Positions 1 through 64,000 of a stretch of 64,000 nt of DNA are shown here, in pieces (the stretch's first letter is position 1; every line of letters starts with the position of its first letter). A program made the translations under genes and the position numbers. Under the pieces are notes generated by a model, which was not told the DNA's origin, did not search any database, and was given only the letters and a program-made list of their open reading frames with translations. The stretch comes from Streptomyces sp. NBC_01485 (GTDB lineage: Bacteria; Actinomycetota; Actinomycetes; Streptomycetales; Streptomycetaceae): assembly GCF_036227125.1 (NCBI RefSeq), contig NZ_CP109435.1:1798001-1862000 (forward strand), given 5' to 3'.

Positions 1-1
1 G

Positions 2-493
2 GTGATCGCGGGCGGCCCCGACGTCGACCCGGTCCGCTACGGCGCCGAGCGCGACCCGCGCACCGGGCCGCCGGCGCGGGAGCGGGACGCGTGGGAGCTG
101 GCCCTGATCCAGGCGGCGCTGGCGGCGGACGTCCCGCTGCTGGGCATCTGCCGGGGCATGCAGTTGCTGAACATCGCCCTCGGCGGCACCATGACGCAGC
201 ACATCGACGGCCACACCGGGGGCGTCGGCATCGTCGGACACCACTCGGTCAAGCCGGTCCCGGGCACGCTGTACGGCGGGCTCGTCGACGAGGAGACCTC
301 CGTGCCGACCTATCACCACCAGGCGGTGGACCGCCTCGGCGCGGGCCTGATCCCGTCGGCATACGCGGCGGACGGCACCGTGGAAGCCGTCGAACTGCCG
401 TCGGCGGGCGGCTGGGTGCTGGGGGTCCAGTGGCACCCGGAGATGGCGGAGGACGTACGGGTGATGCGCGCGTTGGTCGAAGCGGCGGGGTAG
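2..493 (+). CDS. Gamma-glutamyl-GABA hydrolase-like class I amidotransferase (C-terminal part, cut by window start)
   Basis: The reading frame is open at the left edge, so the N-terminus lies outside the window. The visible 163 residues are the core of a peptidase C26 / class I glutamine amidotransferase domain: GICRGMQ holds the nucleophilic Cys, and QWHPE near the end holds the catalytic His and Glu. Sequences with this GGPDVDP..GICRGMQLLN pattern belong to the PuuD-like gamma-glutamyl-gamma-aminobutyrate hydrolases, which hydrolyse gamma-glutamyl amides in polyamine or GABA catabolism. The exact substrate is inferred from family only. The gene converges on the LysR gene, with a hairpin between them. 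Confidence 0.85.
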   Translation: MIAGGPDVDPVRYGAERDPRTGPPARERDAWELALIQAALAADVPLLGICRGMQLLNIALGGTMTQHIDGHTGGVGIVGHHSVKPVPGTLYGGLVDEETSVPTYHHQAVDRLGAGLIPSAYAADGTVEAVELPSAGGWVLGVQWHPEMAEDVRVMRALVEAAG

Positions 494-529
494 AGCGGCG
501 GGGTAGACCAGAAGCACCGGCCGGCGTCT

Positions 530-614
530 TTCAGCCCGTCCGGCGATTGAGGACGAGGCCCCTTAAGGGCCGACAGCGGGGGTCTGGGGGCGCGGCCCCC
601 AGCGGACGGGACGG
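530..614. repeat. Streptomyces-type intergenic repeat with hairpin
   Basis: This stretch between two convergent genes begins TTCAGCCCGTCCGGCGATTG and continues through GAGGACGAGGCC to GGACGGGACGGG. I recognise it as an intergenic element seen many times in Streptomyces genomes, but only this one copy is in the window. It contains a perfect hairpin, described separately. Confidence 0.5.
584..602. terminator. Hairpin between convergent genes
   Basis: The arms CTGGGGGC and GCCCCCAG (8 bp) flank a 3-nt loop. It lies between the stop codons of the amidotransferase-like gene and the LysR gene and can serve both. There is no T-tract, which is usual for actinomycete terminators. Confidence 0.55.
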
Positions 615-627
615 GACCGGCCGCCCC

Positions 628-1611
628 CTACCCCCGCGTCAGCGACAACAGCTCCCGCGCAGGCCCCGCAGGGCGATGCCCCGTCGGCCACACCGCGCGC
701 AGGTCGCGCGCCAGCGCGACCCCCTCGACCGGTATCGAGACCAACCGCCGCAGCGCCAACTCCTCGCCGACCGCCAGTTCGCTCAGCACCGCCGGCCCCG
801 CCCCGCTCACCGCCGCCGCCTTCACCGCCGTCGTCGAGGACAGCTCGATCAGCGGCCGGGCCAGACCGCCCAGCGCCGTGTCGAGAACCTGACGCGTCCC
901 GGACCCCTCCTCCCGCAGGATCAGCGGCGTCGACGCCAACTCGGCCGCGGGCAGCGGGCGTCGGCGCCGGGCCCACGGGTGGCCGGGGGCGACGACGACG
1001 ATGAGGTGGTCGTGGGCTATCACGGTGGAGTCGAGGCCGGGCGGCACCGTGAGCCCCTCCACGAAGCCGAGGTCCGCCTCCCCTGACAGCAACCGCTCGG
1101 CGACGGCCGCCGAGTTGCCCGCGAGCAGCGACACCGCCGTGTCCGGCCGCCCGGCGCGCAGCGCGAGCAGCCAGCCTGGCAGCAGGTACTCGGCGATGGT
1201 CATGCTGGCCGCCACCCGCAGCCGTGAGTCCCGCCGGTCCCGCAGCGCCTGCGCCCCCGCGTCGAACGCCTGCGCCGCCTCGACGATCCGCCGCGCCCAG
1301 TCCGTGACCAGCGCGCCTGCGTCCGTGAGCCGGGAGCCGCGCGGGGAGCGGTCCACCAGGGCCACGCCGAGCTGGCGTTCCATGGACCGGATCCGGCTGC
1401 TCGCCGCCGGCTGCGTGATGCCCAGCTCGCGCGCCGCCGCACCCAGGCTGCCCAGCCGGGCCACGCCCAGCAGCAGCTCCAGCGCCCCGAGATCCGGGAC
1501 ACGGTGCGCGATCGAACCCATCGGGCCTGTCGAAACCGTCGTACCCGTCGATCCCGTCGTACCCGTCGTACCCGTTCCTGCGCCCGCGGGCTGTTCCTCC
1601 ACACTCCCCAT
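628..1611 (-). CDS. LysR-family transcriptional regulator
   Basis: The protein has 327 residues from the first start. An N-terminal winged helix-turn-helix (about residues 38-95, with ELGITQPAASSRIRSMERQLG-type sequence) is followed by a periplasmic-binding-like effector domain (about 120-320). The first 30 residues are a low-complexity Gly/Thr stretch encoded by 9-bp repeats. A second Met at residue 31 (position 1521) may be the true start; neither start has a strong ribosome site. The gene is divergent from the TDT transporter gene 70 bp away, with palindromes between, so it probably controls that transporter. The effector is unknown. Confidence 0.88.
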   Translation of the reverse strand: MGSVEEQPAGAGTGTTGTTGSTGTTVSTGPMGSIAHRVPDLGALELLLGVARLGSLGAAARELGITQPAASSRIRSMERQLGVALVDRSPRGSRLTDAGALVTDWARRIVEAAQAFDAGAQALRDRRDSRLRVAASMTIAEYLLPGWLLALRAGRPDTAVSLLAGNSAAVAERLLSGEADLGFVEGLTVPPGLDSTVIAHDHLIVVVAPGHPWARRRRPLPAAELASTPLILREEGSGTRQVLDTALGGLARPLIELSSTTAVKAAAVSGAGPAVLSELAVGEELALRRLVSIPVEGVALARDLRAVWPTGHRPAGPARELLSLTRG

Positions 1612-1640
1612 AAGCCCAGCTTATGTCCCCATAGAGACAT
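1609..1640. promoter_or_regulatory. Probable LysR operator in divergent promoter
   Basis: CATAAGC and GCTTATG form perfect 7-bp arms around a 3-nt spacer at 1609-1625, overlapping the first LysR start codon. A second inverted repeat, ATGTC...GACAT (1623-1627 and 1636-1640), follows directly. The A/T-ended arms and position between divergent genes fit a LysR binding region. The regulator assignment is inference. Confidence 0.45.
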
Positions 1641-1681
1641 CCTCCCTGGTCGCGGGCGGGCGACCGGGCGACGGTGGAGTC

Positions 1682-2848
1682 ATGGTCACCGCCGTCCAGC
1701 CCCTGTACGCCCTTCCCCGCCCGCGCGCCGTCGCCGTCCGTCACCTCGGGCCGAACTGGTACGCGACGGTGATGGGCACCGCGATCCTCGCCACGGCGGG
1801 AGCCGCGCTCCCGGTCCGGCTGCCGGGGCTGCGGACGCTCTGCGCCGCCTTCTGGGCGCTCTCCCTCGCCCTCCTGCTGGCCCTGCTCGCCGCCCGCGCC
1901 CTGCACTGGCGCCACCACCGCGACCAGGCCCGCGCCCACCTCCGCGACCCGGCGACGGCCCCGTTCTACGGCTGTCTGGCCATGGCGCTGCTCGCCGTCG
2001 GGGGCGGCGCGGTGACCGTCGGCCGGGACTGGATCGGCATCCGCGCCGCGGTCGCGCTCGACGCCGTGCTGTTCGGCGCCGGGACGCTCGTCGCGCTCAC
2101 GGCCGCCGTCGCCGTCCCGTATCTGATGGCCGTCCGCCACCGGGTGGAGGCCGCCCAGGCCACGCCGGTGTGGCTGCTGCCGCTCGTCGCGCCCATGGTG
2201 TCCGCGGCGCTCGGGCCGCTGCTGGTGCCGTATCTGCCGGCCGGGCAGCCGCGGCAGACCCTGCTGCTGGCGTGCTTCGCGCTGTTCGGGCTGAGTCTGC
2301 TCGCCACGCTCATGATGCTGCCGGTGGTGTTCGGGCGGCTGGTGACCGGCGCGCCGCTGCCCCTCGTCCTCACCCCGACCCTGTTCCTCCTCCTGGGCCC
2401 GCTCGGGCAGTCCACCACCGCCGTCGGGAAGTTCGCGGAGGTCGCTCCCGGGGTCGTGCCCGGCCCGGACGCGCGCGGCTTCGCCGTCCTCGCCGTGCTG
2501 TACGGGGTGCCCGTCCTGGGCTTCGCGCTGCTCTGGCTGTGTCTGGCCGGGGCGCACGTGCTGCGGGCCCGCCGGCACGGGATGGGCTTCGCGATGACGT
2601 GGTGGGCGTTCACCTTCCCGGTCGGCACCTGTGTGACCGGGGCGGCGGCGCTGGCCCGGCACACCGGGCTGGCCGTCTACCAGGTGCTGGCCTGCGCGCT
2701 GTACGTCGTCCTCGTCGCCGCCTGGACGGTCGTCGCCGGGCACACCGTGCGCGGGCTGCTCAGCGGCGGGCTGCTCGCAGCGCCTCGCCCAGCGCCTTCG
2801 GCGCCTCGGCGAGCGACGGGCCGTACCACGTCAGGTGCCGTCCGCTGA
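1682..2848 (+). CDS. TDT-family (TehA/SLAC1-like) membrane transporter
   Basis: This 388-residue membrane protein has about ten hydrophobic segments, starting with RHLGPNWYATVMGTAILATA. The N-terminal xxPNWYxxVMGT pattern and overall length are typical of the tellurite-resistance/dicarboxylate transporter family, whose members export C4-dicarboxylates, sulfite or other anions. The start ATG at 1682 was chosen because upstream codons run through the divergent LysR promoter. The last 29 codons overlap the opposite-strand end of the next gene by 89 bp, and the tail there (Arg/Pro/Ala-rich) looks non-native. The substrate cannot be told from sequence. Confidence 0.82.
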   Translation: MVTAVQPLYALPRPRAVAVRHLGPNWYATVMGTAILATAGAALPVRLPGLRTLCAAFWALSLALLLALLAARALHWRHHRDQARAHLRDPATAPFYGCLAMALLAVGGGAVTVGRDWIGIRAAVALDAVLFGAGTLVALTAAVAVPYLMAVRHRVEAAQATPVWLLPLVAPMVSAALGPLLVPYLPAGQPRQTLLLACFALFGLSLLATLMMLPVVFGRLVTGAPLPLVLTPTLFLLLGPLGQSTTAVGKFAEVAPGVVPGPDARGFAVLAVLYGVPVLGFALLWLCLAGAHVLRARRHGMGFAMTWWAFTFPVGTCVTGAAALARHTGLAVYQVLACALYVVLVAAWTVVAGHTVRGLLSGGLLAAPRPAPSAPRRATGRTTSGAVR

Positions 2849-3479
2849 CGAGCGCGCAGGGCAGGCCGGGGAAGGCCTCCGGGCCGTCGTCGGCGGTGAA
2901 GCGGTAGGGCTCGTCCGGGAGGACGACCAGGTCCGGGGCAGCCGCCCGCAGCTCGTCGACCGGGACCCTCGGATAGCGCTCGGGGTGCCCGGCGTACAGG
3001 TGGTCGACGCCCAGCCGGGCCAGCACGTCCCCGGCGAACGTGTCCCGGCCCAGCACCATCCACGGGCGACGCCAGATCGGTACGACGGCCGTGCGGCGCT
3101 CCTCGAAGACGGGCAGCGCGGCCCACGCCTCCTCCGCGTCCACCAGCCAGCCCGGCAGGGCCGGCGCCCCGCACGCCCGGAGCACCCGCGCCAGTTCCCG
3201 GAAGGCCTGCGGGACGTCCCGGACCTCCGTCACCAGCACCTCGACGCCCGCGGCGCGCAGCGCGGCCAGGTCCGGTTCCCGGTTCTCCTCCTCGTTGGCG
3301 ATCACCAGGTCGGGGGCGAGGGCGACGATCCGGTCGACGTCGGGGTTCTTGGTTCCGCCGATCCGGGTGACGTCGAGGTCCGCCGGGTGGGTACACCAGT
3401 CGGTGGCGCCGACCAGGGCGCCGGGCACGGAGGTGGCCACCGCCTCGGTGAGCGACGGGACCAGCGAGACGACCCTCAC
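2760..3479 (-). CDS. Leaderless BtuF-like helical-backbone metal receptor protein
   Basis: The 239 residues match the periplasmic-binding fold of cobalamin/ferric-siderophore receptors: RVVSLVPSLTEAV at the N-terminus, then ALAPDLVIANEEENR and AAAPDLVVLPDEPYRF. Unlike transport receptors it has no signal peptide or lipobox, so it is predicted cytoplasmic. The GTG start overlaps the upstream gene's TAG stop by one base, indicating translational coupling with the XRE-cupin regulator. No permease or ATPase gene lies nearby. A cytosolic metal- or corrinoid-binding role is possible; the ligand is unknown. Confidence 0.75.
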   Translation of the reverse strand: MRVVSLVPSLTEAVATSVPGALVGATDWCTHPADLDVTRIGGTKNPDVDRIVALAPDLVIANEEENREPDLAALRAAGVEVLVTEVRDVPQAFRELARVLRACGAPALPGWLVDAEEAWAALPVFEERRTAVVPIWRRPWMVLGRDTFAGDVLARLGVDHLYAGHPERYPRVPVDELRAAAPDLVVLPDEPYRFTADDGPEAFPGLPCALVSGRHLTWYGPSLAEAPKALGEALRAARR

Positions 3480-4105
3480 TAGCGCCTGCGCCCCCGGTCA
3501 CGGTCGCGGACCGCCTCGATGTGCTCGGCCACGGCGACGACGACCAGCCGGGTGTCCGGCACAGTCGCCCGCCAGCGGTGACGGACCCCGCCGGTGAGGT
3601 ACAGGGTGTCGCCGCGGCCCAGACGGTAGGCGCGGCCCTCCGCCTCGATCTCCACGGCGCCGTCGGCGACGTACATCAACTGGTCGTTGCGGTACTGGAA
3701 TTCACGGCCGGCGTCGTGGTCGCCGGTGAACTCGGAGGCGTGCATCTGGTGGTGACCGCGCACCAGGGAACGCGAGCGCGGCTCCGGATCCGGCCCCGCA
3801 CCCGCGCCGTGGCCGCTGCTCTGGCCGGTGCCCTGGCCCGGCTCGGTGACGTCGGCGCGTACGACGTCCACGCTGCACGCCGGGTCGGCGGCGGCGAGGA
3901 GTTCGACGGCCGTGGTGCGCAGGGCGTCGGCGACCTTCTCCAGGGAACTGGTGCTGGGCCGCGCGCGCTCGTTCTCGACCTGGCTCAGGAACGGGACGGA
4001 CAGGCCGCTGCGCTCGGCCACGACGGCGAGGGTGAGCTGCAGGGACCGGCGTCGGCGCCGCACGGCCGCGCCCACCCGCAGGGGCTGTTCTTTGTGGTCG
4101 CCCAT
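3479..4105 (-). CDS. XRE-family regulator with C-terminal cupin
   Basis: From the ATG at 4105 the protein has 208 residues. That start was chosen because GGAGGGAG precedes it at proper distance; the frame extends further upstream but with basic, unconserved sequence. Residues about 10-65 are a lambda-repressor-type helix-turn-helix (AERSGLSVPFLSQVENERARPS), and about 120-200 are a cupin sensor barrel. A Gly/Ser/Pro-rich linker joins them. It is co-transcribed and translationally coupled with the receptor-like gene downstream, so the pair probably works together. The signal is unknown. Confidence 0.85.
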   Translation of the reverse strand: MGDHKEQPLRVGAAVRRRRRSLQLTLAVVAERSGLSVPFLSQVENERARPSTSSLEKVADALRTTAVELLAAADPACSVDVVRADVTEPGQGTGQSSGHGAGAGPDPEPRSRSLVRGHHQMHASEFTGDHDAGREFQYRNDQLMYVADGAVEIEAEGRAYRLGRGDTLYLTGGVRHRWRATVPDTRLVVVAVAEHIEAVRDRDRGRRR

Positions 4106-4680
4106 AGCCCGGCTCCCTCCTTCGCTCGTCGTACCGTTTGCGTCGTCGCGTCGTGACCGTCGCGTCCTCTGATACTTCCTCTGATGAGTTGTCTGCACCC
4201 TACGCATGTTCGGCAAACCGTTTCATGTGCCCGTCACATCGAGGACACACGGCGTAACGCCCGACCTCACAGTTCGCGCCAGATGAACCGGCCCCGGACC
4301 CGCGGAGCGGACAGCCGTCCAGCCGTTTTCCGGTTCAATGCGCGAACGGCCGCCAGTGTTCCCGCTCGTCCCCGGCTTCGCGGTCCTTCGGCCCGGGGAT
4401 GGGCATGGCTCTCTGTGGTTGGCCGGATCCTTGCCGTGTCCGGGAGGGCGGGAACGGCTCCGGGAACCGGGCTGGGAACGGCACGAGGGCGGGCCCCGTC
4501 ACCGGCCGTGGAAGCCGTACGCCGGCGCCCGCCCCTCGTCGTACGGCCGCGGTGCTGCCAGGTCACCGGGCCGCCCGGCCCTTCTGTTCAGTTCACAGGA
4601 GGCGGCGCAGGGGGTTCAGCAGGATGTTCACGCCTGCCACGGGAGTGAATACCCGCCGGTCACATGGGCACCCGTGCGGC
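4106..4680. other. Intergenic region without a recognisable gene
   Basis: This 575-bp gap between the divergent XRE-cupin and exonuclease genes holds only out-of-frame openings with no family resemblance and unconvincing starts. It must contain both promoters. I see no RNA gene or clear operator in it. Confidence 0.6.
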
Positions 4681-5622
4681 ATGATGCGAGGCGTGACCGG
4701 ACGACTGATGCTTCTCGACACCGCCTCGCTCTACTTCCGCGCCTACTTCGGCGTCCCGGACTCCGTGAAGGCGCCGGACGGCACTCCGGTGAACGCCGTA
4801 CGCGGGCTGCTGGACTTCATCGACCGGCTGGTGAAGGACCACCGGCCGGACGAACTGGTCGCCTGCATGGACGCCGACTGGCGCCCCCGGTGGCGCGTCG
4901 ACCTGATCCCCACCTACAAGGCGCACCGCGTCGCCGAGGAGCGCGAGGTGGGACCGGACGAGGAGGAGGTGCCGGACACCCTCTCCCCGCAGGTGCCGAT
5001 CATCGAGGCGGTCCTGGACGCGCTCGGCATCGCCCGCGTGGGCGTCGCGGGCTACGAGGCGGACGACGTGATCGGCACGTTCACCGGCCGCGCGAAGGGC
5101 CCGGTCGACATCGTCACCGGCGACCGCGACCTCTACCAACTGGTCGACGACGCGCGCGGGGTGCGCGTGCTCTACCCGCTGAAGGGCGTCGGCACGCTGC
5201 AACTGACGGACGAGGCGTGGCTGCGCGAGAAGTACGGCGTGGACGGGCGCGGGTACGCGGATCTGGCCACGCTGCGCGGCGACCCGAGCGACGGCCTGCC
5301 GGGCGTGCCGGGCATCGGGGAGAAGACGGCGGCCAAACTGCTGGCCGAGTTCGGCGACCTGGCCGGGATCATGGCGGCGGTCGAGGACCCGAAGGCGAAG
5401 CTGACGCCGTCGCAGCGCAAGCGGCTGGACGAGGCGCGGCCGTACGTCGCCGTCGCGCCGAAGGTCGTCGCGGTCGCCGGCGACGTGCCCCTTCCGGACG
5501 TGGACACCGTGCTGCCGGGTGCGCCGAGGGACGGGGCGACACTGGAGGCACTGGCGGCGCGCTGGGGGCTCGGAGGGTCACTGCAACGACTGCTGAACAC
5601 GCTGAACACAGCGCGCGCGTAG
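4681..5622 (+). CDS. 5'-3' exonuclease (FEN/PIN-like, polymerase I exonuclease domain family)
   Basis: About 313 residues. The metal-binding acidic residues of the 5' nuclease family are visible: LLDTASLYFRAYFG at the start, GYEADDVIGTF, and TGDRDLYQLV. A helix-3-turn-helix DNA-binding segment follows (GLPGVPGIGEKTAAKLL). It is a stand-alone homologue of the polymerase I 5' nuclease domain, expected to act on 5' flaps and RNA primers during replication and repair. The start is ATG at 4681 or 4684, or GTG at 4693; the long upstream extension of the frame is low-complexity and rejected. Confidence 0.9.
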   Translation: MMRGVTGRLMLLDTASLYFRAYFGVPDSVKAPDGTPVNAVRGLLDFIDRLVKDHRPDELVACMDADWRPRWRVDLIPTYKAHRVAEEREVGPDEEEVPDTLSPQVPIIEAVLDALGIARVGVAGYEADDVIGTFTGRAKGPVDIVTGDRDLYQLVDDARGVRVLYPLKGVGTLQLTDEAWLREKYGVDGRGYADLATLRGDPSDGLPGVPGIGEKTAAKLLAEFGDLAGIMAAVEDPKAKLTPSQRKRLDEARPYVAVAPKVVAVAGDVPLPDVDTVLPGAPRDGATLEALAARWGLGGSLQRLLNTLNTARA

Positions 5623-5658
5623 ACGTTCTGGGGGCACCACCGGGAGAGAGATGCTAAC

Positions 5659-5677
5659 TTAGGTAAGCCTAACCATG
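5659..5677 (+). promoter_or_regulatory. Iron box (DmdR/IdeR operator)
   Basis: TTAGGTAAGCCTAACC (5659-5674) matches the DtxR/IdeR/DmdR consensus TTAGGTTAGSCTAACCTAA at about 15 of 19 positions. It lies 30 bp before the start of the siderophore-interacting protein gene and should repress it when iron is plentiful. Confidence 0.8.
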
Positions 5678-5706
5678 ATGACATGGGCAGAGACTGGGAG
5701 GCCGTC

Positions 5707-6552
5707 ATGGCAGAACGTCCGGCACGGAAGCCGCGGAAGCCTCATTCCGCGCAGGTCGTCCGCACCGAACGGCTCACCCCGCACATGCAGCGCGTCGTGC
5801 TCGGCGGCGAGGGTCTGGCCGAGTTCACGGCGGGCGACTGCACCGACCACTACGTCAAACTCCTCTTCGGCCCCGAGGGCGTCACCTACCCGGAGCCCTT
5901 CGACCTGGAGCACATCCGCGCCGAGTTCCCCCGCGAGCAGTGGCCCGTGACGCGGACGTACACGGCCCGCTACTGGGACGCCGAACACCGCGAGCTGACC
6001 CTGGACTTCGTGCTGCACGGCGACGAGGGCCTGGCCGGGCCGTGGGCGGCGCGCGTGCAGCCGGGCGAGAAGGTCCACTTCCTGGGCCCCGGCGGCGCCT
6101 ACACGCCGGACACGACCGCCGACTGGCATCTGCTGGTCGGCGACGAGAGCGCCCTGCCCGCCATCGCGACCGCCCTGGAGTCGCTGCCCGCCGGCGCCCT
6201 CGCCCACGCCTTCATCGAGGTGACCGGCCCCGAGGAGGAACAGAAGATCGACTCCGACGTGGAGGTCGTCTGGCTGCACCGCGGCGACCGGCCGATCGGC
6301 GAGCGGCTCGTCGAGGCCGTACGGGCGCTGAAGTTCCCCGAGGGCCGCCCGCACGCGTTCGTGCACGGCGAGGCCGCCTGCGTGAAGGAGCTGCGCAAGC
6401 TGCTGCGCGTCGAGCTGGGGATCCCGCGCGAGGACCTGTCGATCTCCGGCTACTGGCGGCTCGGCCACAACGAGGACGGCTGGCAGGCGTCGAAGCCGGA
6501 GTGGAACGCGCGCGTGGAGGCGGAGCAGGAGAAGGCGACGCCGACCGCGTGA
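5707..6552 (+). CDS. Siderophore-interacting protein (ferric-siderophore reductase)
   Basis: The 281-residue protein has an N-terminal FAD-binding barrel (VVRTERLTPHMQRVVLGG, then PVTRTYTARYWD, the RxYT flavin motif) and a C-terminal SIP NAD(P)H-type domain ending ISGYWRLGHNEDGW. Such proteins reduce ferric siderophores in the cytoplasm to release iron. GGGAGG stands before the ATG at 5707, which is preferred over an in-frame ATG at 5683. The iron box directly upstream supports the role. It is a single-gene unit. Confidence 0.93.
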   Translation: MAERPARKPRKPHSAQVVRTERLTPHMQRVVLGGEGLAEFTAGDCTDHYVKLLFGPEGVTYPEPFDLEHIRAEFPREQWPVTRTYTARYWDAEHRELTLDFVLHGDEGLAGPWAARVQPGEKVHFLGPGGAYTPDTTADWHLLVGDESALPAIATALESLPAGALAHAFIEVTGPEEEQKIDSDVEVVWLHRGDRPIGERLVEAVRALKFPEGRPHAFVHGEAACVKELRKLLRVELGIPREDLSISGYWRLGHNEDGWQASKPEWNARVEAEQEKATPTA

Positions 6553-6928
6553 CCCGACAGCCGCCAGCCGACCGCTGGAACGACCGGAACGTCCGGACGT
6601 CCGGGTCGGCTGAGAGTGCCGAACAACCCACGGCCATCGCCCAGTTGAGCGGGTCGAAGTCGGCTGCGTGCCGCATCCACGAAGGCATCCGGGCCGGTGC
6701 CGGGAACGCGGCACCCGGCAGCACGGCTGCGAACATCCACGGCCGGACATGTCGCGAGTCGGACCAGCGGACGAGAGACACGATGTAACGCGACCGAGTG
6801 GCGTTCGAGAGAACGTGAGGACTTGGGCCCGCCCCGGACACGACGGCGTGACGCGCATGAAACAGCGCGTCCCTAATTTCTGTCGCCCGACAGGAATTCC
6901 GTCCCCCTGGGCCCAAGGCAGGTTCGCC
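6553..6928. other. Intergenic region: hairpin, then promoter and operator of permease
   Basis: No gene is seen in these 376 bp. At 6581-6608 an imperfect hairpin centred on ACGTCCGGACGT may terminate the siderophore-reductase transcript. The 24-bp palindrome at 6875-6898 is annotated separately. Confidence 0.6.
6875..6898. promoter_or_regulatory. TetR-type operator, copy 1 (permease)
   Basis: AATTTCTGTCG, a 2-bp centre CC, then CGACAGGAATT: inverted 11-bp arms with one mismatch. It ends 30 bp before the permease start and is nearly identical to the palindrome before the carboxylase operon at 15818-15841. AT-rich arms stand out from the GC-rich surroundings. It is most likely read by the TetR protein encoded at 15092-15718. 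Confidence 0.75.
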
Positions 6929-8491
6929 GTGACGACAACGACACCCCCCGACGTACGCCCCGACCCGCCGCACTCCCCCGTCGCCGACGCCGGCGACGGC
7001 TCCCTCGCCGAGTTCGGCTACCGCCAGGAACTGCACCGCAGCCTGGGCCGGTACGCCTCGTTCGCCGCCGGGTTCTCCTTCATCTCCGTCCTGACGACCG
7101 TCTTCCAGTTCTTCGCCTTCGGTTACGCCTTCGGCGGCCCGGTCTTCTTCTGGGCCTGGCCGGTGGTGCTGGTCGGGCAGTTGCTGGTGGCCGCGTGCTT
7201 CGCGGAACTGGCGGCGCGCTATCCCATCTCCGGCGCGATCTACCAGTGGTCGTCGCGGCTGTCGACGCCGTCGTTCGGCTGGTTCGCCGGCTGGATCATG
7301 GTGATCGGGCAGATCGTCGTGGTCGCCGCCGCCGCGCTCGCGCTGCAGATGGTGCTGCCGGCGATCTGGTCGGGCTTCCAGCTCATCGGCACCGACCCGG
7401 CGCCCACCTCACCCGACGGCGCGGCCAACGCGGCGCTGCTCGGCGTGATCCTGCTGGTGCTGACGACACTGGTGAACGTCCTCGACAACCGCGTGATGTC
7501 CGTGATCAACCGGGTCGGCGTCACCGCCGAGATCATCGGCGCGGTACTCATCGTCGTGCTGCTGCTCACCCACTCCGAGCGCACCCCGAGCATCACCTTC
7601 CACACCGAAGGGGCCGCGCAGAACGGCCTGTTCGGGGCGCTGCTCGTCGGCTCGTTCACGGCCGCCTACGTGATGATCGGCTTCGACAGCGCGGGCGAGA
7701 TGAGCGAGGAGACGCGCGACCCGCGGCGCACCGCGCCCCGCACCATCCTGACCGCGCTCGGCGCGGCGGGCCTGCTCGGCGGCCTGATCGTGCTGGGCGG
7801 CATACTCGCCGCGCCCAGCCTCACCGACGGCCGCCTCGGGGTCGACGGGCTCAGCTACGTCCTCACCAGCAGCCTCGGCGACGGCGTCGGCAAGGCGCTG
7901 CTCGCGGACGTGGTGATCGCGATCGCGGTGGCGACGCTCGCCATCCAGACGGCGGCCTGCCGGATGCTGTTCTCCATGGCCCGCGACGGACAGCTCCCGT
8001 TCTCCGGCCGCCTCGCGCGCGTGAACCCGCGCACCGGCATGCCGAGCGCCCCGGCGCTGGTGGTCGGCGTCCTCGCGGCGGCCCTGCTGCTGCTCAACTT
8101 CGCCTCACCGGAGGCGTTCCTGGCCATCGGCACCACCTGCATCGTGATGCTGTACCTGGCGTACGCGATGGTCACCGGCCCCCTGCTGGTGCGCCGCCTG
8201 CGCGGCCGGTTCTCCTCGACGGGCACGGACGAGACCGGCGCCCGCCTGTTCTCCCTGGGCCGCTGGGGCGTCCCGGTGAACACCCTCGCCCTCCTCTACG
8301 GCCTCCTGATGACGATCAACCTGGCCTGGCCCCGCGCGGCGGTCTACGACCCGGCGGGCGGCCACTGGTACTTCCAGTGGTTCACCGTGCTCTTCCTCGG
8401 TGTGACGGTCGCGATCGGTGTGGCCTTCCGGGCCTACCGGCGGCGGGCGACGGCGCTGGCCGGTGCCGTACCGGAGGCCGCGACGGCGTGA
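6929..8491 (+). CDS. APC-superfamily permease, urea/guanidine carboxylase-associated type
   Basis: From the GTG at 6929 (AAGGCAGG upstream) the protein has 520 residues and about 12 membrane segments. The first segment region reads LGRYASFAAGFSFISVLTTV, and AYVMIGFDSAGEMSEETRDP is the amino-acid/polyamine/organocation signature. Permeases of this subfamily often sit with urea-carboxylase operons. Here the operon is 9 kb away but shares the operator sequence, so this gene probably imports the operon's substrate, guanidine or urea, or a related cation. Frame openings further upstream run through the operator and were rejected. Confidence 0.85.
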   Translation: MTTTTPPDVRPDPPHSPVADAGDGSLAEFGYRQELHRSLGRYASFAAGFSFISVLTTVFQFFAFGYAFGGPVFFWAWPVVLVGQLLVAACFAELAARYPISGAIYQWSSRLSTPSFGWFAGWIMVIGQIVVVAAAALALQMVLPAIWSGFQLIGTDPAPTSPDGAANAALLGVILLVLTTLVNVLDNRVMSVINRVGVTAEIIGAVLIVVLLLTHSERTPSITFHTEGAAQNGLFGALLVGSFTAAYVMIGFDSAGEMSEETRDPRRTAPRTILTALGAAGLLGGLIVLGGILAAPSLTDGRLGVDGLSYVLTSSLGDGVGKALLADVVIAIAVATLAIQTAACRMLFSMARDGQLPFSGRLARVNPRTGMPSAPALVVGVLAAALLLLNFASPEAFLAIGTTCIVMLYLAYAMVTGPLLVRRLRGRFSSTGTDETGARLFSLGRWGVPVNTLALLYGLLMTINLAWPRAAVYDPAGGHWYFQWFTVLFLGVTVAIGVAFRAYRRRATALAGAVPEAATA

Positions 8492-8503
8492 CGCGAGGGC
8501 GGT

Positions 8504-8520
8504 GGGCGCGTGCCGCGCCC
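8504..8520. terminator. Hairpin between convergent genes
   Basis: GGGCGCG and CGCGCCC with a TGC loop fill most of the 31-bp gap between the permease stop and the GNAT stop. It is short but placed to serve both transcripts. Confidence 0.45.
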
Positions 8521-8522
8521 GC

Positions 8523-9104
8523 TCAGTCGCCCTGTACGCGGGCGTGGAGGTGCATGTCGTGCCAGCCGTCCTGGTGGAGGGCGGCGCTGCGCCGGGTGCC
8601 CTCCAGGGTGAAACCGGCCTTCGTGGCGACGCGGCAGGAGGCCTCGTTGGCGGTGGCGTGCATCAGCTCCAGGCGGTGGAAGCCGATCTCGTCGAGGGCC
8701 CAGCGGGTCAGTGCGGTCGTGGCCCGGGGGGCGACTCCCCGGCCACGGGCCGCCTTGGTCGTCCAGTAGGCGACCTCCGCCACGCCGTCACCGAGGTCGA
8801 TGCTGCGCAGCGCCACCCGCCCGAGCAGTTCACCGGTGTCCGTGTCGGCCACGGCCCACTGGGCGTTGCGCTCCCCCGCCCAGCCCTTCCGCCACGCCTC
8901 GATCCAGCCGGCGACCTCCTCCTCGCAGTCGGCGGACCTGACGTGCCACTGGTGCATCGCCGGGTCCTGGAAGGCGGCGTACACGGCGGGCGCGTCCTCG
9001 GCCCGCCACGGGCGCAGGAGGAGGCCGTCGCCGGTGCGGAGCACGGGCTGCGGGGTGCCTGAGAGGGTTCCGGCGGGCAGGACGGAGCCTGCGGTGTAGG
9101 GCAT
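8523..9104 (-). CDS. GNAT N-acetyltransferase (RimJ/RimL-like)
   Basis: About 193 residues. LRTGDGLLLRPWRAEDAPAVY opens a RimJ/RimL-type acetyltransferase_3 domain, followed by VAEVAYWTTKAARGRGVAPRA (the acetyl-CoA binding motif A, Gx-GxG/A-like) and MHATANEASCRVATKAGF. It transfers acetyl from acetyl-CoA to an amine, often a protein N-terminus or a small molecule; the target is unknown. The start is ATG at 9104 or the in-frame ATG at 9113. It is divergent from the pseudouridine synthase gene. Confidence 0.88.
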   Translation of the reverse strand: MPYTAGSVLPAGTLSGTPQPVLRTGDGLLLRPWRAEDAPAVYAAFQDPAMHQWHVRSADCEEEVAGWIEAWRKGWAGERNAQWAVADTDTGELLGRVALRSIDLGDGVAEVAYWTTKAARGRGVAPRATTALTRWALDEIGFHRLELMHATANEASCRVATKAGFTLEGTRRSAALHQDGWHDMHLHARVQGD

Positions 9105-9171
9105 GATCCGCATCCTGCCAACGGGCCGTGAGGAGTCAACCGGGTTTCCCGTCGCCGTACGCTGGACCCCG

Positions 9172-10155
9172 ATGAGACGCCGCACCCCTCCCCCGCCCTC
9201 CCCGCTGCCGCAGCGCGACGGGATCGACGCCGTGCGGGTGCGGCTGCCGGGCGAGGGCGCCTGGGCCACCGTCCGGGAGCACCTGGTGGAGCGGCTCGGC
9301 GGGGCGCGGGCCGCGGCCGTGGACGGGATGCTGGCGGCCGGGCTCGTGGTCGGCGCGGACGGGGCGGCGGTGGCGCCGGACGCGGCGTACGTGCCGGGGA
9401 TGTTCGTGTGGTTCCACCGCGAGCTGCCCGCCGAGGTGCCCGTGCCGTTCCCGCTGGAGATCGTGCACCGCGACGAGCACGTCGTCGTCGTCGACAAGCC
9501 GCACTTCCTGGCCACCACCCCGCGCGGCAGCCATGTCACCGAGACCGCGCTGGCCCGGCTGCGCCGCGAGCTGGGCCTGCCCGCGCTCGGTGCCGCGCAC
9601 CGGCTCGACCGGCTCACCGCCGGGCTCGTGCTGTTCATCGTGCGCCCCGAGGAGCGCGGCGCCTACCAGACGCTGTTCCGCGACCGCCGGGTGCGCAAGG
9701 TGTACGAGGCCGTCGCGCCCCACGACCCCTCGCGCGCCTGGCCGGTGACCGTGCGCAGCCGGATCCTGAAGGAGCGCGGCGTGCTCGCCGCCCGGGAGGT
9801 GCCGGGCGAGCCGAACGCGGTCAGTCACGTCGAGCCGGCCGAGCACCGGCCGGACGGTCTGGCCCGCTACCGGCTGGTCCCCGAGACCGGGCAGACCCAC
9901 CAACTCCGGGTGCACATGGCCGCGTTGGGCGTGCCGATCCTCGGCGATCCGCTCTACCCCGAGGTGGCCGCCCCCGTACCGGCCGACGACTTCCGGTGCC
10001 CGCTGCAACTACTGGCGCGCGAGCTGGAGTTCACCGATCCGGTCACGGGGACGGAGCACCGGCTGCGGAGTGGCCGGACACTCGAGTCCTGGGCGTCGTA
10101 CGGCAGTTGGTACGACGGCCCGGCCGCCACTCCGGCACCGGGCGTCGATCAGTAA
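9172..10155 (+). CDS. RluA-family pseudouridine synthase
   Basis: 327 residues from ATG 9172. HRLDR at about 143-147 contains the catalytic Asp146 of RluA/RluC/RluD-type enzymes, followed by LTAGLVLF. PETGQTHQLRVHMAALGVPILGDPLY is the second family signature. The enzyme isomerises uridine to pseudouridine in rRNA or tRNA; the site is not deducible. There is no obvious S4 domain. Its stop codon overlaps that of the convergent P450 gene by 7 bp. Confidence 0.9.
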   Translation: MRRRTPPPPSPLPQRDGIDAVRVRLPGEGAWATVREHLVERLGGARAAAVDGMLAAGLVVGADGAAVAPDAAYVPGMFVWFHRELPAEVPVPFPLEIVHRDEHVVVVDKPHFLATTPRGSHVTETALARLRRELGLPALGAAHRLDRLTAGLVLFIVRPEERGAYQTLFRDRRVRKVYEAVAPHDPSRAWPVTVRSRILKERGVLAAREVPGEPNAVSHVEPAEHRPDGLARYRLVPETGQTHQLRVHMAALGVPILGDPLYPEVAAPVPADDFRCPLQLLARELEFTDPVTGTEHRLRSGRTLESWASYGSWYDGPAATPAPGVDQ

Positions 10156-11642
10156 CCGCGCCACCAGGACAGGAAGCGCCGCCAGGCGCCTGGCCGGCGG
10201 GCCGGGGTCGTCGGCTCCGGGGCGGGCGGCGCGGGCTGCGCGGCCCGTGGCGCGGTCACCGGGGCGGAAGCGGGCGCCGGCGCGGACTGCGGTTCGGTGC
10301 TCACCGGCCGCGTCATGCGCTGCGGCGGGATCGGGACGTGGCTCGGCTTGTGTTTGACGTCCTGCTGGTCCTTCGGCTCGAACCGGACCGGCAGTTCCAC
10401 CAGGTGCCGCGAGGCGATCGACATCGTCCACCGCAACTCGTCCTCGTCGCAGTCGAGTTGCACGTCCGGCAGCCGCATCAGCAGCGCGTCGACGCCGACG
10501 TCGGCGATGGCGCGGCCGATGTCCTGGCCGGGGCACTCGTGCGGGCCGCTGCTGAAGGCGAGGTGGGAGCGGTTGCCCTGCATGTGGGCGGCGAGGTCGG
10601 GGCGCACCCGGGGATCCACGTTGCCGGGGGCCGGCGCGAAGAACAGGCCGTCGCCCCGGCGGATGCGCTGGCCGCCCAACTCCGTGTCCTGCTTGGCGAA
10701 GTAGGCGAAGACGGTGCTGAACGGGGGCTCGTCCCACAGGGACTGCTCGACCGCCTCCGCCACCGTCATCTGGCCGCCGTTGAGCTGGGCGAGGAACCGC
10801 GGGTCGGTGAGGACCATGCGCAGCACGTTGGAGACCAGGTTGACCGTGGTCTCGTAGGCGGCGAAGAGCACCAGGCGCAGATGCTCCCGGACCTCGTGGT
10901 CGGTGAGTTCCGCCGGGTGGGTGATGAGGTGGCTGGTGAAGTCGTCCTCGGGCCGGGCGCGGCGGCGGGTGGTGAGCCGGGTCAGCGCCCCCATGACGTA
11001 GTCGTGGCTGGCGATGGCGGTCTCGGAGCCCTTGAGCGCGTCGCGGGCGCAGTGGACCATGCGGTCGTTGTACTCGTCGGGCATGCCCAGGACATGGCAC
11101 ATGACGGCCATCGGGAGGTGCTCGACGAACTGGCTCACCAGCTCGGCCCGGCCCTCCTCGCAGAAGTCGTTGACCAGGCGCTGGCTGGAGCGGTTGATGT
11201 ACCGGCGCACGCTGCGGTCGTCGATGGTGGCCATGGCCGAGGTGACCGCGGCCCGCAGCCGCTTGTGCTCGTCGCCCTCGGCGTGGGCGCACATGGGCTG
11301 CCAGGCGATGTGCGGCATGAGCGGGTGGTCGGGCCTGACCTTGCCGTCCAGCAGCGGCGACCAGATGCGGCTGTCCTTGGTGAACAGCGAGGGCGCGCGC
11401 ACCATGTGCAGGTTCTCGGCGTGCCCGAGGACCATCCACATCGGCAGGTCGTCGTGGATCAGGACCGGCGCCACGGGTCCGTGCTGCTCGCGCAGCCGCT
11501 CGTACAGCGCGTTCAGGTCCTCCGAGCCGGGTCCGAAGAGGCGGGTCAGTCCGCCGGGGCCCCGGCCGTGCGCGGGACAGCCGGGCGGCGGGTCCAGGGC
11601 GAGGTCGTGCGGACCGGTCGGGACGGGGTGTTCGGGAGTCAC
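10149..11642 (-). CDS. cvnE: Conservon cytochrome P450, CYP157-like
   Basis: 497 residues. The haem ligand is Cys370 in FSSGPHECPGQDI. The K-helix ExxR motif, normally invariant, is replaced by EQSLW at 299-303, a hallmark of the CYP157 family. The I-helix reads FAAYETT (260-266) rather than AGxxT. After about residue 430 comes a Pro/Ala/Thr-rich tail ending in a basic, aromatic segment (WRRFLSWWRGY), which may touch the membrane. It is the last gene of the conservon and likely works with the CvnABCD signalling complex. Its substrate and redox partner are unknown. Confidence 0.9.
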   Translation of the reverse strand: MTPEHPVPTGPHDLALDPPPGCPAHGRGPGGLTRLFGPGSEDLNALYERLREQHGPVAPVLIHDDLPMWMVLGHAENLHMVRAPSLFTKDSRIWSPLLDGKVRPDHPLMPHIAWQPMCAHAEGDEHKRLRAAVTSAMATIDDRSVRRYINRSSQRLVNDFCEEGRAELVSQFVEHLPMAVMCHVLGMPDEYNDRMVHCARDALKGSETAIASHDYVMGALTRLTTRRRARPEDDFTSHLITHPAELTDHEVREHLRLVLFAAYETTVNLVSNVLRMVLTDPRFLAQLNGGQMTVAEAVEQSLWDEPPFSTVFAYFAKQDTELGGQRIRRGDGLFFAPAPGNVDPRVRPDLAAHMQGNRSHLAFSSGPHECPGQDIGRAIADVGVDALLMRLPDVQLDCDEDELRWTMSIASRHLVELPVRFEPKDQQDVKHKPSHVPIPPQRMTRPVSTEPQSAPAPASAPVTAPRAAQPAPPAPEPTTPARRPGAWRRFLSWWRGY

Positions 11643-11711
11643 AGGGTCGCTCCGAAACTGTGCTGAATCCGGTGTCTGGGGATGTTCTGCGGGTGTCGTG
11701 TGCGGTGGCCG

Positions 11712-12332
11712 TCAGGTGAGGCTGCGGCTGAGTGCCAGGGAGTGCAGGAACTGCATGAGGGTCATCAGGACGTCGCGGCTCGAGGCGCGGCGGCGCACGT
11801 CGCACTCCACGATCGGGATCTCGGGCGGCAGGTCGAGGGCCCCGCGCAGTTCGTCGAGGGGGTAACGGGGCCCGTCGGGGAAGGTGTTGACGGCGACGAC
11901 GAAGGGCACGCCGCCCTCCTCCAGCCGGCCCATGACCTCGAAGCTGACCTCCAGGCGGCGGGTGTCGACCAGTACGACCGCGCCGAGCGCGCCCTCGAAC
12001 AGCCCGTTCCACAGGAACCAGAAGCGCTCCTGGCCGGGCGTGCCGAAGAGGTAGAGCACGACCTGTTCCGTGATGCGGATCCGGCCGAAGTCCATGGCCA
12101 CGGTGGTGGCGGTCTTGGTCTCGGAGCCGTAGTTGTCGTCGACCCCGACGCCCGCCTGGGTCATGGTCTCCTCGGTGGTCAGCGGCCTGATCTCACTGAC
12201 GGAGCCGACCATGGTGGTCTTGCCGACGCCGAAACCGCCCACGATGACGATCTTCGCCGCGGCCGTGGTGGTCTGCGGGAGATAGTCCTCGGACCGTGGG
12301 CCGGGGATCGTGTCAGAGCCGTTGAAGTCCAT
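11712..12332 (-). CDS. cvnD: Conservon Ras-like GTPase CvnD
   Basis: 206 residues. The P-loop GGFGVGKTT is at 32-40, and the switch II/G3 motif FGTPGQERF at 96-104. The usual NKxD G4 motif is replaced by VNTF near 148-151, as is typical of the MglA/CvnD-like family. It is expected to cycle between GTP and GDP forms at the membrane with CvnABC. The start overlaps the end of cvnC by 20 bp, and cvnE follows 69 bp downstream. Confidence 0.93.
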   Translation of the reverse strand: MDFNGSDTIPGPRSEDYLPQTTTAAAKIVIVGGFGVGKTTMVGSVSEIRPLTTEETMTQAGVGVDDNYGSETKTATTVAMDFGRIRITEQVVLYLFGTPGQERFWFLWNGLFEGALGAVVLVDTRRLEVSFEVMGRLEEGGVPFVVAVNTFPDGPRYPLDELRGALDLPPEIPIVECDVRRRASSRDVLMTLMQFLHSLALSRSLT

Positions 12333-12729
12333 GCATCACCGCTTCGAGAAGGGAACGGTCAGGGAGCTGCTGCCGGACGATCGGGGCGCGCGCCTGAACG
12401 AGTTCGGCCGCCAGCATTTCGGTCAGCAGCACCGTCACCACGCTGAACGGGAGACCGAGATAGGCCGACACCTCGGCCACCGAGAGCGGGGCGCCGCACA
12501 TCCGCAGCACCGCCGTCTGCTCCGGCGTGGCCGAGGAGGGCGGTTCGGCACACGCCACGATTAAGGTGACCAGGTCGACGGGAGCGCGCTCGCCGTCCGC
12601 GCCCGTGATGATGTACAGCCGCTCGGGGTTCTTGCCCTCCCCCTCCTGCGGGGGCTGCTGTACGGGCTGCGGCGGGGGCGGGGGCGGTTCCGGCAGGGGT
12701 TGTCGCCGCCTGCGTTGCGGAGGCGTCAT
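12313..12729 (-). CDS. cvnC: Conservon DUF742 protein CvnC
   Basis: 138 residues. A Pro-rich N-terminus is followed by RLYIITGADGERAPVDLVTLI and a winged-helix-like DUF742 domain (PEQTAVLRMCGAPLSVAEVSAYL). CvnC proteins bind the other conservon parts, and the fold suggests DNA or protein binding. The ATG overlaps the cvnB stop codon, indicating coupled translation. Confidence 0.93.
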   Translation of the reverse strand: MTPPQRRRRQPLPEPPPPPPQPVQQPPQEGEGKNPERLYIITGADGERAPVDLVTLIVACAEPPSSATPEQTAVLRMCGAPLSVAEVSAYLGLPFSVVTVLLTEMLAAELVQARAPIVRQQLPDRSLLEAVMHGLQRL

Positions 12730-13133
12730 ACGCTGTGCCCGTTGCGCCGGGGCGGGGTGGTGAGGTGGGCGCCGATGCGGACCACGAGGTCGCGCATGCT
12801 GGCGCTCATCCGGCCGGCCTCGCAGCGGACGTCGGCGAGGACCGCGAGGTAGGCGTTGGCGCCGGCCGCCATCAGGTAGAAGTAGCCGCCGTCCATCTCG
12901 ATGATGACGAGGTTCATGTCGCCGACGACGGCGGGGATCTCCTGGGCGACCGCGCCGGCGAGGCTCTGCATGCCCGCGCAGGCGGCGGCGACCCGGTCCG
13001 CGGCGTCGGGGTCACCGGCGTAGCGGGCGATGCGCAGACCGTCGGCCGACAGCACCACGATCATCTCGATGCCCGGTACGCCGTCGTAGAGCTCCTTGAG
13101 CAGCCAGTCGAAGTTTTGGCGCTGCTGGATCAC
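12726..13133 (-). CDS. cvnB: Conservon roadblock/LC7 protein CvnB
   Basis: 135 residues from a GTG (VIQQRQNFDWLLKELYDG). The sequence is a roadblock/LC7 fold typical of regulators of small GTPases, consistent with partnership to CvnD. The GTG overlaps the cvnA stop (GTGA), with GAAGGGG just upstream as ribosome site. Confidence 0.93.
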   Translation of the reverse strand: MIQQRQNFDWLLKELYDGVPGIEMIVVLSADGLRIARYAGDPDAADRVAAACAGMQSLAGAVAQEIPAVVGDMNLVIIEMDGGYFYLMAAGANAYLAVLADVRCEAGRMSASMRDLVVRIGAHLTTPPRRNGHSV

Positions 13134-14755
13134 GTGAGGTCCCCTTCGTCGTCGGCCTCGGGCTTGGCCTTGTCTTCGAGCAGATGCAGGTAGGCGGTGG
13201 GGTTGCGGGTGAAGTCGGTCGGGTGGACGCCCGGCGGGATGTCCTTCTTCAGGCCCTCCCAGAACGCCTCGAAGGCCACGCCGGGCTCTTGCTTCTTCCG
13301 TTCGGGCTGCGGCTCCGGGCGGGGCTGCGCGAACAGGTCCGGCTTGCCCTGGCGCTCGGCCTCCTGGGCGGCGTACGCCTCCCGGTAGCGCTGGGCGATC
13401 GAGATCGTGGTCTTGCTGCGCCGCTGCGGCAGGCCCTGCTCGGTCCACTCGGTGACCTCGGGCACCTCGTCGTCGGTCAGGGAGATCCCGGCCGGGATGC
13501 GCGCGTTGGTGGGACGGCGCTTCTTGGGCGGGCGCTTGGGGCCCTCGCCGACCTGGCTGAGGTCGATCTGCGGTACGGCGGTGGCGCCGATGCCGTGCGC
13601 GAAGCCGGGGGCGGGTTCGCAGGTCTGCATCTCGCTCGGCACGATGAGGACGGCCCGGACGCCGCCGTAGGCCGACTTGCGCAGCGAGACCTCCAGGTTG
13701 AACGAGGTGCACAGCCGGCCGACGACCGCGAGGCCCAGGCGCGGGGTGATGCCGACGTCCTGGATGTCGACGCCCGCCATGGCCTGCTCCAGCATGCGTT
13801 CGGCCTTGGCGCGGGCCTCCTCGCTGAGGCTGACGCCGGCGTCCTCGATCTCGATGGCGATGCCGGTCTGCACCTCGACGGCGTTGACGTGCACCTTGCT
13901 GTTCGGGGGCGAGTAGCGGGTGGAGTTGTCGAGGAGTTCGGCGAGCGCGTGGATGAGCGGCTCGACGGAGAGGCCGCTGATGTTGACCTTGGCGATGGAG
14001 TCCAGCTGGATGCGCCGGTACTCCAGGATCCGGGACATGGCGCCGCGCAGCACGCTGTACAGCGGGACCGGCTGGGGCCAGTTGCGGCTGGGCCGGCCGC
14101 CGCCGAGCACACCGATGGAGTCGGCGAGGCGGCCGATCAGCGAGGTGCCGTGGTCGATGCGCAGCAGGTCGTCGAAGACCTCGGGGTTACGGCCGTGGTC
14201 CTCCTCCATCTCCCGCAGTTCCGCGGCCTGTTGGTGGACGATGGCCTGCATGCGGCGGGCGATGCTGACGAAGGAGCGCTGGGCGGAGTCGCGCAGGGAC
14301 TCCTCGTGGTCGACGATGTCGAGGATCTTCCGGACCACGGCGCGTTGCGCGTCGTCGAGATCCCGGAACAACTGGTCGCCCTCGGTGAGGTCGCGCATCA
14401 CCTCCCTGGGGGAATTTCCGGCCCGCAGCCACTCCACGGCGTTGGGCACGAACTCCTCGGCGAGGAGGCGGTTCTCCTCACCGTGGTCGGCGACGCACTG
14501 TTCCAGGTAGGCGACGCGCTGCTCCTTCTCCGCGCGCACCTCGCGCAGCAGGCGGCCGCGGCGCGCCGACTCGGCTCCGGCCGCGATCACCAGAAGCGTG
14601 GCGACGGCTCCGCAGACGCCGACGGCGAGCCGGGCCTGCGTCGCCACCAGGGCGACGGCGGCTCCGGTCGCCGCGGCCATCAGTATCGCCGGCAGCAACA
14701 GCACGCGTGCGTAAGGAAGTTCTCGGCGACCGGGTGGGGACTGAACACTCACCAT
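13130..14755 (-). CDS. cvnA: Conservon sensor histidine kinase-like protein CvnA
   Basis: 541 residues. Two hydrophobic segments (about 16-58) anchor a cytoplasmic part with a coiled-coil-like region, a helical dimerisation region, then a GHKL ATPase domain: LAELLDNSTRYSPPNSKVHV is the N-box, and LGLAVVGRLC lies in the G-box region. The C-terminal 150 residues are a charged linker. CvnA is the membrane sensor of the conservon, a heterotrimeric-G-protein-like complex that in Streptomyces affects development and secondary metabolism (the rar/cvn9 type is closest by locus, from memory). It heads the five-gene operon. Confidence 0.93.
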   Translation of the reverse strand: MVSVQSPPGRRELPYARVLLLPAILMAAATGAAVALVATQARLAVGVCGAVATLLVIAAGAESARRGRLLREVRAEKEQRVAYLEQCVADHGEENRLLAEEFVPNAVEWLRAGNSPREVMRDLTEGDQLFRDLDDAQRAVVRKILDIVDHEESLRDSAQRSFVSIARRMQAIVHQQAAELREMEEDHGRNPEVFDDLLRIDHGTSLIGRLADSIGVLGGGRPSRNWPQPVPLYSVLRGAMSRILEYRRIQLDSIAKVNISGLSVEPLIHALAELLDNSTRYSPPNSKVHVNAVEVQTGIAIEIEDAGVSLSEEARAKAERMLEQAMAGVDIQDVGITPRLGLAVVGRLCTSFNLEVSLRKSAYGGVRAVLIVPSEMQTCEPAPGFAHGIGATAVPQIDLSQVGEGPKRPPKKRRPTNARIPAGISLTDDEVPEVTEWTEQGLPQRRSKTTISIAQRYREAYAAQEAERQGKPDLFAQPRPEPQPERKKQEPGVAFEAFWEGLKKDIPPGVHPTDFTRNPTAYLHLLEDKAKPEADDEGDLT

Positions 14756-15091
14756 GTGGGCACCCTCTGTAGGGATCTGTCGGCATCTTCGGGATGTTTG
14801 GGAACAAGCGCACGAATACGCCTCAACTCGGTGCGCCGCGGGCGAGCTTAGTCCGACCGGATCACCACCGCGTCACATTCGGCGACTCTCTGAAACCGGC
14901 TCCGCACATGCAGTAGCCTCAAGCCCATTTAAACGCAGGGGATTTGTTCGAACACGATGCGTGACGACGCACGGGCGTGCGAAACACTTCACCGGGACGG
15001 ATGAGACAACCACCGGCGGGCAACCGTCAGGCGCCCCCAAGTCCTCTCAGGCGGTGTCCAGTTGCCGCGCGGCGTTCGGTCGCCGCGGCGT
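14756..15091. other. Conservon promoter region
   Basis: These 336 bp between the cvnA start and the TetR stop hold no gene I can support. GAGGG precedes the cvnA ATG. An AT-rich patch (CATTTAAAC, near 14926-14934) is unusual for this DNA and may mark the promoter, but no clear -10/-35 pair could be assigned. Confidence 0.5.
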
Positions 15092-15718
15092 TCAGTCGCC
15101 CACGATGCGCAGCGCCGCGTCGGCGGTGGCGCGGGCGAACTCCGAGACGGAGCGGTCGGGATCCGAGCGGTGGACGAGGATGACGCCCTCGATCAGCCCG
15201 AAGACGAGGTCGGTCCGCAGATCGAGCTCACTCTTCGCGAGCGCGCCGCCGGACACCGTCGCGGCGATCAACTGCCGGTAGGCGTCCTTGAGTTCGCCGC
15301 GCACGGCATGGAACCCGGCGAACCGCTCGGTGCGCACCTCGGGCAGCAGGTAGAGGCCGCCGAGGTTGTGCGAGCCGCCGCACAGCAGCTCCACGTCGGT
15401 GCGGCACAGCTCGCGCAGCCGCTCCTCGGCGGCCCGCACGTCGTCCGCGAGCAACCGACGGGCGCAGGTCAGCGAGGGCGTGACCGTCGACTCCAGCAGC
15501 TCGGCGAGCAGCTCCTCCTTGCCGGAGACGTAGTGGTACATGGAGGCCTGGCGCATGCCCGCGCGCTCGGCGACGGCCCGGGTCGTGGTGGCGGCGTACC
15601 CGCGGGTGGTGAACAGCTCCGCGGCGGCCGTGAGCAGTTCGGCGCGCGGCGCGAGCCCGCTGTCCGGGCGCTGCGCGGCCCGTGGCCTGCCCACTCGGCG
15701 TCCGCCGCTCGTCTCCAT
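15092..15718 (-). CDS. TetR-family repressor of the carboxylase operon
   Basis: 208 residues from ATG 15718, preceded by GAGGAT. The N-terminal helix-turn-helix (about 44-63: TRAVAERAGMRQASMYHYVSG) is typical of TetR/AcrR repressors; the rest is a helical ligand domain with two Cys in RELCRTDVELLCGG. It is divergent from the DUF1989-carboxylase operon. The 24-bp palindrome lies 100 bp upstream of its own start and 22 bp before the operon's first gene. It probably senses guanidine, urea or a pathway intermediate and controls both the operon and the distant permease; this is inference. Confidence 0.88.
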   Translation of the reverse strand: METSGGRRVGRPRAAQRPDSGLAPRAELLTAAAELFTTRGYAATTTRAVAERAGMRQASMYHYVSGKEELLAELLESTVTPSLTCARRLLADDVRAAEERLRELCRTDVELLCGGSHNLGGLYLLPEVRTERFAGFHAVRGELKDAYRQLIAATVSGGALAKSELDLRTDLVFGLIEGVILVHRSDPDRSVSEFARATADAALRIVGD

Positions 15719-15817
15719 GCGTTCGATCCTCGCACACGGCACCGGACAGTGATCTTCGTGAGGGGCCGGTAACGAGGTGGCAACGCGGCGGCAACGGCGG
15801 CGACCCGGCCCGCCCCT

Positions 15818-15841
15818 AATTTCTGTCGGGCGACAGAAATT
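15818..15841. promoter_or_regulatory. TetR-type operator, copy 2 (carboxylase operon)
   Basis: AATTTCTGTCG, centre GG, then CGACAGAAATT: perfect 11-bp inverted arms. It sits immediately before the ribosome site (GGAGG) of the first operon gene, so a bound repressor would block transcription start or early elongation. Copy 1 is at 6875-6898. Confidence 0.8.
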
Positions 15842-15863
15842 ACCCCCTCAGCCGGAGGTCCCG

Positions 15864-16688
15864 ATGGCGACAGCGACCACCTACGGAGCCCGCGCCCATG
15901 CCCGGGCCCAGGAGGGCACGCGCACCGACACCATGCCCGTCGTACCGGCGGCCGACTGGCCGGCCCCGCCGTGCGAGGCGGGCCACCTGGTGTGGGCCGA
16001 GACGGTCGCGGGCGGCAACTACACCCACCGGGTCCTCGCGCGCGGCACCGAGCTGCGCCTGACCGACCTGCGCGGCGACGCCTGCGCCCACCTGCTCCTC
16101 CATGCGGCGGACCGCCCCTGGGAGCGGCTGAACGTGGCCGACACGGTCAAGGTCCAGTGGAACGCCTACCTCGGCGAGGGCGTGCTGCTCCTGTCCGACC
16201 AGGGGCGGGTCCTCGCCTCGGTCGTCGCCGACACCTCCGGCCGGCACGACGCCCTGTGCGGCACCTCCACCCTCGTACGCAACACCGGGCGCTACGGCGA
16301 CGGCACCCCGCAGTCCCCCTCCCCGGCCGGCCGGGAGCTGTTCAAGCTGGCCGCCGCGAAGAACGGCCTGGAGCCCCGCGACCTGCCGCCCTCGCTGTCC
16401 TTCTTCCAGGGCGTGCGGGTCCGCGGCGACGGCACCCTCGACTTCACCGGCTCGGCCGGCCCGGGCGGCAGTGTCACCCTGCGCGCCGAGCAGGACGTGA
16501 CGGTGCTGATCGCCAACGTGCCGCACCCGGCCGACCCCCGCCCCGAGTACGTCAGCACCCCGCTGGAGGTCCTCGCCTGGCGCGCGGCGCCGACGGCACC
16601 CGGCGACCCGCTGTGGGACACCACCCCCGAGGGCCGCCGCGCCTTCCTCAACACCGCCGAATTCCTCACCGCGAGGGGGCTCGCATGA
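15864..16688 (+). CDS. Urea carboxylase-associated protein (DUF1989), probable carboxyguanidine deiminase subunit
   Basis: 274 residues. After a 35-residue N-terminal extension comes a DUF1989 domain: GGNYTHRVLARGTELRLTDL, then DTSGRHDALCGTSTLVRNT with conserved His, Asp and Cys. It pairs with the next gene; the two families are the classic urea-carboxylase-associated proteins. In characterised bacteria the pair forms carboxyguanidine deiminase, which removes one amino group to make allophanate. It is first in a tightly coupled operon; the stop overlaps the next ATG (ATGA). An internal Met (MPVVPAADW) is an alternative start. Confidence 0.88.
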   Translation: MATATTYGARAHARAQEGTRTDTMPVVPAADWPAPPCEAGHLVWAETVAGGNYTHRVLARGTELRLTDLRGDACAHLLLHAADRPWERLNVADTVKVQWNAYLGEGVLLLSDQGRVLASVVADTSGRHDALCGTSTLVRNTGRYGDGTPQSPSPAGRELFKLAAAKNGLEPRDLPPSLSFFQGVRVRGDGTLDFTGSAGPGGSVTLRAEQDVTVLIANVPHPADPRPEYVSTPLEVLAWRAAPTAPGDPLWDTTPEGRRAFLNTAEFLTARGLA

Positions 16689-17320
16689 ACACCGTCGACC
16701 CGTTGAGGACCGTCGACCCGTCGAAGACCGTCGTCGCGGCCCGCGCCGCCTGGTCGTCCGTCATCCGCGCCGGCGAGACGCTGACCATCACCGACCTGCA
16801 CGGCAACCAGGCCGTCGACTTCCTCGTGTACGACGCCCACGACCCGTCCGTGCGCTACAGCGCGCCGGACACGATCCAGGCGCAGGGCGGCATCTTCCTC
16901 ACCACGGGCAGTGTGCTGATGTCCGGCGAGCACACCCCGCTGATGACGGTGACCGCCGACGCGGTGGGCCGCCACGACACCGTCGGCGGCGCCTGCTCCA
17001 AGGAGTCCAACACCCTGCGCTACGGCCACCACACGTACGCGCAGCACGCCTGCGTGGACAACTTCCTGGCCGAGGGCGCCAAGCACGGCCTCGGCAAGCG
17101 GGACCTGGTCTCCAACATCAACTGGTACATGAACGTCCCGGTCGAGCGGGACGGCACCCTCGGCATCGTCGACGGCCTCTCCGCACCGGGCCTTGCGCTC
17201 ACCCTGCGCGCCGAACGGGACGTCCTCGTCCTGGTCTCCAACTGCCCCCAGATCAACAACCCGTGCAACGGCTTCGAGCCGACCGCCGTGGAGATGACGG
17301 TCACCGGGGCGGACGCATGA
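16685..17320 (+). CDS. Urea carboxylase-associated protein (DUF1989), second carboxyguanidine deiminase subunit
   Basis: 211 residues with the DUF1989 pattern: AGETLTITDLHGNQAVDFLVYD, then DAVGRHDTVGGACSKESNTLRYG and CVDNFL. The GRHD motif and cysteines resemble those of its partner upstream, as expected for a heteromeric metal-dependent deiminase. ATGA overlaps couple it to both the preceding and the following gene, so equal expression is expected. The deiminase function is from family knowledge, not visible in sequence alone. Confidence 0.9.
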   Translation: MNTVDPLRTVDPSKTVVAARAAWSSVIRAGETLTITDLHGNQAVDFLVYDAHDPSVRYSAPDTIQAQGGIFLTTGSVLMSGEHTPLMTVTADAVGRHDTVGGACSKESNTLRYGHHTYAQHACVDNFLAEGAKHGLGKRDLVSNINWYMNVPVERDGTLGIVDGLSAPGLALTLRAERDVLVLVSNCPQINNPCNGFEPTAVEMTVTGADA

Positions 17321-20300
17321 CTTTCGACAAGCTGCTGATCGCCAACCGCGGCGAGATAGCCGTACGGATCATCCGCACCGCCCGCGAACTCGGCCTGCGC
17401 ACGGTCGCGGTGTACTCCGACGCCGACCGCTCGGCGCCCCACGTCCGGCTCGCCGACGAGGCGCTGCGGCTCGGTCCGGCGCCCGCGAAGGAGTCCTACC
17501 TCGACGCCGACCTGGTCCTGAAGGCGGCCAAGGACACCGGCGCGGGCGCGATCCACCCGGGCTACGGCTTCCTCTCCGAGGACGCGCCCTTCGCGCGCCG
17601 CTGCGCCGACGCCGGGATCGTGTTCGTCGGACCGACCCCCGGGCAACTGGAGCTGTTCGGCGCCAAGCACACCGCCCGCGCGGCGGCACAGGCGGCGGGC
17701 GTACCACTGGCGCCGGGCACCGGCCTGCTCTCGGGACTCACCGAGGCACTGGAAAAAGCCCAGCTCATCGGCTATCCGGTCATGCTCAAGGCGACGGGCG
17801 GAGGCGGCGGCATCGGCATGTCGGCCTGCCACTCCCCCGACGGACTCACCGACGCCTGGGAACGCGTCCAGCGCGTCGCCGCCGCCTCCTTCTCCTCCGC
17901 CGGCGTCTTCCTGGAACGGCTCGTGGAGCACGCCCGCCATGTCGAGGTGCAGGTCTTCGGCGACGGCGAGGGCAGGGTCGTCACCTTCGGCGACCGCGAC
18001 TGCTCGCTCCAGCGCCGCAACCAGAAGGTCCTGGAGGAGGCGCCGGCCCCGGGCCTCCCTGACCACGTGCGCGACCAACTCACCTCCTCCGCCCGCGACT
18101 TGTGCGCCTCCGTCGGCTACCGCTCCGCCGGGACCGTCGAGTTCGTCTACGACGCGGCCCGCGAGGAGGCCTACTTCCTGGAGGTCAACACCCGTCTCCA
18201 GGTGGAACATCCGGTCACCGAGGAGATCTACGGCGTCGACCTGGTCGCCTGGATGCTGCGCCTGGCGCGCGGCGAGCGGGACGTCGTACACGACCCCGGC
18301 GCCCCGCGCGGCCACGCCGTCGAGGCCCGCCTCTACGCGGAGGACCCGAGCCGCGAACACCGGCCCAGCGCGGGCCTGTTGACCCGGGTCGAGTTCCCGG
18401 CCGGGGTACGCGTCGACGGCTGGGTGGAGACGGGCACCGAGGTGACCACGTCGTACGACCCGATGCTCGCGAAGGTGATCGCCTACGGCCCCGACCGGGA
18501 GCACGCGCTGCGCCGCCTCGACGAGGCGCTGGCCCGCACCCGCGTCGACGGCGTCGAGACCAACCTGGGGCTGGTGCGCGCCTCGCTCACCGACCCGGAC
18601 TTCCGCCGGGCGACCCACTCCACGGCGACCCTCGCCACGGTCACCGACCCGACCCCGCGCATCGAGGTCGTCGCCGGCGGCACCCTCACCACCGTGCAGG
18701 ACTGGCCCGGCCGCACCGGCCACTGGCAGGTCGGGGTGCCGCCGTCCGGCCCGATGGACGACCGCTCCTTCCGCCTCGGCAACCGGGCATTGGGCAACCC
18801 CGAGGGCACCCCGGGCCTGGAGTGCACCCTCCAGGGCCCGACGCTGCGCTTCACCCACCCCACGACGGTGTGCGTGACGGGCGCCCCGGCGCCGGTCGCC
18901 GTGGACGGCAGGGCGGTGCCGCAGTGGGAGCCCGTGACCGTGCCGGCCGGGGCCGTGCTGGAGATCGGCGCGCCCGGCGAACACGGCCTGCGCACCTACG
19001 TCCTGTTCTCGGGCGGCCTGGACGTCCCCGCCTTCCTGGGCAGCGCGAGCACCTTCACGCTGGGCCGCTTCGGCGGACACGGCGGGCGCGCGCTGCGGAC
19101 GGGCGACGTCCTGCACGGCGGGACGACCACCGAGGGCGGGGCGGCCATAGAAGGCGGGGCGGCCGTAGAAGGCACCGCCGCACCGGTCACGGACCGTCCG
19201 GAGTTCGCCCCCGTCTGGCACATCGGCGCGGTCGAAGGCCCGCACGCGGCCCCGGAGTTCTTCACCGAGGACGACATCCGCGACTTCTACGCCGCCGACT
19301 GGAAGGTCCACTTCAACTCGGCCCGCACCGGCGTGCGCCTGGTGGGACCGAAACCGCGCTGGGCGCGCACGGACGGCGGCGAGGCGGGCCTGCACCCGTC
19401 CAACATCCACGACACGCCCTACTCCGTCGGCGCCGTCGACTACACCGGCGACATGCCGGTGCTGCTCGGCCCGGACGGCCCCTCGCTCGGCGGGTTCGTG
19501 TGCCCGGCGACCGTGCTCAGCTCCGAGCGCTGGAAGCTCGGCCAACTGCGCCCCGGCGACACGGTCCGCTTCCGGCCGGTGGACGTGTCCGGCGCGCCCC
19601 GCGCCGACATCGTCGACGGCGGCGTACTGGCCCGCGACGGCGACGTCACCTACCGGCGCAGCGGCGACGACAACCTGCTGGTCGAGTTCGGACCCATGCA
19701 ACTCGACCTGGCGCTGCGCATGCGGGTCCACGCGCTGATGGAGGCGGTGGCCGAGGCGGACCTGACGGGCGTCAGCGACCTCACCCCGGGCATCCGCTCC
19801 CTCCAGATCCAGACGGACCCCCGCCGCCTCCCCCAACACGAACTCCTCGCGGTCGTCCGGGAGATGACGGCGGCCCTCCCGCCCTCGGACGAGCTGGTCG
19901 TCCCCTCCCGTACCGTGCACCTCCCCCTGTCCTGGGACGACCCGGCCACCCGCGAGGCGATCGCCCGCTACATGGCGGGCGTCCGCGACGACGCGCCCTG
20001 GTGCCCGTGGAACATCGAGTTCATCCGCCGGGTCAACGGCCTGGAGTCGGTGGCCGACGTCTACGACACGGTCTTCGCCGCGGAGTACCTGGTCCTGGGC
20101 CTGGGTGACGTCTACCTGGGCGCCCCGGTCGCCACCCCCCTCGACCCCCGCCACCGCCTGGTGACGACCAAGTACAACCCCGCACGCACCTGGACGGCCG
20201 AGAACTCGGTCGGTATCGGCGGGGCGTACCTGTGCGTCTACGGCATGGAGGGCCCCGGCGGCTACCAGTTCGTGGGCCGGACGACCCAGGTGTGGTCGCC

Positions 20301-20865
20301 CTGGCAGCAGCGCGGCGCGTTCGAGGCGGGCTCGCCCTGGCTGCTGCGCTTCTTCGACCGGATCCGCTGGTACCCGGTCGACCCGGACGAACTCCTCGAC
20401 CTGCGGGCCGACATCATCTCGGGCCGCTTCGTGCCGCGCATCGAGGAGGGCACCTTCTCGCTCGCCGGGTACCAGACCTTCCTGGCCGAACACGCGGACT
20501 CCATCGCGGAGTTCAGGTCCGGCCAGCGCACCGCGTTCGCGGCGGAGCGGGACGCGTGGGAGGCGGCGGGCGAGTTCACCCGCGCGGAGGCCGCGGCAGC
20601 GCCGCCCGCTCCCCCTGCCGAGGTGGCACTCCCGCCGGGCGGCCGCCTGGTCGAGGCCGAATTCGCCGCGTCCGTATGGCAGTTGAACGTGTCTCCCGGC
20701 GACGAGGTGACGGCGGGACAGCCGCTGCTCGCCCTGGAGGCGATGAAGATGGAGTCCAGGGTGCACGCGCCGGTCGACGGCGTGGTGGCGCAGATCCTGG
20801 CCCGACCCGGCGACCAGGTCGAGGCGGGGACGGCACTGCTCGTCCTGGCCCCGGCCGCGAGCTGA
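17317..20865 (+). CDS. Biotin-dependent urea/guanidine carboxylase
   Basis: 1182 residues. Domain order: biotin carboxylase (about 1-446, FDKLLIANRGEIAVRII, ATP-grasp GGGGGIGM); KipA/AHS2-like half of the carboxyltransferase (from about 449); KipI/AHS1-like half (from about 775); and a C-terminal biotinyl domain with LEAMKMES, the biotinylated Lys being 1144. It carboxylates guanidine or urea with ATP and bicarbonate. Allophanate hydrolase is a separate gene here, unlike the fused fungal enzyme. The neighbouring DUF1989 pair favours guanidine as substrate. It starts by ATGA overlap with the previous gene. Confidence 0.94.
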   Translation: MTFDKLLIANRGEIAVRIIRTARELGLRTVAVYSDADRSAPHVRLADEALRLGPAPAKESYLDADLVLKAAKDTGAGAIHPGYGFLSEDAPFARRCADAGIVFVGPTPGQLELFGAKHTARAAAQAAGVPLAPGTGLLSGLTEALEKAQLIGYPVMLKATGGGGGIGMSACHSPDGLTDAWERVQRVAAASFSSAGVFLERLVEHARHVEVQVFGDGEGRVVTFGDRDCSLQRRNQKVLEEAPAPGLPDHVRDQLTSSARDLCASVGYRSAGTVEFVYDAAREEAYFLEVNTRLQVEHPVTEEIYGVDLVAWMLRLARGERDVVHDPGAPRGHAVEARLYAEDPSREHRPSAGLLTRVEFPAGVRVDGWVETGTEVTTSYDPMLAKVIAYGPDREHALRRLDEALARTRVDGVETNLGLVRASLTDPDFRRATHSTATLATVTDPTPRIEVVAGGTLTTVQDWPGRTGHWQVGVPPSGPMDDRSFRLGNRALGNPEGTPGLECTLQGPTLRFTHPTTVCVTGAPAPVAVDGRAVPQWEPVTVPAGAVLEIGAPGEHGLRTYVLFSGGLDVPAFLGSASTFTLGRFGGHGGRALRTGDVLHGGTTTEGGAAIEGGAAVEGTAAPVTDRPEFAPVWHIGAVEGPHAAPEFFTEDDIRDFYAADWKVHFNSARTGVRLVGPKPRWARTDGGEAGLHPSNIHDTPYSVGAVDYTGDMPVLLGPDGPSLGGFVCPATVLSSERWKLGQLRPGDTVRFRPVDVSGAPRADIVDGGVLARDGDVTYRRSGDDNLLVEFGPMQLDLALRMRVHALMEAVAEADLTGVSDLTPGIRSLQIQTDPRRLPQHELLAVVREMTAALPPSDELVVPSRTVHLPLSWDDPATREAIARYMAGVRDDAPWCPWNIEFIRRVNGLESVADVYDTVFAAEYLVLGLGDVYLGAPVATPLDPRHRLVTTKYNPARTWTAENSVGIGGAYLCVYGMEGPGGYQFVGRTTQVWSPWQQRGAFEAGSPWLLRFFDRIRWYPVDPDELLDLRADIISGRFVPRIEEGTFSLAGYQTFLAEHADSIAEFRSGQRTAFAAERDAWEAAGEFTRAEAAAAPPAPPAEVALPPGGRLVEAEFAASVWQLNVSPGDEVTAGQPLLALEAMKMESRVHAPVDGVVAQILARPGDQVEAGTALLVLAPAAS

Positions 20866-20882
20866 ACCCGAGGAGCACGAGA

Positions 20883-22538
20883 ATGTCCCGCACCCTGTCC
20901 CGCGTCCGCGCCGCCTACGCCCGCATCGAGGCCACGGCCCGCCCGGAGATCTGGATCGACCTGCGGCCCCGGGAGGAGGTCGAGGCGGAGGCCCGCACGC
21001 TCGACGAACGGCTCGCCCGGGGCGAGCACCTCCCGCTCGCCGGCCGGCTGCTCGCCGCCAAGGGCAACATCGACGTGGCCGGCCTGCCCACCACGGCGGG
21101 CTGCCCGGCGTACGCCTACCAGCCCGCCGCCGACGCCCCCGTCGTGGCCCGCCTCCGGGCGGCCGGCGCGCTGGTGCTGGGCACCACGAACCTGGACCAG
21201 TTCGCGACCGGCCTGGTGGGCACCCGCTCCCCGCACGGCGCGGTCCGAGGCGCCCACGACCCGGCGCGGGTGAGCGGCGGTTCGAGCTCCGGCTCGGCCG
21301 TCGCGGTCGCTCTCGGCATCGTCGACCTCGCCCTCGGCACCGACACCGCCGGTTCGGGCCGGATCCCGGCCGCCTTCAACGGCATCGTCGGCCTCAAGCC
21401 CACCCGCGGCCTGGTCCCCACGGAGGGAGTCGTCCCGGCCTGCGCCTCGATCGACTGCGTGACGGTGTTCGCCCGCACGCTCCCCGAGGCCGAACGGGCA
21501 CTGGCCCACATGGCGTCCCCGCCCGACCGCGCCCTGCCGTCCCTCCCCGCCCGAACCCCCGGCCCGTGGCGCATCGCGGTCCCGCCCCGCGAACAACTGG
21601 GCGAGCTGGACGAGGGCTGGGCGGAGGCCTACGAGGCGGCGGTACGGCAGGTCGGGGCGGCCGGGGCGGAGCTGCGCACCCTCGACCTCACCCCGTTCAC
21701 CGAGGCCGCCGCGATGCTCTACCAGGGCGCGTTCGTCGCCGAGCGCTACACCGCCGTAGGCCACTTCGTCGACAAGTTGCTCGCGGAGGGCGGCGCGGGC
21801 CTGGACCCGACGGTCACCGGCATCATCACCCGAGCCCGCGACATCCCGGCCCACCAGCTCTACACGGACACCCAGCGCCTGACGGCCCTGCGCACCCGCG
21901 CCCTGGCCGAACTGGCCGACGCGGACGCCCTCTTGCTGCCGACGGCCCCCGGGCACCCCACCCTCGCCGAGGTCGCCGCCGACCCCCTTGGCGCCAACGC
22001 CCGCCTGGGCCGCTTCACCAACTCCACGAACCTCTTCGACCTGGCAGCGGTCGCCGTCCCGGCCGGCGAGGCAGGCGGCCTCCCCTTCGGCGTGATGCTG
22101 ATCGGCCCGGCGTTCACGGACGAACGCCTGGCCCGAATCGCCGGACTGCTCCAACCGGATACGCAACTGGCAGTGGTGGGCGCGCACTTGACCGGCCAGC
22201 CACTGAACCCCCAACTCCTGGCCCTGGGCGCCCGCCTGGACCGCACGACGACAACAGCCGCCGCATACCGCCTCCACGCCCTGCACACGACCCCACCGAA
22301 GCCGGGCCTGGTACACGTGGGAGAAGGAGGCGCACAGATCGAGACAGAGATCTGGCACCTCCCACCAGAAGGCCTGGGCCGCCTACTGACGTCCCTCCCC
22401 CGCCCGATGACACTCGGCACCGTGCAACTGGCGGACGGCAGCAGCGTCCCGGGCTTCCTGTGCGAACCGAGCGCTCTGGAGAACGCCGAGGACATCACGC
22501 AACACGGCAGCTGGCGCTCATATCTCAACAAGCGCTGA
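20883..22538 (+). CDS. atzF: Allophanate hydrolase
   Basis: 551 residues from ATG 20883 with GAGGAG upstream. The N-terminal amidase-signature domain has the Ser-Ser-Lys triad: Lys60 in LAAKGNIDV, the Ser-rich loop SGGSSSGSA (131-139), and probable nucleophile Ser158 in DTAGSGR. Residues about 430-551 form the C-terminal domain seen in full-length allophanate hydrolases (GVMLIGPAF, then LHTTPPKPGLVHVG). It splits allophanate to ammonia and CO2, the last step of the pathway started by the carboxylase 17 bp upstream. Confidence 0.94.
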   Translation: MSRTLSRVRAAYARIEATARPEIWIDLRPREEVEAEARTLDERLARGEHLPLAGRLLAAKGNIDVAGLPTTAGCPAYAYQPAADAPVVARLRAAGALVLGTTNLDQFATGLVGTRSPHGAVRGAHDPARVSGGSSSGSAVAVALGIVDLALGTDTAGSGRIPAAFNGIVGLKPTRGLVPTEGVVPACASIDCVTVFARTLPEAERALAHMASPPDRALPSLPARTPGPWRIAVPPREQLGELDEGWAEAYEAAVRQVGAAGAELRTLDLTPFTEAAAMLYQGAFVAERYTAVGHFVDKLLAEGGAGLDPTVTGIITRARDIPAHQLYTDTQRLTALRTRALAELADADALLLPTAPGHPTLAEVAADPLGANARLGRFTNSTNLFDLAAVAVPAGEAGGLPFGVMLIGPAFTDERLARIAGLLQPDTQLAVVGAHLTGQPLNPQLLALGARLDRTTTTAAAYRLHALHTTPPKPGLVHVGEGGAQIETEIWHLPPEGLGRLLTSLPRPMTLGTVQLADGSSVPGFLCEPSALENAEDITQHGSWRSYLNKR

Positions 22539-22551
22539 GGCGAGGTACGTC

Positions 22552-22606
22552 AGGGGCGCGGGGCTCTATCGATTTGCGGCTCCGCCGCGTGGGCGCGAGC
22601 AACCAC
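22552..22606 (-). repeat. Dispersed intergenic repeat, copy A
   Basis: A 55-bp element matching 61005-61059 in reverse complement at 51 of 55 positions without gaps. It contains a small internal hairpin (GCGG-CTCCG-CCGC). It lies between the convergent atzF and helicase genes, where it may act as a transcription end. Confidence 0.8.
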
Positions 22607-22633
22607 ATGCTCCCCGCACCCGCCGTCAACCCG

Positions 22634-25441
22634 TCACCCCACCGACGAATAGGCGACAACCCCCCGCAGCAACTGATCAACCGCCTTACGCGCAGCCTTG
22701 GCCACGGTAGAACCCTCGGCCGCAGAGGCCGCAGAGATCTGCCCCAGCACATCAATCACCTGCTTGCACCACCGCACGAAGTCCCCCGCCGGCATCTCCG
22801 CCTCACGCAACACCTCATCGAGCCCCTTACCGGAAGCCCACATATACGCAGACCAGGCGAACCCGAGGTCAGGCTCACGCTGCCCGACCCCCTCCGTCTG
22901 GCTGATCCGGAAATCCTCCTCCAGCGCGTCCAGCCGCCCCCAGATCCGCACCATCTCACCGAGCGCGGCCTTCGCCTTGCCCGAGGGCAGCTTCGGCGCC
23001 ATCGCGTCGTCGGCGACCCGCGACTCGTAGACCAGCGCCGAGACACAGGCGGCGAGCTCGGCGGGGGCCAGCCCCTCCCACACGCCCGCACGCAGGCATT
23101 CGCTCGCCAGCAGGTCGAGCTCGCCGTAGAGCCGGGCGAGCCGCTTGCCGTGCTCGGTGACCTCGTTGCCGCGCAGATAGTCCAGCTCGGTCAGCAGCGC
23201 CACGATCCGGTCGAACGTACGGGCGATGGTGTTGGTGCGTCCCTCGATACGGCGCTCCAGTTGCGAGGTGTCGCGCAGCAGCCGGTGGTAGCGCTCGGCC
23301 CAGCGGGCGTGGTCCTCGCGGTCGGAGCAGCCGTGGCAGGGGTGCGCGCGCAGCGCGGCGCGCAGCCGGGCGATCTCACGGTCGTCGGCGGCCTGGGCGC
23401 GCTGCTTGCGGGCCCGCTCCGGCGCGATGTGCCCGGCCTTGGTGCGCAGTGCGGAGGCGAGGTCGCGGCGGGACTGCGGCGAGCGCGGGTTGAACGTCTT
23501 GGGGATGCGCATCCGGTCCAGTGCCTCGACCGGTACCGGGAAGTCCATCGCGGCCAGCCGCTTGACCTGCCGCTCGGCGGTGAGGACCAGCGGACGCGGC
23601 CCGTCGTGCTGGTCGAAGCCGCGGTGACCGTTGGCCCGCCCGGCGGGCAGGCCCGGGTCGAGGACGAGTGCCAAGCCCGCGTACTTGCCGGCCGGCACGT
23701 GGATGACGTCGCCCGGCTTGAGCTTCTCCAGCGCCACGGCGGCCTCGACGCGCCGCTGGGTCGCGCCCTGCTTGGCCAGTTCGGTCTCGCGGTCCTTGAG
23801 ATCGCGGCGCAGTTGCGCGTACTCGTCGAAGTCCCCGAGGTGGCAGGTCATGGAGGCCTTGTAGCCGTCGAGCCCCTCCTCGTTGCGCTGCACCTGCCGG
23901 GAGATCCCGACCACCGACCGGTCGGCCTGGAACTGCGCGAACGACGTCTCCAGCAGTTCCCTCGACCGGTGCCGGCCGAACTGCTCGACCAGGTTGACCG
24001 CCATGTTGTACGACGGTTTGAAGCTGGAGCGCAGCGGATACGTGCGGGTGCCGGCCAGTCCGGCGAGGTGGTCGGGGTTCATGGCGCGCTGCCACAGCAC
24101 CACCGCGTGGCCCTCGACGTCGATGCCACGCCGGCCCGCGCGCCCGGTGAGCTGGGTGTACTCGCCGGGGGTGATGTCGGCGTGCTGCTCGCCGTTCCAC
24201 TTGACGAGCTTCTCCAGCACCACGGACCGTGCGGGCATGTTGATGCCCAGCGCCAGCGTCTCGGTGGCGAACACGGCCTTGACCAGGCCGCGCACGAACA
24301 GTTCCTCGACGACCTCCTTGAACGACGGCAGCATGCCCGCGTGGTGGGCGGCGATACCGCGTTCCAGGCCCTCCAGCCACTCGTAGTAGCCGAGGACGTG
24401 CAGGTCCTCGTGCGGGATCGCGGCCGTGCGCTCCTCGACGAGGGCGCGGACCTCGGCCCGCGCGTCCTCGTCGTTCAGCCGCAGTCCGGCGTACAGGCAC
24501 TGCTGGACGGCGGCCTCGCAGGCGGCGCGGCTGAAGATGAAGGTGATCGCGGGCAGCAGCCCCGCGGCGTCGAGCCGCTCGATGACCTCCGGCCGGCCCG
24601 GCGTCCACACCCGCGAACGCTGTCTGCGCTCCCGCTCACGGTCGGCCTCGCGCATGCTGCGGCCGCGTCTGCGGTCCTGGTACGAGGGCTTGCTCGCCTC
24701 CATGCGGGCCAGGCGCGCGAGGTCGGGGTTGACGGCCCTGCGGTGGCCCTCGCCCTCCTCGAACAGGTCGTACATCCGCCGTCCGGCGAGCACGTGCTGG
24801 AACAGCGGCACGGGCCGGTGCTCGGAGACGATCACCTCGGTGTCGCCGCGCACGGTGTCGAGCCAGTCGCCGAACTCCTCGGCGTTGGACACGGTCGCGG
24901 ACAGACTGACCAGGGTGACCGACTCGGGAAGGTGAATGATCACTTCCTCCCATACGGCGCCCCGGAAGCGGTCGGAGAGGTAGTGCACCTCGTCCATCAC
25001 CACGTAGCCCAGGCCGAGGAGGGTCTGCGAACCGGCGTACAGCATGTTCCGCAGCACCTCGGTGGTCATCACGACCACCGGGGCGTCGGAGTTGACGCTG
25101 TTGTCGCCGGTGAGCAGGCCCACCTTGTCGTTGCCGTAGCGGCGGCACAGGTCGGAGTACTTCTGGTTCGACAGCGCCTTGATGGGTGTCGTGTAGAAGC
25201 ACTTCTTGCCCTGGAGCAGGGCGAGGTGGACGGCGAACTCGCCCACGATCGTCTTGCCCGAGCCGGTGGGGGCGGCCACCAGGACGCCCTTGCCCGCCTC
25301 GAGGGACTGGCAGGCCTCGATCTGGAAGGGGTCGAGACCGAAGTCGTACATCTCGCGGAAGGACGCGAGCGCGGTGGCCTGCTCGACAGCGCGCTTACGG
25401 GCTGCCGCATACCGCTCGGCCGGGGAGAGATCGTCTGTCAT
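22634..25441 (-). CDS. SKI2/Mtr4-like DEAD-box RNA helicase (HelY-type)
   Basis: 935 residues from ATG 25441. Helicase motifs in order: AAPTGSGKT (Walker A), PIKALSNQKYSD (Ia), DEVHYLSD (DEAD-type Walker B), SATVSN (III), then QLTGRAGRRGID (VI). A long C-terminal region resembles the DSHCT/Mtr4 C-terminal helical domain. Actinobacterial members are thought to remodel structured RNA; the role is little studied. It has its own promoter, because a strong hairpin (25573-25598) separates it from tatC upstream. Confidence 0.92.
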   Translation of the reverse strand: MTDDLSPAERYAAARKRAVEQATALASFREMYDFGLDPFQIEACQSLEAGKGVLVAAPTGSGKTIVGEFAVHLALLQGKKCFYTTPIKALSNQKYSDLCRRYGNDKVGLLTGDNSVNSDAPVVVMTTEVLRNMLYAGSQTLLGLGYVVMDEVHYLSDRFRGAVWEEVIIHLPESVTLVSLSATVSNAEEFGDWLDTVRGDTEVIVSEHRPVPLFQHVLAGRRMYDLFEEGEGHRRAVNPDLARLARMEASKPSYQDRRRGRSMREADRERERRQRSRVWTPGRPEVIERLDAAGLLPAITFIFSRAACEAAVQQCLYAGLRLNDEDARAEVRALVEERTAAIPHEDLHVLGYYEWLEGLERGIAAHHAGMLPSFKEVVEELFVRGLVKAVFATETLALGINMPARSVVLEKLVKWNGEQHADITPGEYTQLTGRAGRRGIDVEGHAVVLWQRAMNPDHLAGLAGTRTYPLRSSFKPSYNMAVNLVEQFGRHRSRELLETSFAQFQADRSVVGISRQVQRNEEGLDGYKASMTCHLGDFDEYAQLRRDLKDRETELAKQGATQRRVEAAVALEKLKPGDVIHVPAGKYAGLALVLDPGLPAGRANGHRGFDQHDGPRPLVLTAERQVKRLAAMDFPVPVEALDRMRIPKTFNPRSPQSRRDLASALRTKAGHIAPERARKQRAQAADDREIARLRAALRAHPCHGCSDREDHARWAERYHRLLRDTSQLERRIEGRTNTIARTFDRIVALLTELDYLRGNEVTEHGKRLARLYGELDLLASECLRAGVWEGLAPAELAACVSALVYESRVADDAMAPKLPSGKAKAALGEMVRIWGRLDALEEDFRISQTEGVGQREPDLGFAWSAYMWASGKGLDEVLREAEMPAGDFVRWCKQVIDVLGQISAASAAEGSTVAKAARKAVDQLLRGVVAYSSVG

Positions 25442-25572
25442 CGTGCTTTCGAGCGTACCGGGCCGCACTGACAACAGGACGATCATTATCCGGATCCACG
25501 GCTGGAGGTAGGCCGGGGTCGGCTCCGTGCGTGACCTGTGAGGCTCGTCGCCGCGTCACCGAAGAGCAGCAG

Positions 25573-25598
25573 GGGCCGGACGGATATCCGTCCGGCCC
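25573..25598 (-). terminator. Strong hairpin after tatC
   Basis: A perfect palindrome of 13-bp arms (GGGCCGGACGGAT and its complement) lies 31 bp after the tatC stop and 130 bp before the helicase start. Confidence 0.75.
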
Positions 25599-25628
25599 TC
25601 GTCCTTCCCGCCCGCTCGTCCGTCCCGC

Positions 25629-26576
25629 TCAGGTGACGTCGTCGTATCCGTTGACGCGCGACGATGTTCCCTCGATGCTCCCGGCCGCCTGATGCGACGC
25701 GGTCCCCGACGCCGACACGGGTTCGACCTCGTCGACGGCCTCCGGCGTGAGATCGATCCGCGACGCCTCGTCGTCGTCCAGCTCGGCGTCCGGATTCGCG
25801 CGGCGGCGGCGCCTGTCGTTGAGGAGGGAGACGCCCACGGCGATGAAGTACAGGACGATGATGGGACCGGCGAGCGCGATCATCCCGAAGGGGTCGGTGG
25901 TGGGGGTGGCCACGGCGCCGAAGACGAAGACGCCCATGACGACGCCACGCCACCAGCCGGCCATCCTGCGCCCGGTCACCATGCCGCTGAAGTTGAGCAT
26001 GACAAGGAGGAGGGGCAGCTCGAAGGCCGCACCGAAGATCAGGATCATCCGGACGATGAAGTCCAGGACCTTGTCCATGGGCAGGATGTTCGCCGAACCG
26101 TCGGGCGTGATGCCGAGCAGCACGCGCATGCTGATCGGCAGAACCGTGTAGGCCAGCGCGGCACCGCCCAGGAAGAGCGGCACGGCCCCGGACACGAACC
26201 AGTAGGTGTACTTGCGCTCGTGCTTGTGCAGGCCCGGCGCCACGAACGCCCACAGCTGGTACAGCCAGATCGGGCTCGAAATGATGATTCCCGCCATGAA
26301 GCAGACCTTCACCGTGGTGGTGAAGGGCGACAGCAGGTCGGTGTACGCGATGACGGCGCAGGTGCCGCCGGTGGACTCACCCAGTCCCGTGGTGCACTTC
26401 GGCACCGGGCCCATCAGGAACGTCATCAGTTCCTGGCTGTAGAAGGCGACCACCACGGACACGACCGTGACGGCCAGCATGGCCTTCGCCAGCCGGTTGC
26501 GGAGCTCACGAAGATGATCCGCGAGGGGCATCCGCCCCTCGGGGTCCTTCTCCTGCTTCCGGGCAGACTTCAGCAA
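25629..26576 (-). CDS. tatC: Sec-independent translocase subunit TatC
   Basis: 315 residues and six membrane segments. MPLADHLRELRNRL is the signature N-terminal TatC motif, and SSPIWLYQLWAFVAPGL the second conserved loop. TatC is the membrane receptor for twin-arginine signal peptides and works with TatA and TatB. The C-terminal 60 residues form an acidic, Ser/Thr-rich cytoplasmic tail. It follows tatA by 47 bp on the same strand. No tatB is seen in the window. Confidence 0.97.
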   Translation of the reverse strand: MLKSARKQEKDPEGRMPLADHLRELRNRLAKAMLAVTVVSVVVAFYSQELMTFLMGPVPKCTTGLGESTGGTCAVIAYTDLLSPFTTTVKVCFMAGIIISSPIWLYQLWAFVAPGLHKHERKYTYWFVSGAVPLFLGGAALAYTVLPISMRVLLGITPDGSANILPMDKVLDFIVRMILIFGAAFELPLLLVMLNFSGMVTGRRMAGWWRGVVMGVFVFGAVATPTTDPFGMIALAGPIIVLYFIAVGVSLLNDRRRRRANPDAELDDDEASRIDLTPEAVDEVEPVSASGTASHQAAGSIEGTSSRVNGYDDVT

Positions 26577-26623
26577 CCCACGTTCCCATCTCGTACGGCG
26601 GGCCGGAGGTCACCGGCCCTGCG

Positions 26624-26911
26624 TCAGCGCTTCGTCGTGTCCGTCGGCTCGGTGACCGGGCGGGAGCTGGTCACGTCGCCGGGGGCGGCCTGGATGGTGC
26701 GCTGCGCCGGGGGCTGCTCGTCGTTGTTGGGCGGGCCGGCCGGGGTGGCCGTGCTGCTGCCCTCTTCCTTCATCGCCTTGGCCTCGCTCTTGAGAATGCG
26801 AGCGGACTTGCCGAGCGAGCGCGCCATGTCGGGAAGCTTCTTGGCGCCGAACAGTAGGATGACGACGACGAGGATGAGAAAAATCTCGGGGGCGCCGAGC
26901 CTTCCGAACAT
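26624..26911 (-). CDS. tatA: Twin-arginine translocase pore subunit TatA
   Basis: 95 residues. One N-terminal membrane helix (EIFLILVVVILLFGAKKLP) with the FG-KKLP hinge is followed by an amphipathic helix (DMARSLGKSARILKSEAKAM) and a flexible acidic tail. TatA oligomers form the protein-conducting element. It is the first gene of tatAC. Confidence 0.97.
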   Translation of the reverse strand: MFGRLGAPEIFLILVVVILLFGAKKLPDMARSLGKSARILKSEAKAMKEEGSSTATPAGPPNNDEQPPAQRTIQAAPGDVTSSRPVTEPTDTTKR

Positions 26912-26952
26912 AAGTCTTTACCTTCTCACCGAGGCTGCGGGGGCGGGTTGCC

Positions 26953-26968
26953 GTCCGACCGGTCGGAC
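26953..26968. promoter_or_regulatory. Palindrome in tatA promoter region
   Basis: GTCCGACCGGTCGGAC is a perfect 16-bp palindrome about 42 bp before the tatA start, followed by a further CCGTCCGAAC half-like sequence. It may be an operator or a 5'-UTR hairpin; no regulator can be named. Confidence 0.35.
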
Positions 26969-27194
26969 ATCCGTCCGAACAGTCGTACTGACAGCGATCG
27001 TAACGCTCCGGGGTAAACGTGAGGCAATCCCCGTGCGTACTCCCGGTAAGCGGTCCGGGCCTCGTTCTCCGAGCCGCGACCAGCAGCGTACCTGCCCCCG
27101 CCACCCGGACGGGAGGGCGAAGTGGCACAAAACGCATTCGCCGCAGGACTCACAGCACGCCCACAGCACACCGCGAGCCCCACCACAGCAGCCC

Positions 27195-27389
27195 TCACAG
27201 GGTGTCCACAGCCCGGGCCGCGCTCACGGCCGCCCGCTCCAGGTCCTGCGCGGCCCGGTCGATGCGCCGCGCGGACTCCGCGACCTGCCGCCCCAGCCGC
27301 TGCGCCTCCAGGAAGACCCGCACGACGAACACCGCGAGGACGACAAGACCCGCGAAACCCACGGCAACGGCGAACATCGGCCAGAACAT
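27195..27389 (-). CDS. Small single-pass membrane protein
   Basis: 64 residues. An N-terminal hydrophobic helix (FAVAVGFAGLVVLAVFVVRV) is followed by an amphipathic, Arg/Ala-rich helix that could form a coiled coil (QRLGRQVAESARRIDRAAQD). It lies 20 bp after the zinc-ribbon gene, on the same strand as pafB-pafC. No known family is recognised. Confidence 0.7.
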   Translation of the reverse strand: MFWPMFAVAVGFAGLVVLAVFVVRVFLEAQRLGRQVAESARRIDRAAQDLERAAVSAARAVDTL

Positions 27390-27409
27390 GGAGCCGAGCC
27401 TAGACCCCG

Positions 27410-27700
27410 CTACGGGGTGTGCAGGCGCAGGGTCCGGACGCCGCCGCCGGTGAGCAGTTCGACGATCCGCTCGCCGGCCGGCTTGCGCACGGCCGCCCCG
27501 CAGTCGGGGCAGGTGAAGGAGTAGAAGGTGGTGCTGCTGGAGGCGCCGATCGCCAGCCGCAGGGCGCTCGCGGTGAGCTCGAAGGCCCCCCGGCAGTCGG
27601 GGCAGCCGGCTCTGAACCGCACCGGGGTCACGCTGCGCATTCCCGCGAACGCGGAAGCCACCGAGATGCCCGGCACACCGGACGCCACCGACTCGCTCAA
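27410..27700 (-). CDS. Zinc-ribbon hypothetical protein
   Basis: 96 residues. Two CPDC knuckles separated by about 31 residues (RAGCPDCRGAFEL and SFTCPDCGAAVRKP) suggest one structural zinc ribbon. Its start overlaps the end of pafC by 4 bp, so it is translated with the paf genes. The function is unknown. Confidence 0.75.
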   Translation of the reverse strand: MSESVASGVPGISVASAFAGMRSVTPVRFRAGCPDCRGAFELTASALRLAIGASSSTTFYSFTCPDCGAAVRKPAGERIVELLTGGGVRTLRLHTP

Positions 27701-28767
27701 AGCCCCTGCTCCCGCCCGTCGACCCGACTGTCACCCTGCCGCTGCCGCGAACGCGCCGGCAGGCCGCCCACCGCCCCCTGCGCCTCGATCCCGTCGTACG
27801 CCGCCAGCGCCTCGCGGGCGGCCCGGCGGGCGCTGTCGGCGAGGTCCGGCGGCGAGACGATCCGGCCCTCGCGGCCCAGGCGCAGGGCCAGCCGCCTCAG
27901 CGAGGCCGGTTCGGGCGTGCGCAGAGTGATACGCAGTCCGCCGTCCGGCAGCTCATCGGCGCTGTCGTGCGGGTAGTACTCGGCGACCCAGCGGCCGCCC
28001 GGCCCGACCTCGACGACGACCTCCGGGTCCTCTGCGGCCGGCTGCACCAGCCCCTCCGACAGGTCCCGCAGCTCGATCTCGGGCGGCGCGGACGGCTCGT
28101 CGAGAATCCTGATCTCGGCGACCCGGTCCAGCCGGAAGGTGCGCCGGGCCTCCGAGCGGCGGCACCAGGCCTCCACGTACGTGTGCCCGACGCTGACCAG
28201 CCGGATGGGGTCGATCTCGCGCTCGGTGACCTCGTCCCGAGCGGGCGAGTAGTAGCGGATCCACAGCCGGCGCCGCTCGGAGATCGCCCGGTCGACGTCC
28301 GCGAAGACCCCGCCCTCCGACTCGAACGTCACCGACAGCCGCGCGCTCGCGCCCGCCGCCTCACCGGCCGCGGCCTCCACCTTCGCCGTCGCCCGCAGCA
28401 GCGCCTGCCGGTCGCCCTCCCGCAGACCGGGCAGCGTGGACACCGCCCGGGCCGCCACCAGCAGCGCCGTCGCCTCGTCCGCGGCCAGCCGCAGCGGCTC
28501 GGCGGCCTCCGCGCCCAGCGCCGCCGGGTTGTGCCACCAGATACGCTCGCCGTCGGTGTCGATGTCGAGGAGATCGCCGCCGCGGAAACTCGTGCCGCAC
28601 ATGGGCAGCACATCGAGGTCCGAGACCAGCTCGTCCTCCGTGATCCCGAACGCGCGCGCCACGTCCTCGATCCGCGCGCCGGGGCGCTCCCTGAGATACG
28701 TCACCAGGGAGAGCATCCGCCGGGTCTGGTCGATCGCGTTCGCCGGCCTGACCGGTTTGCCTGCCAC
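27697..28767 (-). CDS. pafC: PafC, WYL-domain transcriptional regulator
   Basis: 356 residues from GTG 28767. An N-terminal winged helix (TRRMLSLVTYLRERPGARIEDVARAFG) is followed by a WYL domain (RRRLWIRYYSPARDEVTEREIDP) and a C-terminal WCX extension. PafB and PafC form the heteromeric activator of the RecA-independent DNA-damage response in actinobacteria; the gene names come from their linkage to pafA. It lies 18 bp downstream of pafB. The C-terminal 30 residues are an unconserved basic tail. Confidence 0.93.
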   Translation of the reverse strand: MAGKPVRPANAIDQTRRMLSLVTYLRERPGARIEDVARAFGITEDELVSDLDVLPMCGTSFRGGDLLDIDTDGERIWWHNPAALGAEAAEPLRLAADEATALLVAARAVSTLPGLREGDRQALLRATAKVEAAAGEAAGASARLSVTFESEGGVFADVDRAISERRRLWIRYYSPARDEVTEREIDPIRLVSVGHTYVEAWCRRSEARRTFRLDRVAEIRILDEPSAPPEIELRDLSEGLVQPAAEDPEVVVEVGPGGRWVAEYYPHDSADELPDGGLRITLRTPEPASLRRLALRLGREGRIVSPPDLADSARRAAREALAAYDGIEAQGAVGGLPARSRQRQGDSRVDGREQGL

Positions 28768-28785
28768 TGTGTTGCTCGCTCCCCC

Positions 28786-29763
28786 TCAGCCCTTCGCCAC
28801 GGCCCGCAGCCGGTCCACGACGTCCGCCCGCAGTTCGGCGGGGTCCAGGACCACCACGTCCGGCCCGAACTCCACCAGCCAGGCGTCCAGCCCGTGCCCG
28901 TACGGAATCTCCAACTCGTCCCAGCCGTCCCCGAGTTCCCGAACCGCACTGGCCTTCGCCCGCAAGGGGTACCCGGAGCCCGTCCGCAGCCGGATCAGCG
29001 CGCTGCGGTCGGCGGTCTCCCCCGCCCAACTCGCGACCGTCTCCCGCACGGTGACGACATCGGGGACCTCCGCGGTCAAACGCGCCCCGCGCGAACGCAC
29101 CTTCCCGGTGATCCGCGACAACCGGAACACCCGCTCCGCGCCCCGGTCCCGGTCGAAGCCCGCCAGATACCAGTGACCGCGCCAGCACTCCAGCGCCCAC
29201 GGCTCGACATGCCGGGGCTCCGGGTGCGCGGCGGTCGCCTTGCGGTAGTCGAACACCACGGGACGACGGTCCCGGCAGGCCAGCATCAACGGCTCGAACG
29301 CGGCCTCGTGCACAGGGATCCGGGGCTCCAGCGCGCCGTGCGTCTCGTACGGGTCGACGTCCTCCGGGAGCCCCGCCGCACGCAGCTTCTGCAGGGCGCC
29401 GCTCGCGGCGCCCGCCAACCGCGCCTGCTGCCACACCTTGGCGGCCAGGCCAAGGGCCGCGGCCTCCTCGGCGTCCAGGGTGATGGGCGGCAGCCGGTTG
29501 CTGTCCCGGCGCGCGAGGTAGCCGATCTCGCCGTCCAGGCTCTCCACGGTCTCGATGACCAGGCCGAGCTCCCGCAGATCGTCCTTGTCCCGCTCGAACA
29601 TCCGGTTGAAGGAGTCGTCCGACCCGGCCGCACCGCTCCCCGGCCGGAAGGTCTCGACATACGCCTCGATGGAATCGCGCAGCTCACGCTTGCTGAGCGG
29701 CCGGCGCGTCCCGAGCAGACACAGCGCCAGGTTCATCAGCCGCTCGGCCTTGGCAATGGCCAT
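28786..29763 (-). CDS. pafB: PafB, WYL-domain transcriptional regulator
   Basis: 325 residues. The N-terminal helix-turn-helix region MAIAKAERLMNLALCLLGT is typical of PafB. A WYL domain follows (RRPVVFDYRKATAAHPEPRHVEPWAL), then a WCX domain. It pairs with PafC. Although linked to pafA by position, its known role is control of DNA-repair genes, not pupylation itself. Confidence 0.94.
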   Translation of the reverse strand: MAIAKAERLMNLALCLLGTRRPLSKRELRDSIEAYVETFRPGSGAAGSDDSFNRMFERDKDDLRELGLVIETVESLDGEIGYLARRDSNRLPPITLDAEEAAALGLAAKVWQQARLAGAASGALQKLRAAGLPEDVDPYETHGALEPRIPVHEAAFEPLMLACRDRRPVVFDYRKATAAHPEPRHVEPWALECWRGHWYLAGFDRDRGAERVFRLSRITGKVRSRGARLTAEVPDVVTVRETVASWAGETADRSALIRLRTGSGYPLRAKASAVRELGDGWDELEIPYGHGLDAWLVEFGPDVVVLDPAELRADVVDRLRAVAKG

Positions 29764-29836
29764 CGACGCCCTTCGCCTCCCCTATGGTGCTTACGATCGA
29801 GACCGTACCGCCCAGCGGTGCCGGGACAAAAGCCGA

Positions 29837-29864
29837 GGGCCCACACCCGGGCAGGCATGGGCCC
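29837..29864 (-). terminator. Hairpin after FKBP gene
   Basis: GGGCCCA and TGGGCCC pair across a 14-nt loop, 29 bp after the FKBP stop and before pafB. It probably ends the FKBP transcript, leaving pafBC with its own promoter. Confidence 0.5.
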
Positions 29865-29892
29865 CAGCCGATCACCACTGGTCCTACGACGA

Positions 29893-30264
29893 TCAGACCC
29901 CGAGCAGGTCCACCACGAAGATCAGCGTCTCACCGGGCTTGATCGCCGGGGTCGGGCTCTGGTTGCCGTAGGCGAGGTGCGCGGGGATGGTCAGCTGACG
30001 ACGGCCGCCGACCTTCATGCCCTGCACGCCCTGGTCCCAGCCCTTGATGACCCGGCCGCCGCCGAGCGGGAAGCGGAACGGCGTCCCACGGTTCCAGCTC
30101 GCGTCGAACTCCTCACCGGTGCTGAAGGCGACACCCACGTAGTGCACGGAAACGGTGTGACCCGCCTGCGCGACCTCGCCGTCGCCCTCCCAGATGTCCT
30201 TGATCTCGAGGTCCGCCGGGGGCTCGCCGCCGGGGAAGTCGATCTCGGGCTTGTCGATGCTCAC
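29893..30264 (-). CDS. Cytoplasmic FKBP-type peptidyl-prolyl isomerase
   Basis: 123 residues from a GTG with AGGAG upstream. It is a single FKBP domain: GHTVSVHYVGVAFSTGEEFD, then GGGRVIKGWDQGVQGMKVGG and PAHLAYGN. These carry the conserved aromatic and Asp residues of the active pocket. It has no signal peptide, so it should act in the cytoplasm. It follows the lipoprotein FKBP gene 65 bp downstream. Confidence 0.95.
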   Translation of the reverse strand: MSIDKPEIDFPGGEPPADLEIKDIWEGDGEVAQAGHTVSVHYVGVAFSTGEEFDASWNRGTPFRFPLGGGRVIKGWDQGVQGMKVGGRRQLTIPAHLAYGNQSPTPAIKPGETLIFVVDLLGV

Positions 30265-30329
30265 GTCACTGGCTCCTGCATGTCTCACGGAAAGGCAACA
30301 ACACGGACAGTCTTACATCTCTTGCTGCC

Positions 30330-31343
30330 TCACACCTTCGTGAGGATGTCCACCGAGAAGACCATCGTGGAGTCCTTCTCGATACCGCTGCCGCTCGGCG
30401 GACTGTCCCCGTAACCCAGCGCCGGGGGAACGACGATGACGACCCGGCTGCCCACCTTCTTGCCGGTCAGCCCCTGCGCCCAGCCCTTGACGACCCCCTG
30501 CAGCGAGAACGACGTCGGCGCGTCGCGGGTGTACGTCGAGTCGAACTCCTTGCCCGTCTCCCAGACGACGCCCTTGTACTGCACGAGCACGGTGTCGGCC
30601 GCCACGAGCGGCGCGCCGTCGCCCTCGATCACGTAGTTCGACACCAGCTTGGCCGGCGCGGCCGACTTGGGGATCTCGATCGAGGGCGCCTTGCCGTCGG
30701 TGTTCGTACCGACCTTCGGCACAGCGGCGTCGGACTGCGGGACGTCCTGGCCCTTGGCCGAGCTCTTCGGGCCGAACGCCTCCTGGATGTCGAACACGAA
30801 CACCAGCGTGTCGGTGCCCTTGACACCCGCCTGCGCGTTGCCCTCCGCACCGAAACCCCAGGTCGGCGGGACGGAGAACTCCACCCGGCTGCCGACCTTC
30901 TTCCCCGTCAGGGCATAGCGGATGCCGTCCATGGAGGCACCCGGCGCGAGCTGGGTGAACTGCGGCTTGTTGGTCGAGAAGGTGTCCACGAGAACTTTCG
31001 CGGAGTCCCAGAGCTGGCCGATCAGGTTGGCCTGGATGGTGTCCTTCTCCACGACCGTCTTCCCACTGCCCGCGATCAGCGTCTTCACCGCCAGCTGGTC
31101 CGAAGGCGTACCGGTGCCCTTGGCGATCGTCGGCTTCTGACCGAACTTCGCCCCCGCCGTGATGGCCGGCAGCGGACCGTCGACGATCTTCGGCGGAGGC
31201 GCGGCCGACGTGGCCGACGGGGCCGGGGCGGAGGGCGACGCGCTGTCGCTCGCCTTGCTCGAGTCGGACTTGTCGTCACCGCACGCGGAGAGAGTGACCA
31301 GTCCCGCGGGTACGGCGGCAAGGATGAGTGAGCGTCGGCGCAC
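30330..31343 (-). CDS. Lipoprotein with two FKBP-type isomerase domains
   Basis: 337 residues. A lipoprotein signal (LVTLSAC, Cys21) and a Ser/Ala/Pro-rich linker precede two FKBP domains at about 85-190 and 230-337. The second is canonical (TVLVQYKGVVWETGKEFDST, VVKGWAQGLTGKKVGS, PPALGYGD). The first is divergent (IQANLIGQLWDSAKVLVDTF) and may be a binding rather than catalytic domain. It is expected on the outer face of the membrane, folding exported proteins. Confidence 0.93.
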   Translation of the reverse strand: MRRRSLILAAVPAGLVTLSACGDDKSDSSKASDSASPSAPAPSATSAAPPPKIVDGPLPAITAGAKFGQKPTIAKGTGTPSDQLAVKTLIAGSGKTVVEKDTIQANLIGQLWDSAKVLVDTFSTNKPQFTQLAPGASMDGIRYALTGKKVGSRVEFSVPPTWGFGAEGNAQAGVKGTDTLVFVFDIQEAFGPKSSAKGQDVPQSDAAVPKVGTNTDGKAPSIEIPKSAAPAKLVSNYVIEGDGAPLVAADTVLVQYKGVVWETGKEFDSTYTRDAPTSFSLQGVVKGWAQGLTGKKVGSRVVIVVPPALGYGDSPPSGSGIEKDSTMVFSVDILTKV

Positions 31344-31402
31344 GATGAAAGCCTCGTAATCGGTCGATCGTCTGATGGAGTGCGCGCAACTCTACGACGC
31401 GA

Positions 31403-31437
31403 CGCGGGCACCGTACGGGAAACGTACGGTGCCCGCG
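31403..31437 (-). terminator. Strong hairpin after pafA
   Basis: Perfect 15-bp arms (CGCGGGCACCGTACG and its complement) with a 5-nt loop lie 33 bp downstream of the pafA stop. Confidence 0.8.
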
Positions 31438-31469
31438 TTGCGTTCCGCACCACATGCGGAACGCGTCGC

Positions 31470-32831
31470 TCACATGCCGGCGATCAGCTTCTCCACCCGG
31501 TCGTCCACCGAACGGAACGGGTCCTTGCACAGCACGGTGCGCTGCGCCTGGTCATTGAGCTTCAGGTGCACCCAGTCCACCGTGAAGTCCCGGCGCTGCT
31601 CCTGCGCACGCCGGATGAAGTCACCGCGCAACCGCGCCCGCGTGGTCTGCGGGGGCACCGACTTGCCCTCGAAGATCTTCAAGTCGTTGCAGATCCGGGC
31701 CGCCTGGCCCCTCCGCTCCAACAGGTAGTACAGACCACGACGACGGTGGATGTCGTGGTAGGCGAGGTCTATCTGCGCCACCCGCGGATGCGACATCGTC
31801 ATGTTGTGCTTGGCCCGGTACCGCTCGATGAGCTTGTACTTCATCACCCAGTCGATCTCGGTGCCGATCGCGTCGAGGTCCTCCGCCTCGATCGAGTCCA
31901 GCGTGCGGCCCCACAGCTCCAGGACCTGGTCGACGACGCCGGTGCGGATGCCGCGACGCTCGACGAAGTCCACGGCCTTCTCGTAGTACTCGCGCTGCAC
32001 CTCCAGCGCGGAGGCCTCCCGGCCACTGGCCAGCCGCACCTTGCGGCGGCCCGTGATGTCGTGACTGACCTCGCGGATCGCCCGGATCGGGTTCTCCAGC
32101 GTCAGATCCCGCATCACCGTGCCCGCCTCGATCATGCGCAGCACCAGATCGGTCGCACCGACCTTCAGCAGCATGGTCGTCTCGGACATGTTCGAGTCGC
32201 CCACGATGACATGCAGCCGGCGGTACCGCTCGGCGTCCGCGTGCGGCTCGTCACGCGTGTTGATGATGGGCCGCGAGCGGGTCGTCGCCGAGGAGACGCC
32301 CTCCCAGATGTGCTCGGCCCGCTGACTGACGCAGTAGACCGCCCCGCGGGGCGTCTGCAGCACCTTGCCCGCGCCGCACAGCAGCTGCCGGGTCACCAGG
32401 AACGGGATCAGGATGTCCGCGAGCCGGGAGAATTCCCCGTGCCGGGCCACCAGGTAGTTCTCGTGGCAACCATAGGAGTTGCCCGCCGAGTCCGTGTTGT
32501 TCTTGAAGAGGTAGACGTCGCCCGCGATTCCTTCCTCGTGCAGGCGTCGCTCCGCGTCCACCAGGAGTCCTTCGAGAATGCGCTCGCCCGCTTTGTCGTG
32601 GGTGACCAGCTCGGTCAGGTTGTCGCATTCCGGTGTCGCGTATTCCGGATGCGAACCCACGTCGAGATAGAGGCGGGCGCCGTTCCGCAGAAAGACATTA
32701 CTGCTTCGGCCCCATGACACGACACGGCGGAAGAGGTACCGCGCCACCTCGTCGGGAGACAGTCGACGCTGTCCCCTGAACGTACATGTGACGCCGTACT
32801 CGTTCTCCAGCCCGAAAATGCGGCGGTCCAT
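31470..32831 (-). CDS. pafA: Pup-protein ligase PafA
   Basis: 453 residues. [18 protein letters not shown] carries the conserved N-terminal glutamines/glutamates of the ligase fold related to glutamine synthetase; [18 protein letters not shown] and [18 protein letters not shown] are further signatures. PafA joins the C-terminal glutamate of Pup to substrate lysines using ATP. It differs from Dop in lacking the Dop loop after the first beta strand. It sits on the same strand as prcBA-pup-dop-arc, but an MFS/LacI pair intervenes. Confidence 0.97.
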
Positions 32832-32840
32832 GAGTGAACA

Positions 32841-34100
32841 TTACGCCCGATCACCCGAACTGAAACGGGGTTCGGCAGCACGGTTTGGATCATTTTCCGA
32901 TGAAGCCGCAACCACCCCGCTTACAGCGGGAACTGCAAGTACCCGCCCTGTGGCCAGCAAAACCAAGAAAGCCACGGCCCCCGCCGCACCCGGCACCGCG
33001 AACCCCCACAGCGCACCGCCCGCCTCCACGACCGGCCCCGCCAGGCCCGTTCCCACCGACGCCCCCACCGTGAACGTCGTCACCAGCCACGAGAACGCCT
33101 CCGTCACCGTCCCGCGCGGCGCGTGCCGGTCCACGATGACGAACGCACACGCGAGGGCCGGCGCCAGGAACACCCCCGCCAGCGCCGCCAACGCCACCAT
33201 GGCCACCGCACCCGGCATCAGCAGCAGCGGCAGGTAACACACCGCCAGCAACGCCACCAGCCCGCGCAGCCGCCGCTCCGGCGTCCCCGCCCACCGCCGC
33301 GCCCCGTACACCACACCGCCGACCAGCGCGCCGAGCCCCACGGCCGCCATCAGCCAGCCGTACACCGCGGCACCGCCGTGGTCGTCCGCGTACGCCACGG
33401 AGGCCACCGAGATCGACCCCAGGGCGATGCCGACGAACAGGAACGAACCCAGCAGCGCGAGCAGCCCCGGCGAACGCAGCGCGCCCAGCCAGTGCGCCTC
33501 GCGCGGATCGGAGCGCCACGCGCGCGAAGGGGCCGCCACGACCACCGAGAGCGCCCCCAGCACCCCCACGGCGTTCAGCACCAGCAGCGCGACCTGCGGC
33601 GACCACAGCGCCGTGCACAGCGTCACCAGCAGCGGGCCGACCGTGAACAGCACCTCCTGGGCGACGGCGTCCATGGCGTACGCCGTGTGGATCTGGTCCT
33701 CGCGGCGCAGCACCGACGGCCACAGGGCCCGCAGCCCGCCCTCCAGGGGCGGGGTGAACAGACCGGCGGCGGCCACCGCGGCGTACGCCGGCGCGAGCGG
33801 ATCCGCGCCCACGACGGCGAACACCGCTATGGCGAGCGCCGAGGCCAGCGCGGCGGGCAACTGCACCCTCGGCTGCCCGTACAGATCGACCAGCCGCCCC
33901 AGCAACGGCTGCCCGACGGCGTTCGCGACGCCGTACACCGCCGCCAGCGCCCCCGCGAGGCTGTACGTGCCGCCCTGCGCGCGGACGAACAGCACGATCG
34001 CGATCGCGCCCGTGGCGTTGGGCAGCCGGCCGACGAGCGTGCCGGTCAGCAGCCGGGCGGCGTGCTTCGCCCTGAGGATCTCCAGGTATCCCGCGGCCAA
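32841..34100 (-). CDS. MFS transporter
   Basis: 419 residues from a TTG at 34100, chosen because GGAGG stands 7 bp upstream and the sequence LAAGYLEILRAKHAARLL opens the conserved part; a GTG at 34139 is the alternative. About 12 membrane segments are visible. It resembles drug/sugar-type major facilitator proteins, but the substrate is unknown. It is divergent from a LacI gene and only 9 bp upstream of pafA, so it could be co-transcribed with pafA. Confidence 0.85.
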   Translation of the reverse strand: MAAGYLEILRAKHAARLLTGTLVGRLPNATGAIAIVLFVRAQGGTYSLAGALAAVYGVANAVGQPLLGRLVDLYGQPRVQLPAALASALAIAVFAVVGADPLAPAYAAVAAAGLFTPPLEGGLRALWPSVLRREDQIHTAYAMDAVAQEVLFTVGPLLVTLCTALWSPQVALLVLNAVGVLGALSVVVAAPSRAWRSDPREAHWLGALRSPGLLALLGSFLFVGIALGSISVASVAYADDHGGAAVYGWLMAAVGLGALVGGVVYGARRWAGTPERRLRGLVALLAVCYLPLLLMPGAVAMVALAALAGVFLAPALACAFVIVDRHAPRGTVTEAFSWLVTTFTVGASVGTGLAGPVVEAGGALWGFAVPGAAGAVAFLVLLATGRVLAVPAVSGVVAASSENDPNRAAEPRFSSGDRA

Positions 34101-34149
34101 TGTCCCGCCTCCGTCGGCTCGCCCGAGGCGGTGGACCACCTCGAAGTTT

Positions 34150-34176
34150 TACGTATAACGTCTCTTGTCATACGTA
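34150..34176. promoter_or_regulatory. Inverted repeat between MFS and LacI genes
   Basis: TACGTATAAC and GTCATACGTA form 10-bp arms (one mismatch) with a 7-nt spacer. The placement midway in the 120-bp divergent gap suggests the LacI protein binds here to control both genes. Confidence 0.55.
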
Positions 34177-34220
34177 CCATGTGCGCTGTTCACCAGTCCA
34201 GACGAAGGAGCAGGCCCACC

Positions 34221-35237
34221 GTGGCACGAGGTAGCACGCGCCCTACGAGCCGCGACGTCGCCCAGGCCGCAGGAGTCTCCCAGGCCGCCGTCTCCCTCGT
34301 CCTCGGCGACAAGTGGCGCGGCCGCGTCTCCGCGACCACGGCCGAACGCGTACGGGAAGCCGCCCGCGAACTCGGCTACCGGCCCAACCTCGCCGCCCGC
34401 AACCTCCGCCTCGGCCACACCCGCACCGTCCTCCTCGTCGTCCCCGCCCTGACGACGGAATTCTTCGCCGGTGTCTACACCGGCGCGGCACGCGTGGCCG
34501 CCGAGCACGGCTTCGGAGTCGTCCTCTACCCCTCCCCCGAAGGCGTCGGCCCCGCCCGCGACCCCTTCGCCTCCGCCCAGGCCGCCCTCGACGGCGTCCT
34601 CGCCTCCTCCATGGCCGCCGACGCCCTCACCGCCATCCGCGGCGACCAGCTCCCCCTCGTCATGCTCGACAGCGACCCCACCGGAAGCCTCGGCGCGGCC
34701 ACCGTCAACCTCGACATCACCGACGGCGTACGCCAGATCACCGACCACCTCCTCGGCCTCGGCCACCGGCACTTCCTGCACCTCGCGGCCGACGTGCCCT
34801 CCTGGACCTTCGAGGCACGCGCGCGTGAGCTCACCGAACGCATCGGCGCGGTGCCGGGCACCTCGGTCCGCACCGCCCCCGCCCCGATCTCCATCCCCGG
34901 CGCCCTGGCCGCCGCGGAAGCGGCCCTCAGCACCCCCGGACCACGCCCCACAGCCGTCGTCTGCGACGACGACAAACTCGCGGCCGGCGTCTACAAAGCC
35001 CTGCGCCGCCTCGGCCTGCGCGTACCCGACGACATGTCCGTCACCGGCCTGGACGACCTCGCCCTCGCCACCGCCCTCGACCCCGAACTGACGACCGTAC
35101 GACTCGACGCCGAGCTCTTCGGCGAACGGGGCATGCAGGCCCTCCTCGCCGTCCTGGAGGGCCGCACACCGGACGGCGGGGACATCCCCGTCCAACTCGT
35201 CGTACGAGCCTCCACAGCCCCACCCAACGCCTCCTGA
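34221..35237 (+). CDS. LacI-family transcriptional regulator
   Basis: 338 residues from GTG 34221 (AAGGAG upstream). The N-terminal helix-turn-helix and hinge (TSRDVAQAAGVSQAAVSLVLG, then ELGYRPNLAARNLRLGHT) are followed by a sugar-binding-type domain ending in SVTGLDDLALATALDPELTT. The hinge helix is atypical in lacking the usual ARSL. It is divergent from the MFS gene, suggesting it governs uptake or efflux by that carrier. The ligand is unknown. Confidence 0.92.
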   Translation: MARGSTRPTSRDVAQAAGVSQAAVSLVLGDKWRGRVSATTAERVREAARELGYRPNLAARNLRLGHTRTVLLVVPALTTEFFAGVYTGAARVAAEHGFGVVLYPSPEGVGPARDPFASAQAALDGVLASSMAADALTAIRGDQLPLVMLDSDPTGSLGAATVNLDITDGVRQITDHLLGLGHRHFLHLAADVPSWTFEARARELTERIGAVPGTSVRTAPAPISIPGALAAAEAALSTPGPRPTAVVCDDDKLAAGVYKALRRLGLRVPDDMSVTGLDDLALATALDPELTTVRLDAELFGERGMQALLAVLEGRTPDGGDIPVQLVVRASTAPPNAS

Positions 35238-35239
35238 AA

Positions 35240-35281
35240 CGCCTTGCGCCCCGGCCGAGGAGTCGACCGGGGCGCAAGGCG
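35240..35281. terminator. Bidirectional hairpin between lacI-like gene and prcA
   Basis: Perfect 15-bp arms (CGCCTTGCGCCCCGG and its complement) surround a 12-nt loop between two convergent stop codons. Confidence 0.8.
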
Positions 35282-35304
35282 TGGGACGAGGGGTGAGGCG
35301 AGGG

Positions 35305-36042
35305 CTACTCCTCGTCGGAGCTCTCCGCCTCCGTGGACGCGCCGTCCGTCTCCAGCAGGCGCCCCAGCTGACGACCGACGATCCGCTTGAACTTGCGCTT
35401 CTGCGGCCGCGTACGGTCCAGCACCGCCACCTCCAGCCGCTCCGCCGGAATCTCCCGCTCCGTGCCGTTGGTGTCCCGCGACAGCGCCTGAACGGCCAGC
35501 TTCAACGCCTCGGCAAGGCTCATGCCCTCCTCGTGACGCTGATCCAGATAACCGCTGATCTGCTCGGCGTTGCCACCGACCGCCACCGAACCGTGCTCGT
35601 CCACGATCGACCCGTCGTGCGGCAGCCGGTAGATCTGGTCGCCGTCCGGCGTCTCACCGACCTCCGCCACGACCAGCTCCACCTCGTACGGCTTCTCACC
35701 GGCCGAGGAGAAGATCGTGCCCAGCGTCTGCGCGTACACGTTGGCCAGACCACGAGCGGTCACGTCGTCACGGTCGTAGGTGTAACCACGAAGATCGGCG
35801 TACCGGACGCCACCGATCCGCAGGTTCTCGTACTCGTTGTACTTACCGGCGGCCGCGAAACCGATCCGGTCGTAGATCTCGCTGAACTTGTGCAGCGCAC
35901 GGGACGGATTCTCGCCGACGAACACGATGCCGTCGGCGTACTGGATCACGACGAGGCTGCGCCCGCGCGCGATGCCCTTGCGGGCGTACTCGGCGCGGTC
36001 GGCCATCGCCTGCTGGGGGGAGACATAGAACGGCGTCGACAC
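35305..36042 (-). CDS. prcA: 20S proteasome alpha subunit
   Basis: 245 residues. The N-terminal [20 protein letters not shown] forms the gate, with the alpha-type core following ([20 protein letters not shown]). An acidic, Ser-rich C-terminal tail (ESSDEE) is present. Alpha rings cap the beta rings and receive the C-terminal motif of the Arc ATPase. It lies 62 bp after prcB. Confidence 0.97.
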
Positions 36043-36104
36043 CGGTTATCCGTCCCTTTCTGTCGAAGTCACTGGATCACCTGGGATGAGAACGGGGCCG
36101 CCGA

Positions 36105-36950
36105 CTACAGCAGAGCGGCGCGCGGGCCGTCCGGCTGCTCCAGGCGACGCTCCAGGATCGAGCGGGCGATCTCCGACGACTCCTCGTCGGTCAGCCGACG
36201 GAAGCCGTCCTCGGTGATCACGGTGACGATCGGGTAGATCCGACGGGCGACATCGGGACCACCGGTCGCCGAGTCGTCGTCAGCCGCGTCGTAGAGGGCC
36301 TGGACCACGAGCGTCGTGGCCTCGTCCTCGGTCAGGTCGTTGCGGAAGAGCTTCTTCATCGCCCCGCGCGCGAAGATCGAGCCGGAGCCGGTGGCGGCGA
36401 AATGGTGCTCCTCGGAGCGACCGCCCGTGACGTCGTACGAGAAGATCCGGCCCCGGTCCCGGTCCACGTCGAACCCGGCGAACAGCGGAACCACGGCCAG
36501 GCCCTGCATGGCCATCCCCAGGTTCGAACGGATCATGGTCGACAAACGGTTCGCCTTGCCCTCCAGCGAGAGCTGCGCGCCTTCGACCTTCTCGAAGTGC
36601 TCCAGCTCCAACTGGAACAGCTTGACCATCTCGACGGCCAGACCGGCGGTACCGGCGATGCCGACGGCCGAGTACTCGTCCGCCGGGAAGACCTTCTCGA
36701 TGTCCCGCTGCGCGATGACGTTGCCCATGGTGGCGCGGCGGTCACCGGCGAGCACGACTCCACCGGGGAACGTCACGGCCACGATCGTCGTCCCGTGCGG
36801 CGCCTCGATCACACCCTGCGTCGGAGGCAACTGCCGCTTGCCGGGCAGCATCTCCGGCTGGTGATCGGAGAGAAAGTCCATGAAGGACGAGGACCCGGGC
36901 GTCAGGAAGGCAGCCGGTAGACGCCCGGTGCTACGAGTGTTGGCTTCCAC
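36105..36950 (-). CDS. prcB: 20S proteasome beta subunit
   Basis: 281 residues from a GTG with GGAGGGAA upstream. A 53-residue propeptide ends before [13 protein letters not shown], so Thr54 becomes the N-terminal nucleophile after self-processing. The remaining sequence is a standard beta subunit ([25 protein letters not shown]). The start lies inside the upstream endonuclease-like gene by 49 bp, implying coupled translation. Confidence 0.97.
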
Positions 36951-37495
36951 GTCGTTCCCTCCAGGTAGGCAACAGCCCGGCGACCGACGTCGGGATCGTC
37001 TCCCAACTTGCCGATGGCCGAATTGCAGTTGAAGCACAGTACGCCACGGACCCTACCCGTGTTGTGGCAGTGATCCACATGGACGGCAGGAGCTTTCAGG
37101 CAGATCACACAGAGCCCCATCTGAGAGGCGACCATGGCGTCCCGCTCGGCTTCCGTCATGCCGTACTGGCGTTTGAGATGCCCCCGCCGGCCCTTGACGG
37201 CTTTGCATGCCTTGCAACAGGTCGCAAGGCCGTCGGACGCTGTGGCGTTGCGGTGCCACTCACTGTGCGGCTTGATCTCCTCGCAGCTGCGGCAGAACTT
37301 GTGACCCTCGGGCGTCTCCACACGCGGCCGCACGTTCTTTCCCTTCGCCAGTTGCCGCGCCTGGTGATAAGCCGCCCAGCACTCCCGGCAGTAGGCCTGC
37401 AACCCGTCCCGGGTCGCCTTGTTACCGGCGAAGGTTGCTCGCGGCTTGGACTCCTTGCACCGCGAGCAACGCTTCACGCCCTCTTCGCTTGCCAA
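36902..37495 (-). CDS. Endonuclease VII-like HNH protein inside the proteasome operon
   Basis: About 197 residues. The N-terminal half has repeated Cys pairs (CSRC, CREC, CRSC, CKAC) that look like two zinc ribbons. The C-terminal third has CVIC, then [25 protein letters not shown], the recombination endonuclease VII (beta-beta-alpha metal) signature found in phage T4 gp49-like resolvases. The start is uncertain: TTG 37495 or GTG 37477. It lies 32 bp after pup and overlaps prcB by 49 bp, so it is made with the proteasome. A link to DNA or to pupylation is unknown. Confidence 0.82.
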
Positions 37496-37527
37496 CTCCA
37501 GACCCCCAGAAACCTTCGATACAAAGG

Positions 37528-37746
37528 CTACTGGCCGCCCTTCTGAACGAAACTTCGAACGAAGTCCTCGGCATTTTCCTCGAGTACATCGTCAATTTCG
37601 TCAAGAACCGAGTCCACGTCGTCGCTCAGCTTCTCCTGGCGCTCCTTGAGGTCTTCCGAGGCCTGCGCCTCGGGCGCCTGCTCTTCGGTCTCCTCCGTGG
37701 AGCGCGTCGCCTTCTGCTGGCCGCCGCCGGTGTCCTTGGTCGCCAT
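37528..37746 (-). CDS. pup: Prokaryotic ubiquitin-like protein Pup
   Basis: 72 residues, acidic and mostly disordered (KDTGGGQQKATRSTEETEEQ), with a coiled-coil-forming region (LKERQEKLSDDVDSVLDEID) and a C-terminal GGQ. Dop deamidates the terminal Gln to Glu, after which PafA attaches Pup to lysines. The start ATG 37746 gives MATKDTGGG, typical of the family. Confidence 0.97.
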   Translation of the reverse strand: MATKDTGGGQQKATRSTEETEEQAPEAQASEDLKERQEKLSDDVDSVLDEIDDVLEENAEDFVRSFVQKGGQ

Positions 37747-37934
37747 AACCCTCACCCCGCTCTTTCGCCCGACATGGTCGACAGGTCGGCATTCCTGCCG
37801 ATCGGTGATGATCAGACCCTACAAGCCGGGTCCGACATCGGCCCCGCAGTTGTCACAACGTACGGGCGCCACCTCGATGATTCCCGGACGAGGGGATTTC
37901 CACCCCGTCCGGCAGGTTCGGTCCGGGTGGCCGT

Positions 37935-39446
37935 TCAGCCGCCCGAGAGGACCCTGACCAGGTCTTCTGCCGTACGGCAGCGGTCCAGGAGCTCCTTGAC
38001 ATGATTTCGCGTTCCGCGAAGCGGTTCGAGGGTTGGGACGCGCTGGAGCGAATCCCGGCCCGGCAGGTCGAAGATCACCGAGTCCCAGGAGGCGGCGGCG
38101 ACGTCGTCGGCGTACTGCTCCAGGCAGCGGCCGCGGAAGTACGCGCGCGTGTCCTCCGGGGGCTTCGTGATCGCCCGCTCGACCTCGGTCTCGTCCAGGA
38201 GCCGTTTCATGCGGCCGCGGGCCGCGAGACGGTTGTAGAGGCCCTTCTCGGCCCGTACGTCGGCGTACTGGAGGTCGACGAGGTGCAGGCGCGCGGCGTC
38301 CCAGTCGAGGCCGTCACGGCGCCGGTAGCCCTCCATGAGTTCCCGCTTGGCGACCCAGTCCAGTTCGCCGGCGAGGCTCATGGGGTCGTTCTCCAGGCGG
38401 TTCAGGGTGTCCTCCCAACGGGTGAGGACGTCCTTGGTCTGGTCGTCGGCGTCCGCGCCGTAGCGCTCCTCCACGTACTTGCGCGAGAGCTCGAAGTACT
38501 CCATCTGGAGTTGGACCGCGGTGAGTGTGCGGCCGCTGCGGAGGGTGACCAGGCGCTTGAGGGTCGGGTCGTGGGAGACCTGGTGAAGGGTGCGGACGGG
38601 CTGGTCGACGGCCAGGTCCACGGCGATGAAGCCGTCCTCGATCATGGAGAGGACCAGCGCCGTCGTGCCGAGCTTCAGGTACGTCGAGATCTCGGAGAGG
38701 TTCGCGTCGCCGATGATCACGTGGAGGCGGCGGTATTTCTCGGCGTCCGAGTGCGGTTCGTCGCGGGTGTTGATGATCGGGCGCTTGAGGGTCGTCTCGA
38801 GGCCGACCTCGACCTCGAAGTAGTCGGCGCGCTGGCTGAGCTGGAAGCCGTGTTCGTGGCCGTCCTGGCCGATGCCGACGCGGCCGGCGCCGGTGACGAC
38901 CTGGCGCGAGACGAAGAACGGCGTCAGGTGGCGCACGATGTCGGAGAAGGCGGTTTCCCGCTTCATCAGGTAGTTCTCATGGGTGCCGTAGGAGGCGCCC
39001 TTGTTGTCGGTGTTGTTCTTGTAGAGGTGGATGGGCTGGGCGCCGGGCAACTGGGCGGCCCGTTCCGCCGCCTCGGCCATGATCCGTTCGCCGGCCTTGT
39101 CCCAGAGGACGGCGTCCCGGGGGTTGGTGACCTCGGGGGCGCTGTATTCGGGGTGTGCGTGGTCGACGTAGAGGCGGGCGCCGTTGGTGAGGATGACGTT
39201 GGCGAGGCCGATGTCCTCGTCGGTGAGCTGGCTGGAGTCGGCTGCCTCGCGGGCGAGGTCGAAGCCTCGCGCGTCGCGCAGCGGGTTCTCCTCCTCGAAG
39301 TCCCAGCGGGCCCGGCGGGCCCGGTGCATCGCCGCCGCGTAGGCGTTGACGATCTGGGACGAGGTGAGCATGGCATTGGCGTTGGGGTGGCCGGCAACGG
39401 AGATGCCGTACTCCGTCTCGATGCCCATTACTCGCCGTACGGTCAT
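37935..39446 (-). CDS. dop: Deamidase/depupylase of Pup
   Basis: 503 residues from ATG 39446. [20 protein letters not shown] opens the glutamine-synthetase-like fold shared with PafA; the insertion after the first strand (residues about 40-80, with [20 protein letters not shown]) is the Dop loop. [18 protein letters not shown] is the other signature. It both deamidates Pup-Gln and removes Pup from substrates. It is 188 bp upstream of pup. Confidence 0.97.
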
Positions 39447-39627
39447 GCGGCCCTCCTTGCCCGGCGGCACCCTCGGTCGTGGGCGCCGCTCAGATACCGG
39501 TGGTGCTCCGGTGCGTGCGCGGTGCCCGTCCCCGCAACTCGCGACCCGGCGGTACGGAAGAGCCTAGAACGCCTCTGCGCTGGTGGGGAGATCATTTGCG
39601 TCATTGCCTTGCTCCAGCCGTGGCCTG

Positions 39628-39682
39628 AAAAACAGGGCGGCTGCGGGTACCCGTGGAGGGCACCCGCAGCCGCCCTGTTTTT
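39628..39682 (-). terminator. Long rho-independent terminator of arc
   Basis: Perfect 21-bp arms (AAAAACAGGGCGGCTGCGGG plus one more pair) enclose a 13-nt loop; on the minus strand the stem ends in a T-run. The arc stop codon overlaps the stem. This is the clearest intrinsic terminator in the window and separates arc from dop. Confidence 0.9.
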
Positions 39683-41447
39683 ACAGGTACTGTCCGGTGT
39701 TCGCCACCGTGTCGATGGAGCGTCCGGTGTCGGCGCCCTGCTTTCCGGTGATGAGGGTACGGATGTAGACGATCCGTTCGCCCTTCTTTCCGGAGATTCG
39801 GGCCCAGTCGTCGGGGTTGGTGGTGTTGGGAAGGTCCTCGTTCTCCTTGAACTCGTCCACGCATGCCTGGAGGAGGTGGGAGACGCGGAGGCCCTTCTGG
39901 TTCTTGTCGAGGAAGTCCTTGATCGCCATTTTCTTGGCGCGGCCCACGATGTTCTCGATCATTGCGCCGGAGTTGAAGTCCTTGAAGTAGAGGACTTCTT
40001 TGTCGCCGTTGGCGTAGGTGACTTCCAGGAAGCGGTTCTGCTCGGATTCGGCGTACATGTGTTCCACTGCCGTCTGGATCATGCTCTGGACGGTGATGGT
40101 CCTGTCGCCGCCGTGTTCGCCCACGTCCTCGGAGTGCAGGGGGAGGCGTTCGGTGAGGTACTTCTGGAAGATGTCCTTGGCCGCTTCGGCGTCCGGGCGC
40201 TCGATCTTGATCTTCACGTCGAGGCGGCCAGGGCGCAGGATGGCGGGGTCGATCATGTCCTCGCGGTTGGAGGCGCCGATGACGACCACGTTCTGCAGGC
40301 CTTCGACGCCGTCGATCTCGGCGAGGAGCTGCGGGACGATGGTGTTCTCGACATCGGAGCTGACGCCGGAGCCGCGGGTGCGGAAGAGGGATTCCATCTC
40401 GTCGAAGAAGACGATGACGGGGGTGCCCTCGGAGGCCTTCTCCCTGGCGCGCTGGAAGACGAGGCGGATCTGCCGCTCGGTCTCGCCGACGTACTTGTTG
40501 AGGAGCTCGGGGCCCTTGATATTGAGGAAGAAGCTCTTGCCGGTGGCCTGGCCGGTGACCTCGGCGACCTTTTTGGCCAGCGAGTTGGCGACGGCCTTGG
40601 CGATGAGCGTCTTGCCGCATCCGGGGGGCCCGTAGAGCAGGACGCCCTTGGGGGGGCGCAGCTCGTGCTCCTTGAAGAGGTCGGGGTAGAGGTAGGGGAG
40701 CTCGACGGCGTCGCGGATCATCTCGATCTGGCCGCCCAGACCGCCGATCTGCTCGTAGCCGATGTCCGGGACCTCTTCGAGGACGAGTTCCTCGACCTCG
40801 CTCTTGGGGACGACCTCGTAGACGTAGCCGGAGCGGGGTTCGAGCAAGAGGGCGTCGCCGGGGCGGATGACGACGTCGAGGAGTGGCTCGGCGAGCCGTA
40901 CCACTCTTTCCTCGTCGGTGTGCCCCTGCACCAGGGCGCGTACGCCGTCCTCAAGGATCTCCTTGAGGGTGACGATGTCCCCGACGCTCTCGTACTCCAT
41001 GGCCTCGACCACGTTGAGGGCTTCGTTGAGCATTACTTCCTGGCCGCGTCGTAGCTCGTCGAGCTCGACGCCGGGGCTGACGTTCACGCGGAGTTTGCGG
41101 CCTCCGGTGAAGATGTCGGCTGTGCCGTCCTCGTTCGCCGTGAGGAAGACACCGAAGCCGGCCGGCGGCTGGGCGAGCCGGTCGACTTCCTCCTTGAGGG
41201 CCACGATCTGGTCGCGGGCCTCACGGAGTGTGTTGGCGAGTCGCTCGTTCTGGGCGGACACGCCGGCCAGGTTGGTCTGCAGCTCGACGATCCGCTCTTC
41301 GAGAATCCTCGTGTGTCGCGGAGAGTCGGCGAGCTTACGTCGCAGGACGGCGATCTCCTGCTCAAGGTAGGCAATCTGCCCGGACGGGTCGTCGGACCCT
41401 CGTCCCGGGCGGATGCCGCGGTTCATGTCGTCGTCGTGGGCTGCCAC
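39681..41447 (-). CDS. arc: Proteasome-activating AAA ATPase (Arc/Mpa)
   Basis: 588 residues from a GTG with GGAGGTGAGG upstream. An N-terminal coiled coil (about 25-85, which binds Pup), OB-fold domains, then the AAA module with GPPGCGKT (Walker A) and FFDEMES (Walker B) are visible. The C-terminus ends GQYL, the hydrophobic-Tyr-X motif that docks into the 20S alpha ring. It unfolds pupylated proteins into the proteasome. Confidence 0.97.
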
Positions 41448-41690
41448 GGTCCTCACCTCCTCCAAGGGGAGCTGGACGCTTCCAGACCCTACCTGGGTGG
41501 GTGTCGATTGAAACCCCTAGATCACAAAGACTGTCGGGGTGTGTCCGATCTTCACCCTTGCGCTCTCCCTCACGCCAGGGGGATACCCACGGAACATGCT
41601 CGGGAAGCGGCCGAGGGTAGGGTCGAAGTGTTCAACACCCGTCAGAGCCTGCATCGTTCCCTTGCGGCTCGACAGTAAACGGCAGGAGTT

Positions 41691-41996
41691 ATGGGCGTGC
41701 AGCAGGAGGCCGGGGTCGGCGGCGAGGCGCTGGAGGTCTGGATCGACCAGGATCTCTGTACCGGTGACGGGATCTGCGTTCAGTACGCGCCGGAGGTGTT
41801 CGAGCTGGACATCGACGGTCTGGCTTATGTCAAGAGCGCGGACGACGAGCTGCTGCAGGCCAAGGGGGCCACGGCTCCGGTGCCGTTGCCGCTGCTGACG
41901 GACGTGGTGGACTCGTCGCGGGAGTGCCCGGGTGACTGCATTCATGTGCGGCGGGTTTCGGACAGCGTCGAGGTCTACGGTCCGGACGCGGAGTGA
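41691..41996 (+). CDS. Small [3Fe-4S]/[4Fe-4S] ferredoxin
   Basis: 101 residues. EVWIDQDLCTGDGICVQYAP and ECPGDCIHVRR supply the Cys ligands (C-x5-C then C-x3-C) of a single-cluster ferredoxin of the P450-associated type. The middle Cys of the usual CxxCxxC is Asp (TGDGIC), which favours a [3Fe-4S] cluster. It is divergent from arc by 243 bp. It could serve the conservon P450, but nothing ties it to that gene. Confidence 0.9.
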   Translation: MGVQQEAGVGGEALEVWIDQDLCTGDGICVQYAPEVFELDIDGLAYVKSADDELLQAKGATAPVPLPLLTDVVDSSRECPGDCIHVRRVSDSVEVYGPDAE

Positions 41997-42053
41997 GGGT
42001 CCGGGTGCGGGCTGTGACGGCTGTCTGATTTCTCACAGGGCCGGTGGCCGGGA

Positions 42054-42626
42054 TCAGACGCTGTGGGCGCCTGCGGGTGTCGAGCGGATGAACCTGTTGT
42101 CCTTCCACTGCCACTTGGCGCTGTCCTTCAGGTCGGGGCAGCAACTGGGTACGTCGGGTGTGGAGTAGCCGAGGAGTGTGGCGAGGACGGCTCCGTGGGC
42201 GACGGCGAGGCTGGTGACGGTTTTGCGGTCCTTGGGGGCGACGAGGGTGGCGACCACGCGCGCGTGGGTGCGGTCGGCGCTGTGGGTGAGGACGTAGACG
42301 CCGTCGGGCGGGGTGCCCATGGCGGCGTCGCAGTGGACGACGGCGACTGTTTCGGGGGTGCCGTCGCCGTCGAGGTCGCCGGTGGCCTGCTTGACGACGA
42401 GTGCCTGTACGGGGCCGCATTCGATGGGGAAGTCGACGCCTGTGGTGGCGGGGGCCACGGTGGTGGCGGGGGCGGGCTTGGCGTCGGTGGCCTGGGCGGC
42501 GGTCGCGGGTCTGGGCTGCAGGAGCGAGGAGAGCGCGATGACGCCGGCGAGGGCGGTGGCGGTCGCGACCCAGTGGATCGGCCGGGTGTGGGTGTGCGCC
42601 AGTTCCGGGACGGCGGGGTGCTGCAC
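42054..42626 (-). CDS. Hypothetical membrane-anchored protein
   Basis: About 190 residues from a GTG with AGGAG upstream. One hydrophobic helix (WVATATALAGVIALSSLL) near residue 20 would anchor or export it; an Ala/Thr/Pro linker and a compact domain follow (KQATGDLDGDGTPETVAVVHC, PSCCPDLKDS). The DLDGDGTPE segment resembles a calcium-binding repeat motif. No family is recognised. Confidence 0.65.
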   Translation of the reverse strand: MQHPAVPELAHTHTRPIHWVATATALAGVIALSSLLQPRPATAAQATDAKPAPATTVAPATTGVDFPIECGPVQALVVKQATGDLDGDGTPETVAVVHCDAAMGTPPDGVYVLTHSADRTHARVVATLVAPKDRKTVTSLAVAHGAVLATLLGYSTPDVPSCCPDLKDSAKWQWKDNRFIRSTPAGAHSV

Positions 42627-42764
42627 TAGGAGCGTCTCCTGTGATGGCTGTGCCGGTGGGGGTGGGGGGATTGGCCAGCATCGTGCCACACGTCACAGGG
42701 CGGGGGAACGGCGGGGTGCGGGGTTTCGGACGCCGGGTGCGGTGCGTGGGTGGGGGTCAACGGG

Positions 42765-42818
42765 AAGGCGCCGTGGTCGAGTTCCGGGTGTGGTGCGGGA
42801 ACTCGGTCACGGCGCCTT
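42765..42818 (-). terminator. Long hairpin after trmI
   Basis: 21-nt arms beginning AAGGCGCCGTG pair with two mismatches around a 12-nt loop, 28 bp beyond the trmI stop. Confidence 0.75.
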
Positions 42819-42845
42819 GTCGTTGGGCGTGGTGTGGGGGCCGGG

Positions 42846-43748
42846 TCAGCGGCCGCTGCCTCCGTCGGCGTTGGGGCCGGAGTAGTCGTCGCCGTAGGCG
42901 CCCTTGGCGGGGCGGCGGCGGCGCATGGGGGGCTCGACGCCGTCGGCGAGGCGGCGGGCGGTGAGGAGGAAGCCGGTGTGGCCGATCATGCGGTGGTCCG
43001 GGCGGACGGCCAGGCCCTCGATGTGCCAGTTGCGGACCATCGACTCCCAGGCGCTCGGCTCGTTGAAGCAGCCGATCTCGCGGATGGACTCGACGGTCCG
43101 GGCGAGCTGGGTGGTGGTCGCGACGTAGCAGCAGACGATGCCGCCGGGCACGAGTGCCTTGGAGACGGCCTCGAGGCATTCCCAGGGGGCGAGCATATCG
43201 AGGATGACGCGGTCGACGTCGGTGTCGGAGAGGTTGTCCTGGAGGTCGCCGACGGTGAGCTGCCAGGCGGGGTGGGGGCCGCCGAAGTAACGCTCGACGT
43301 TCTGCTGGGCGATCTCGGCGAAGTCCTCGCGACGCTCGTAGCTGTGCAGCATCCCCTGGTCGCCGATGGCGCGCAGCAGGAAGCTGCTCAGCGAGCCGGA
43401 GCCGACGCCTGCTTCGACGACGCGGGCGCCGGGGAAGATGTCGGCGAAGGCGAGGATCTGCCCCGCGTCCTTGGGGTAGACCACGGCGGCGCCGCGGGGC
43501 ATGGACAGGACGTAGTCGGGGAGCAGGGGGCGCAGCGCGAGGTAGGCGACGTTCCCGGTGGTGCGGACAACGCTGCCCTCGGGTGCGCCGATCAGTTCGT
43601 CGTGCGGGAAGGAACCCTTGTGGGTGTGGAAATTCTTCCCGGCTTCGAGCGTGAACGTGTAGTGGCGGCCCTTGGGGTCGGTCAGCTGAACCTGGTCCCC
43701 GACCTTGAAGGGCCCGCGCCTGCGGGCGGCACCGGTCGGTTCGGACAT
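42846..43748 (-). CDS. trmI: tRNA (adenine-58-N1)-methyltransferase TrmI
   Basis: 300 residues. An N-terminal domain (VGDQVQLTDPKGRHYTFTL) precedes a class I methyltransferase fold with SAM motif VVEAGVGSGSLSSFLLRA and LDMLAPWE. It methylates A58 in the T loop of tRNA. The C-terminus is a basic, Gly-rich tail. Neighbouring position next to arc is common in actinobacteria. A 52-bp gap separates it from the protease gene upstream. Confidence 0.93.
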   Translation of the reverse strand: MSEPTGAARRRGPFKVGDQVQLTDPKGRHYTFTLEAGKNFHTHKGSFPHDELIGAPEGSVVRTTGNVAYLALRPLLPDYVLSMPRGAAVVYPKDAGQILAFADIFPGARVVEAGVGSGSLSSFLLRAIGDQGMLHSYERREDFAEIAQQNVERYFGGPHPAWQLTVGDLQDNLSDTDVDRVILDMLAPWECLEAVSKALVPGGIVCCYVATTTQLARTVESIREIGCFNEPSAWESMVRNWHIEGLAVRPDHRMIGHTGFLLTARRLADGVEPPMRRRRPAKGAYGDDYSGPNADGGSGR

Positions 43749-43800
43749 GTGAACAGCCTACCGGGGTTTGCCGGGGCCGCCGACCACCGCGTCGGCCGGG

Positions 43801-45333
43801 CTAGGAGGGCCTGGCCATGGCTTTGACGAAGGCGCGCTCGACGTCGGCGGCGGACAGGACGCCGAAGATCTCGCCGGTCTCCTCGACGACGAGGTACTCG
43901 GTGGCAGGGGTGGCGCGCAGGACGTCGAGGAGGTCCTCGCCGGCGAGTTCGGCGGAGATCCGCATGCCGTCGTCGAGGTCCTGGGCGAGGCCGCTGACGG
44001 CGACCCAGGGGCGGCGGTGTTCGGGTACGCCGACGATGGCGGCCTCGCGGACGAGGGAGAGGGGTTGGCCGTGGGCGTCGACGACGACGAGGGCGCGGGC
44101 GCCGGCGTCGTTGGCGCGGCGCAGGGCCTCGGAGAGGGGGGTCTGCGTCTCGACGGGGACGGCGCGGCGGGTGAGGGTGCGGGCGCGCAGTTCGGGGAGG
44201 TGTTCGCGCAGGCGGGCCATGCGCAGGCTGTTGCCGGCGCCGGTCCAGATGATCGCGGCGAGGATGGCGGCCAGGAGGGCGTCGGTGACGGTGTCCATGC
44301 CGACGCTGTCCTCGGCGCCGGAGCCGAGGGCGCCGGACTGGGTGAGCAGGGGCAGTCCGATGAGGACGGAGACGGCGAGGGCGCGGCCGACCCAGGCGGC
44401 GGCGACGGTGCCGCTCATGGGCTTGCCGGTGATCTTCCAGACGACGGCGCGGAGCATGCGGCCGCCGTCGAGGGGGAGGCCGGGCAGGAGGTTGAAGATC
44501 GCCACGATGAGGTTGGAGATCATCAGGCCGGCCAGCAGGACGCCGGGGACGGTGCCGGGCTCGACGGGCTGCATGGCGAGGTAGAAGAGGCCGGAGAGGG
44601 CGAGGGAGAGGAGCGGGCCGACGAAGGCGAGCCAGAACTCGCGGCCGGGGGTCTCGGCTTCCTTCTCGATCTCGGAGACGCCGCCGAAGAACTGGAGCTG
44701 GATGCGGCGGACGGGGAGTTTGAAGCGGAGGGCGGCGACGGTGTGGGCGAGTTCGTGGATGAGTACGGAGGCGTAGAAGGCGACGGCGAAGAAGAGGGAG
44801 ACGAGGTAGCGGGCGGCGCCGAGTTCGGGCAGTACGCGGTCGAGCTGGCCGCCGAAGACCCAGGTGATGAGGGCGGCGACGAGGAACCAGCTCGGGGCGA
44901 CGTAGACGGGTACGCCGAAGGGGCGGCCCATGAGGATGCCGCCGCGGGGCTGCTCCGGGGGGCGCGGGGGCGGGGGGCCTTTGGGGAGGGTCGGGGTGGG
45001 GGGTACGGGTTGCCCGGCCTCGATCTCGGCCTCGATCTCGGGCTCGGCCTCGGGCTTGGCCTCGGGTTCAGGCTTGACCTCGGGTTCGCCTTCGGCAAGC
45101 TTCTCGTTCTCACCCGTACTGCCCGTGTTGCCCGTACTCCCCGTGTTGCCCGTGTTGCCCGTGTTGCCCGTGTTGCCCGTGTTGCCCGTGCTACCGGTGG
45201 TGTTTTCGTCGTCGGGCTCCGGTGCGTCCGGGGTCCGGGCGAGGTCGGTGGCCGGAGACGCAGGTGTGGCGGGGTGCTCGGCCGACTGTTCGTTGTCCGG
45301 CCGCGGCCGCCCGCTCCCGCCGCTTTCCACCAC
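43801..45333 (-). CDS. Site-2 protease family zinc metallopeptidase with CBS domains
   Basis: 510 residues. A long disordered N-terminus includes Gly-Asn/Ser-Thr repeats (about 46-73) and Glu/Pro-rich sequence. Membrane segments begin near 145; HELAH at 193-197 is the zinc site, and NLLPGLPLDGGRM (281-293) provides the third ligand (Asp289). Two CBS domains (about 380-505) probably sense nucleotides. Such intramembrane proteases cleave regulatory membrane proteins or resemble the M50B SpoIVFB group. The substrate is unknown. Confidence 0.92.
   Translation of the reverse strand: MVESGGSGRPRPDNEQSAEHPATPASPATDLARTPDAPEPDDENTTGSTGNTGNTGNTGNTGNTGSTGNTGSTGENEKLAEGEPEVKPEPEAKPEAEPEIEAEIEAGQPVPPTPTLPKGPPPPRPPEQPRGGILMGRPFGVPVYVAPSWFLVAALITWVFGGQLDRVLPELGAARYLVSLFFAVAFYASVLIHELAHTVAALRFKLPVRRIQLQFFGGVSEIEKEAETPGREFWLAFVGPLLSLALSGLFYLAMQPVEPGTVPGVLLAGLMISNLIVAIFNLLPGLPLDGGRMLRAVVWKITGKPMSGTVAAAWVGRALAVSVLIGLPLLTQSGALGSGAEDSVGMDTVTDALLAAILAAIIWTGAGNSLRMARLREHLPELRARTLTRRAVPVETQTPLSEALRRANDAGARALVVVDAHGQPLSLVREAAIVGVPEHRRPWVAVSGLAQDLDDGMRISAELAGEDLLDVLRATPATEYLVVEETGEIFGVLSAADVERAFVKAMARPS
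45113..45202. repeat. 9-bp tandem repeat in protease gene
   Basis: Ten consecutive 9-bp units, five of them identical CCCGTGTTG in a row (45140-45184), encode the Gly-Asn-Thr repeats of the disordered N-terminus. Copy-number change would stay in frame. Confidence 0.9.
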
Positions 45334-45519
45334 GGTGTCCCCTCGATCGAAGCGTCTCCCGCTCGTGCCGGGCGGGAGGGTCTCGGACCGATGGTATGCG
45401 GCGGTCGGGACGTGTTCCGCCCCGGCACCCCCTGTGTTTCCCCGCTCGTCGCCGCTGTTCGGGGTGAGGTGGGGTGCGGGGCTGGGTGACTGTCAGTGGT
45501 GGGCCGTATGGTCTGAGGC

Positions 45520-46500
<981 letters not shown>

Positions 46501-46515
46501 AGAAGGAGACTTATC

Positions 46516-47187
46516 GTGGCCATCCGCGTCCTACTGGTCGATGACCAGCCGCTGCTGCGCACGGGCTTCCGGATGATTCTGGAGGCCGAGCAGGACATCG
46601 CGGTCGTCGGCGAGGCCGGGGACGGTCTGCAGGCTCTCGACCAGGTGCGGGCGTTGCAGCCCGATGTGGTGCTGATGGACATCCGCATGCCGCGGATGGA
46701 CGGGGTGGAGGCGACCCGGCAGATCACCGGGCCGGGGCGGGACGGTCCGGCGAAGGTGCTGGTGCTGACCACGTTCGATCTCGACGAGTACGTGGTGGAG
46801 GCGCTGCGGGCCGGGGCGAGCGGGTTCCTGCTGAAGGACGCGCCGGCCAACGAGCTGGTGCAGGCGATCCGGGTGGTGGCGGCCGGTGAGGCCATGCTGG
46901 CGCCGAGCATCACGCGCCGGCTGCTGGACAAGTACGCGACGCATCTGCCGTCGGGCGACGAGCCGGTGCCGGACGCGCTGAACACGCTCACCGACCGTGA
47001 GGTGGAGGTGCTGAAGCTGGTGGCGCGGGGTCTGTCGAACGCCGAGGTCGCCGCCGATCTGTTCGTCAGTGAGACGACCGTGAAGACGCACGTGGGGCAT
47101 GTGCTGACGAAGCTGGGGCTGCGCGACCGGGTGCAGGCCGCGGTGTACGCGTACGAGAGCGGTCTGGTGCGTCCCGGCGCGCAGTAG
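46516..47187 (+). CDS. NarL/LuxR-type response regulator
   Basis: 223 residues from GTG 46516 (AGAAGGAGA upstream). The receiver domain has VLLVDDQPLLRTGF and the phosphorylated Asp in VVLMDIRMPRMDG; the C-terminal LuxR helix-turn-helix reads LTDREVEVLKLVARGLSNAE, then TTVKTHVGHVLTKL. No sensor kinase gene is adjacent, so it is an orphan, probably co-transcribed with the nuclease gene. Confidence 0.94.
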   Translation: MAIRVLLVDDQPLLRTGFRMILEAEQDIAVVGEAGDGLQALDQVRALQPDVVLMDIRMPRMDGVEATRQITGPGRDGPAKVLVLTTFDLDEYVVEALRAGASGFLLKDAPANELVQAIRVVAAGEAMLAPSITRRLLDKYATHLPSGDEPVPDALNTLTDREVEVLKLVARGLSNAEVAADLFVSETTVKTHVGHVLTKLGLRDRVQAAVYAYESGLVRPGAQ

Positions 47188-47230
47188 GTCGCAGCAGGTC
47201 ACGGTTACGGGGTACGGCACGCGAGTACGG

Positions 47231-47269
47231 CGACAAGGCGCCTCTCCCACCGGGAGGGGCGCCCTGTCG
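47231..47269. terminator. Bidirectional hairpin
   Basis: 18-nt arms (CGACAAGGCGCCTCTCCC; complement with two wobble-type mismatches) around ACC lie between convergent response-regulator and binding-protein genes. Confidence 0.8.
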
Positions 47270-47282
47270 CGTGGTACGGCTG

Positions 47283-48866
47283 TCAGCCCTTGCTGAGTTC
47301 CCAGAAGCGGAACACGGTCGAGGCGTCCAGGCAGTTCTCCAGGCCGTAGACGTTGTCGCCGACGATCGCGTACTGCCTGGCCTGCCAGATCGGCAGGACG
47401 GGGAGCTGTTCGGCGACGATGTCCTGGATCTCGGCGTAGTCGGGGCCGGTGGCGGTGCGGTCGCTCTGGGCGGCGGTGCGCGGGAGGAGCGTGCCGGTGA
47501 TGGCGTCGTCGGTGTAGTTGTTGCCGAGCACGTTGCCCTTGCCGAAGAAGGGCGAGGTGAAGTTGTCGGCGTCCGGGTAGTCGGGCACCCAGCCCTTGAC
47601 GTAGACGCCGTACTTGCCGGCGGCTATGTCCTTCTCGTACTGGTCGTAGGCGACGGACTGGACGTCGGCGTCGAACAGGCCGCTGGCGTTGAGCTGGGCG
47701 GCGATGGCCGTCAGTTCCTGGTCGGTGGCGGGGCCGTAGCGGGACGGGGTGGACCAGAGGGTGAGCTTCACCTTGCCGGTGATGCCGTCGTCGGCGAGGG
47801 CGGCGGCGGCCTTGGCCTGGGAGGGGCGGGCGCCGTAGCGGTCGAAGAAGGCGGTGTTGTGGCCCGCGATGCCGGCCGGGATGATCGAGTAGAGGGGGTC
47901 GGCGGTGCCCTGGTAGACGTCCTTGATGAGGGCTTCGCGGTCGATCAGGTGGGCGATGGCCCGGCGGACGCCGAGCTTTCCGGCGACGGGGTCGGTCATG
48001 TTGAAGACGAGGTGCTGGACCTCGGCGCTGCTGCCCTCGACGGCCTCGGCGCCCGCGTCGGCGGTGGTGTGCTGGAGGTCGGCGATGTCGGCGGCGGTCA
48101 GGCCCCGGTAGGCGATGTCGACGTCGCCGGCGAGCAGCGCCTGCTTGAGGGCCTTCTGGTCGCCTCCGAAGAACTTCAGGGTGACGCCGGTGTTCTGGGC
48201 GTCGCCGGCGGTGCCCTTGTAGTTCTCGTTGACGGAGAAGGCGGCTTCGTCGTCGCCGAAGGAGTCCAGCTTGTAGGGGCCGGAGCCGACGGCGCCGCCG
48301 TCCTCGCGCAGGCCGTCGGCGTCGTACTCCTTGTGGTCGACGATGGAGCCGGCGCCCGAGGCGATCTTGCTGGGGAAGGTGGCGTCGGGGCTCTTCAGTC
48401 GGAAGACGACGGTCTTGGCGTCGGGTGTCTCGACCTTGTCGAGCGTGGAGAACATGACCGCCGGGCCGTCGTCGTCGTTGATCTTCAGCGTGCGGTCGAA
48501 GGAGAACTTGACGTCTTCGGAGGTGAGCGCGTCGCCGTTGCTGAACTTCAGGCCGTCCTTCAGCGTGCACGAGTAGACCTGGGTCTTCGTGTCGGTGAAG
48601 GAGCACTCCTTCGCAGCGTCCGGCTCGGGTTCGGTGCCGCCCTTGGGGAAGCTCAGCAGGGACTGGAAGACGTTGTTGAACAACAGCCAGGAGCCTGGGT
48701 CGTAGCCGGACGCCGGGTCCGTGGCGAGGACGTCGTCGGACATTCCCAGGACGACGGAGGAGGCGTCGCCCCCGGATCCTCCGCTCTGGGTGCCGCAGCC
48801 GGTCAACAGGCCGGAGGCCAGTCCCGCCACGATGGGCAGGACCGGCCACTGGTTGCGCATGTTCAC
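47283..48866 (-). CDS. Family 5 peptide/solute-binding lipoprotein (copy 1)
   Basis: 527 residues from GTG 48866 (AAGG upstream; ATG 48860 also possible). The lipobox LLTGC places the lipidated Cys at 24. The SBP_bac_5 fold follows (CTLKDGLKFSNGDALTSEDVKFSFDRTLK, the family signature). Such proteins capture oligopeptides or similar ligands for an ABC importer. It lies 71 bp after its paralogue; no permease or ATPase genes are adjacent. Confidence 0.92.
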   Translation of the reverse strand: MNMRNQWPVLPIVAGLASGLLTGCGTQSGGSGGDASSVVLGMSDDVLATDPASGYDPGSWLLFNNVFQSLLSFPKGGTEPEPDAAKECSFTDTKTQVYSCTLKDGLKFSNGDALTSEDVKFSFDRTLKINDDDGPAVMFSTLDKVETPDAKTVVFRLKSPDATFPSKIASGAGSIVDHKEYDADGLREDGGAVGSGPYKLDSFGDDEAAFSVNENYKGTAGDAQNTGVTLKFFGGDQKALKQALLAGDVDIAYRGLTAADIADLQHTTADAGAEAVEGSSAEVQHLVFNMTDPVAGKLGVRRAIAHLIDREALIKDVYQGTADPLYSIIPAGIAGHNTAFFDRYGARPSQAKAAAALADDGITGKVKLTLWSTPSRYGPATDQELTAIAAQLNASGLFDADVQSVAYDQYEKDIAAGKYGVYVKGWVPDYPDADNFTSPFFGKGNVLGNNYTDDAITGTLLPRTAAQSDRTATGPDYAEIQDIVAEQLPVLPIWQARQYAIVGDNVYGLENCLDASTVFRFWELSKG

Positions 48867-48937
48867 GAAATGCCTTGTCGTCGGTTGTCGTCACACCGGA
48901 GCCGCCGTCCCGGGCCCCGGACCGTCTGGGGGTTCGG

Positions 48938-50545
48938 TCAGTTGCTGACGCCTCGGCCGAGCTCCCACAGTTGGAGGGTCGCGGAGGAGTTCAGCGCGTA
49001 CGCCGTGCCCGTGATGTCGTTGTTGGCGGCGACGTACTGCTTGCCCTGCCACAGCGGCAGGATCGGAACGTCCTCGGCGACGATGTCCTGAATCTCCGTC
49101 AGGCTCTTGGCGGCGCTGAGGCGGTCGGCCTCGCGGCGGGAGGCCGGGATCAGGTCGGTAATGATGTCGCGGTTGGCGTAGGCGGACTTGAGGACGTTGT
49201 CCTTGTCGAGGAACGGCGCGACGAAGTTGTCGGCGTCGGGGAAGTCGGGGAACCAGCCCATGCCGTAGACGGCGTACTCGCCCTTGTGCTGGGCCGGGAC
49301 GAACGACTCCCAGGGGGTGCCCTCGATGGAGACGTCGAACAGGCCGCTGTCGTTCAGCTGCTTCTGCAGCGTCTCGAACTCCAGCTTCGTGGCCGGGCCG
49401 TAGTGGTCGGTCGTGTAGTGCAGCGTCAGCTTCACCGGGGTGGTGATGTCCGCGTCGGCCAGCAGGGTCTTGGCCTTGCCGGCGTTCGGGTCGCCGTAGG
49501 TGTTGAAGAAGGAGTTGGAGTGGCCGATGAGGGTGGCCGGGACCAGCGAGTAGAGGGGCTCGGCCTGGGAGCCGTACACCTTGCTGACGAGCTCGGCGCG
49601 GTTGACGACCTGGGCCATCGCCTGGCGCACGGCCTTGGCCTTGACCTTCGGGGCGGTGGTGTTGAAGGCCAGGTAGCGGATCTCGAGGCCGTTGAGCTCG
49701 ACCATGTCGATGTCCCCGCTGACGGAGCCCGCGGAGAGCTTCTGGATCTGCTCGGGCGACATGGTGCGGGTCATGAGGTCGACGTCGCCCTTCTGGAGGG
49801 CGGTTCCCATGGCGTCGGCGTCCTTGTAGGAGACCATGTCGACCTCGTCGTTGTTCACCTTCAGCGTCCCCTTGTAGTGGGCGTTCCTGGTGAACACGGC
49901 CTTGGTCATCTCGTCGCCGTCGGTCTCGGCCTTGAGGGTGTAGGGGCCGGAGCCGTCGACCGCGAAGCCGTCGCGCAGCTTGCCCTTCTCGTAGTCGTCG
50001 GGGTTGACGATGCCGGCGACCGGGGTCGACAACTTGAAGGGGAAAGTGGCGTCGGCGGTCTTGAGATGGAAGATGACTTCGTTGTCGCCCTGCGTTTCGA
50101 TGGTGTCGATCGTGGAGAGCAGGGCGAACACGCCGGAGTCGGCCTTGATGGTGCGGGCGCGCTCGATGGAGAACTTGACGTCCTCGGCGGTGACGGCGTC
50201 GCCGTCCGCGAACTTCAGGCCGCTGCGCAGCTTGCAGGCGTAGCGCTCGTTGCCGCTGTCGGTGAAGCTGCAGCTCTGGGCCGCCTCGGGGACGGGCTCG
50301 CCCTCGCCCTTGGGCTGGATCATCAGGGTCTGCACGGTCTGGCGCAGGATGTTCCAGGTGCCGACGTCGTAGGAGTAGGCGGGGTCGAGCGGCGCCGGGG
50401 CGTCCTTGGTGGCGGTGAACCGGTCGGTGGTGCCGACGACGATGGCGTCACCGCTGCCGCCGGCGCTTTCGGACGCGCCGCAGGCGGCGAGTACGGGCGC
50501 GAGCAGACCGGCCACAGCCGGCAGCGCCAAAGTCTTGCGGTTCAT
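48938..50545 (-). CDS. Family 5 peptide/solute-binding lipoprotein (copy 2)
   Basis: 535 residues. Lipobox LAAC with Cys22, then the SBP_bac_5 signature (KLRSGLKFADGDAVTAEDVKFS). It resembles copy 1 throughout (shared SLVPA/SIIPAGI, LTEIQDIVAEDVPILPLWQ endings), so the pair arose by tandem duplication. Both must rely on a transporter encoded elsewhere, or have a sensing role. Confidence 0.93.
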   Translation of the reverse strand: MNRKTLALPAVAGLLAPVLAACGASESAGGSGDAIVVGTTDRFTATKDAPAPLDPAYSYDVGTWNILRQTVQTLMIQPKGEGEPVPEAAQSCSFTDSGNERYACKLRSGLKFADGDAVTAEDVKFSIERARTIKADSGVFALLSTIDTIETQGDNEVIFHLKTADATFPFKLSTPVAGIVNPDDYEKGKLRDGFAVDGSGPYTLKAETDGDEMTKAVFTRNAHYKGTLKVNNDEVDMVSYKDADAMGTALQKGDVDLMTRTMSPEQIQKLSAGSVSGDIDMVELNGLEIRYLAFNTTAPKVKAKAVRQAMAQVVNRAELVSKVYGSQAEPLYSLVPATLIGHSNSFFNTYGDPNAGKAKTLLADADITTPVKLTLHYTTDHYGPATKLEFETLQKQLNDSGLFDVSIEGTPWESFVPAQHKGEYAVYGMGWFPDFPDADNFVAPFLDKDNVLKSAYANRDIITDLIPASRREADRLSAAKSLTEIQDIVAEDVPILPLWQGKQYVAANNDITGTAYALNSSATLQLWELGRGVSN

Positions 50546-51024
50546 GCTCGAGTTTCTCCACAGCTGTCGGTCCGTGTATCCGGCATGCAGGGATGTCGCG
50601 GCGGATCACGGGGTTAGGGCGATGGTCCCGCCACGAGGTTAGTCCGCAGCGGCACGAGGGGTCGCGGCCACCGGAGCTGAAAGCCCATCACACAGCGAAA
50701 CCGGCCGTGGACGCACTGAACAAACGTCAGCGGAAGGATTCGTACGACGAATCACCAATCGGGACACAAGGACGCACCCGGCCCCCTCGATGAGAGCCCG
50801 GAAACACACGGAGAGTCATCTGTCGACCCCCGGCCAGGTGGGGAACGTCACATGCTCGAAAGGCTTCGGAGGGGCCGGAATTCAGCCGTCTTGGAGGCAC
50901 CGGTGAAGATCCGAATTCCCCCGCGCGCGCACCCGCCGAATTCCTTGTCGTCGGCGGTGCACGCTGGGTGAACGCCCTATCGCAATTCCCGTCGCCGACC
51001 GCTCTTCAATGATCGTCTCGGGGA
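50546..51024. other. Intergenic region upstream of binding-protein gene
   Basis: 479 bp with no supported gene. It contains the promoter for the lipoprotein pair and the 3' flank of the HAD gene. A 23-codon opening with a GGAGG site occurs at about 50902-50970 on the plus strand, but nothing downstream needs a leader peptide. Confidence 0.5.
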
Positions 51025-51723
51025 TCAGCGGAGCGGCATCAGGCCACGTAGAAAAGGCAGGTCGACCTGTTCCAGGGAGGGGACGACGGTGCGTCGCGCG
51101 GACGGCGCGATGGGTGCCACGGAGGGCACCGCGACGACGTGACAGCCCGCCGCCTCCGCCGAGGCGACGCCGGTCGCGGTGTCCTCGACGACGGCGCATC
51201 TGGCGGGGTCCACGCCCAGTCCGGCGGCGGCGAACAGGTAGGGGTCGGGGTACGGCTTGGTGCGCGGGACCTCGTCGCCGGCCACGGTGAGGTGGAAGTT
51301 GCCGGCGCCGAGCGAGGCGAGGACGCGGTCGATGATGCGCCGGTGGGAGGCGGAGACGAGGGCGGTGGGGATGCCGTGCTCGGCCAGTTCGTCGAGCAGC
51401 CGGGCGGCGCCCGGCATCAGGGGCAGGGAGCGGGTGATGCGGTCCTCGAAGCCGTCGTTGAGCAGGACGGTCAGGTCGACGAGGGCGATCTCGGCCCCGG
51501 TCGCCTCGATCAGGAACCCGGCGCTGCGGGTCATCGGGCCGCCGACCACGACATGGCGCCAGGAGTCGTCGAGGGCGTGGCCGAGTCCGGCGAAGATCTC
51601 GACCTCGACGTCCCACCAGAAGCCCTCGGTGTCCACCAGGGTGCCGTCCATGTCGAGGAGCACGGCCTGCAGGGCTGAGCCCTCGGCCGTTCGGGTCACT
51701 GACGCGGGAACCGTGCTGGTCAT
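51025..51723 (-). CDS. HAD-superfamily phosphatase
   Basis: 232 residues. LLDMDGTLVDTEG is motif I with the nucleophilic Asp; VSASHRR is motif II; TKPYPDPYLFAAAGLG motif III; VVEDTATGVASAEAAG motif IV. The helical cap follows motif I, typical of the beta-phosphoglucomutase/phosphoglycolate phosphatase group. The substrate is unknown. It lies downstream of metH on the same strand, but a strong hairpin separates them. Confidence 0.92.
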   Translation of the reverse strand: MTSTVPASVTRTAEGSALQAVLLDMDGTLVDTEGFWWDVEVEIFAGLGHALDDSWRHVVVGGPMTRSAGFLIEATGAEIALVDLTVLLNDGFEDRITRSLPLMPGAARLLDELAEHGIPTALVSASHRRIIDRVLASLGAGNFHLTVAGDEVPRTKPYPDPYLFAAAGLGVDPARCAVVEDTATGVASAEAAGCHVVAVPSVAPIAPSARRTVVPSLEQVDLPFLRGLMPLR

Positions 51724-51746
51724 CCACGTACCTCCTTGAGGGACGA

Positions 51747-51778
51747 GCAGGCCGGTTCCCGCGGGGGAACCGGCCTGC
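51747..51778 (-). terminator. Strong hairpin after metH
   Basis: Perfect 14-bp arms (GCAGGCCGGTTCCC and its complement) with a 4-nt loop, 97 bp after the metH stop and 24 bp upstream of the HAD start. Confidence 0.8.
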
Positions 51779-51874
51779 AGTGGACCGACCAGTGTACGAC
51801 CTGTCCGATCAGTGTGCTCAGTGGCACGCCTGGCACCGTCCGTACGTCACCGCGCGTGCGTCACCGCGCGTGCG

Positions 51875-54800
51875 TCACCGCGCGTTGAAGTACTTCGCCT
51901 CGGGGTGGTGGATCACGATGGCGTCCGTGGACTGCTCGGGGTGCAGCTGGAACTCCTCGGAGAGGTGGACGCCGATCCGCTCGGGCCGGAGCAGGTCGGC
52001 GATCTTGGCGCGGTCCTCCAGGTTGGGGCAGGCGCCGTAGCCGAGGGAGAAGCGGGCGCCGCGGTACTTCAGGGCGAACATGTCCTCGACGTCGGCGGGA
52101 TCCTCGCCGGCGAAGCCGAGTTCGGCGCGCACGCGCGCGTGCCAGTACTCGGCGAGGGCCTCCGCCAACTGCACGGACAGACCGTGCAGTTCGAGGTAGT
52201 CGCGGTAGGAGTTCGACTCGAAGAGCTTGGCGGTCTCCTCGCCGATGCGGTTGCCGACGGTGACGATCTGGAGGCCGACGACGTCCGTCTCCCCCGACTC
52301 CTCCGGGCGGAAGAAGTCGGCCAGGCACAGGCGGCGGCCGCGGCGCTGGCGGGGGAAGGTGAAGCGGGTGCGTTCGTTGCCCCGCTCGTCCAGGATGATC
52401 AGGTCGTCGTCCTTGGACACGCAGGGGAAGTAGCCGTAGACGACGGCGGCTTCGAGGAGGTTGTCGGTCTGGAGCTTGTCCAGCAGGCCGCGCAGCCGGG
52501 GCCGGCCCTCGGTCTCGACGAGTTCCTCGTAGGTCGGTCCGTCGCCGGTGCGGGCCTGCTTCAGGCCCCACTGGCCCTTGAACAGGGCGCCCTCGTCGAG
52601 CCAGGAGGCGTACTCCTTGAGCTGGATGCCCTTGATGACGCGCGTGCCGTCGAACGGCGGCCTGGGGACGGGGTTGTCGGTGGAGACGTCGGAGCGGACG
52701 TGCCCCTCCTCCGGGCGGTCCTCGACCTCGACGACGGCCGCGGCGGCGTCGGCGCGGACCCGGCGCTGCTTCAGCTCGGGCAGCTTCGCGCCGGGCACGC
52801 CCCGCTTGACGCCGATGAGGGCGTCCATGAGGCGCAGGCCCTCGAAGGCGTCGCGGGCGTAGCGGACCTCGCCCTCGTAGATCTCGTGCAGGTCCTGCTC
52901 GACGTACGCCCTGGTCAGGGCGGCGCCGCCGAGGATGACCGGGTAGTTCGCCGCGAGGCCGCGCTGGTTGAGCTCCTCCAGGTTCTCCTTCATGATCACC
53001 GTGGACTTGACCAGCAGGCCGGACATGCCGATGACGTCGGCGCGGTGCTCGGCGGCAGCGTCCAGGATCGCGGAGACCGGCTGCTTGATGCCGAGGTTGA
53101 CGACGGTGTAGCCGTTGTTGGACAGGATGATGTCGACGAGGTTCTTGCCGATGTCGTGGACGTCGCCGCGGACGGTGGCCAGCACGATGGTGCCCTTGCC
53201 GTCGTCGTCGGTCTTCTCCATGTGCGGTTCGAGGTGGGCGACCGCGGTCTTCATGATCTCGGCGGACTGGAGCACGAACGGCAGTTGCATCTGGCCGGAG
53301 CCGAACAGTTCGCCGACGACCTTCATGCCGTCCAGCAGGGTCTCGTTGACGATGTCCAGGGCCGGGCGGCTCTGCAGCGCCTCGTCGAGGTCGGCCTCCA
53401 GGCCGTTCTTCTCGCCGTCGATGACGCGGCGCTTGAGGCGCTCGTCCAGGGGCAGGGCGGCGAGTTCCTCGGCCCTGCCTGCCTTGAGGGACTTCGCCGT
53501 GGCGCCCTCGAAGAGCTGCATGAGCTTCTGGAGCGGGTCGTACCCCTCGGCCCTGCGGTCATGGATGAGGTCGAGGGCGGTCCGCACCTCCTCCTCGCTG
53601 AAGCGGGCGATGGGCAGGATCTTCGACGCGTGGACGATCGCCGAGTCCAGGCCCGCCTTGACGCACTCGTCGAGGAAGACGGAGTTGAGCAGGATGCGGG
53701 CGGCCGGGTTGAGGCCGAAGGAGATGTTCGACAGGCCCAGGGTGGTCTGGACGTCGGGGTGTCGGCGCTTGAGCTCGCGGATCGCCTCGATGGTGGCGAC
53801 GCCGTCGCCGCGGGACTCCTCCTGACCGGTGCAGATGGTGAAGGTCAGGGTGTCGATGAGGATGTCCTCCTCGCGGATGCCCCAGTTCCCGGTGAGGTCG
53901 TCGATGAGCCGTTCGGCGATCTCGACCTTCTTCTCGGGGGTGCGGGCCTGGCCCACCTCGTCGATGGTCAGCGCGATCAGCGCGGCGCCGTGCTCCTGGG
54001 CCAGCTTGGTGACCTTGGCGAAGCGGGACTCGGGGCCGTCGCCGTCCTCGTAGTTCACGGAGTTGATGACCGCGCGGCCGCCGAGCTTCTCCAGGCCGGC
54101 CCGGATGACCTCGACCTCGGTGGAGTCCAGGACGATCGGCAGGGTGGAGGCGGTGGCGAAGCGGCCGGCGAGTTCCGCCATGTCGGCGACGCCGTCGCGG
54201 CCCACGTAGTCCACGCACAGGTCGAGCAGGTGCGCGCCCTCGCGGATCTGCTCGCGGGCCAGCTCGACGCAGTCGTCCCAGCGGCCCTCCAGCATGGCCT
54301 CGCGGAACTTCTTGGAGCCGTTGGCGTTGGTGCGCTCCCCGATGGCCAGGTACGAGGTGTCCTGGCGGAAGGGGACCGTCTGGTAGAGGGAGGCGGCGCC
54401 GGCCTCGGGGCGGGGGTCGCGGGGCGGCGGGGTGAGGCCGCGGACCCGTTCGACGACCTGGCGCAGGTGCTCGGGGGTGGTGCCGCAGCAGCCGCCGACC
54501 AGGGACAGGCCGTAGTCGCGGACGAAGTTCTCCTGCGCGTCGGCGAGCTCCGGCGCGCTCAGCGGGTAGTGGGCGCCGTCCTTGCCGAGCACCGGCAGGC
54601 CCGCGTTCGGCATACAGGCCAGCGGGATGCGCGCGTTGCGGGCCAGGTAGCGCAGGTGCTCGCTCATCTCGGCCGGGCCGGTGGCGCAGTTCATGCCGAT
54701 CATGTCGATGCCGAGCGGCTCCAGCGCCGTCAGGGCGGCGCCGATCTCCGAGCCGAGCAGCATGGTGCCGGTCGTCTCGACGGTCACGGAGACGATCAGC

Positions 54801-55399
54801 GGCACGTCCAGGCCGGCCAGCTCGCGGGCGCGGTGGGCGCCCAGCACGGCGGCCTTGGTCTGCAGCAGGTCCTGGGTGGTCTCGACGATGAGCGCGTCGG
54901 CGCCGCCGGTGATGAGGCCCTCGGCGTTGCGCTGATAGGCGTCGCGCAGCGTGGTGAAGCCGATGTGGCCGAGGGTGGGCAGCTTGGTGCCGGGGCCGAT
55001 CGAGCCCAGCACCCAGCGGGTGCGGCCGTCGCGGGCGGCGAAGGCGTCGGCGGTCTCACGGGCGATGCGGGCGCCCGCCTCGGACAGCTCGTACACCCGT
55101 TCGGGGATGTCGTACTCGACCATGGCGGAGTGGTTTGCGCCGAACGTGTTGGTCTCGACGCAGTCCACGCCCGCGTCGAAGTACTCCTCGTGCACGGAGC
55201 GGACGATGTCCGGCCGGGTGATGTTGAGGATCTCGTTGCAGCCCTCGAGGTTCTCGAAGTCCTCGAGGGTGGGCTCCTGGGCCTGGAGCATGGTGCCCAT
55301 GGCTCCGTCGGCCACAACCACTCGGGTGGCCAGGGCCTCTCGGAGCGCGGACACACGGGTCCGGCTGTCGGCGGAAGGGGTCGGCGGCACAGAGGCCAT
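51875..55399 (-). CDS. metH: Cobalamin-dependent methionine synthase
   Basis: 1174 residues in the standard order: homocysteine-binding barrel (GMNCATGP and GGCCGTTPEH hold the zinc Cys ligands), methyltetrahydrofolate-binding barrel (YLAIGERTNANGSKKF), cobalamin-binding domains (GDVHDIGKNLV, the base-off His motif) and the SAM-dependent reactivation domain at the C-terminus (AEALAEYWHARVRAELG). It makes methionine from homocysteine. It is transcribed alone. A hairpin lies in its upstream region. Confidence 0.97.
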   Translation of the reverse strand: MASVPPTPSADSRTRVSALREALATRVVVADGAMGTMLQAQEPTLEDFENLEGCNEILNITRPDIVRSVHEEYFDAGVDCVETNTFGANHSAMVEYDIPERVYELSEAGARIARETADAFAARDGRTRWVLGSIGPGTKLPTLGHIGFTTLRDAYQRNAEGLITGGADALIVETTQDLLQTKAAVLGAHRARELAGLDVPLIVSVTVETTGTMLLGSEIGAALTALEPLGIDMIGMNCATGPAEMSEHLRYLARNARIPLACMPNAGLPVLGKDGAHYPLSAPELADAQENFVRDYGLSLVGGCCGTTPEHLRQVVERVRGLTPPPRDPRPEAGAASLYQTVPFRQDTSYLAIGERTNANGSKKFREAMLEGRWDDCVELAREQIREGAHLLDLCVDYVGRDGVADMAELAGRFATASTLPIVLDSTEVEVIRAGLEKLGGRAVINSVNYEDGDGPESRFAKVTKLAQEHGAALIALTIDEVGQARTPEKKVEIAERLIDDLTGNWGIREEDILIDTLTFTICTGQEESRGDGVATIEAIRELKRRHPDVQTTLGLSNISFGLNPAARILLNSVFLDECVKAGLDSAIVHASKILPIARFSEEEVRTALDLIHDRRAEGYDPLQKLMQLFEGATAKSLKAGRAEELAALPLDERLKRRVIDGEKNGLEADLDEALQSRPALDIVNETLLDGMKVVGELFGSGQMQLPFVLQSAEIMKTAVAHLEPHMEKTDDDGKGTIVLATVRGDVHDIGKNLVDIILSNNGYTVVNLGIKQPVSAILDAAAEHRADVIGMSGLLVKSTVIMKENLEELNQRGLAANYPVILGGAALTRAYVEQDLHEIYEGEVRYARDAFEGLRLMDALIGVKRGVPGAKLPELKQRRVRADAAAAVVEVEDRPEEGHVRSDVSTDNPVPRPPFDGTRVIKGIQLKEYASWLDEGALFKGQWGLKQARTGDGPTYEELVETEGRPRLRGLLDKLQTDNLLEAAVVYGYFPCVSKDDDLIILDERGNERTRFTFPRQRRGRRLCLADFFRPEESGETDVVGLQIVTVGNRIGEETAKLFESNSYRDYLELHGLSVQLAEALAEYWHARVRAELGFAGEDPADVEDMFALKYRGARFSLGYGACPNLEDRAKIADLLRPERIGVHLSEEFQLHPEQSTDAIVIHHPEAKYFNAR

Positions 55400-55444
55400 G
55401 GAAGGGCTCCCTCGGATGCGACGGCTGTCGGCTTTGTGTCACCT

Positions 55445-55470
55445 CAGGATGCGGGCAGAGCGGCATCCTG
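55445..55470 (-). promoter_or_regulatory. Inverted repeat upstream of metH
   Basis: CAGGATGC and GCATCCTG form perfect 8-bp arms around a 10-nt loop, 46 bp before the metH start. It could be an operator or an RNA hairpin in the leader. It does not match a cobalamin, SAM or SAH riboswitch as far as I can tell. Confidence 0.45.
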
Positions 55471-55670
55471 GGGAGAGCGCACGCCGTCAGGGTAGCCGGA
55501 CGGAGGCCTTATGGTCAGGGGCGTCCACGGGACGGACGAACGTGGCGCGGGGGACGCGGCCCAGGGAGCGGGCGGGGCCCGGGCGCGTCGCTCCGGGGGA
55601 CGAGTGACGTAACGCGTATCCGAACGCGAATCGGCCGACCGTTGGCGGGATGTCGGCATGGACCGGTAGT

Positions 55671-55687
55671 GTTCGACATTGCCGAAC
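55671..55687. promoter_or_regulatory. Probable GylR operator before gylR
   Basis: GTTCGACATTGCCGAAC, an inverted repeat with GTTCG/CGAAC arms, stands 56 bp before gylR. Its reverse complement matches 56709-56725 (before glpF) at 15 of 17 positions. Confidence 0.65.
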
Positions 55688-55742
55688 GGCGGTGGCAACT
55701 ACCGCGCGTGGTTCGGTCGAAGGGGACGGAGGCAGGACGGCG

Positions 55743-56507
55743 ATGGCACGGAACATCCAGTCGGTCGAACGTGCGGCCGCGATGCTGCGGCTGCTCGCGG
55801 GCGGCGAGCGGCGCCTGGGCCTGTCGGACATCGCCTCGTCCACGGGCCTGGCCAAGGGCACCGCCCACGGCATCCTGCGCACCCTCCAGCACGAGGGCTT
55901 CGTCGAGCAGGACGACGCCTCCGGGCGCTACCAGCTCGGCGCGGAGCTGCTGCGCCTGGGCACCACCTACCTGGATGTGCACGAGCTGCGCGCGCGTGCC
56001 CTGGTGTGGACGGACGACCTGGCCCGCTCCAGCGGCGAGAGCGTCCACCTGGGGGTGCTGCACCAGCAGGGCGTGCTGATCGTGCACCACGTCTTCCGGC
56101 CCGACGACAGCCGGCAGGTGCTGGAGATCGGGGCCATGCAGCCGTTGCACTCCACGGCCCTGGGCAAGGTGCTGTCGGCCTACGACCCGGTCGCGCACAG
56201 CGAGGCCCTGGAGGCCGAGCGCAAGCCCTTCACGGACCGTACGGTGTGCGAGCCGGAGGCCTTCGAGCACATCCTCGACCTCACGCGCGCGCGTGGGTAC
56301 GCGGCCGACGTGGAGGAGACCTGGGAGGGCGTGGCCTCCATCGCCGCGCCCATCCACGACCGGCGCCGCATGCCCGTCGGCGCGGTCGGCATCACGGGCG
56401 CCGTGGAGCGGCTGGGCCGGGACGGCGAGCTGCGCCCCGAGCTGATCGCGGCGGTGCGCGACTGCGCCCGCGCGGTGTCACGGGACCTGGGCGCCGGGCG
56501 CTTCTGA
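55743..56507 (+). CDS. gylR: IclR-family glycerol regulator GylR
   Basis: 254 residues from ATG 55743. The winged helix (IQSVERAAAMLRLL, then LSDIASSTGLAKGTAHGIL) and the IclR effector domain (GAMQPLHSTALGKVLSAY) are clear. GylR represses the glycerol operon in Streptomyces and is relieved by glycerol or glycerol-3-phosphate. It lies upstream of glpFKD on the same strand, separated by a terminator. Confidence 0.95.
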   Translation: MARNIQSVERAAAMLRLLAGGERRLGLSDIASSTGLAKGTAHGILRTLQHEGFVEQDDASGRYQLGAELLRLGTTYLDVHELRARALVWTDDLARSSGESVHLGVLHQQGVLIVHHVFRPDDSRQVLEIGAMQPLHSTALGKVLSAYDPVAHSEALEAERKPFTDRTVCEPEAFEHILDLTRARGYAADVEETWEGVASIAAPIHDRRRMPVGAVGITGAVERLGRDGELRPELIAAVRDCARAVSRDLGAGRF

Positions 56508-56523
56508 GAAGTACGCGAGAGCG

Positions 56524-56551
56524 GGCCGGGACGTCGGACGACGTTCCGGCC
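56524..56551 (+). terminator. Hairpin after gylR
   Basis: GGCCGGGACGTC and GACGTTCCGGCC form a 12-bp stem (one G-U pair) with a 4-nt loop, 16 bp after the gylR stop. Confidence 0.75.
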
Positions 56552-56708
56552 TGTGGCATACGCCGAAATCGACCCTGAAGTGGACAAAAGGGCGAGAGTA
56601 TGCGCACTGGCGCCAAGATCGATAAGCCGCACCGATCAATAACGATCGCGTTTTCGATAACAGCACTCTTGACGCACACGTAACGCCAGGACAAGACTCC
56701 CGTCCATC

Positions 56709-56725
56709 GGTCGGCATTGTCGAAC
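56709..56725. promoter_or_regulatory. Probable GylR operator before glpF
   Basis: GGTCGGCATTGTCGAAC is the inverse-orientation partner of the site upstream of gylR (15 of 17 matches). It lies 129 bp before the glpF start. Confidence 0.65.
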
Positions 56726-56854
56726 ACCTGACGGCAATACACGCTAGAGTGTGACAACGCCACAGGCCGGCATCGCTCTCACCCCCGAGGGCGCTCGAAC
56801 CCCCGGCGGGAACCGGGGTTCGGCTTCCCTGGACGAAGGACAAAGGAGTCGCGG

Positions 56855-57649
56855 GTGTCCAGCTCCGACATCTTCATCGGCGAGACCATCGGTACCGCCA
56901 TACTCATCCTGCTCGGCGGTGGCGTCTGCGCCGCCGTCACGCTGAAGGCCTCGAAGGCCCGAGGCGCCGGCTGGCTCGCCATCACCTTCGGGTGGGGTTT
57001 TGCCGTTCTGACGGCCGTCTACACCTCGGCGCCGCTCTCCGGCGCCCACCTCAACCCGGCGGTCACCCTCGCACTCGCGATCAAGGACGACGACTGGAGC
57101 AACGTTCCGGTCTACTGGGCCGGGCAGCTGCTCGGAGCCGCCATCGGCGCCACCCTGGTCTGGGTCGCCTACTACGGCCAGTTCCAGGCTCACCTCACCG
57201 ACGAGGAGATCGTCGGCAAGCCGGACGCGCGGGCCACGAGCGGCAAGTCCGTCGAGGCGCGGGAACAGGCCGCAGGCCCGGTCCTGGGCATCTTCTCCAC
57301 CGGCCCCGAGGTCCGCGTCGTCTGGCAGAACCTGGCCACGGAGATCATCGGCACGACCGTGCTGGTGCTGGCCGTCCTCACGCAGGGCCTCAACGACAAG
57401 GGCAACGGCCTCGGCACCCTGGGCGCGCTGATCACCGCGCTCGTGGTCGTCTCGATCGGCCTGTCCCTCGGCGGCCCGACCGGATACGCGATCAACCCGG
57501 CCCGTGACCTCGGTCCGCGCATCGTGCACTCCCTCCTGCCCCTGCCCAACAAGGGCGGCTCCGACTGGAGCTACGCCTGGATCCCGGTGGTCGGTCCGCT
57601 GATCGGCGGCGCGATCGCTGCAGGCATCTACAACGTCGCTTTTGCTTGA
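56855..57649 (+). CDS. glpF: Glycerol facilitator (aquaglyceroporin)
   Basis: 264 residues from GTG 56855 with AAAGGAG upstream. Two NPA boxes mark the pore: HLNPAVT (Asn67) and [10 protein letters not shown] (Asn214). The Asp after the second NPAR is the usual glycerol-channel marker. It opens the glp operon, followed by glpK 85 bp on. Confidence 0.96.
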
Positions 57650-57734
57650 GAGCACCAGCAGAGCACCAGCCACACCGTGTAGTCGGCAGCGCCGTACAGA
57701 CAGCACCTCACCCACGGAACCCCAGGAGCACACA

Positions 57735-59273
57735 GTGACCGACGCGCACACCGCCGGGCCGTTCATCGCCGCCATCGACCAGGGCACCACCTCCTCTCGC
57801 TGCATCGTCTTCGACCGGGACGGCCGCATCGTCTCCGTCGACCAGAAGGAGCACGAGCAGATCTTCCCCAAGCCGGGCTGGGTCGAGCACGACGCCAACG
57901 AGATCTGGACCAACGTCCAGGAGGTCGTCGCCTCCGCCATCGCGAAGGCCGGCATCACCCGCGACGACATCAAGGCCATCGGCATCACCAACCAGCGTGA
58001 GACCACGCTGCTGTGGGACAAGAACACCGGTGAGCCCGTCCACAACGCCATCGTCTGGCAGGACACCCGCACCGACGCCCTCTGCAAGGAGCTCGGCCGC
58101 AACGTCGGCCAGGACCGCTTCCGCCGCGAGACCGGCCTGCCGCTGGCCTCCTACTTCGCCGGTCCCAAGGCGCGCTGGCTGCTGGACAACGTCGAGGGGC
58201 TGCGCGAGCGCGCCGAGGCCGGCGACATCCTCTTCGGCACCATGGACAGCTGGGTCATCTGGAACCTGACGGGCGGGGTGAACGGCGGCAGGCACGTCAC
58301 CGACGTCACCAACGCCTCCCGCACCATGCTGATGAACCTGCACACCATGCAGTGGGACGAGAAGATCGCCGAGTCCATCGGCGTCCCGCTGAACGTGCTG
58401 CCCGAGATCCGCTCCTCCGCCGAGGTCTACGGCGAGGTCGCCGGCGGCCGTCTCGGCGACCTGCTCGGCGGCATCCCGGTCGCCTCCGCGCTCGGCGACC
58501 AGCAGGCGGCGCTGTTCGGCCAGACCTGTTTCGCCGAGGGCGAGGCCAAGTCGACGTACGGCACCGGCACCTTCCTGCTGATGAACACCGGTGAGAAGCC
58601 GGTCAACTCGTACAACGGCCTGCTCACCACGGTCGGTTACCGCATCGGCGACCAGAAGGCCGTCTACGCCCTCGAGGGCTCGATCGCCGTCACCGGTTCG
58701 CTGGTGCAGTGGATGCGCGACCAGATGGGCCTGATCTCCACCGCCGCCGAGATCGAGACGCTCGCGCTGTCCGTCGAGGACAACGGCGGCGCCTACTTCG
58801 TGCCGGCCTTCTCCGGTCTGTTCGCCCCGTACTGGCGCTCCGACGCCCGTGGCGTGATCGCCGGCCTCACCCGGTACGTCACCAAGGCGCACCTCGCGCG
58901 CGCCGTCCTGGAGGCCACGGCCTGGCAGACCCGTGAGATCACCGACGCCATGACGAAGGACTCCGGCGTCGAGCTCGCAGCGATCAAGGTCGACGGCGGC
59001 ATGACCTCCAACAACCTGCTGATGCAGACGCTCTCCGACTTCGTGGACGCCCCCGTGGTGCGCCCGATGGTCGCCGAGACCACCTGCCTCGGCGCCGCCT
59101 ACGCCGCCGGTCTCGCCGTCGGCTTCTGGACCAGCACCGACGACCTGCGCGCCAACTGGCGCCGGGCCGCCGAGTGGACCCCCCGCATGGACGCGGAGAG
59201 CCGCGACCGTGAGTACAAGAGCTGGCTCAAGGCCGTGGAGCGGACCATGGGCTGGATCGAAGACGAAAACTGA
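57735..59273 (+). CDS. glpK: Glycerol kinase
   Basis: 512 residues from GTG 57735 (AGGAG upstream). [18 protein letters not shown] is the ATP-binding start of FGGY kinases; GYEPQ-type and [15 protein letters not shown] signatures follow, with [19 protein letters not shown] near the end. It phosphorylates glycerol entering through GlpF. It lies 19 bp before glpD. Confidence 0.97.
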
Positions 59274-59292
59274 CGAGGAGTAAGAACCCCAC

Positions 59293-60909
59293 ATGACCAG
59301 TCAGTCCACCCTCCAGTCCGTGCCTGCCCTGGGGACGCGCCCGGCGTCCGGCTCGAACCCGAGCCGCGCCGAGACCCGGGAGCAGCTCTCCAAGGCGTCG
59401 TACGACCTCCTCGTCATCGGCGGCGGCATCCTGGGCATCTCCACCGCCTGGCACGCCGCGCAGTCCGGGCTCAGGGTGGCCCTGGTCGACGCCGGCGACT
59501 TCGCCGGCGCCACCTCCTCCGCCTCCTCCAAGCTGCTCCACGGCGGTCTGCGCTACCTGCAGACCGGCGCGGTGAGGCTGGTGGCGGAGAACCACTTCGA
59601 GCGCCGTGCGGTGTCCCGCCAGGTGGCCCCCCACCTGGCGAACCCGCTCACGTTCTACCTCCCCGTGTACAAGGGCGGGCCGCACGGCGCGGCGAAGCTC
59701 GGGGCGGGCGTCTTCGCCTACTCCGCGCTGTCGGCGTTCGGTGACGGCGTCGGCCACCTGCTGTCCCCGGCCAAGGCCGCGCAGGACGTGCCCGAGCTGC
59801 GCACCGACAACCTCAAGGCCGTGGCCGTGTACGGCGACGACCAGATGAACGACGCGCGCATGGCACTGATGACGGTGCGCGCGGCCGTCGAGGCGGGCGC
59901 GGTCGTCCTCAACCACGCCGAGGTCACCGGCCTGCGGTTCACCAAGGGCCGGGTGACGGGCGCCGACCTGCGCGACCGGCAGTCCGGCGACGAGTTCGGG
60001 GTCAACGCCCGTCTCGTCCTGAACGCGACCGGCCCGTGGGTCGACCACCTGCGCAAGCTGGAGGACCCGGACGCGGCGCCGTCCATCCGGCTGTCGAAGG
60101 GCGCGCATCTGGTCCTGAAGCGCACCGCCCCCTGGAAGGCGGCGCTCGCCACCCCCATCGACAAGTACCGCATCACCTTCGCCCTCCCCTGGGAGGACAT
60201 GCTGCTGCTCGGCACCACCGACGAGGAGTTCGAGGGCGACCCGGCGGACGTCTCGGTGACCGAGAAGGACACCGCCCAGATACTGGACGAGGCCGCGTTC
60301 TCCATCCGCGACCAGCAGCTCGACCGTGACCTGATCACGTACTCCTTCGCGGGCCTGCGGGTGCTGCCGGGCGGCCCCGGCGCCACGGCGAAGGCCAAGC
60401 GCGAGACCGTGGTCACGGAGGGCCGGGGCGGCATGCTGTCCGTCGCTGGCGGCAAGTGGACGACGTTCCGGCACATCGGCCGTACGGTCATGCAGAAGCT
60501 GGAGGCGCTGCCGGGCCGTCCGCTGGGCGAGGACTTCGAGCCGATCTCCTCGCTGCCGAAGAAGCTGCCGCTGCCCGGCGTCGCCAACCCGCGCGCGGTC
60601 GCCCACCGTCTGCTGGTCGACCACCCGGCGCCCGGCCCGCGCATGGCGGCCGACACCGCCCGCCACCTGGCCACCCACTACGGTTCGCTGGCCTTCGACA
60701 TCGCCCGCCTGGCCAACGACAACCCGGAGCTGGCCCAGCGGGTCCACCCGGACGCCCCCGAGATCTGGGCGCAGGTCGTCTACGCCCGCGACAACGAGTG
60801 GGCGCAGACCACGGACGACGTCCTGCGCCGCCGTACGACCCTCACGATCCGCGGCCTGGCCACGGACGACGTCCGCGCCAAGGTGCAGGACCTGCTCGAC
60901 AAGAAGTGA
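59293..60909 (+). CDS. glpD: FAD-dependent glycerol-3-phosphate dehydrogenase
   Basis: 538 residues. LLVIGGGILGISTAWHAA is the FAD-binding motif (about residue 38), with SSKLLHGGLRYLQTG the GlpD signature and SVAGGKWTTFR near the C-terminal third. It oxidises glycerol-3-phosphate to dihydroxyacetone phosphate at the membrane, passing electrons to quinone. It ends the operon, with a very strong terminator 17 bp later. Confidence 0.96.
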   Translation: MTSQSTLQSVPALGTRPASGSNPSRAETREQLSKASYDLLVIGGGILGISTAWHAAQSGLRVALVDAGDFAGATSSASSKLLHGGLRYLQTGAVRLVAENHFERRAVSRQVAPHLANPLTFYLPVYKGGPHGAAKLGAGVFAYSALSAFGDGVGHLLSPAKAAQDVPELRTDNLKAVAVYGDDQMNDARMALMTVRAAVEAGAVVLNHAEVTGLRFTKGRVTGADLRDRQSGDEFGVNARLVLNATGPWVDHLRKLEDPDAAPSIRLSKGAHLVLKRTAPWKAALATPIDKYRITFALPWEDMLLLGTTDEEFEGDPADVSVTEKDTAQILDEAAFSIRDQQLDRDLITYSFAGLRVLPGGPGATAKAKRETVVTEGRGGMLSVAGGKWTTFRHIGRTVMQKLEALPGRPLGEDFEPISSLPKKLPLPGVANPRAVAHRLLVDHPAPGPRMAADTARHLATHYGSLAFDIARLANDNPELAQRVHPDAPEIWAQVVYARDNEWAQTTDDVLRRRTTLTIRGLATDDVRAKVQDLLDKK

Positions 60910-60926
60910 GAAGTCGGCGGTACGAC

Positions 60927-60968
60927 GTGAAGGGGGCGGCTCCACTGTGAGGGAGCCGCCCCCTTCAC
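60927..60968 (+). terminator. Very strong terminator of glpFKD
   Basis: Perfect 17-bp arms (GTGAAGGGGGCGGCTCC and its complement) with an 8-nt loop, directly after glpD. Confidence 0.9.
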
Positions 60969-61004
60969 GTGCCGTGTGCGTCGTATGTCGTCTGCGGGCG
61001 CGTT

Positions 61005-61059
61005 GTGGCTGGTCGCGCCCACGCGGCGGAGCCGCATATCGATACAGCCCCGCGCCCCT
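61005..61059 (+). repeat. Dispersed intergenic repeat, copy B
   Basis: 55 bp, reverse-complement match (51/55) to copy A at 22552-22606. It ends exactly at the stop codon of the mtnK remnant. Confidence 0.8.
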
Positions 61060-61606
61060 CAGGTGGGCTGTACTACCGCCCTTACATCGTTCGGGTTCTT
61101 CAACTCCTCACGCTTCACGATCAGTTCGCGGCCCAGGAGCAGGGCGCGACGGGACGCCGGGACCGGGTCCGGGAGGGTGGTCAGGTCGGTCAGGTGGGCG
61201 AAGCCGATGATGCGGCGGACGATCTCCGTGCCGGCGTAGCCGACGGAGTCGGTCCAGACGCGGTGGAGGAAGCGGTCGAGGTAGGCGTCGTCGAAGAAGG
61301 TGTCGACGCGGGTCGGCCACAGGCGGCGGAACTCGGTCTCGAACGCCTCCCAGGAGAGGCCGAGTTGGTCGGCGTGGTCGGACAGGGTGCCCAGGGCGCG
61401 GGCCCGTTCCTCCGAGACCAGGGCGTTGGCCCAGTAGAGGCCGAGGTCGTAGCCGATGGGGCCGACGAAGGAGAACTCGGGGTCGAAGACCCGGACGACG
61501 GGGCGCCTTCGCGGATGCCGACCATCACGCTGCCGGTGTGCAGGTCGCCGTGCAGGAGTGCCTGGGCGTCCACGTACAGCCGCCGCACGAGCAGCGGCGT
61601 CTTCAT
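61059..61606 (-). pseudogene. mtnK: Broken methylthioribose kinase gene (mtnK remnant)
   Basis: Only the C-terminal half is present. AQALLHGDLHTGSVMVG holds the kinase catalytic loop; about 12 codons later, near 61500, a one-base loss in a C-run shifts the frame, after which VVRVFDPEFSFVGPIGYDLG continues in another frame to the family's usual end (NDVRAVVQPT). The N-terminal ~200 residues with the nucleotide-binding lobe are missing. Truncation plus frameshift make a true pseudogene more likely than a read error. It lies beside intact mtnD-mtnC-mtnB. Confidence 0.85.
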
Positions 61607-61763
61607 ACGCAGATCATGAGAACGTTTTCAGCCACCCGTCAAAGGAATGGACACCGAATCTCGCCATACGAGACAACGGCCATGTCACAGTACGTGTACA
61701 AGCCATCGGGAGTTACCCTTCGGCCAACCCCCGCTCTCTTTCCAGACTCCTGGAGTTGCTTCC

Positions 61764-62363
61764 GTGACGCTGCTGACGACCTGGTCCGAGTCCGGCCCGG
61801 AGACCCTGGTCCGCCGCACCGCCGACCCCGCCGAGATCGCCGAGGCCCTCAAGCCGCTGGGCGTGCGCTACGAGCAGTGGCCGATCCGCGCCGACGTGCC
61901 GTTCGACGCCGACAGCGAGACGGTGTTCGCGGCGTACGGCCCGGAGATCGAGAAGCTGAACGCGCAGGAGGGCTTCACCACCGTCGACGTCCTCGGTCTG
62001 CACCCGAGCGACGACCCGGAGTTCCCGGCGAAGGCGAAGGCCGCCCGCGCGAAGTTCCTTCAGGAGCACACCCACGACGACGATGACGAGGTCCGCTTCT
62101 TCGTCTCCGGCTCCGGCATCTTCTACCTGCACGTGAACGGCGAGGTGCACGCGGTCTTCTGCGAGAAGGGCGACCTGCTGGGCGTGCCGCGCGGCACCAC
62201 CCACTGGTTCGACATGGGCACGCGGCCCTCCTTCACGGCGATCCGCTTCTTCCACGAGGAGGACGGCTGGATCGGCAACTTCACCGGCTCCACCATCGCG
62301 GGCCGCTTCCCGGACTACGACACGATCGCGGCGGGCTACGAGGCCGACAGGGCAGCCGCGTGA
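61764..62363 (+). CDS. mtnD: Acireductone dioxygenase
   Basis: 199 residues from GTG 61764 with GGAG upstream. The cupin metal ligands are HTHDDDDE (His102, His104, Glu109 by position) and His147 in GTTHWFD. With Fe it makes the methionine keto-acid precursor and formate from acireductone in the methionine salvage cycle. The GTGA overlap couples it to mtnC. Confidence 0.95.
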
Positions 62364-63121
62364 GCGTGCCGGACCGGTCGGCCCCGTCGGCCCCGTCGGC
62401 CCTGTCGTTCGACGTGGACGCCGTGGTGCTCGACATCGAGGGCACCACGAGCGCCACGGGCTTCGTCGTCAACGTGCTCTACCCGTACTCGCGCGCCCGC
62501 TTCGCCGAACTGCTCACCGAGCGCGCCGGGGAACCGGCCGTGGCCCGGGCGATCGCGCAGGTCCGGGAGCTCACGGGCGAGCCGGACGCCGACGCGGCCA
62601 CCGTCGAGAAGGCGCTGAACGCCTGGCTCGACGAGGACCGCAAGGCCACACCCCTGAAGACCCTCCAGGGCGTCATCTGGTCCGAGGGCTTCGCCCGGGG
62701 CGACCTCGTCTCGCACTTCTACGACGACGTCGTACCGGAGTTGCGCGCCTGGCACGCGGCGGGCGTGCTGCTGTACGTCTACTCGTCCGGTTCGGTGGCC
62801 GCCCAGCGGGCGTGGTTCACCAACAGCCCTGCGGGCGACCTGACGTCGCTCGTGTCGGGTCTGTACGACACCGAGAACGCCGGACCCAAGCGGGACCCGG
62901 CGTCGTACCGCCGTATCGCGGAGGCGACCGGCGTCGAGCCGTCCCGGCTGCTCTTCCTCTCCGACCGACCCGGCGAGCTGGACGCGGCCGTCGGGGCGGG
63001 CTGGCATGCCGTGGGCATCCGGCGGCCCGGGGAGCCGTACTACGAGCAAGGCGTCGGCGACCACGCGCAGGCGGGGACGTTCGACGAGATCACCGTCAGC
63101 ACTTCCAGGAGCCCTTCATGA
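62360..63121 (+). CDS. mtnC: Enolase-phosphatase of methionine salvage
   Basis: 253 residues. [22 protein letters not shown] is the HAD motif I of MtnC-type enolase-phosphatases; [13 protein letters not shown], then [13 protein letters not shown] and [17 protein letters not shown] are the later motifs. It enolises and dephosphorylates diketo-methylthiopentyl-1-phosphate to acireductone. Its stop overlaps the mtnB start (ATGA). Confidence 0.95.
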
Positions 63122-63726
63122 CCGCCCACATCAGCGCCCTCGACCTGGAGGAAGCGGGGGCGGTGCTCGCCGCCGAGTCCGCGCGCTTCGCCTCCTTCGG
63201 CTGGATGCGCGGCACCTCCGGCAACCTGTCGGTGGTGCTCACCCGCGACCCGCTGCGCCTCGCGGTGACCGCGAGCGGCCACGACAAGGGCGAACTGACG
63301 CCCGCGGACGTGGTGTTGGTGGACGGGGACGGCGCCGCCGTGCACGGGGGCAGGCCGTCCGCCGAGGCCGAGCTGCACGCGCGGGTGGCCGCGCTGACCG
63401 GCGCGGGCGCGGTCGTGCACGTCCACACGGTGGCGTCCGTGGCCATGGGACACCGGCACCCGGGCGGGATCGTCTTCAAGGACGTGGAGATGCTCAAGGG
63501 CGTCGGCCAGCCCGCGCACGACGTCGAGGTGACGCTGCCGGTCATCGCCAACAGCCAGGACATGAAGGTCCTCGGCGACCGGCTGGAGGCGGCCCGCGAA
63601 CCCCGGATGCCGGCGGTGGTCGTGGCGGGCCACGGGCTGTACGTCTGGGGCGACACCCCGCGTCAGGCCCGCCACCACACCGAAGTCGTCGAGTGGCTCC
63701 TGGAGTTGGAGCTCACCCGCCGCTGA
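63118..63726 (+). CDS. mtnB: Methylthioribulose-1-phosphate dehydratase
   Basis: 202 residues. It is an aldolase class II/adducin-type fold: WMRGTSGNLSVVL, SGHDKGELTPADVVLVD, VVHVHTVASVAMGH (zinc His) and VAGHGLYVWGDTPRQARHH are visible. It dehydrates methylthioribulose-1-phosphate. It ends the mtnDCB operon, 19 bp from the convergent mtnA. Confidence 0.95.
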   Translation: MTAHISALDLEEAGAVLAAESARFASFGWMRGTSGNLSVVLTRDPLRLAVTASGHDKGELTPADVVLVDGDGAAVHGGRPSAEAELHARVAALTGAGAVVHVHTVASVAMGHRHPGGIVFKDVEMLKGVGQPAHDVEVTLPVIANSQDMKVLGDRLEAAREPRMPAVVVAGHGLYVWGDTPRQARHHTEVVEWLLELELTRR

Positions 63727-63745
63727 TCTCGTGGAGCCGGCCAGG

Positions 63746-64000
63746 CTACTTCAGGTGCTCACCGGGGAGTTGACCGGCCGCCACTTCCAATACACCCCGC
63801 TCGGTGACCAGTCCGGTCACCAGCCGCCCCGGCGTGACGTCGAACGCCGGGTTGTGGCCGCGCGATTCGGCGGGCACGGTCCGTACCCCGCCCCACTCCA
63901 ACACCTCGTCCTCGCCGCGGAGTTCGATGTGGATGGCGTCGCCGGTCGGGGTCGACAGGTCGACCGTGGTCGTCGGGGCCGCCACCAGGAACGGGATGCC
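63746..64000 (-). CDS. mtnA: Methylthioribose-1-phosphate isomerase (C-terminal end, cut by window)
   Basis: The last 84 residues: GIPFLVAAPTTTVDL, then GHNPAFDVTPGRLVTGLVTE, the C-terminal signature of MtnA/eIF2B-alpha-like isomerases. It makes methylthioribulose-1-phosphate, the substrate of MtnB. The gene converges on mtnB; the rest lies to the right of the window. Confidence 0.9.
   Translation of the reverse strand, partial: GIPFLVAAPTTTVDLSTPTGDAIHIELRGEDEVLEWGGVRTVPAESRGHNPAFDVTPGRLVTGLVTERGVLEVAAGQLPGEHLK

Follow-up and report, generated by a model that had tools for sequence, protein, structure and literature searches.

In a 64,000-nucleotide stretch of the Streptomyces sp. NBC_01485 genome (the window), two matching 24-letter palindromes stand upstream of an APC permease gene and of a carboxylase operon. 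Judging from characterized orthologues, an AmtR homologue of the TetR family encoded beside the operon probably binds both palindromes and represses a predicted guanidine-breakdown operon together with a predicted guanidine permease (Table 1). In the proposed circuit, AmtR would bind the two operators directly, acting in trans on the distant permease, and would regulate its own gene from the operator that it has in common with the operon. GlnR is predicted to activate both promoters under nitrogen starvation through sites upstream of the operators; in that case expression would depend on nitrogen shortage and on the release of AmtR together.

Table 1. Features of the two regulon halves and of the genes between them (positions in the window).
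Feature	Position	Strand	Basis
Predicted GlnR input before the permease operator, a/b-type site GTGAC-n6-GAAAC	6848..6863	+	0 mismatches
AmtR-type operator of permease, GACAGGAA variant	6875..6898	.	palindrome search; conserved in relatives
APC permease, urea-carboxylase-system type (predicted guanidine importer)	6929..8491	+	TIGR03428, AA_permease_2
Conservon ATP_bind_1 gene	11712..12332	-	between permease and amtR
Conservon DUF742 gene	12313..12729	-	between permease and amtR
Conservon HATPase kinase-like gene	13130..14755	-	between permease and amtR
AmtR homologue, TetR-family repressor, divergent from operon	15092..15718	-	sequence comparison
GlnR-type repeats GTAAC-n6-GCAAC-n6-GCAAC, 11-bp steps (predicted GlnR input)	15769..15795	+	sequence
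AmtR-type operator of operon, also upstream of amtR itself	15818..15841	.	palindrome search; conserved in relatives
CgdA-type carboxyguanidine deiminase subunit (DUF1989; "urea amidolyase associated protein UAAP1")	15864..16688	+	TIGR03425, 311.6 bits, cut-off 205.95
CgdB-type carboxyguanidine deiminase subunit (DUF1989; UAAP2)	16685..17320	+	TIGR03424, 323.8 bits, cut-off 284.7
Biotin-dependent carboxylase, guanidine signature (family named "urea carboxylase")	17317..20865	+	TIGR02712, 1832.7 bits
Allophanate hydrolase, start codon approximate	20883..22538	+	TIGR02713, 698.3 bits, cut-off 511.05

The operon copy of the palindrome matches AATTTCTGTCGNNCGACAGAAATT without mismatch, and the permease copy differs at one position, carrying GACAGGAA instead of GACAGAAA, a change that is kept in close relatives. 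The permease copy ends 30 bp before GTG 6929 and the operon copy 22 bp before ATG 15864, distances that hold for these start codons, which are themselves predictions. Both copies contain the core CTGTC-N4-GACAG. A search of the whole genome (9,167,220 bases in 2 contigs) at up to three mismatches returned only these two places, a reversed control palindrome gave no match in the same genome at the same threshold, and none of 100 shuffles of the window contained a match at up to three mismatches. From base composition, about 4.5e-7 chance sites are expected genome-wide at up to one mismatch. The palindrome pair is confirmed as a real feature of this genome, in agreement with the earlier note, which had placed the two copies at these positions and 22–30 bp before the first codons, had judged a chance origin very unlikely and had proposed the genome-wide scan. 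Used by itself as a genome-wide query, the bare core is unspecific (12 places, against 10 for its reversed control).

Sequence comparison identifies the adjoining TetR protein as an AmtR homologue: it has the TetR fold and about 38% identity to Corynebacterium glutamicum AmtR over the aligned model. With the permease, which matches TIGR03428 (E 7.7e-198, 658 bits) under the curated NCBIfam cut-off of 740 and also matches AA_permease_2, the AmtR-regulon target set is complete here: APC permease, DUF1989 pair, carboxylase and allophanate hydrolase. The two proteins beside the carboxylase, UAAP1 and UAAP2, both score over their cut-offs, and the names CgdA and CgdB rest on these profile matches. 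The minus-strand conservon genes at 11712..14755 are not part of the regulon. No conservon was found between permease and amtR in five related loci (L092-L095, L108), and since permease, amtR and operon stand side by side in several relatives, the conservon seems to have been inserted later between the regulon halves.

The palindromes are conserved well beyond this genome. Three of 80 named loci (L211, L222, L234) stop before the operon start; the operon palindrome is present in all 77 others and matches all 16 fixed positions in 76. The permease operator occurs in all 56 named loci in which its place can be seen, 54 of them detected by script and two by eye. In 15 of the 80 named loci no permease was found in the fetched stretch, L190, L236, L239 and L249 among them having full flanks. 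Across 61 congeneric genomes there are 14 perfect palindrome matches, every one adjoining amtR. The genomes searched and the named loci are not independent sets, as some assemblies appear common to both. One genome (G240) carries amtR 1.15 Mb away from operon and permease and keeps both operators, in line with action in trans. A more distant AmtR group has core and spacing unchanged, with flanks TACC for TTTC, in 8/8 loci. Five Streptomyces carry AmtR with neither a carboxylase nor a nearby box, so AmtR may have other roles. The earlier note's choice of the adjoining TetR as reader of both palindromes thus gains from the co-occurrence of palindrome, AmtR, operon and permease across Streptomyces, found by the scan of relatives that it had suggested, and the split layout that it described, around an entire conservon, holds.

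Several lines of evidence bear on the substrate of the operon. Asp at the Kluyveromyces lactis 1330 position separates guanidine from urea carboxylase, with 1330 and 1584 as criteria (PMC11410670), and the carboxylase here (P0005) has Asp at both (D726 and D949); this guanidine-type signature is an addition to the published regulon. In Actinomycetes, both deiminase (DUF1989) subunits accompany 51/51 Asp-type operons versus 0/10 Asn-type operons. AmtR is present in all 51 genomes with an Asp-type carboxylase, within the same fetched stretch in 48, and both AmtR and a perfect core are absent from all 10 Asn-type carboxylase stretches, whether the core is sought upstream or in the whole stretch. 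Upstream of Asp-type operons an AmtR-type core was found without mismatch in 40 of 51 and at up to one mismatch in 49, nine loci having only an imperfect core, versus an imperfect core at one of the 10 urea-type operons, a comparison in which Asp loci were searched in up to four upstream windows and Asn loci in only the one before the carboxylase; whole Asn stretches contained any core at one mismatch in 2/10. The core scan recognised nothing in the Asp loci L110 and L177, and a palindrome finder run on L110 likewise gave none. At L129 the permease start lies outside the stretch and its windows are meaningless; the operon site there is real and the count is unaffected. The 10 do not include G096, an Asn-type fragment lying where its contig ends. 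One group of loci (f4, L168-L179) has a split carboxylase, also of Asp type, and two genomes (G419, G090) hold both carboxylase types, their AmtR sitting beside the Asp one.

In the carboxylase tree, the Asp and Asn types form one clade each. Because each type has a single origin, the link between AmtR and guanidine amounts to a single evolutionary contrast, with a small Asn sample (10), and Fisher tests of Asp/Asn against AmtR were set aside in spite of their very small p values. Co-occurrence with Asp-type and not Asn-type operons suggests that AmtR tracks guanidine, not urea, and together with the enzyme signature it resolves the earlier note's "guanidine or urea" towards guanidine.

Candidate GlnR sites adjoin both operators. 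In relatives, the permease site is perfect in 42/56 (37 at this spacing; shuffle mean 0.04) and within one mismatch in 55/56 (49 at this spacing; shuffle mean 0.56). At the operon promoters, the first 16 bp of the repeats lie within one mismatch of GTNAC-n6-GAAAC in 75/78 (72 at this spacing; shuffle mean 0.4) and are perfect in only 1/78. At other Asp loci a perfect GlnR-type site occurs in 8/20, the sole match at L172 lying inside the AmtR box, and the 0/10 sites at Asn operons are a weak result, as the first genes of those operons were not identified. A GlnR-type site as the general partner of AmtR sites was rejected, being perfect in 0/8 loci of a second operon type. A terminator-like stem (6850-6871) overlaps the permease GlnR-type site. 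TAATTT at each palindrome edge resembles a -10 element; no consensus sigma-70 promoter was found at either palindrome site.

Riboswitch control of the operon was considered and ruled out for the classes and regions searched. An Rfam scan of the window, covering all guanidine classes including II and IV, listed only Streptomyces-metH. For classes I and III the search took in 50 genomes with 41 of the 51 Asp operons (all but those of the 10 split-carboxylase genomes); guanidine-I gave no match over cut-off and guanidine-III matched only elsewhere in the genome and not near the operons, under stricter filters that may lose weak matches. A search for guanidine and AmtR as whole words together found no paper in the literature collection used, no guanidine-responsive protein regulator was recognised among the titles listed, and no known effector of AmtR was found in the literature looked at.

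Tentatively, AmtR outside Corynebacterium could be, in Actinomycetes, a protein sensor of guanidine that fills, at the breakdown operon and the importer, the role of guanidine riboswitches in other bacteria. The least certain step of the circuit, which we hold to be possible and somewhat short of even, is that guanidine or a pathway intermediate releases AmtR. Candidate ligand contacts are three acids that are near-invariant in operon-linked AmtRs, D108 (48/48), E127 (47/48) and E177 (47/47), which with aromatic residues would form a guanidinium pocket. The guanidine exporter stays RNA-switched in many of these genomes, and if AmtR does sense guanidine, one cell would read it by RNA for export and by protein for breakdown. 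A TetR regulator that accompanies carboxylases of the guanidine type, not those of the urea type, is a concrete candidate for such a sensor, and the guanidine link would make it directly testable whether proteins sense guanidine.

AmtR may instead be a ligand-free repressor, with induction only by GlnR outcompeting it and its level set otherwise, for example by antisense RNA. We consider this somewhat unlikely: for Mycobacterium smegmatis, antisense transcription across amtR and competition between AmtR and GlnR are described (PMC4617892, PMC10704036), and GlnR-type sites adjoin both operators here, but the polar ligand-domain residues are near-invariant, and in 8/8 loci of the second operon type AmtR and operator occur with no perfect GlnR-type site. 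Less probable still is a plain nitrogen-status regulator that senses no small molecule and is released by PII (GlnK) as in C. glutamicum, the guanidine operon being one nitrogen-scavenging target. The fold, N118 and Y123 are common to both AmtRs, and adenylylated GlnK has been proposed to release the C. glutamicum protein (PMC7919409). Against this, D108, E127 and E177 align with E, I and M of the C. glutamicum chain (the last in a weakly aligned stretch, with low confidence), PII of M. smegmatis reportedly does not regulate the transcriptional response (PMC4617892), and an M. smegmatis amtR mutant kept GlnR-dependent nitrogen control (PMC4222082).

That the operon degrades urea, with the regulator responding to urea or allophanate, is improbable; the family's historic name, urea carboxylase, favors it, whereas Asp at the 1330 position, the restriction of both DUF1989 subunits to Asp loci and the indifference of M. 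smegmatis AmtR binding to urea (PMC4222082) all argue for guanidine. Very improbable is another regulator of the palindromes with AmtR an incidental neighbour, as core and spacing match the AmtR consensus from S. avermitilis work (PMC8864220), site and AmtR co-occur tightly and the distant AmtR group keeps core and spacing, even though AmtR binding is deduced here from comparison and five genomes keep AmtR without a box.

The preferred reading, an AmtR regulon for guanidine breakdown and import, can be set against four known systems. C. glutamicum AmtR is described as a central nitrogen repressor; its box, CTAT-N6-ATAG, has the half-site spacing seen here with a different core base and is absent from these sites, whose core is CTGT-N6-ACAG. 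M. smegmatis AmtR (MSMEG_4300) is described as having a small regulon, made up of a permease, a carboxylase, a hydrolase and two uncharacterized reading frames, and as binding directly upstream of the permease, where GlnR binds too (PMC4222082); its amtR is unlinked, whereas here amtR adjoins the operon. The same source reports no release by urea or amino acids, in a section whose named compounds do not include guanidine; a guanidine-responsive AmtR would fit the failure of urea as effector. Guanidine riboswitch-controlled carboxylase operons are described as an enzyme set for guanidine breakdown (PMC12186494). They have the same enzymes under RNA control, whereas no operon-linked guanidine-I or -III match was found here in the 50 genomes searched.

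In S. avermitilis, Chen et al. 2013 (Microbiology 159:2571) are said to have established both sites by gel shift and mutagenesis, along with two further sites, and reportedly called the target urea carboxylase and AmtR marginal to nitrogen control. The palindrome-regulator pairing described here is a further copy of this regulon type: S. avermitilis amtR (SAV_6701) is described as divergent from the operon with the permease elsewhere (sav6709 versus sav6697-6701; PMC4222082), the gene layout seen here, and its consensus, TAtCTGTCa-n2-cGACAGATAT (quoted in PMC8864220), has the CTGTC-N4-GACAG core too. As the regulon was already published (PMC4222082, PMC8864220), the pair is less surprising than the earlier note held. 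What the analysis of this genome adds to the S. avermitilis regulon is the guanidine-type signature of the carboxylase, the GlnR-type sites and the variant palindrome at the permease.

The palindrome that the earlier note had described, AATTTCTGTCG-N2-CGACAGAAATT, is confirmed: the copy at 15818-15841 is exact and the one at 6875-6898 deviates at a single position. These end, as claimed, 22 bp before the ATG at 15864 of the operon (the DUF1989 subunits CgdA and CgdB, the carboxylase P0005 and allophanate hydrolase) and 30 bp before the GTG at 6929 of the permease. The whole-genome scan proposed in the note recovered only these two sites in 9.17 Mb at up to three mismatches; at this tolerance the window held no further copies and 100 shuffles gave none. 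From base composition, about 4.5e-7 sites per genome are expected by chance at ≤1 mismatch.

In a genus sample of 61 genomes, including the window's own, we found an AmtR match at E ≤ 1e-30 in 23 (20 of these at ≥61% identity), a carboxylase in 17, and the operator pattern at ≤1 mismatch in 21; the reversed pattern, used as a control, matched in 2/61. Each of the 17 genomes with a carboxylase also has an AmtR match, 14 of the closer form and 3 more distant (~40%). Site, AmtR and operon co-occur in all 14 closer-form genomes, supporting the note's reading of the palindromes as sites of this TetR-family regulator at operon and permease, and the operon site, whose loss beside a retained regulator and operon the note had asked about, is kept in every one. 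Perfect matches adjoin amtR in 14/14 cases across the 61 genomes: 13 come from closer-form carboxylase genomes and one from G001, a draft genome (79% complete) without a carboxylase match, while the operon site of the fourteenth carboxylase genome, G014, has one mismatch. Six operon-less genomes (G017, G032, G050, G051, G054 and G055) carry one imperfect match each, and four genomes (G001, G024, G028 and G040) one additional imperfect match each, away from the regulon.

A scan of 84,980 species yielded 141 encoded AmtR relatives, from which we retained the best 80 loci (by title, 78 Streptomyces and 2 'Actinobacteria bacterium'). Among these best 80 of 141, the operator precedes the operon in 77/77 loci with the operon start in view, matching all 16 fixed positions in 76/77. 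The permease was seen in 65/80, and our script found it with its own operator in 54 of those 65; in 9 of the 11 misses the permease start coincides with the edge of the stretch or falls outside it, and in the other two (L186 and L228) the operator lies at or just inside the estimated permease start. In 15/80 loci, four of them with full flanks, no permease was found within the stretch. At the permease operator, GACAGGAA stands in place of GACAGAAA, an A-to-G change at one fixed position; 54/54 scored loci have at least one such copy, and 56/57 copies overall are of this form (54 scored loci from the best 80 of 141). The single mismatch at 6875-6898 is thus a fixed feature among close relatives, and this conserved variant may be the weaker site of the two. 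The permease sites of more distant relatives deviate otherwise, with GACAGGTA in L092 and TAACTGTC together with GACAGAAA in L136-L138.

Genes and RNA features of the window around and beyond the regulon
Feature	Position	Strand	Remark
Siderophore-interacting FAD-binding protein gene	5683-6552		just upstream of permease
Permease (APC type)	6929-8491	+	
Conservon genes (HATPase kinase-like, DUF742, ATP_bind_1)	11712-14755	-	separate permease and amtR here; not seen at this place in several relatives
amtR (TetR family)	15092-15718	-	divergent from operon
Streptomyces-metH RNA (RF03076)	55397-55540	-	93 bits

In five relatives (L092, L093, L094, L095 and L108) the permease adjoins amtR at roughly 2.5 kb from the operon, and L095 runs from the siderophore-interacting protein gene through permease, amtR and operon to the helicase without an intervening conservon; the window's conservon therefore looks like an insertion between permease and amtR. 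A siderophore-interacting protein homologue lies near amtR or the permease in several relatives. In G240, amtR sits beside a helicase (L180) with the operon and permease (L135) 1.15 Mb away and both operators kept, which argues for action of AmtR in trans. Five Streptomyces loci (L140-L144) have amtR beside the same helicase, as a regulator lacking its known regulon: the carboxylase is absent from these genomes, and neither operator nor permease was found in the stretch.

P0005 has aspartate at 726 and 949, the positions that match K. lactis 1330 and 1584 in the alignment. Two papers give Asp at 1584 as required in guanidine carboxylases and Asp at 1330 as separating them from the urea type (PMC11410670), and assign aspartate to guanidine and asparagine to urea carboxylases (PMC12186494). 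We classified the operons of the class sample (carboxylase match in 45/394 genomes) and the genus sample. This gave 51 Asp-type operons, the window's among them and 12 with the carboxylase divided between separate proteins, as well as 10 Asn-type operons and an additional Asn-type fragment, G096, located at the end of a contig. Both DUF1989 subunits accompany 51/51 Asp and 0/10 Asn operons, and AmtR lies in the same stretch in 48/51 versus 0/10. The core CTGTC-N4-GACAG is found upstream in 40/51 versus 0/10 when perfect and in 49/51 versus 1/10 at ≤1 mismatch, with no perfect core anywhere in the whole stretches of the 10 Asn operons. All 51 Asp genomes encode an AmtR (E ≤ 1e-20); 9 of the 11 Asn genomes have none at this threshold, and in the other two (G419 and G090) AmtR adjoins a second, Asp-type operon. 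Carboxylase residues and co-occurrence together suggest that the window's operon is of the guanidine rather than the urea type.

In a tree of 61 carboxyltransferase domains the Asp and Asn types each form one clade with full support, so the association of AmtR with guanidine is one evolutionary contrast, not many independent ones. It holds across nine families and for each of three positions of amtR relative to the operon: divergent, downstream or unlinked. A second operon type, ordered permease-CgdA-CgdB-carboxylase-hydrolase-amtR, has the operator TACCTGTC-N4-GACAGGTA in 8/8 loci, with the same core and spacing and other flanks. Twelve genomes of one other family, f4 (L168-L179), have a split guanidine-type carboxylase; in L177, biotin-carboxylase and carrier-like pieces are separate matches. 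Locus L112 has three perfect CTGTC-N4-GACAG cores before CgdA (11170-11425) and one more variant site near 8781.

Operon-linked AmtRs conserve D108 and N118 (48/48 each), E127 (47/48), and E177, R140 and Y147 (47/47 each). These residues fall within predicted helices 97-113, 126-129, 131-154 and 162-185, or immediately ahead of helix 119-124. The corresponding helical part holds the ligand in TetR proteins. At D108, E127 and E177, M. smegmatis AmtR has D, E and E, and C. glutamicum AmtR has E, I and M, the M coming from a weakly aligned stretch. A pattern in which the acids disappear where GlnK is the signal and persist where the operon serves guanidine breakdown would fit a cationic ligand. 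We also searched for guanidine-I and guanidine-III riboswitches in 50 genomes containing 41/51 Asp operons. Guanidine-I exceeded the cut-off in 0/50, with two weak matches, both away from operons. Guanidine-III matched at E ≤ 0.001 in 37/50 genomes (35 over the cut-off), none near an operon: same-contig matches lie at least ~100 kb off, the rest are on other contigs, and the window's own genome has no match. In L147 and L149, both with an AmtR-linked operon, guanidine-III precedes an ORF, recognised by eye, resembling a small multidrug resistance (Gdx/SugE-like) exporter.

A table in PMC10704036 gives the GlnR consensus as GTNAC-n6-GAAAC and permits GCAAC in M. smegmatis. Upstream of the permease operator, a GlnR-type site is perfect in 42/56 loci and within one mismatch in 55/56, and 37 of the 42 perfect sites are spaced exactly 29 bp ahead of TTTCTGTC. 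The operon operator is preceded by GTAAC-n6-GCAAC-like sites in 75/78 loci at ≤1 mismatch, with 72 of them at 51 bp and only 1/78 being perfect to GTNAC-n6-GAAAC; the second operon type lacks the GlnR-type site. For M. smegmatis, PMC4222082 shows that GlnR binds ahead of the orthologous permease gene. These predicted sites beside both operators, with the M. smegmatis binding, thus make a two-input promoter logic likely in the window, in which GlnR would signal nitrogen need and AmtR would give permission.

Jessberger et al. 2013 (PMC4222082) list amtR (sav6701), carboxylase (sav6698), amidase (sav6697) and permease (sav6709) in S. avermitilis, where amtR is transcribed divergently and the permease is encoded at a separate location. 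Their M. smegmatis work shows that AmtR binds in front of the permease gene, that transcripts give stronger signals when amtR is mutated, and that neither urea nor amino acids affect the binding. PMC8864220 credits Chen et al. 2013 with the consensus TAtCTGTCa-n2-cGACAGATAT, which it quotes for the AmtR proteins of S. avermitilis and its relatives. Given the published S. avermitilis and M. smegmatis regulon and this consensus, the window system therefore represents one more copy of a known regulon whose orthologous form is already in print. Both intergenic sites were reportedly defined by Chen and colleagues in 2013 by gel shift and mutagenesis. New relative to that known system are the proposed reassignment of the operon to guanidine and AmtR as a candidate protein sensor of guanidine.
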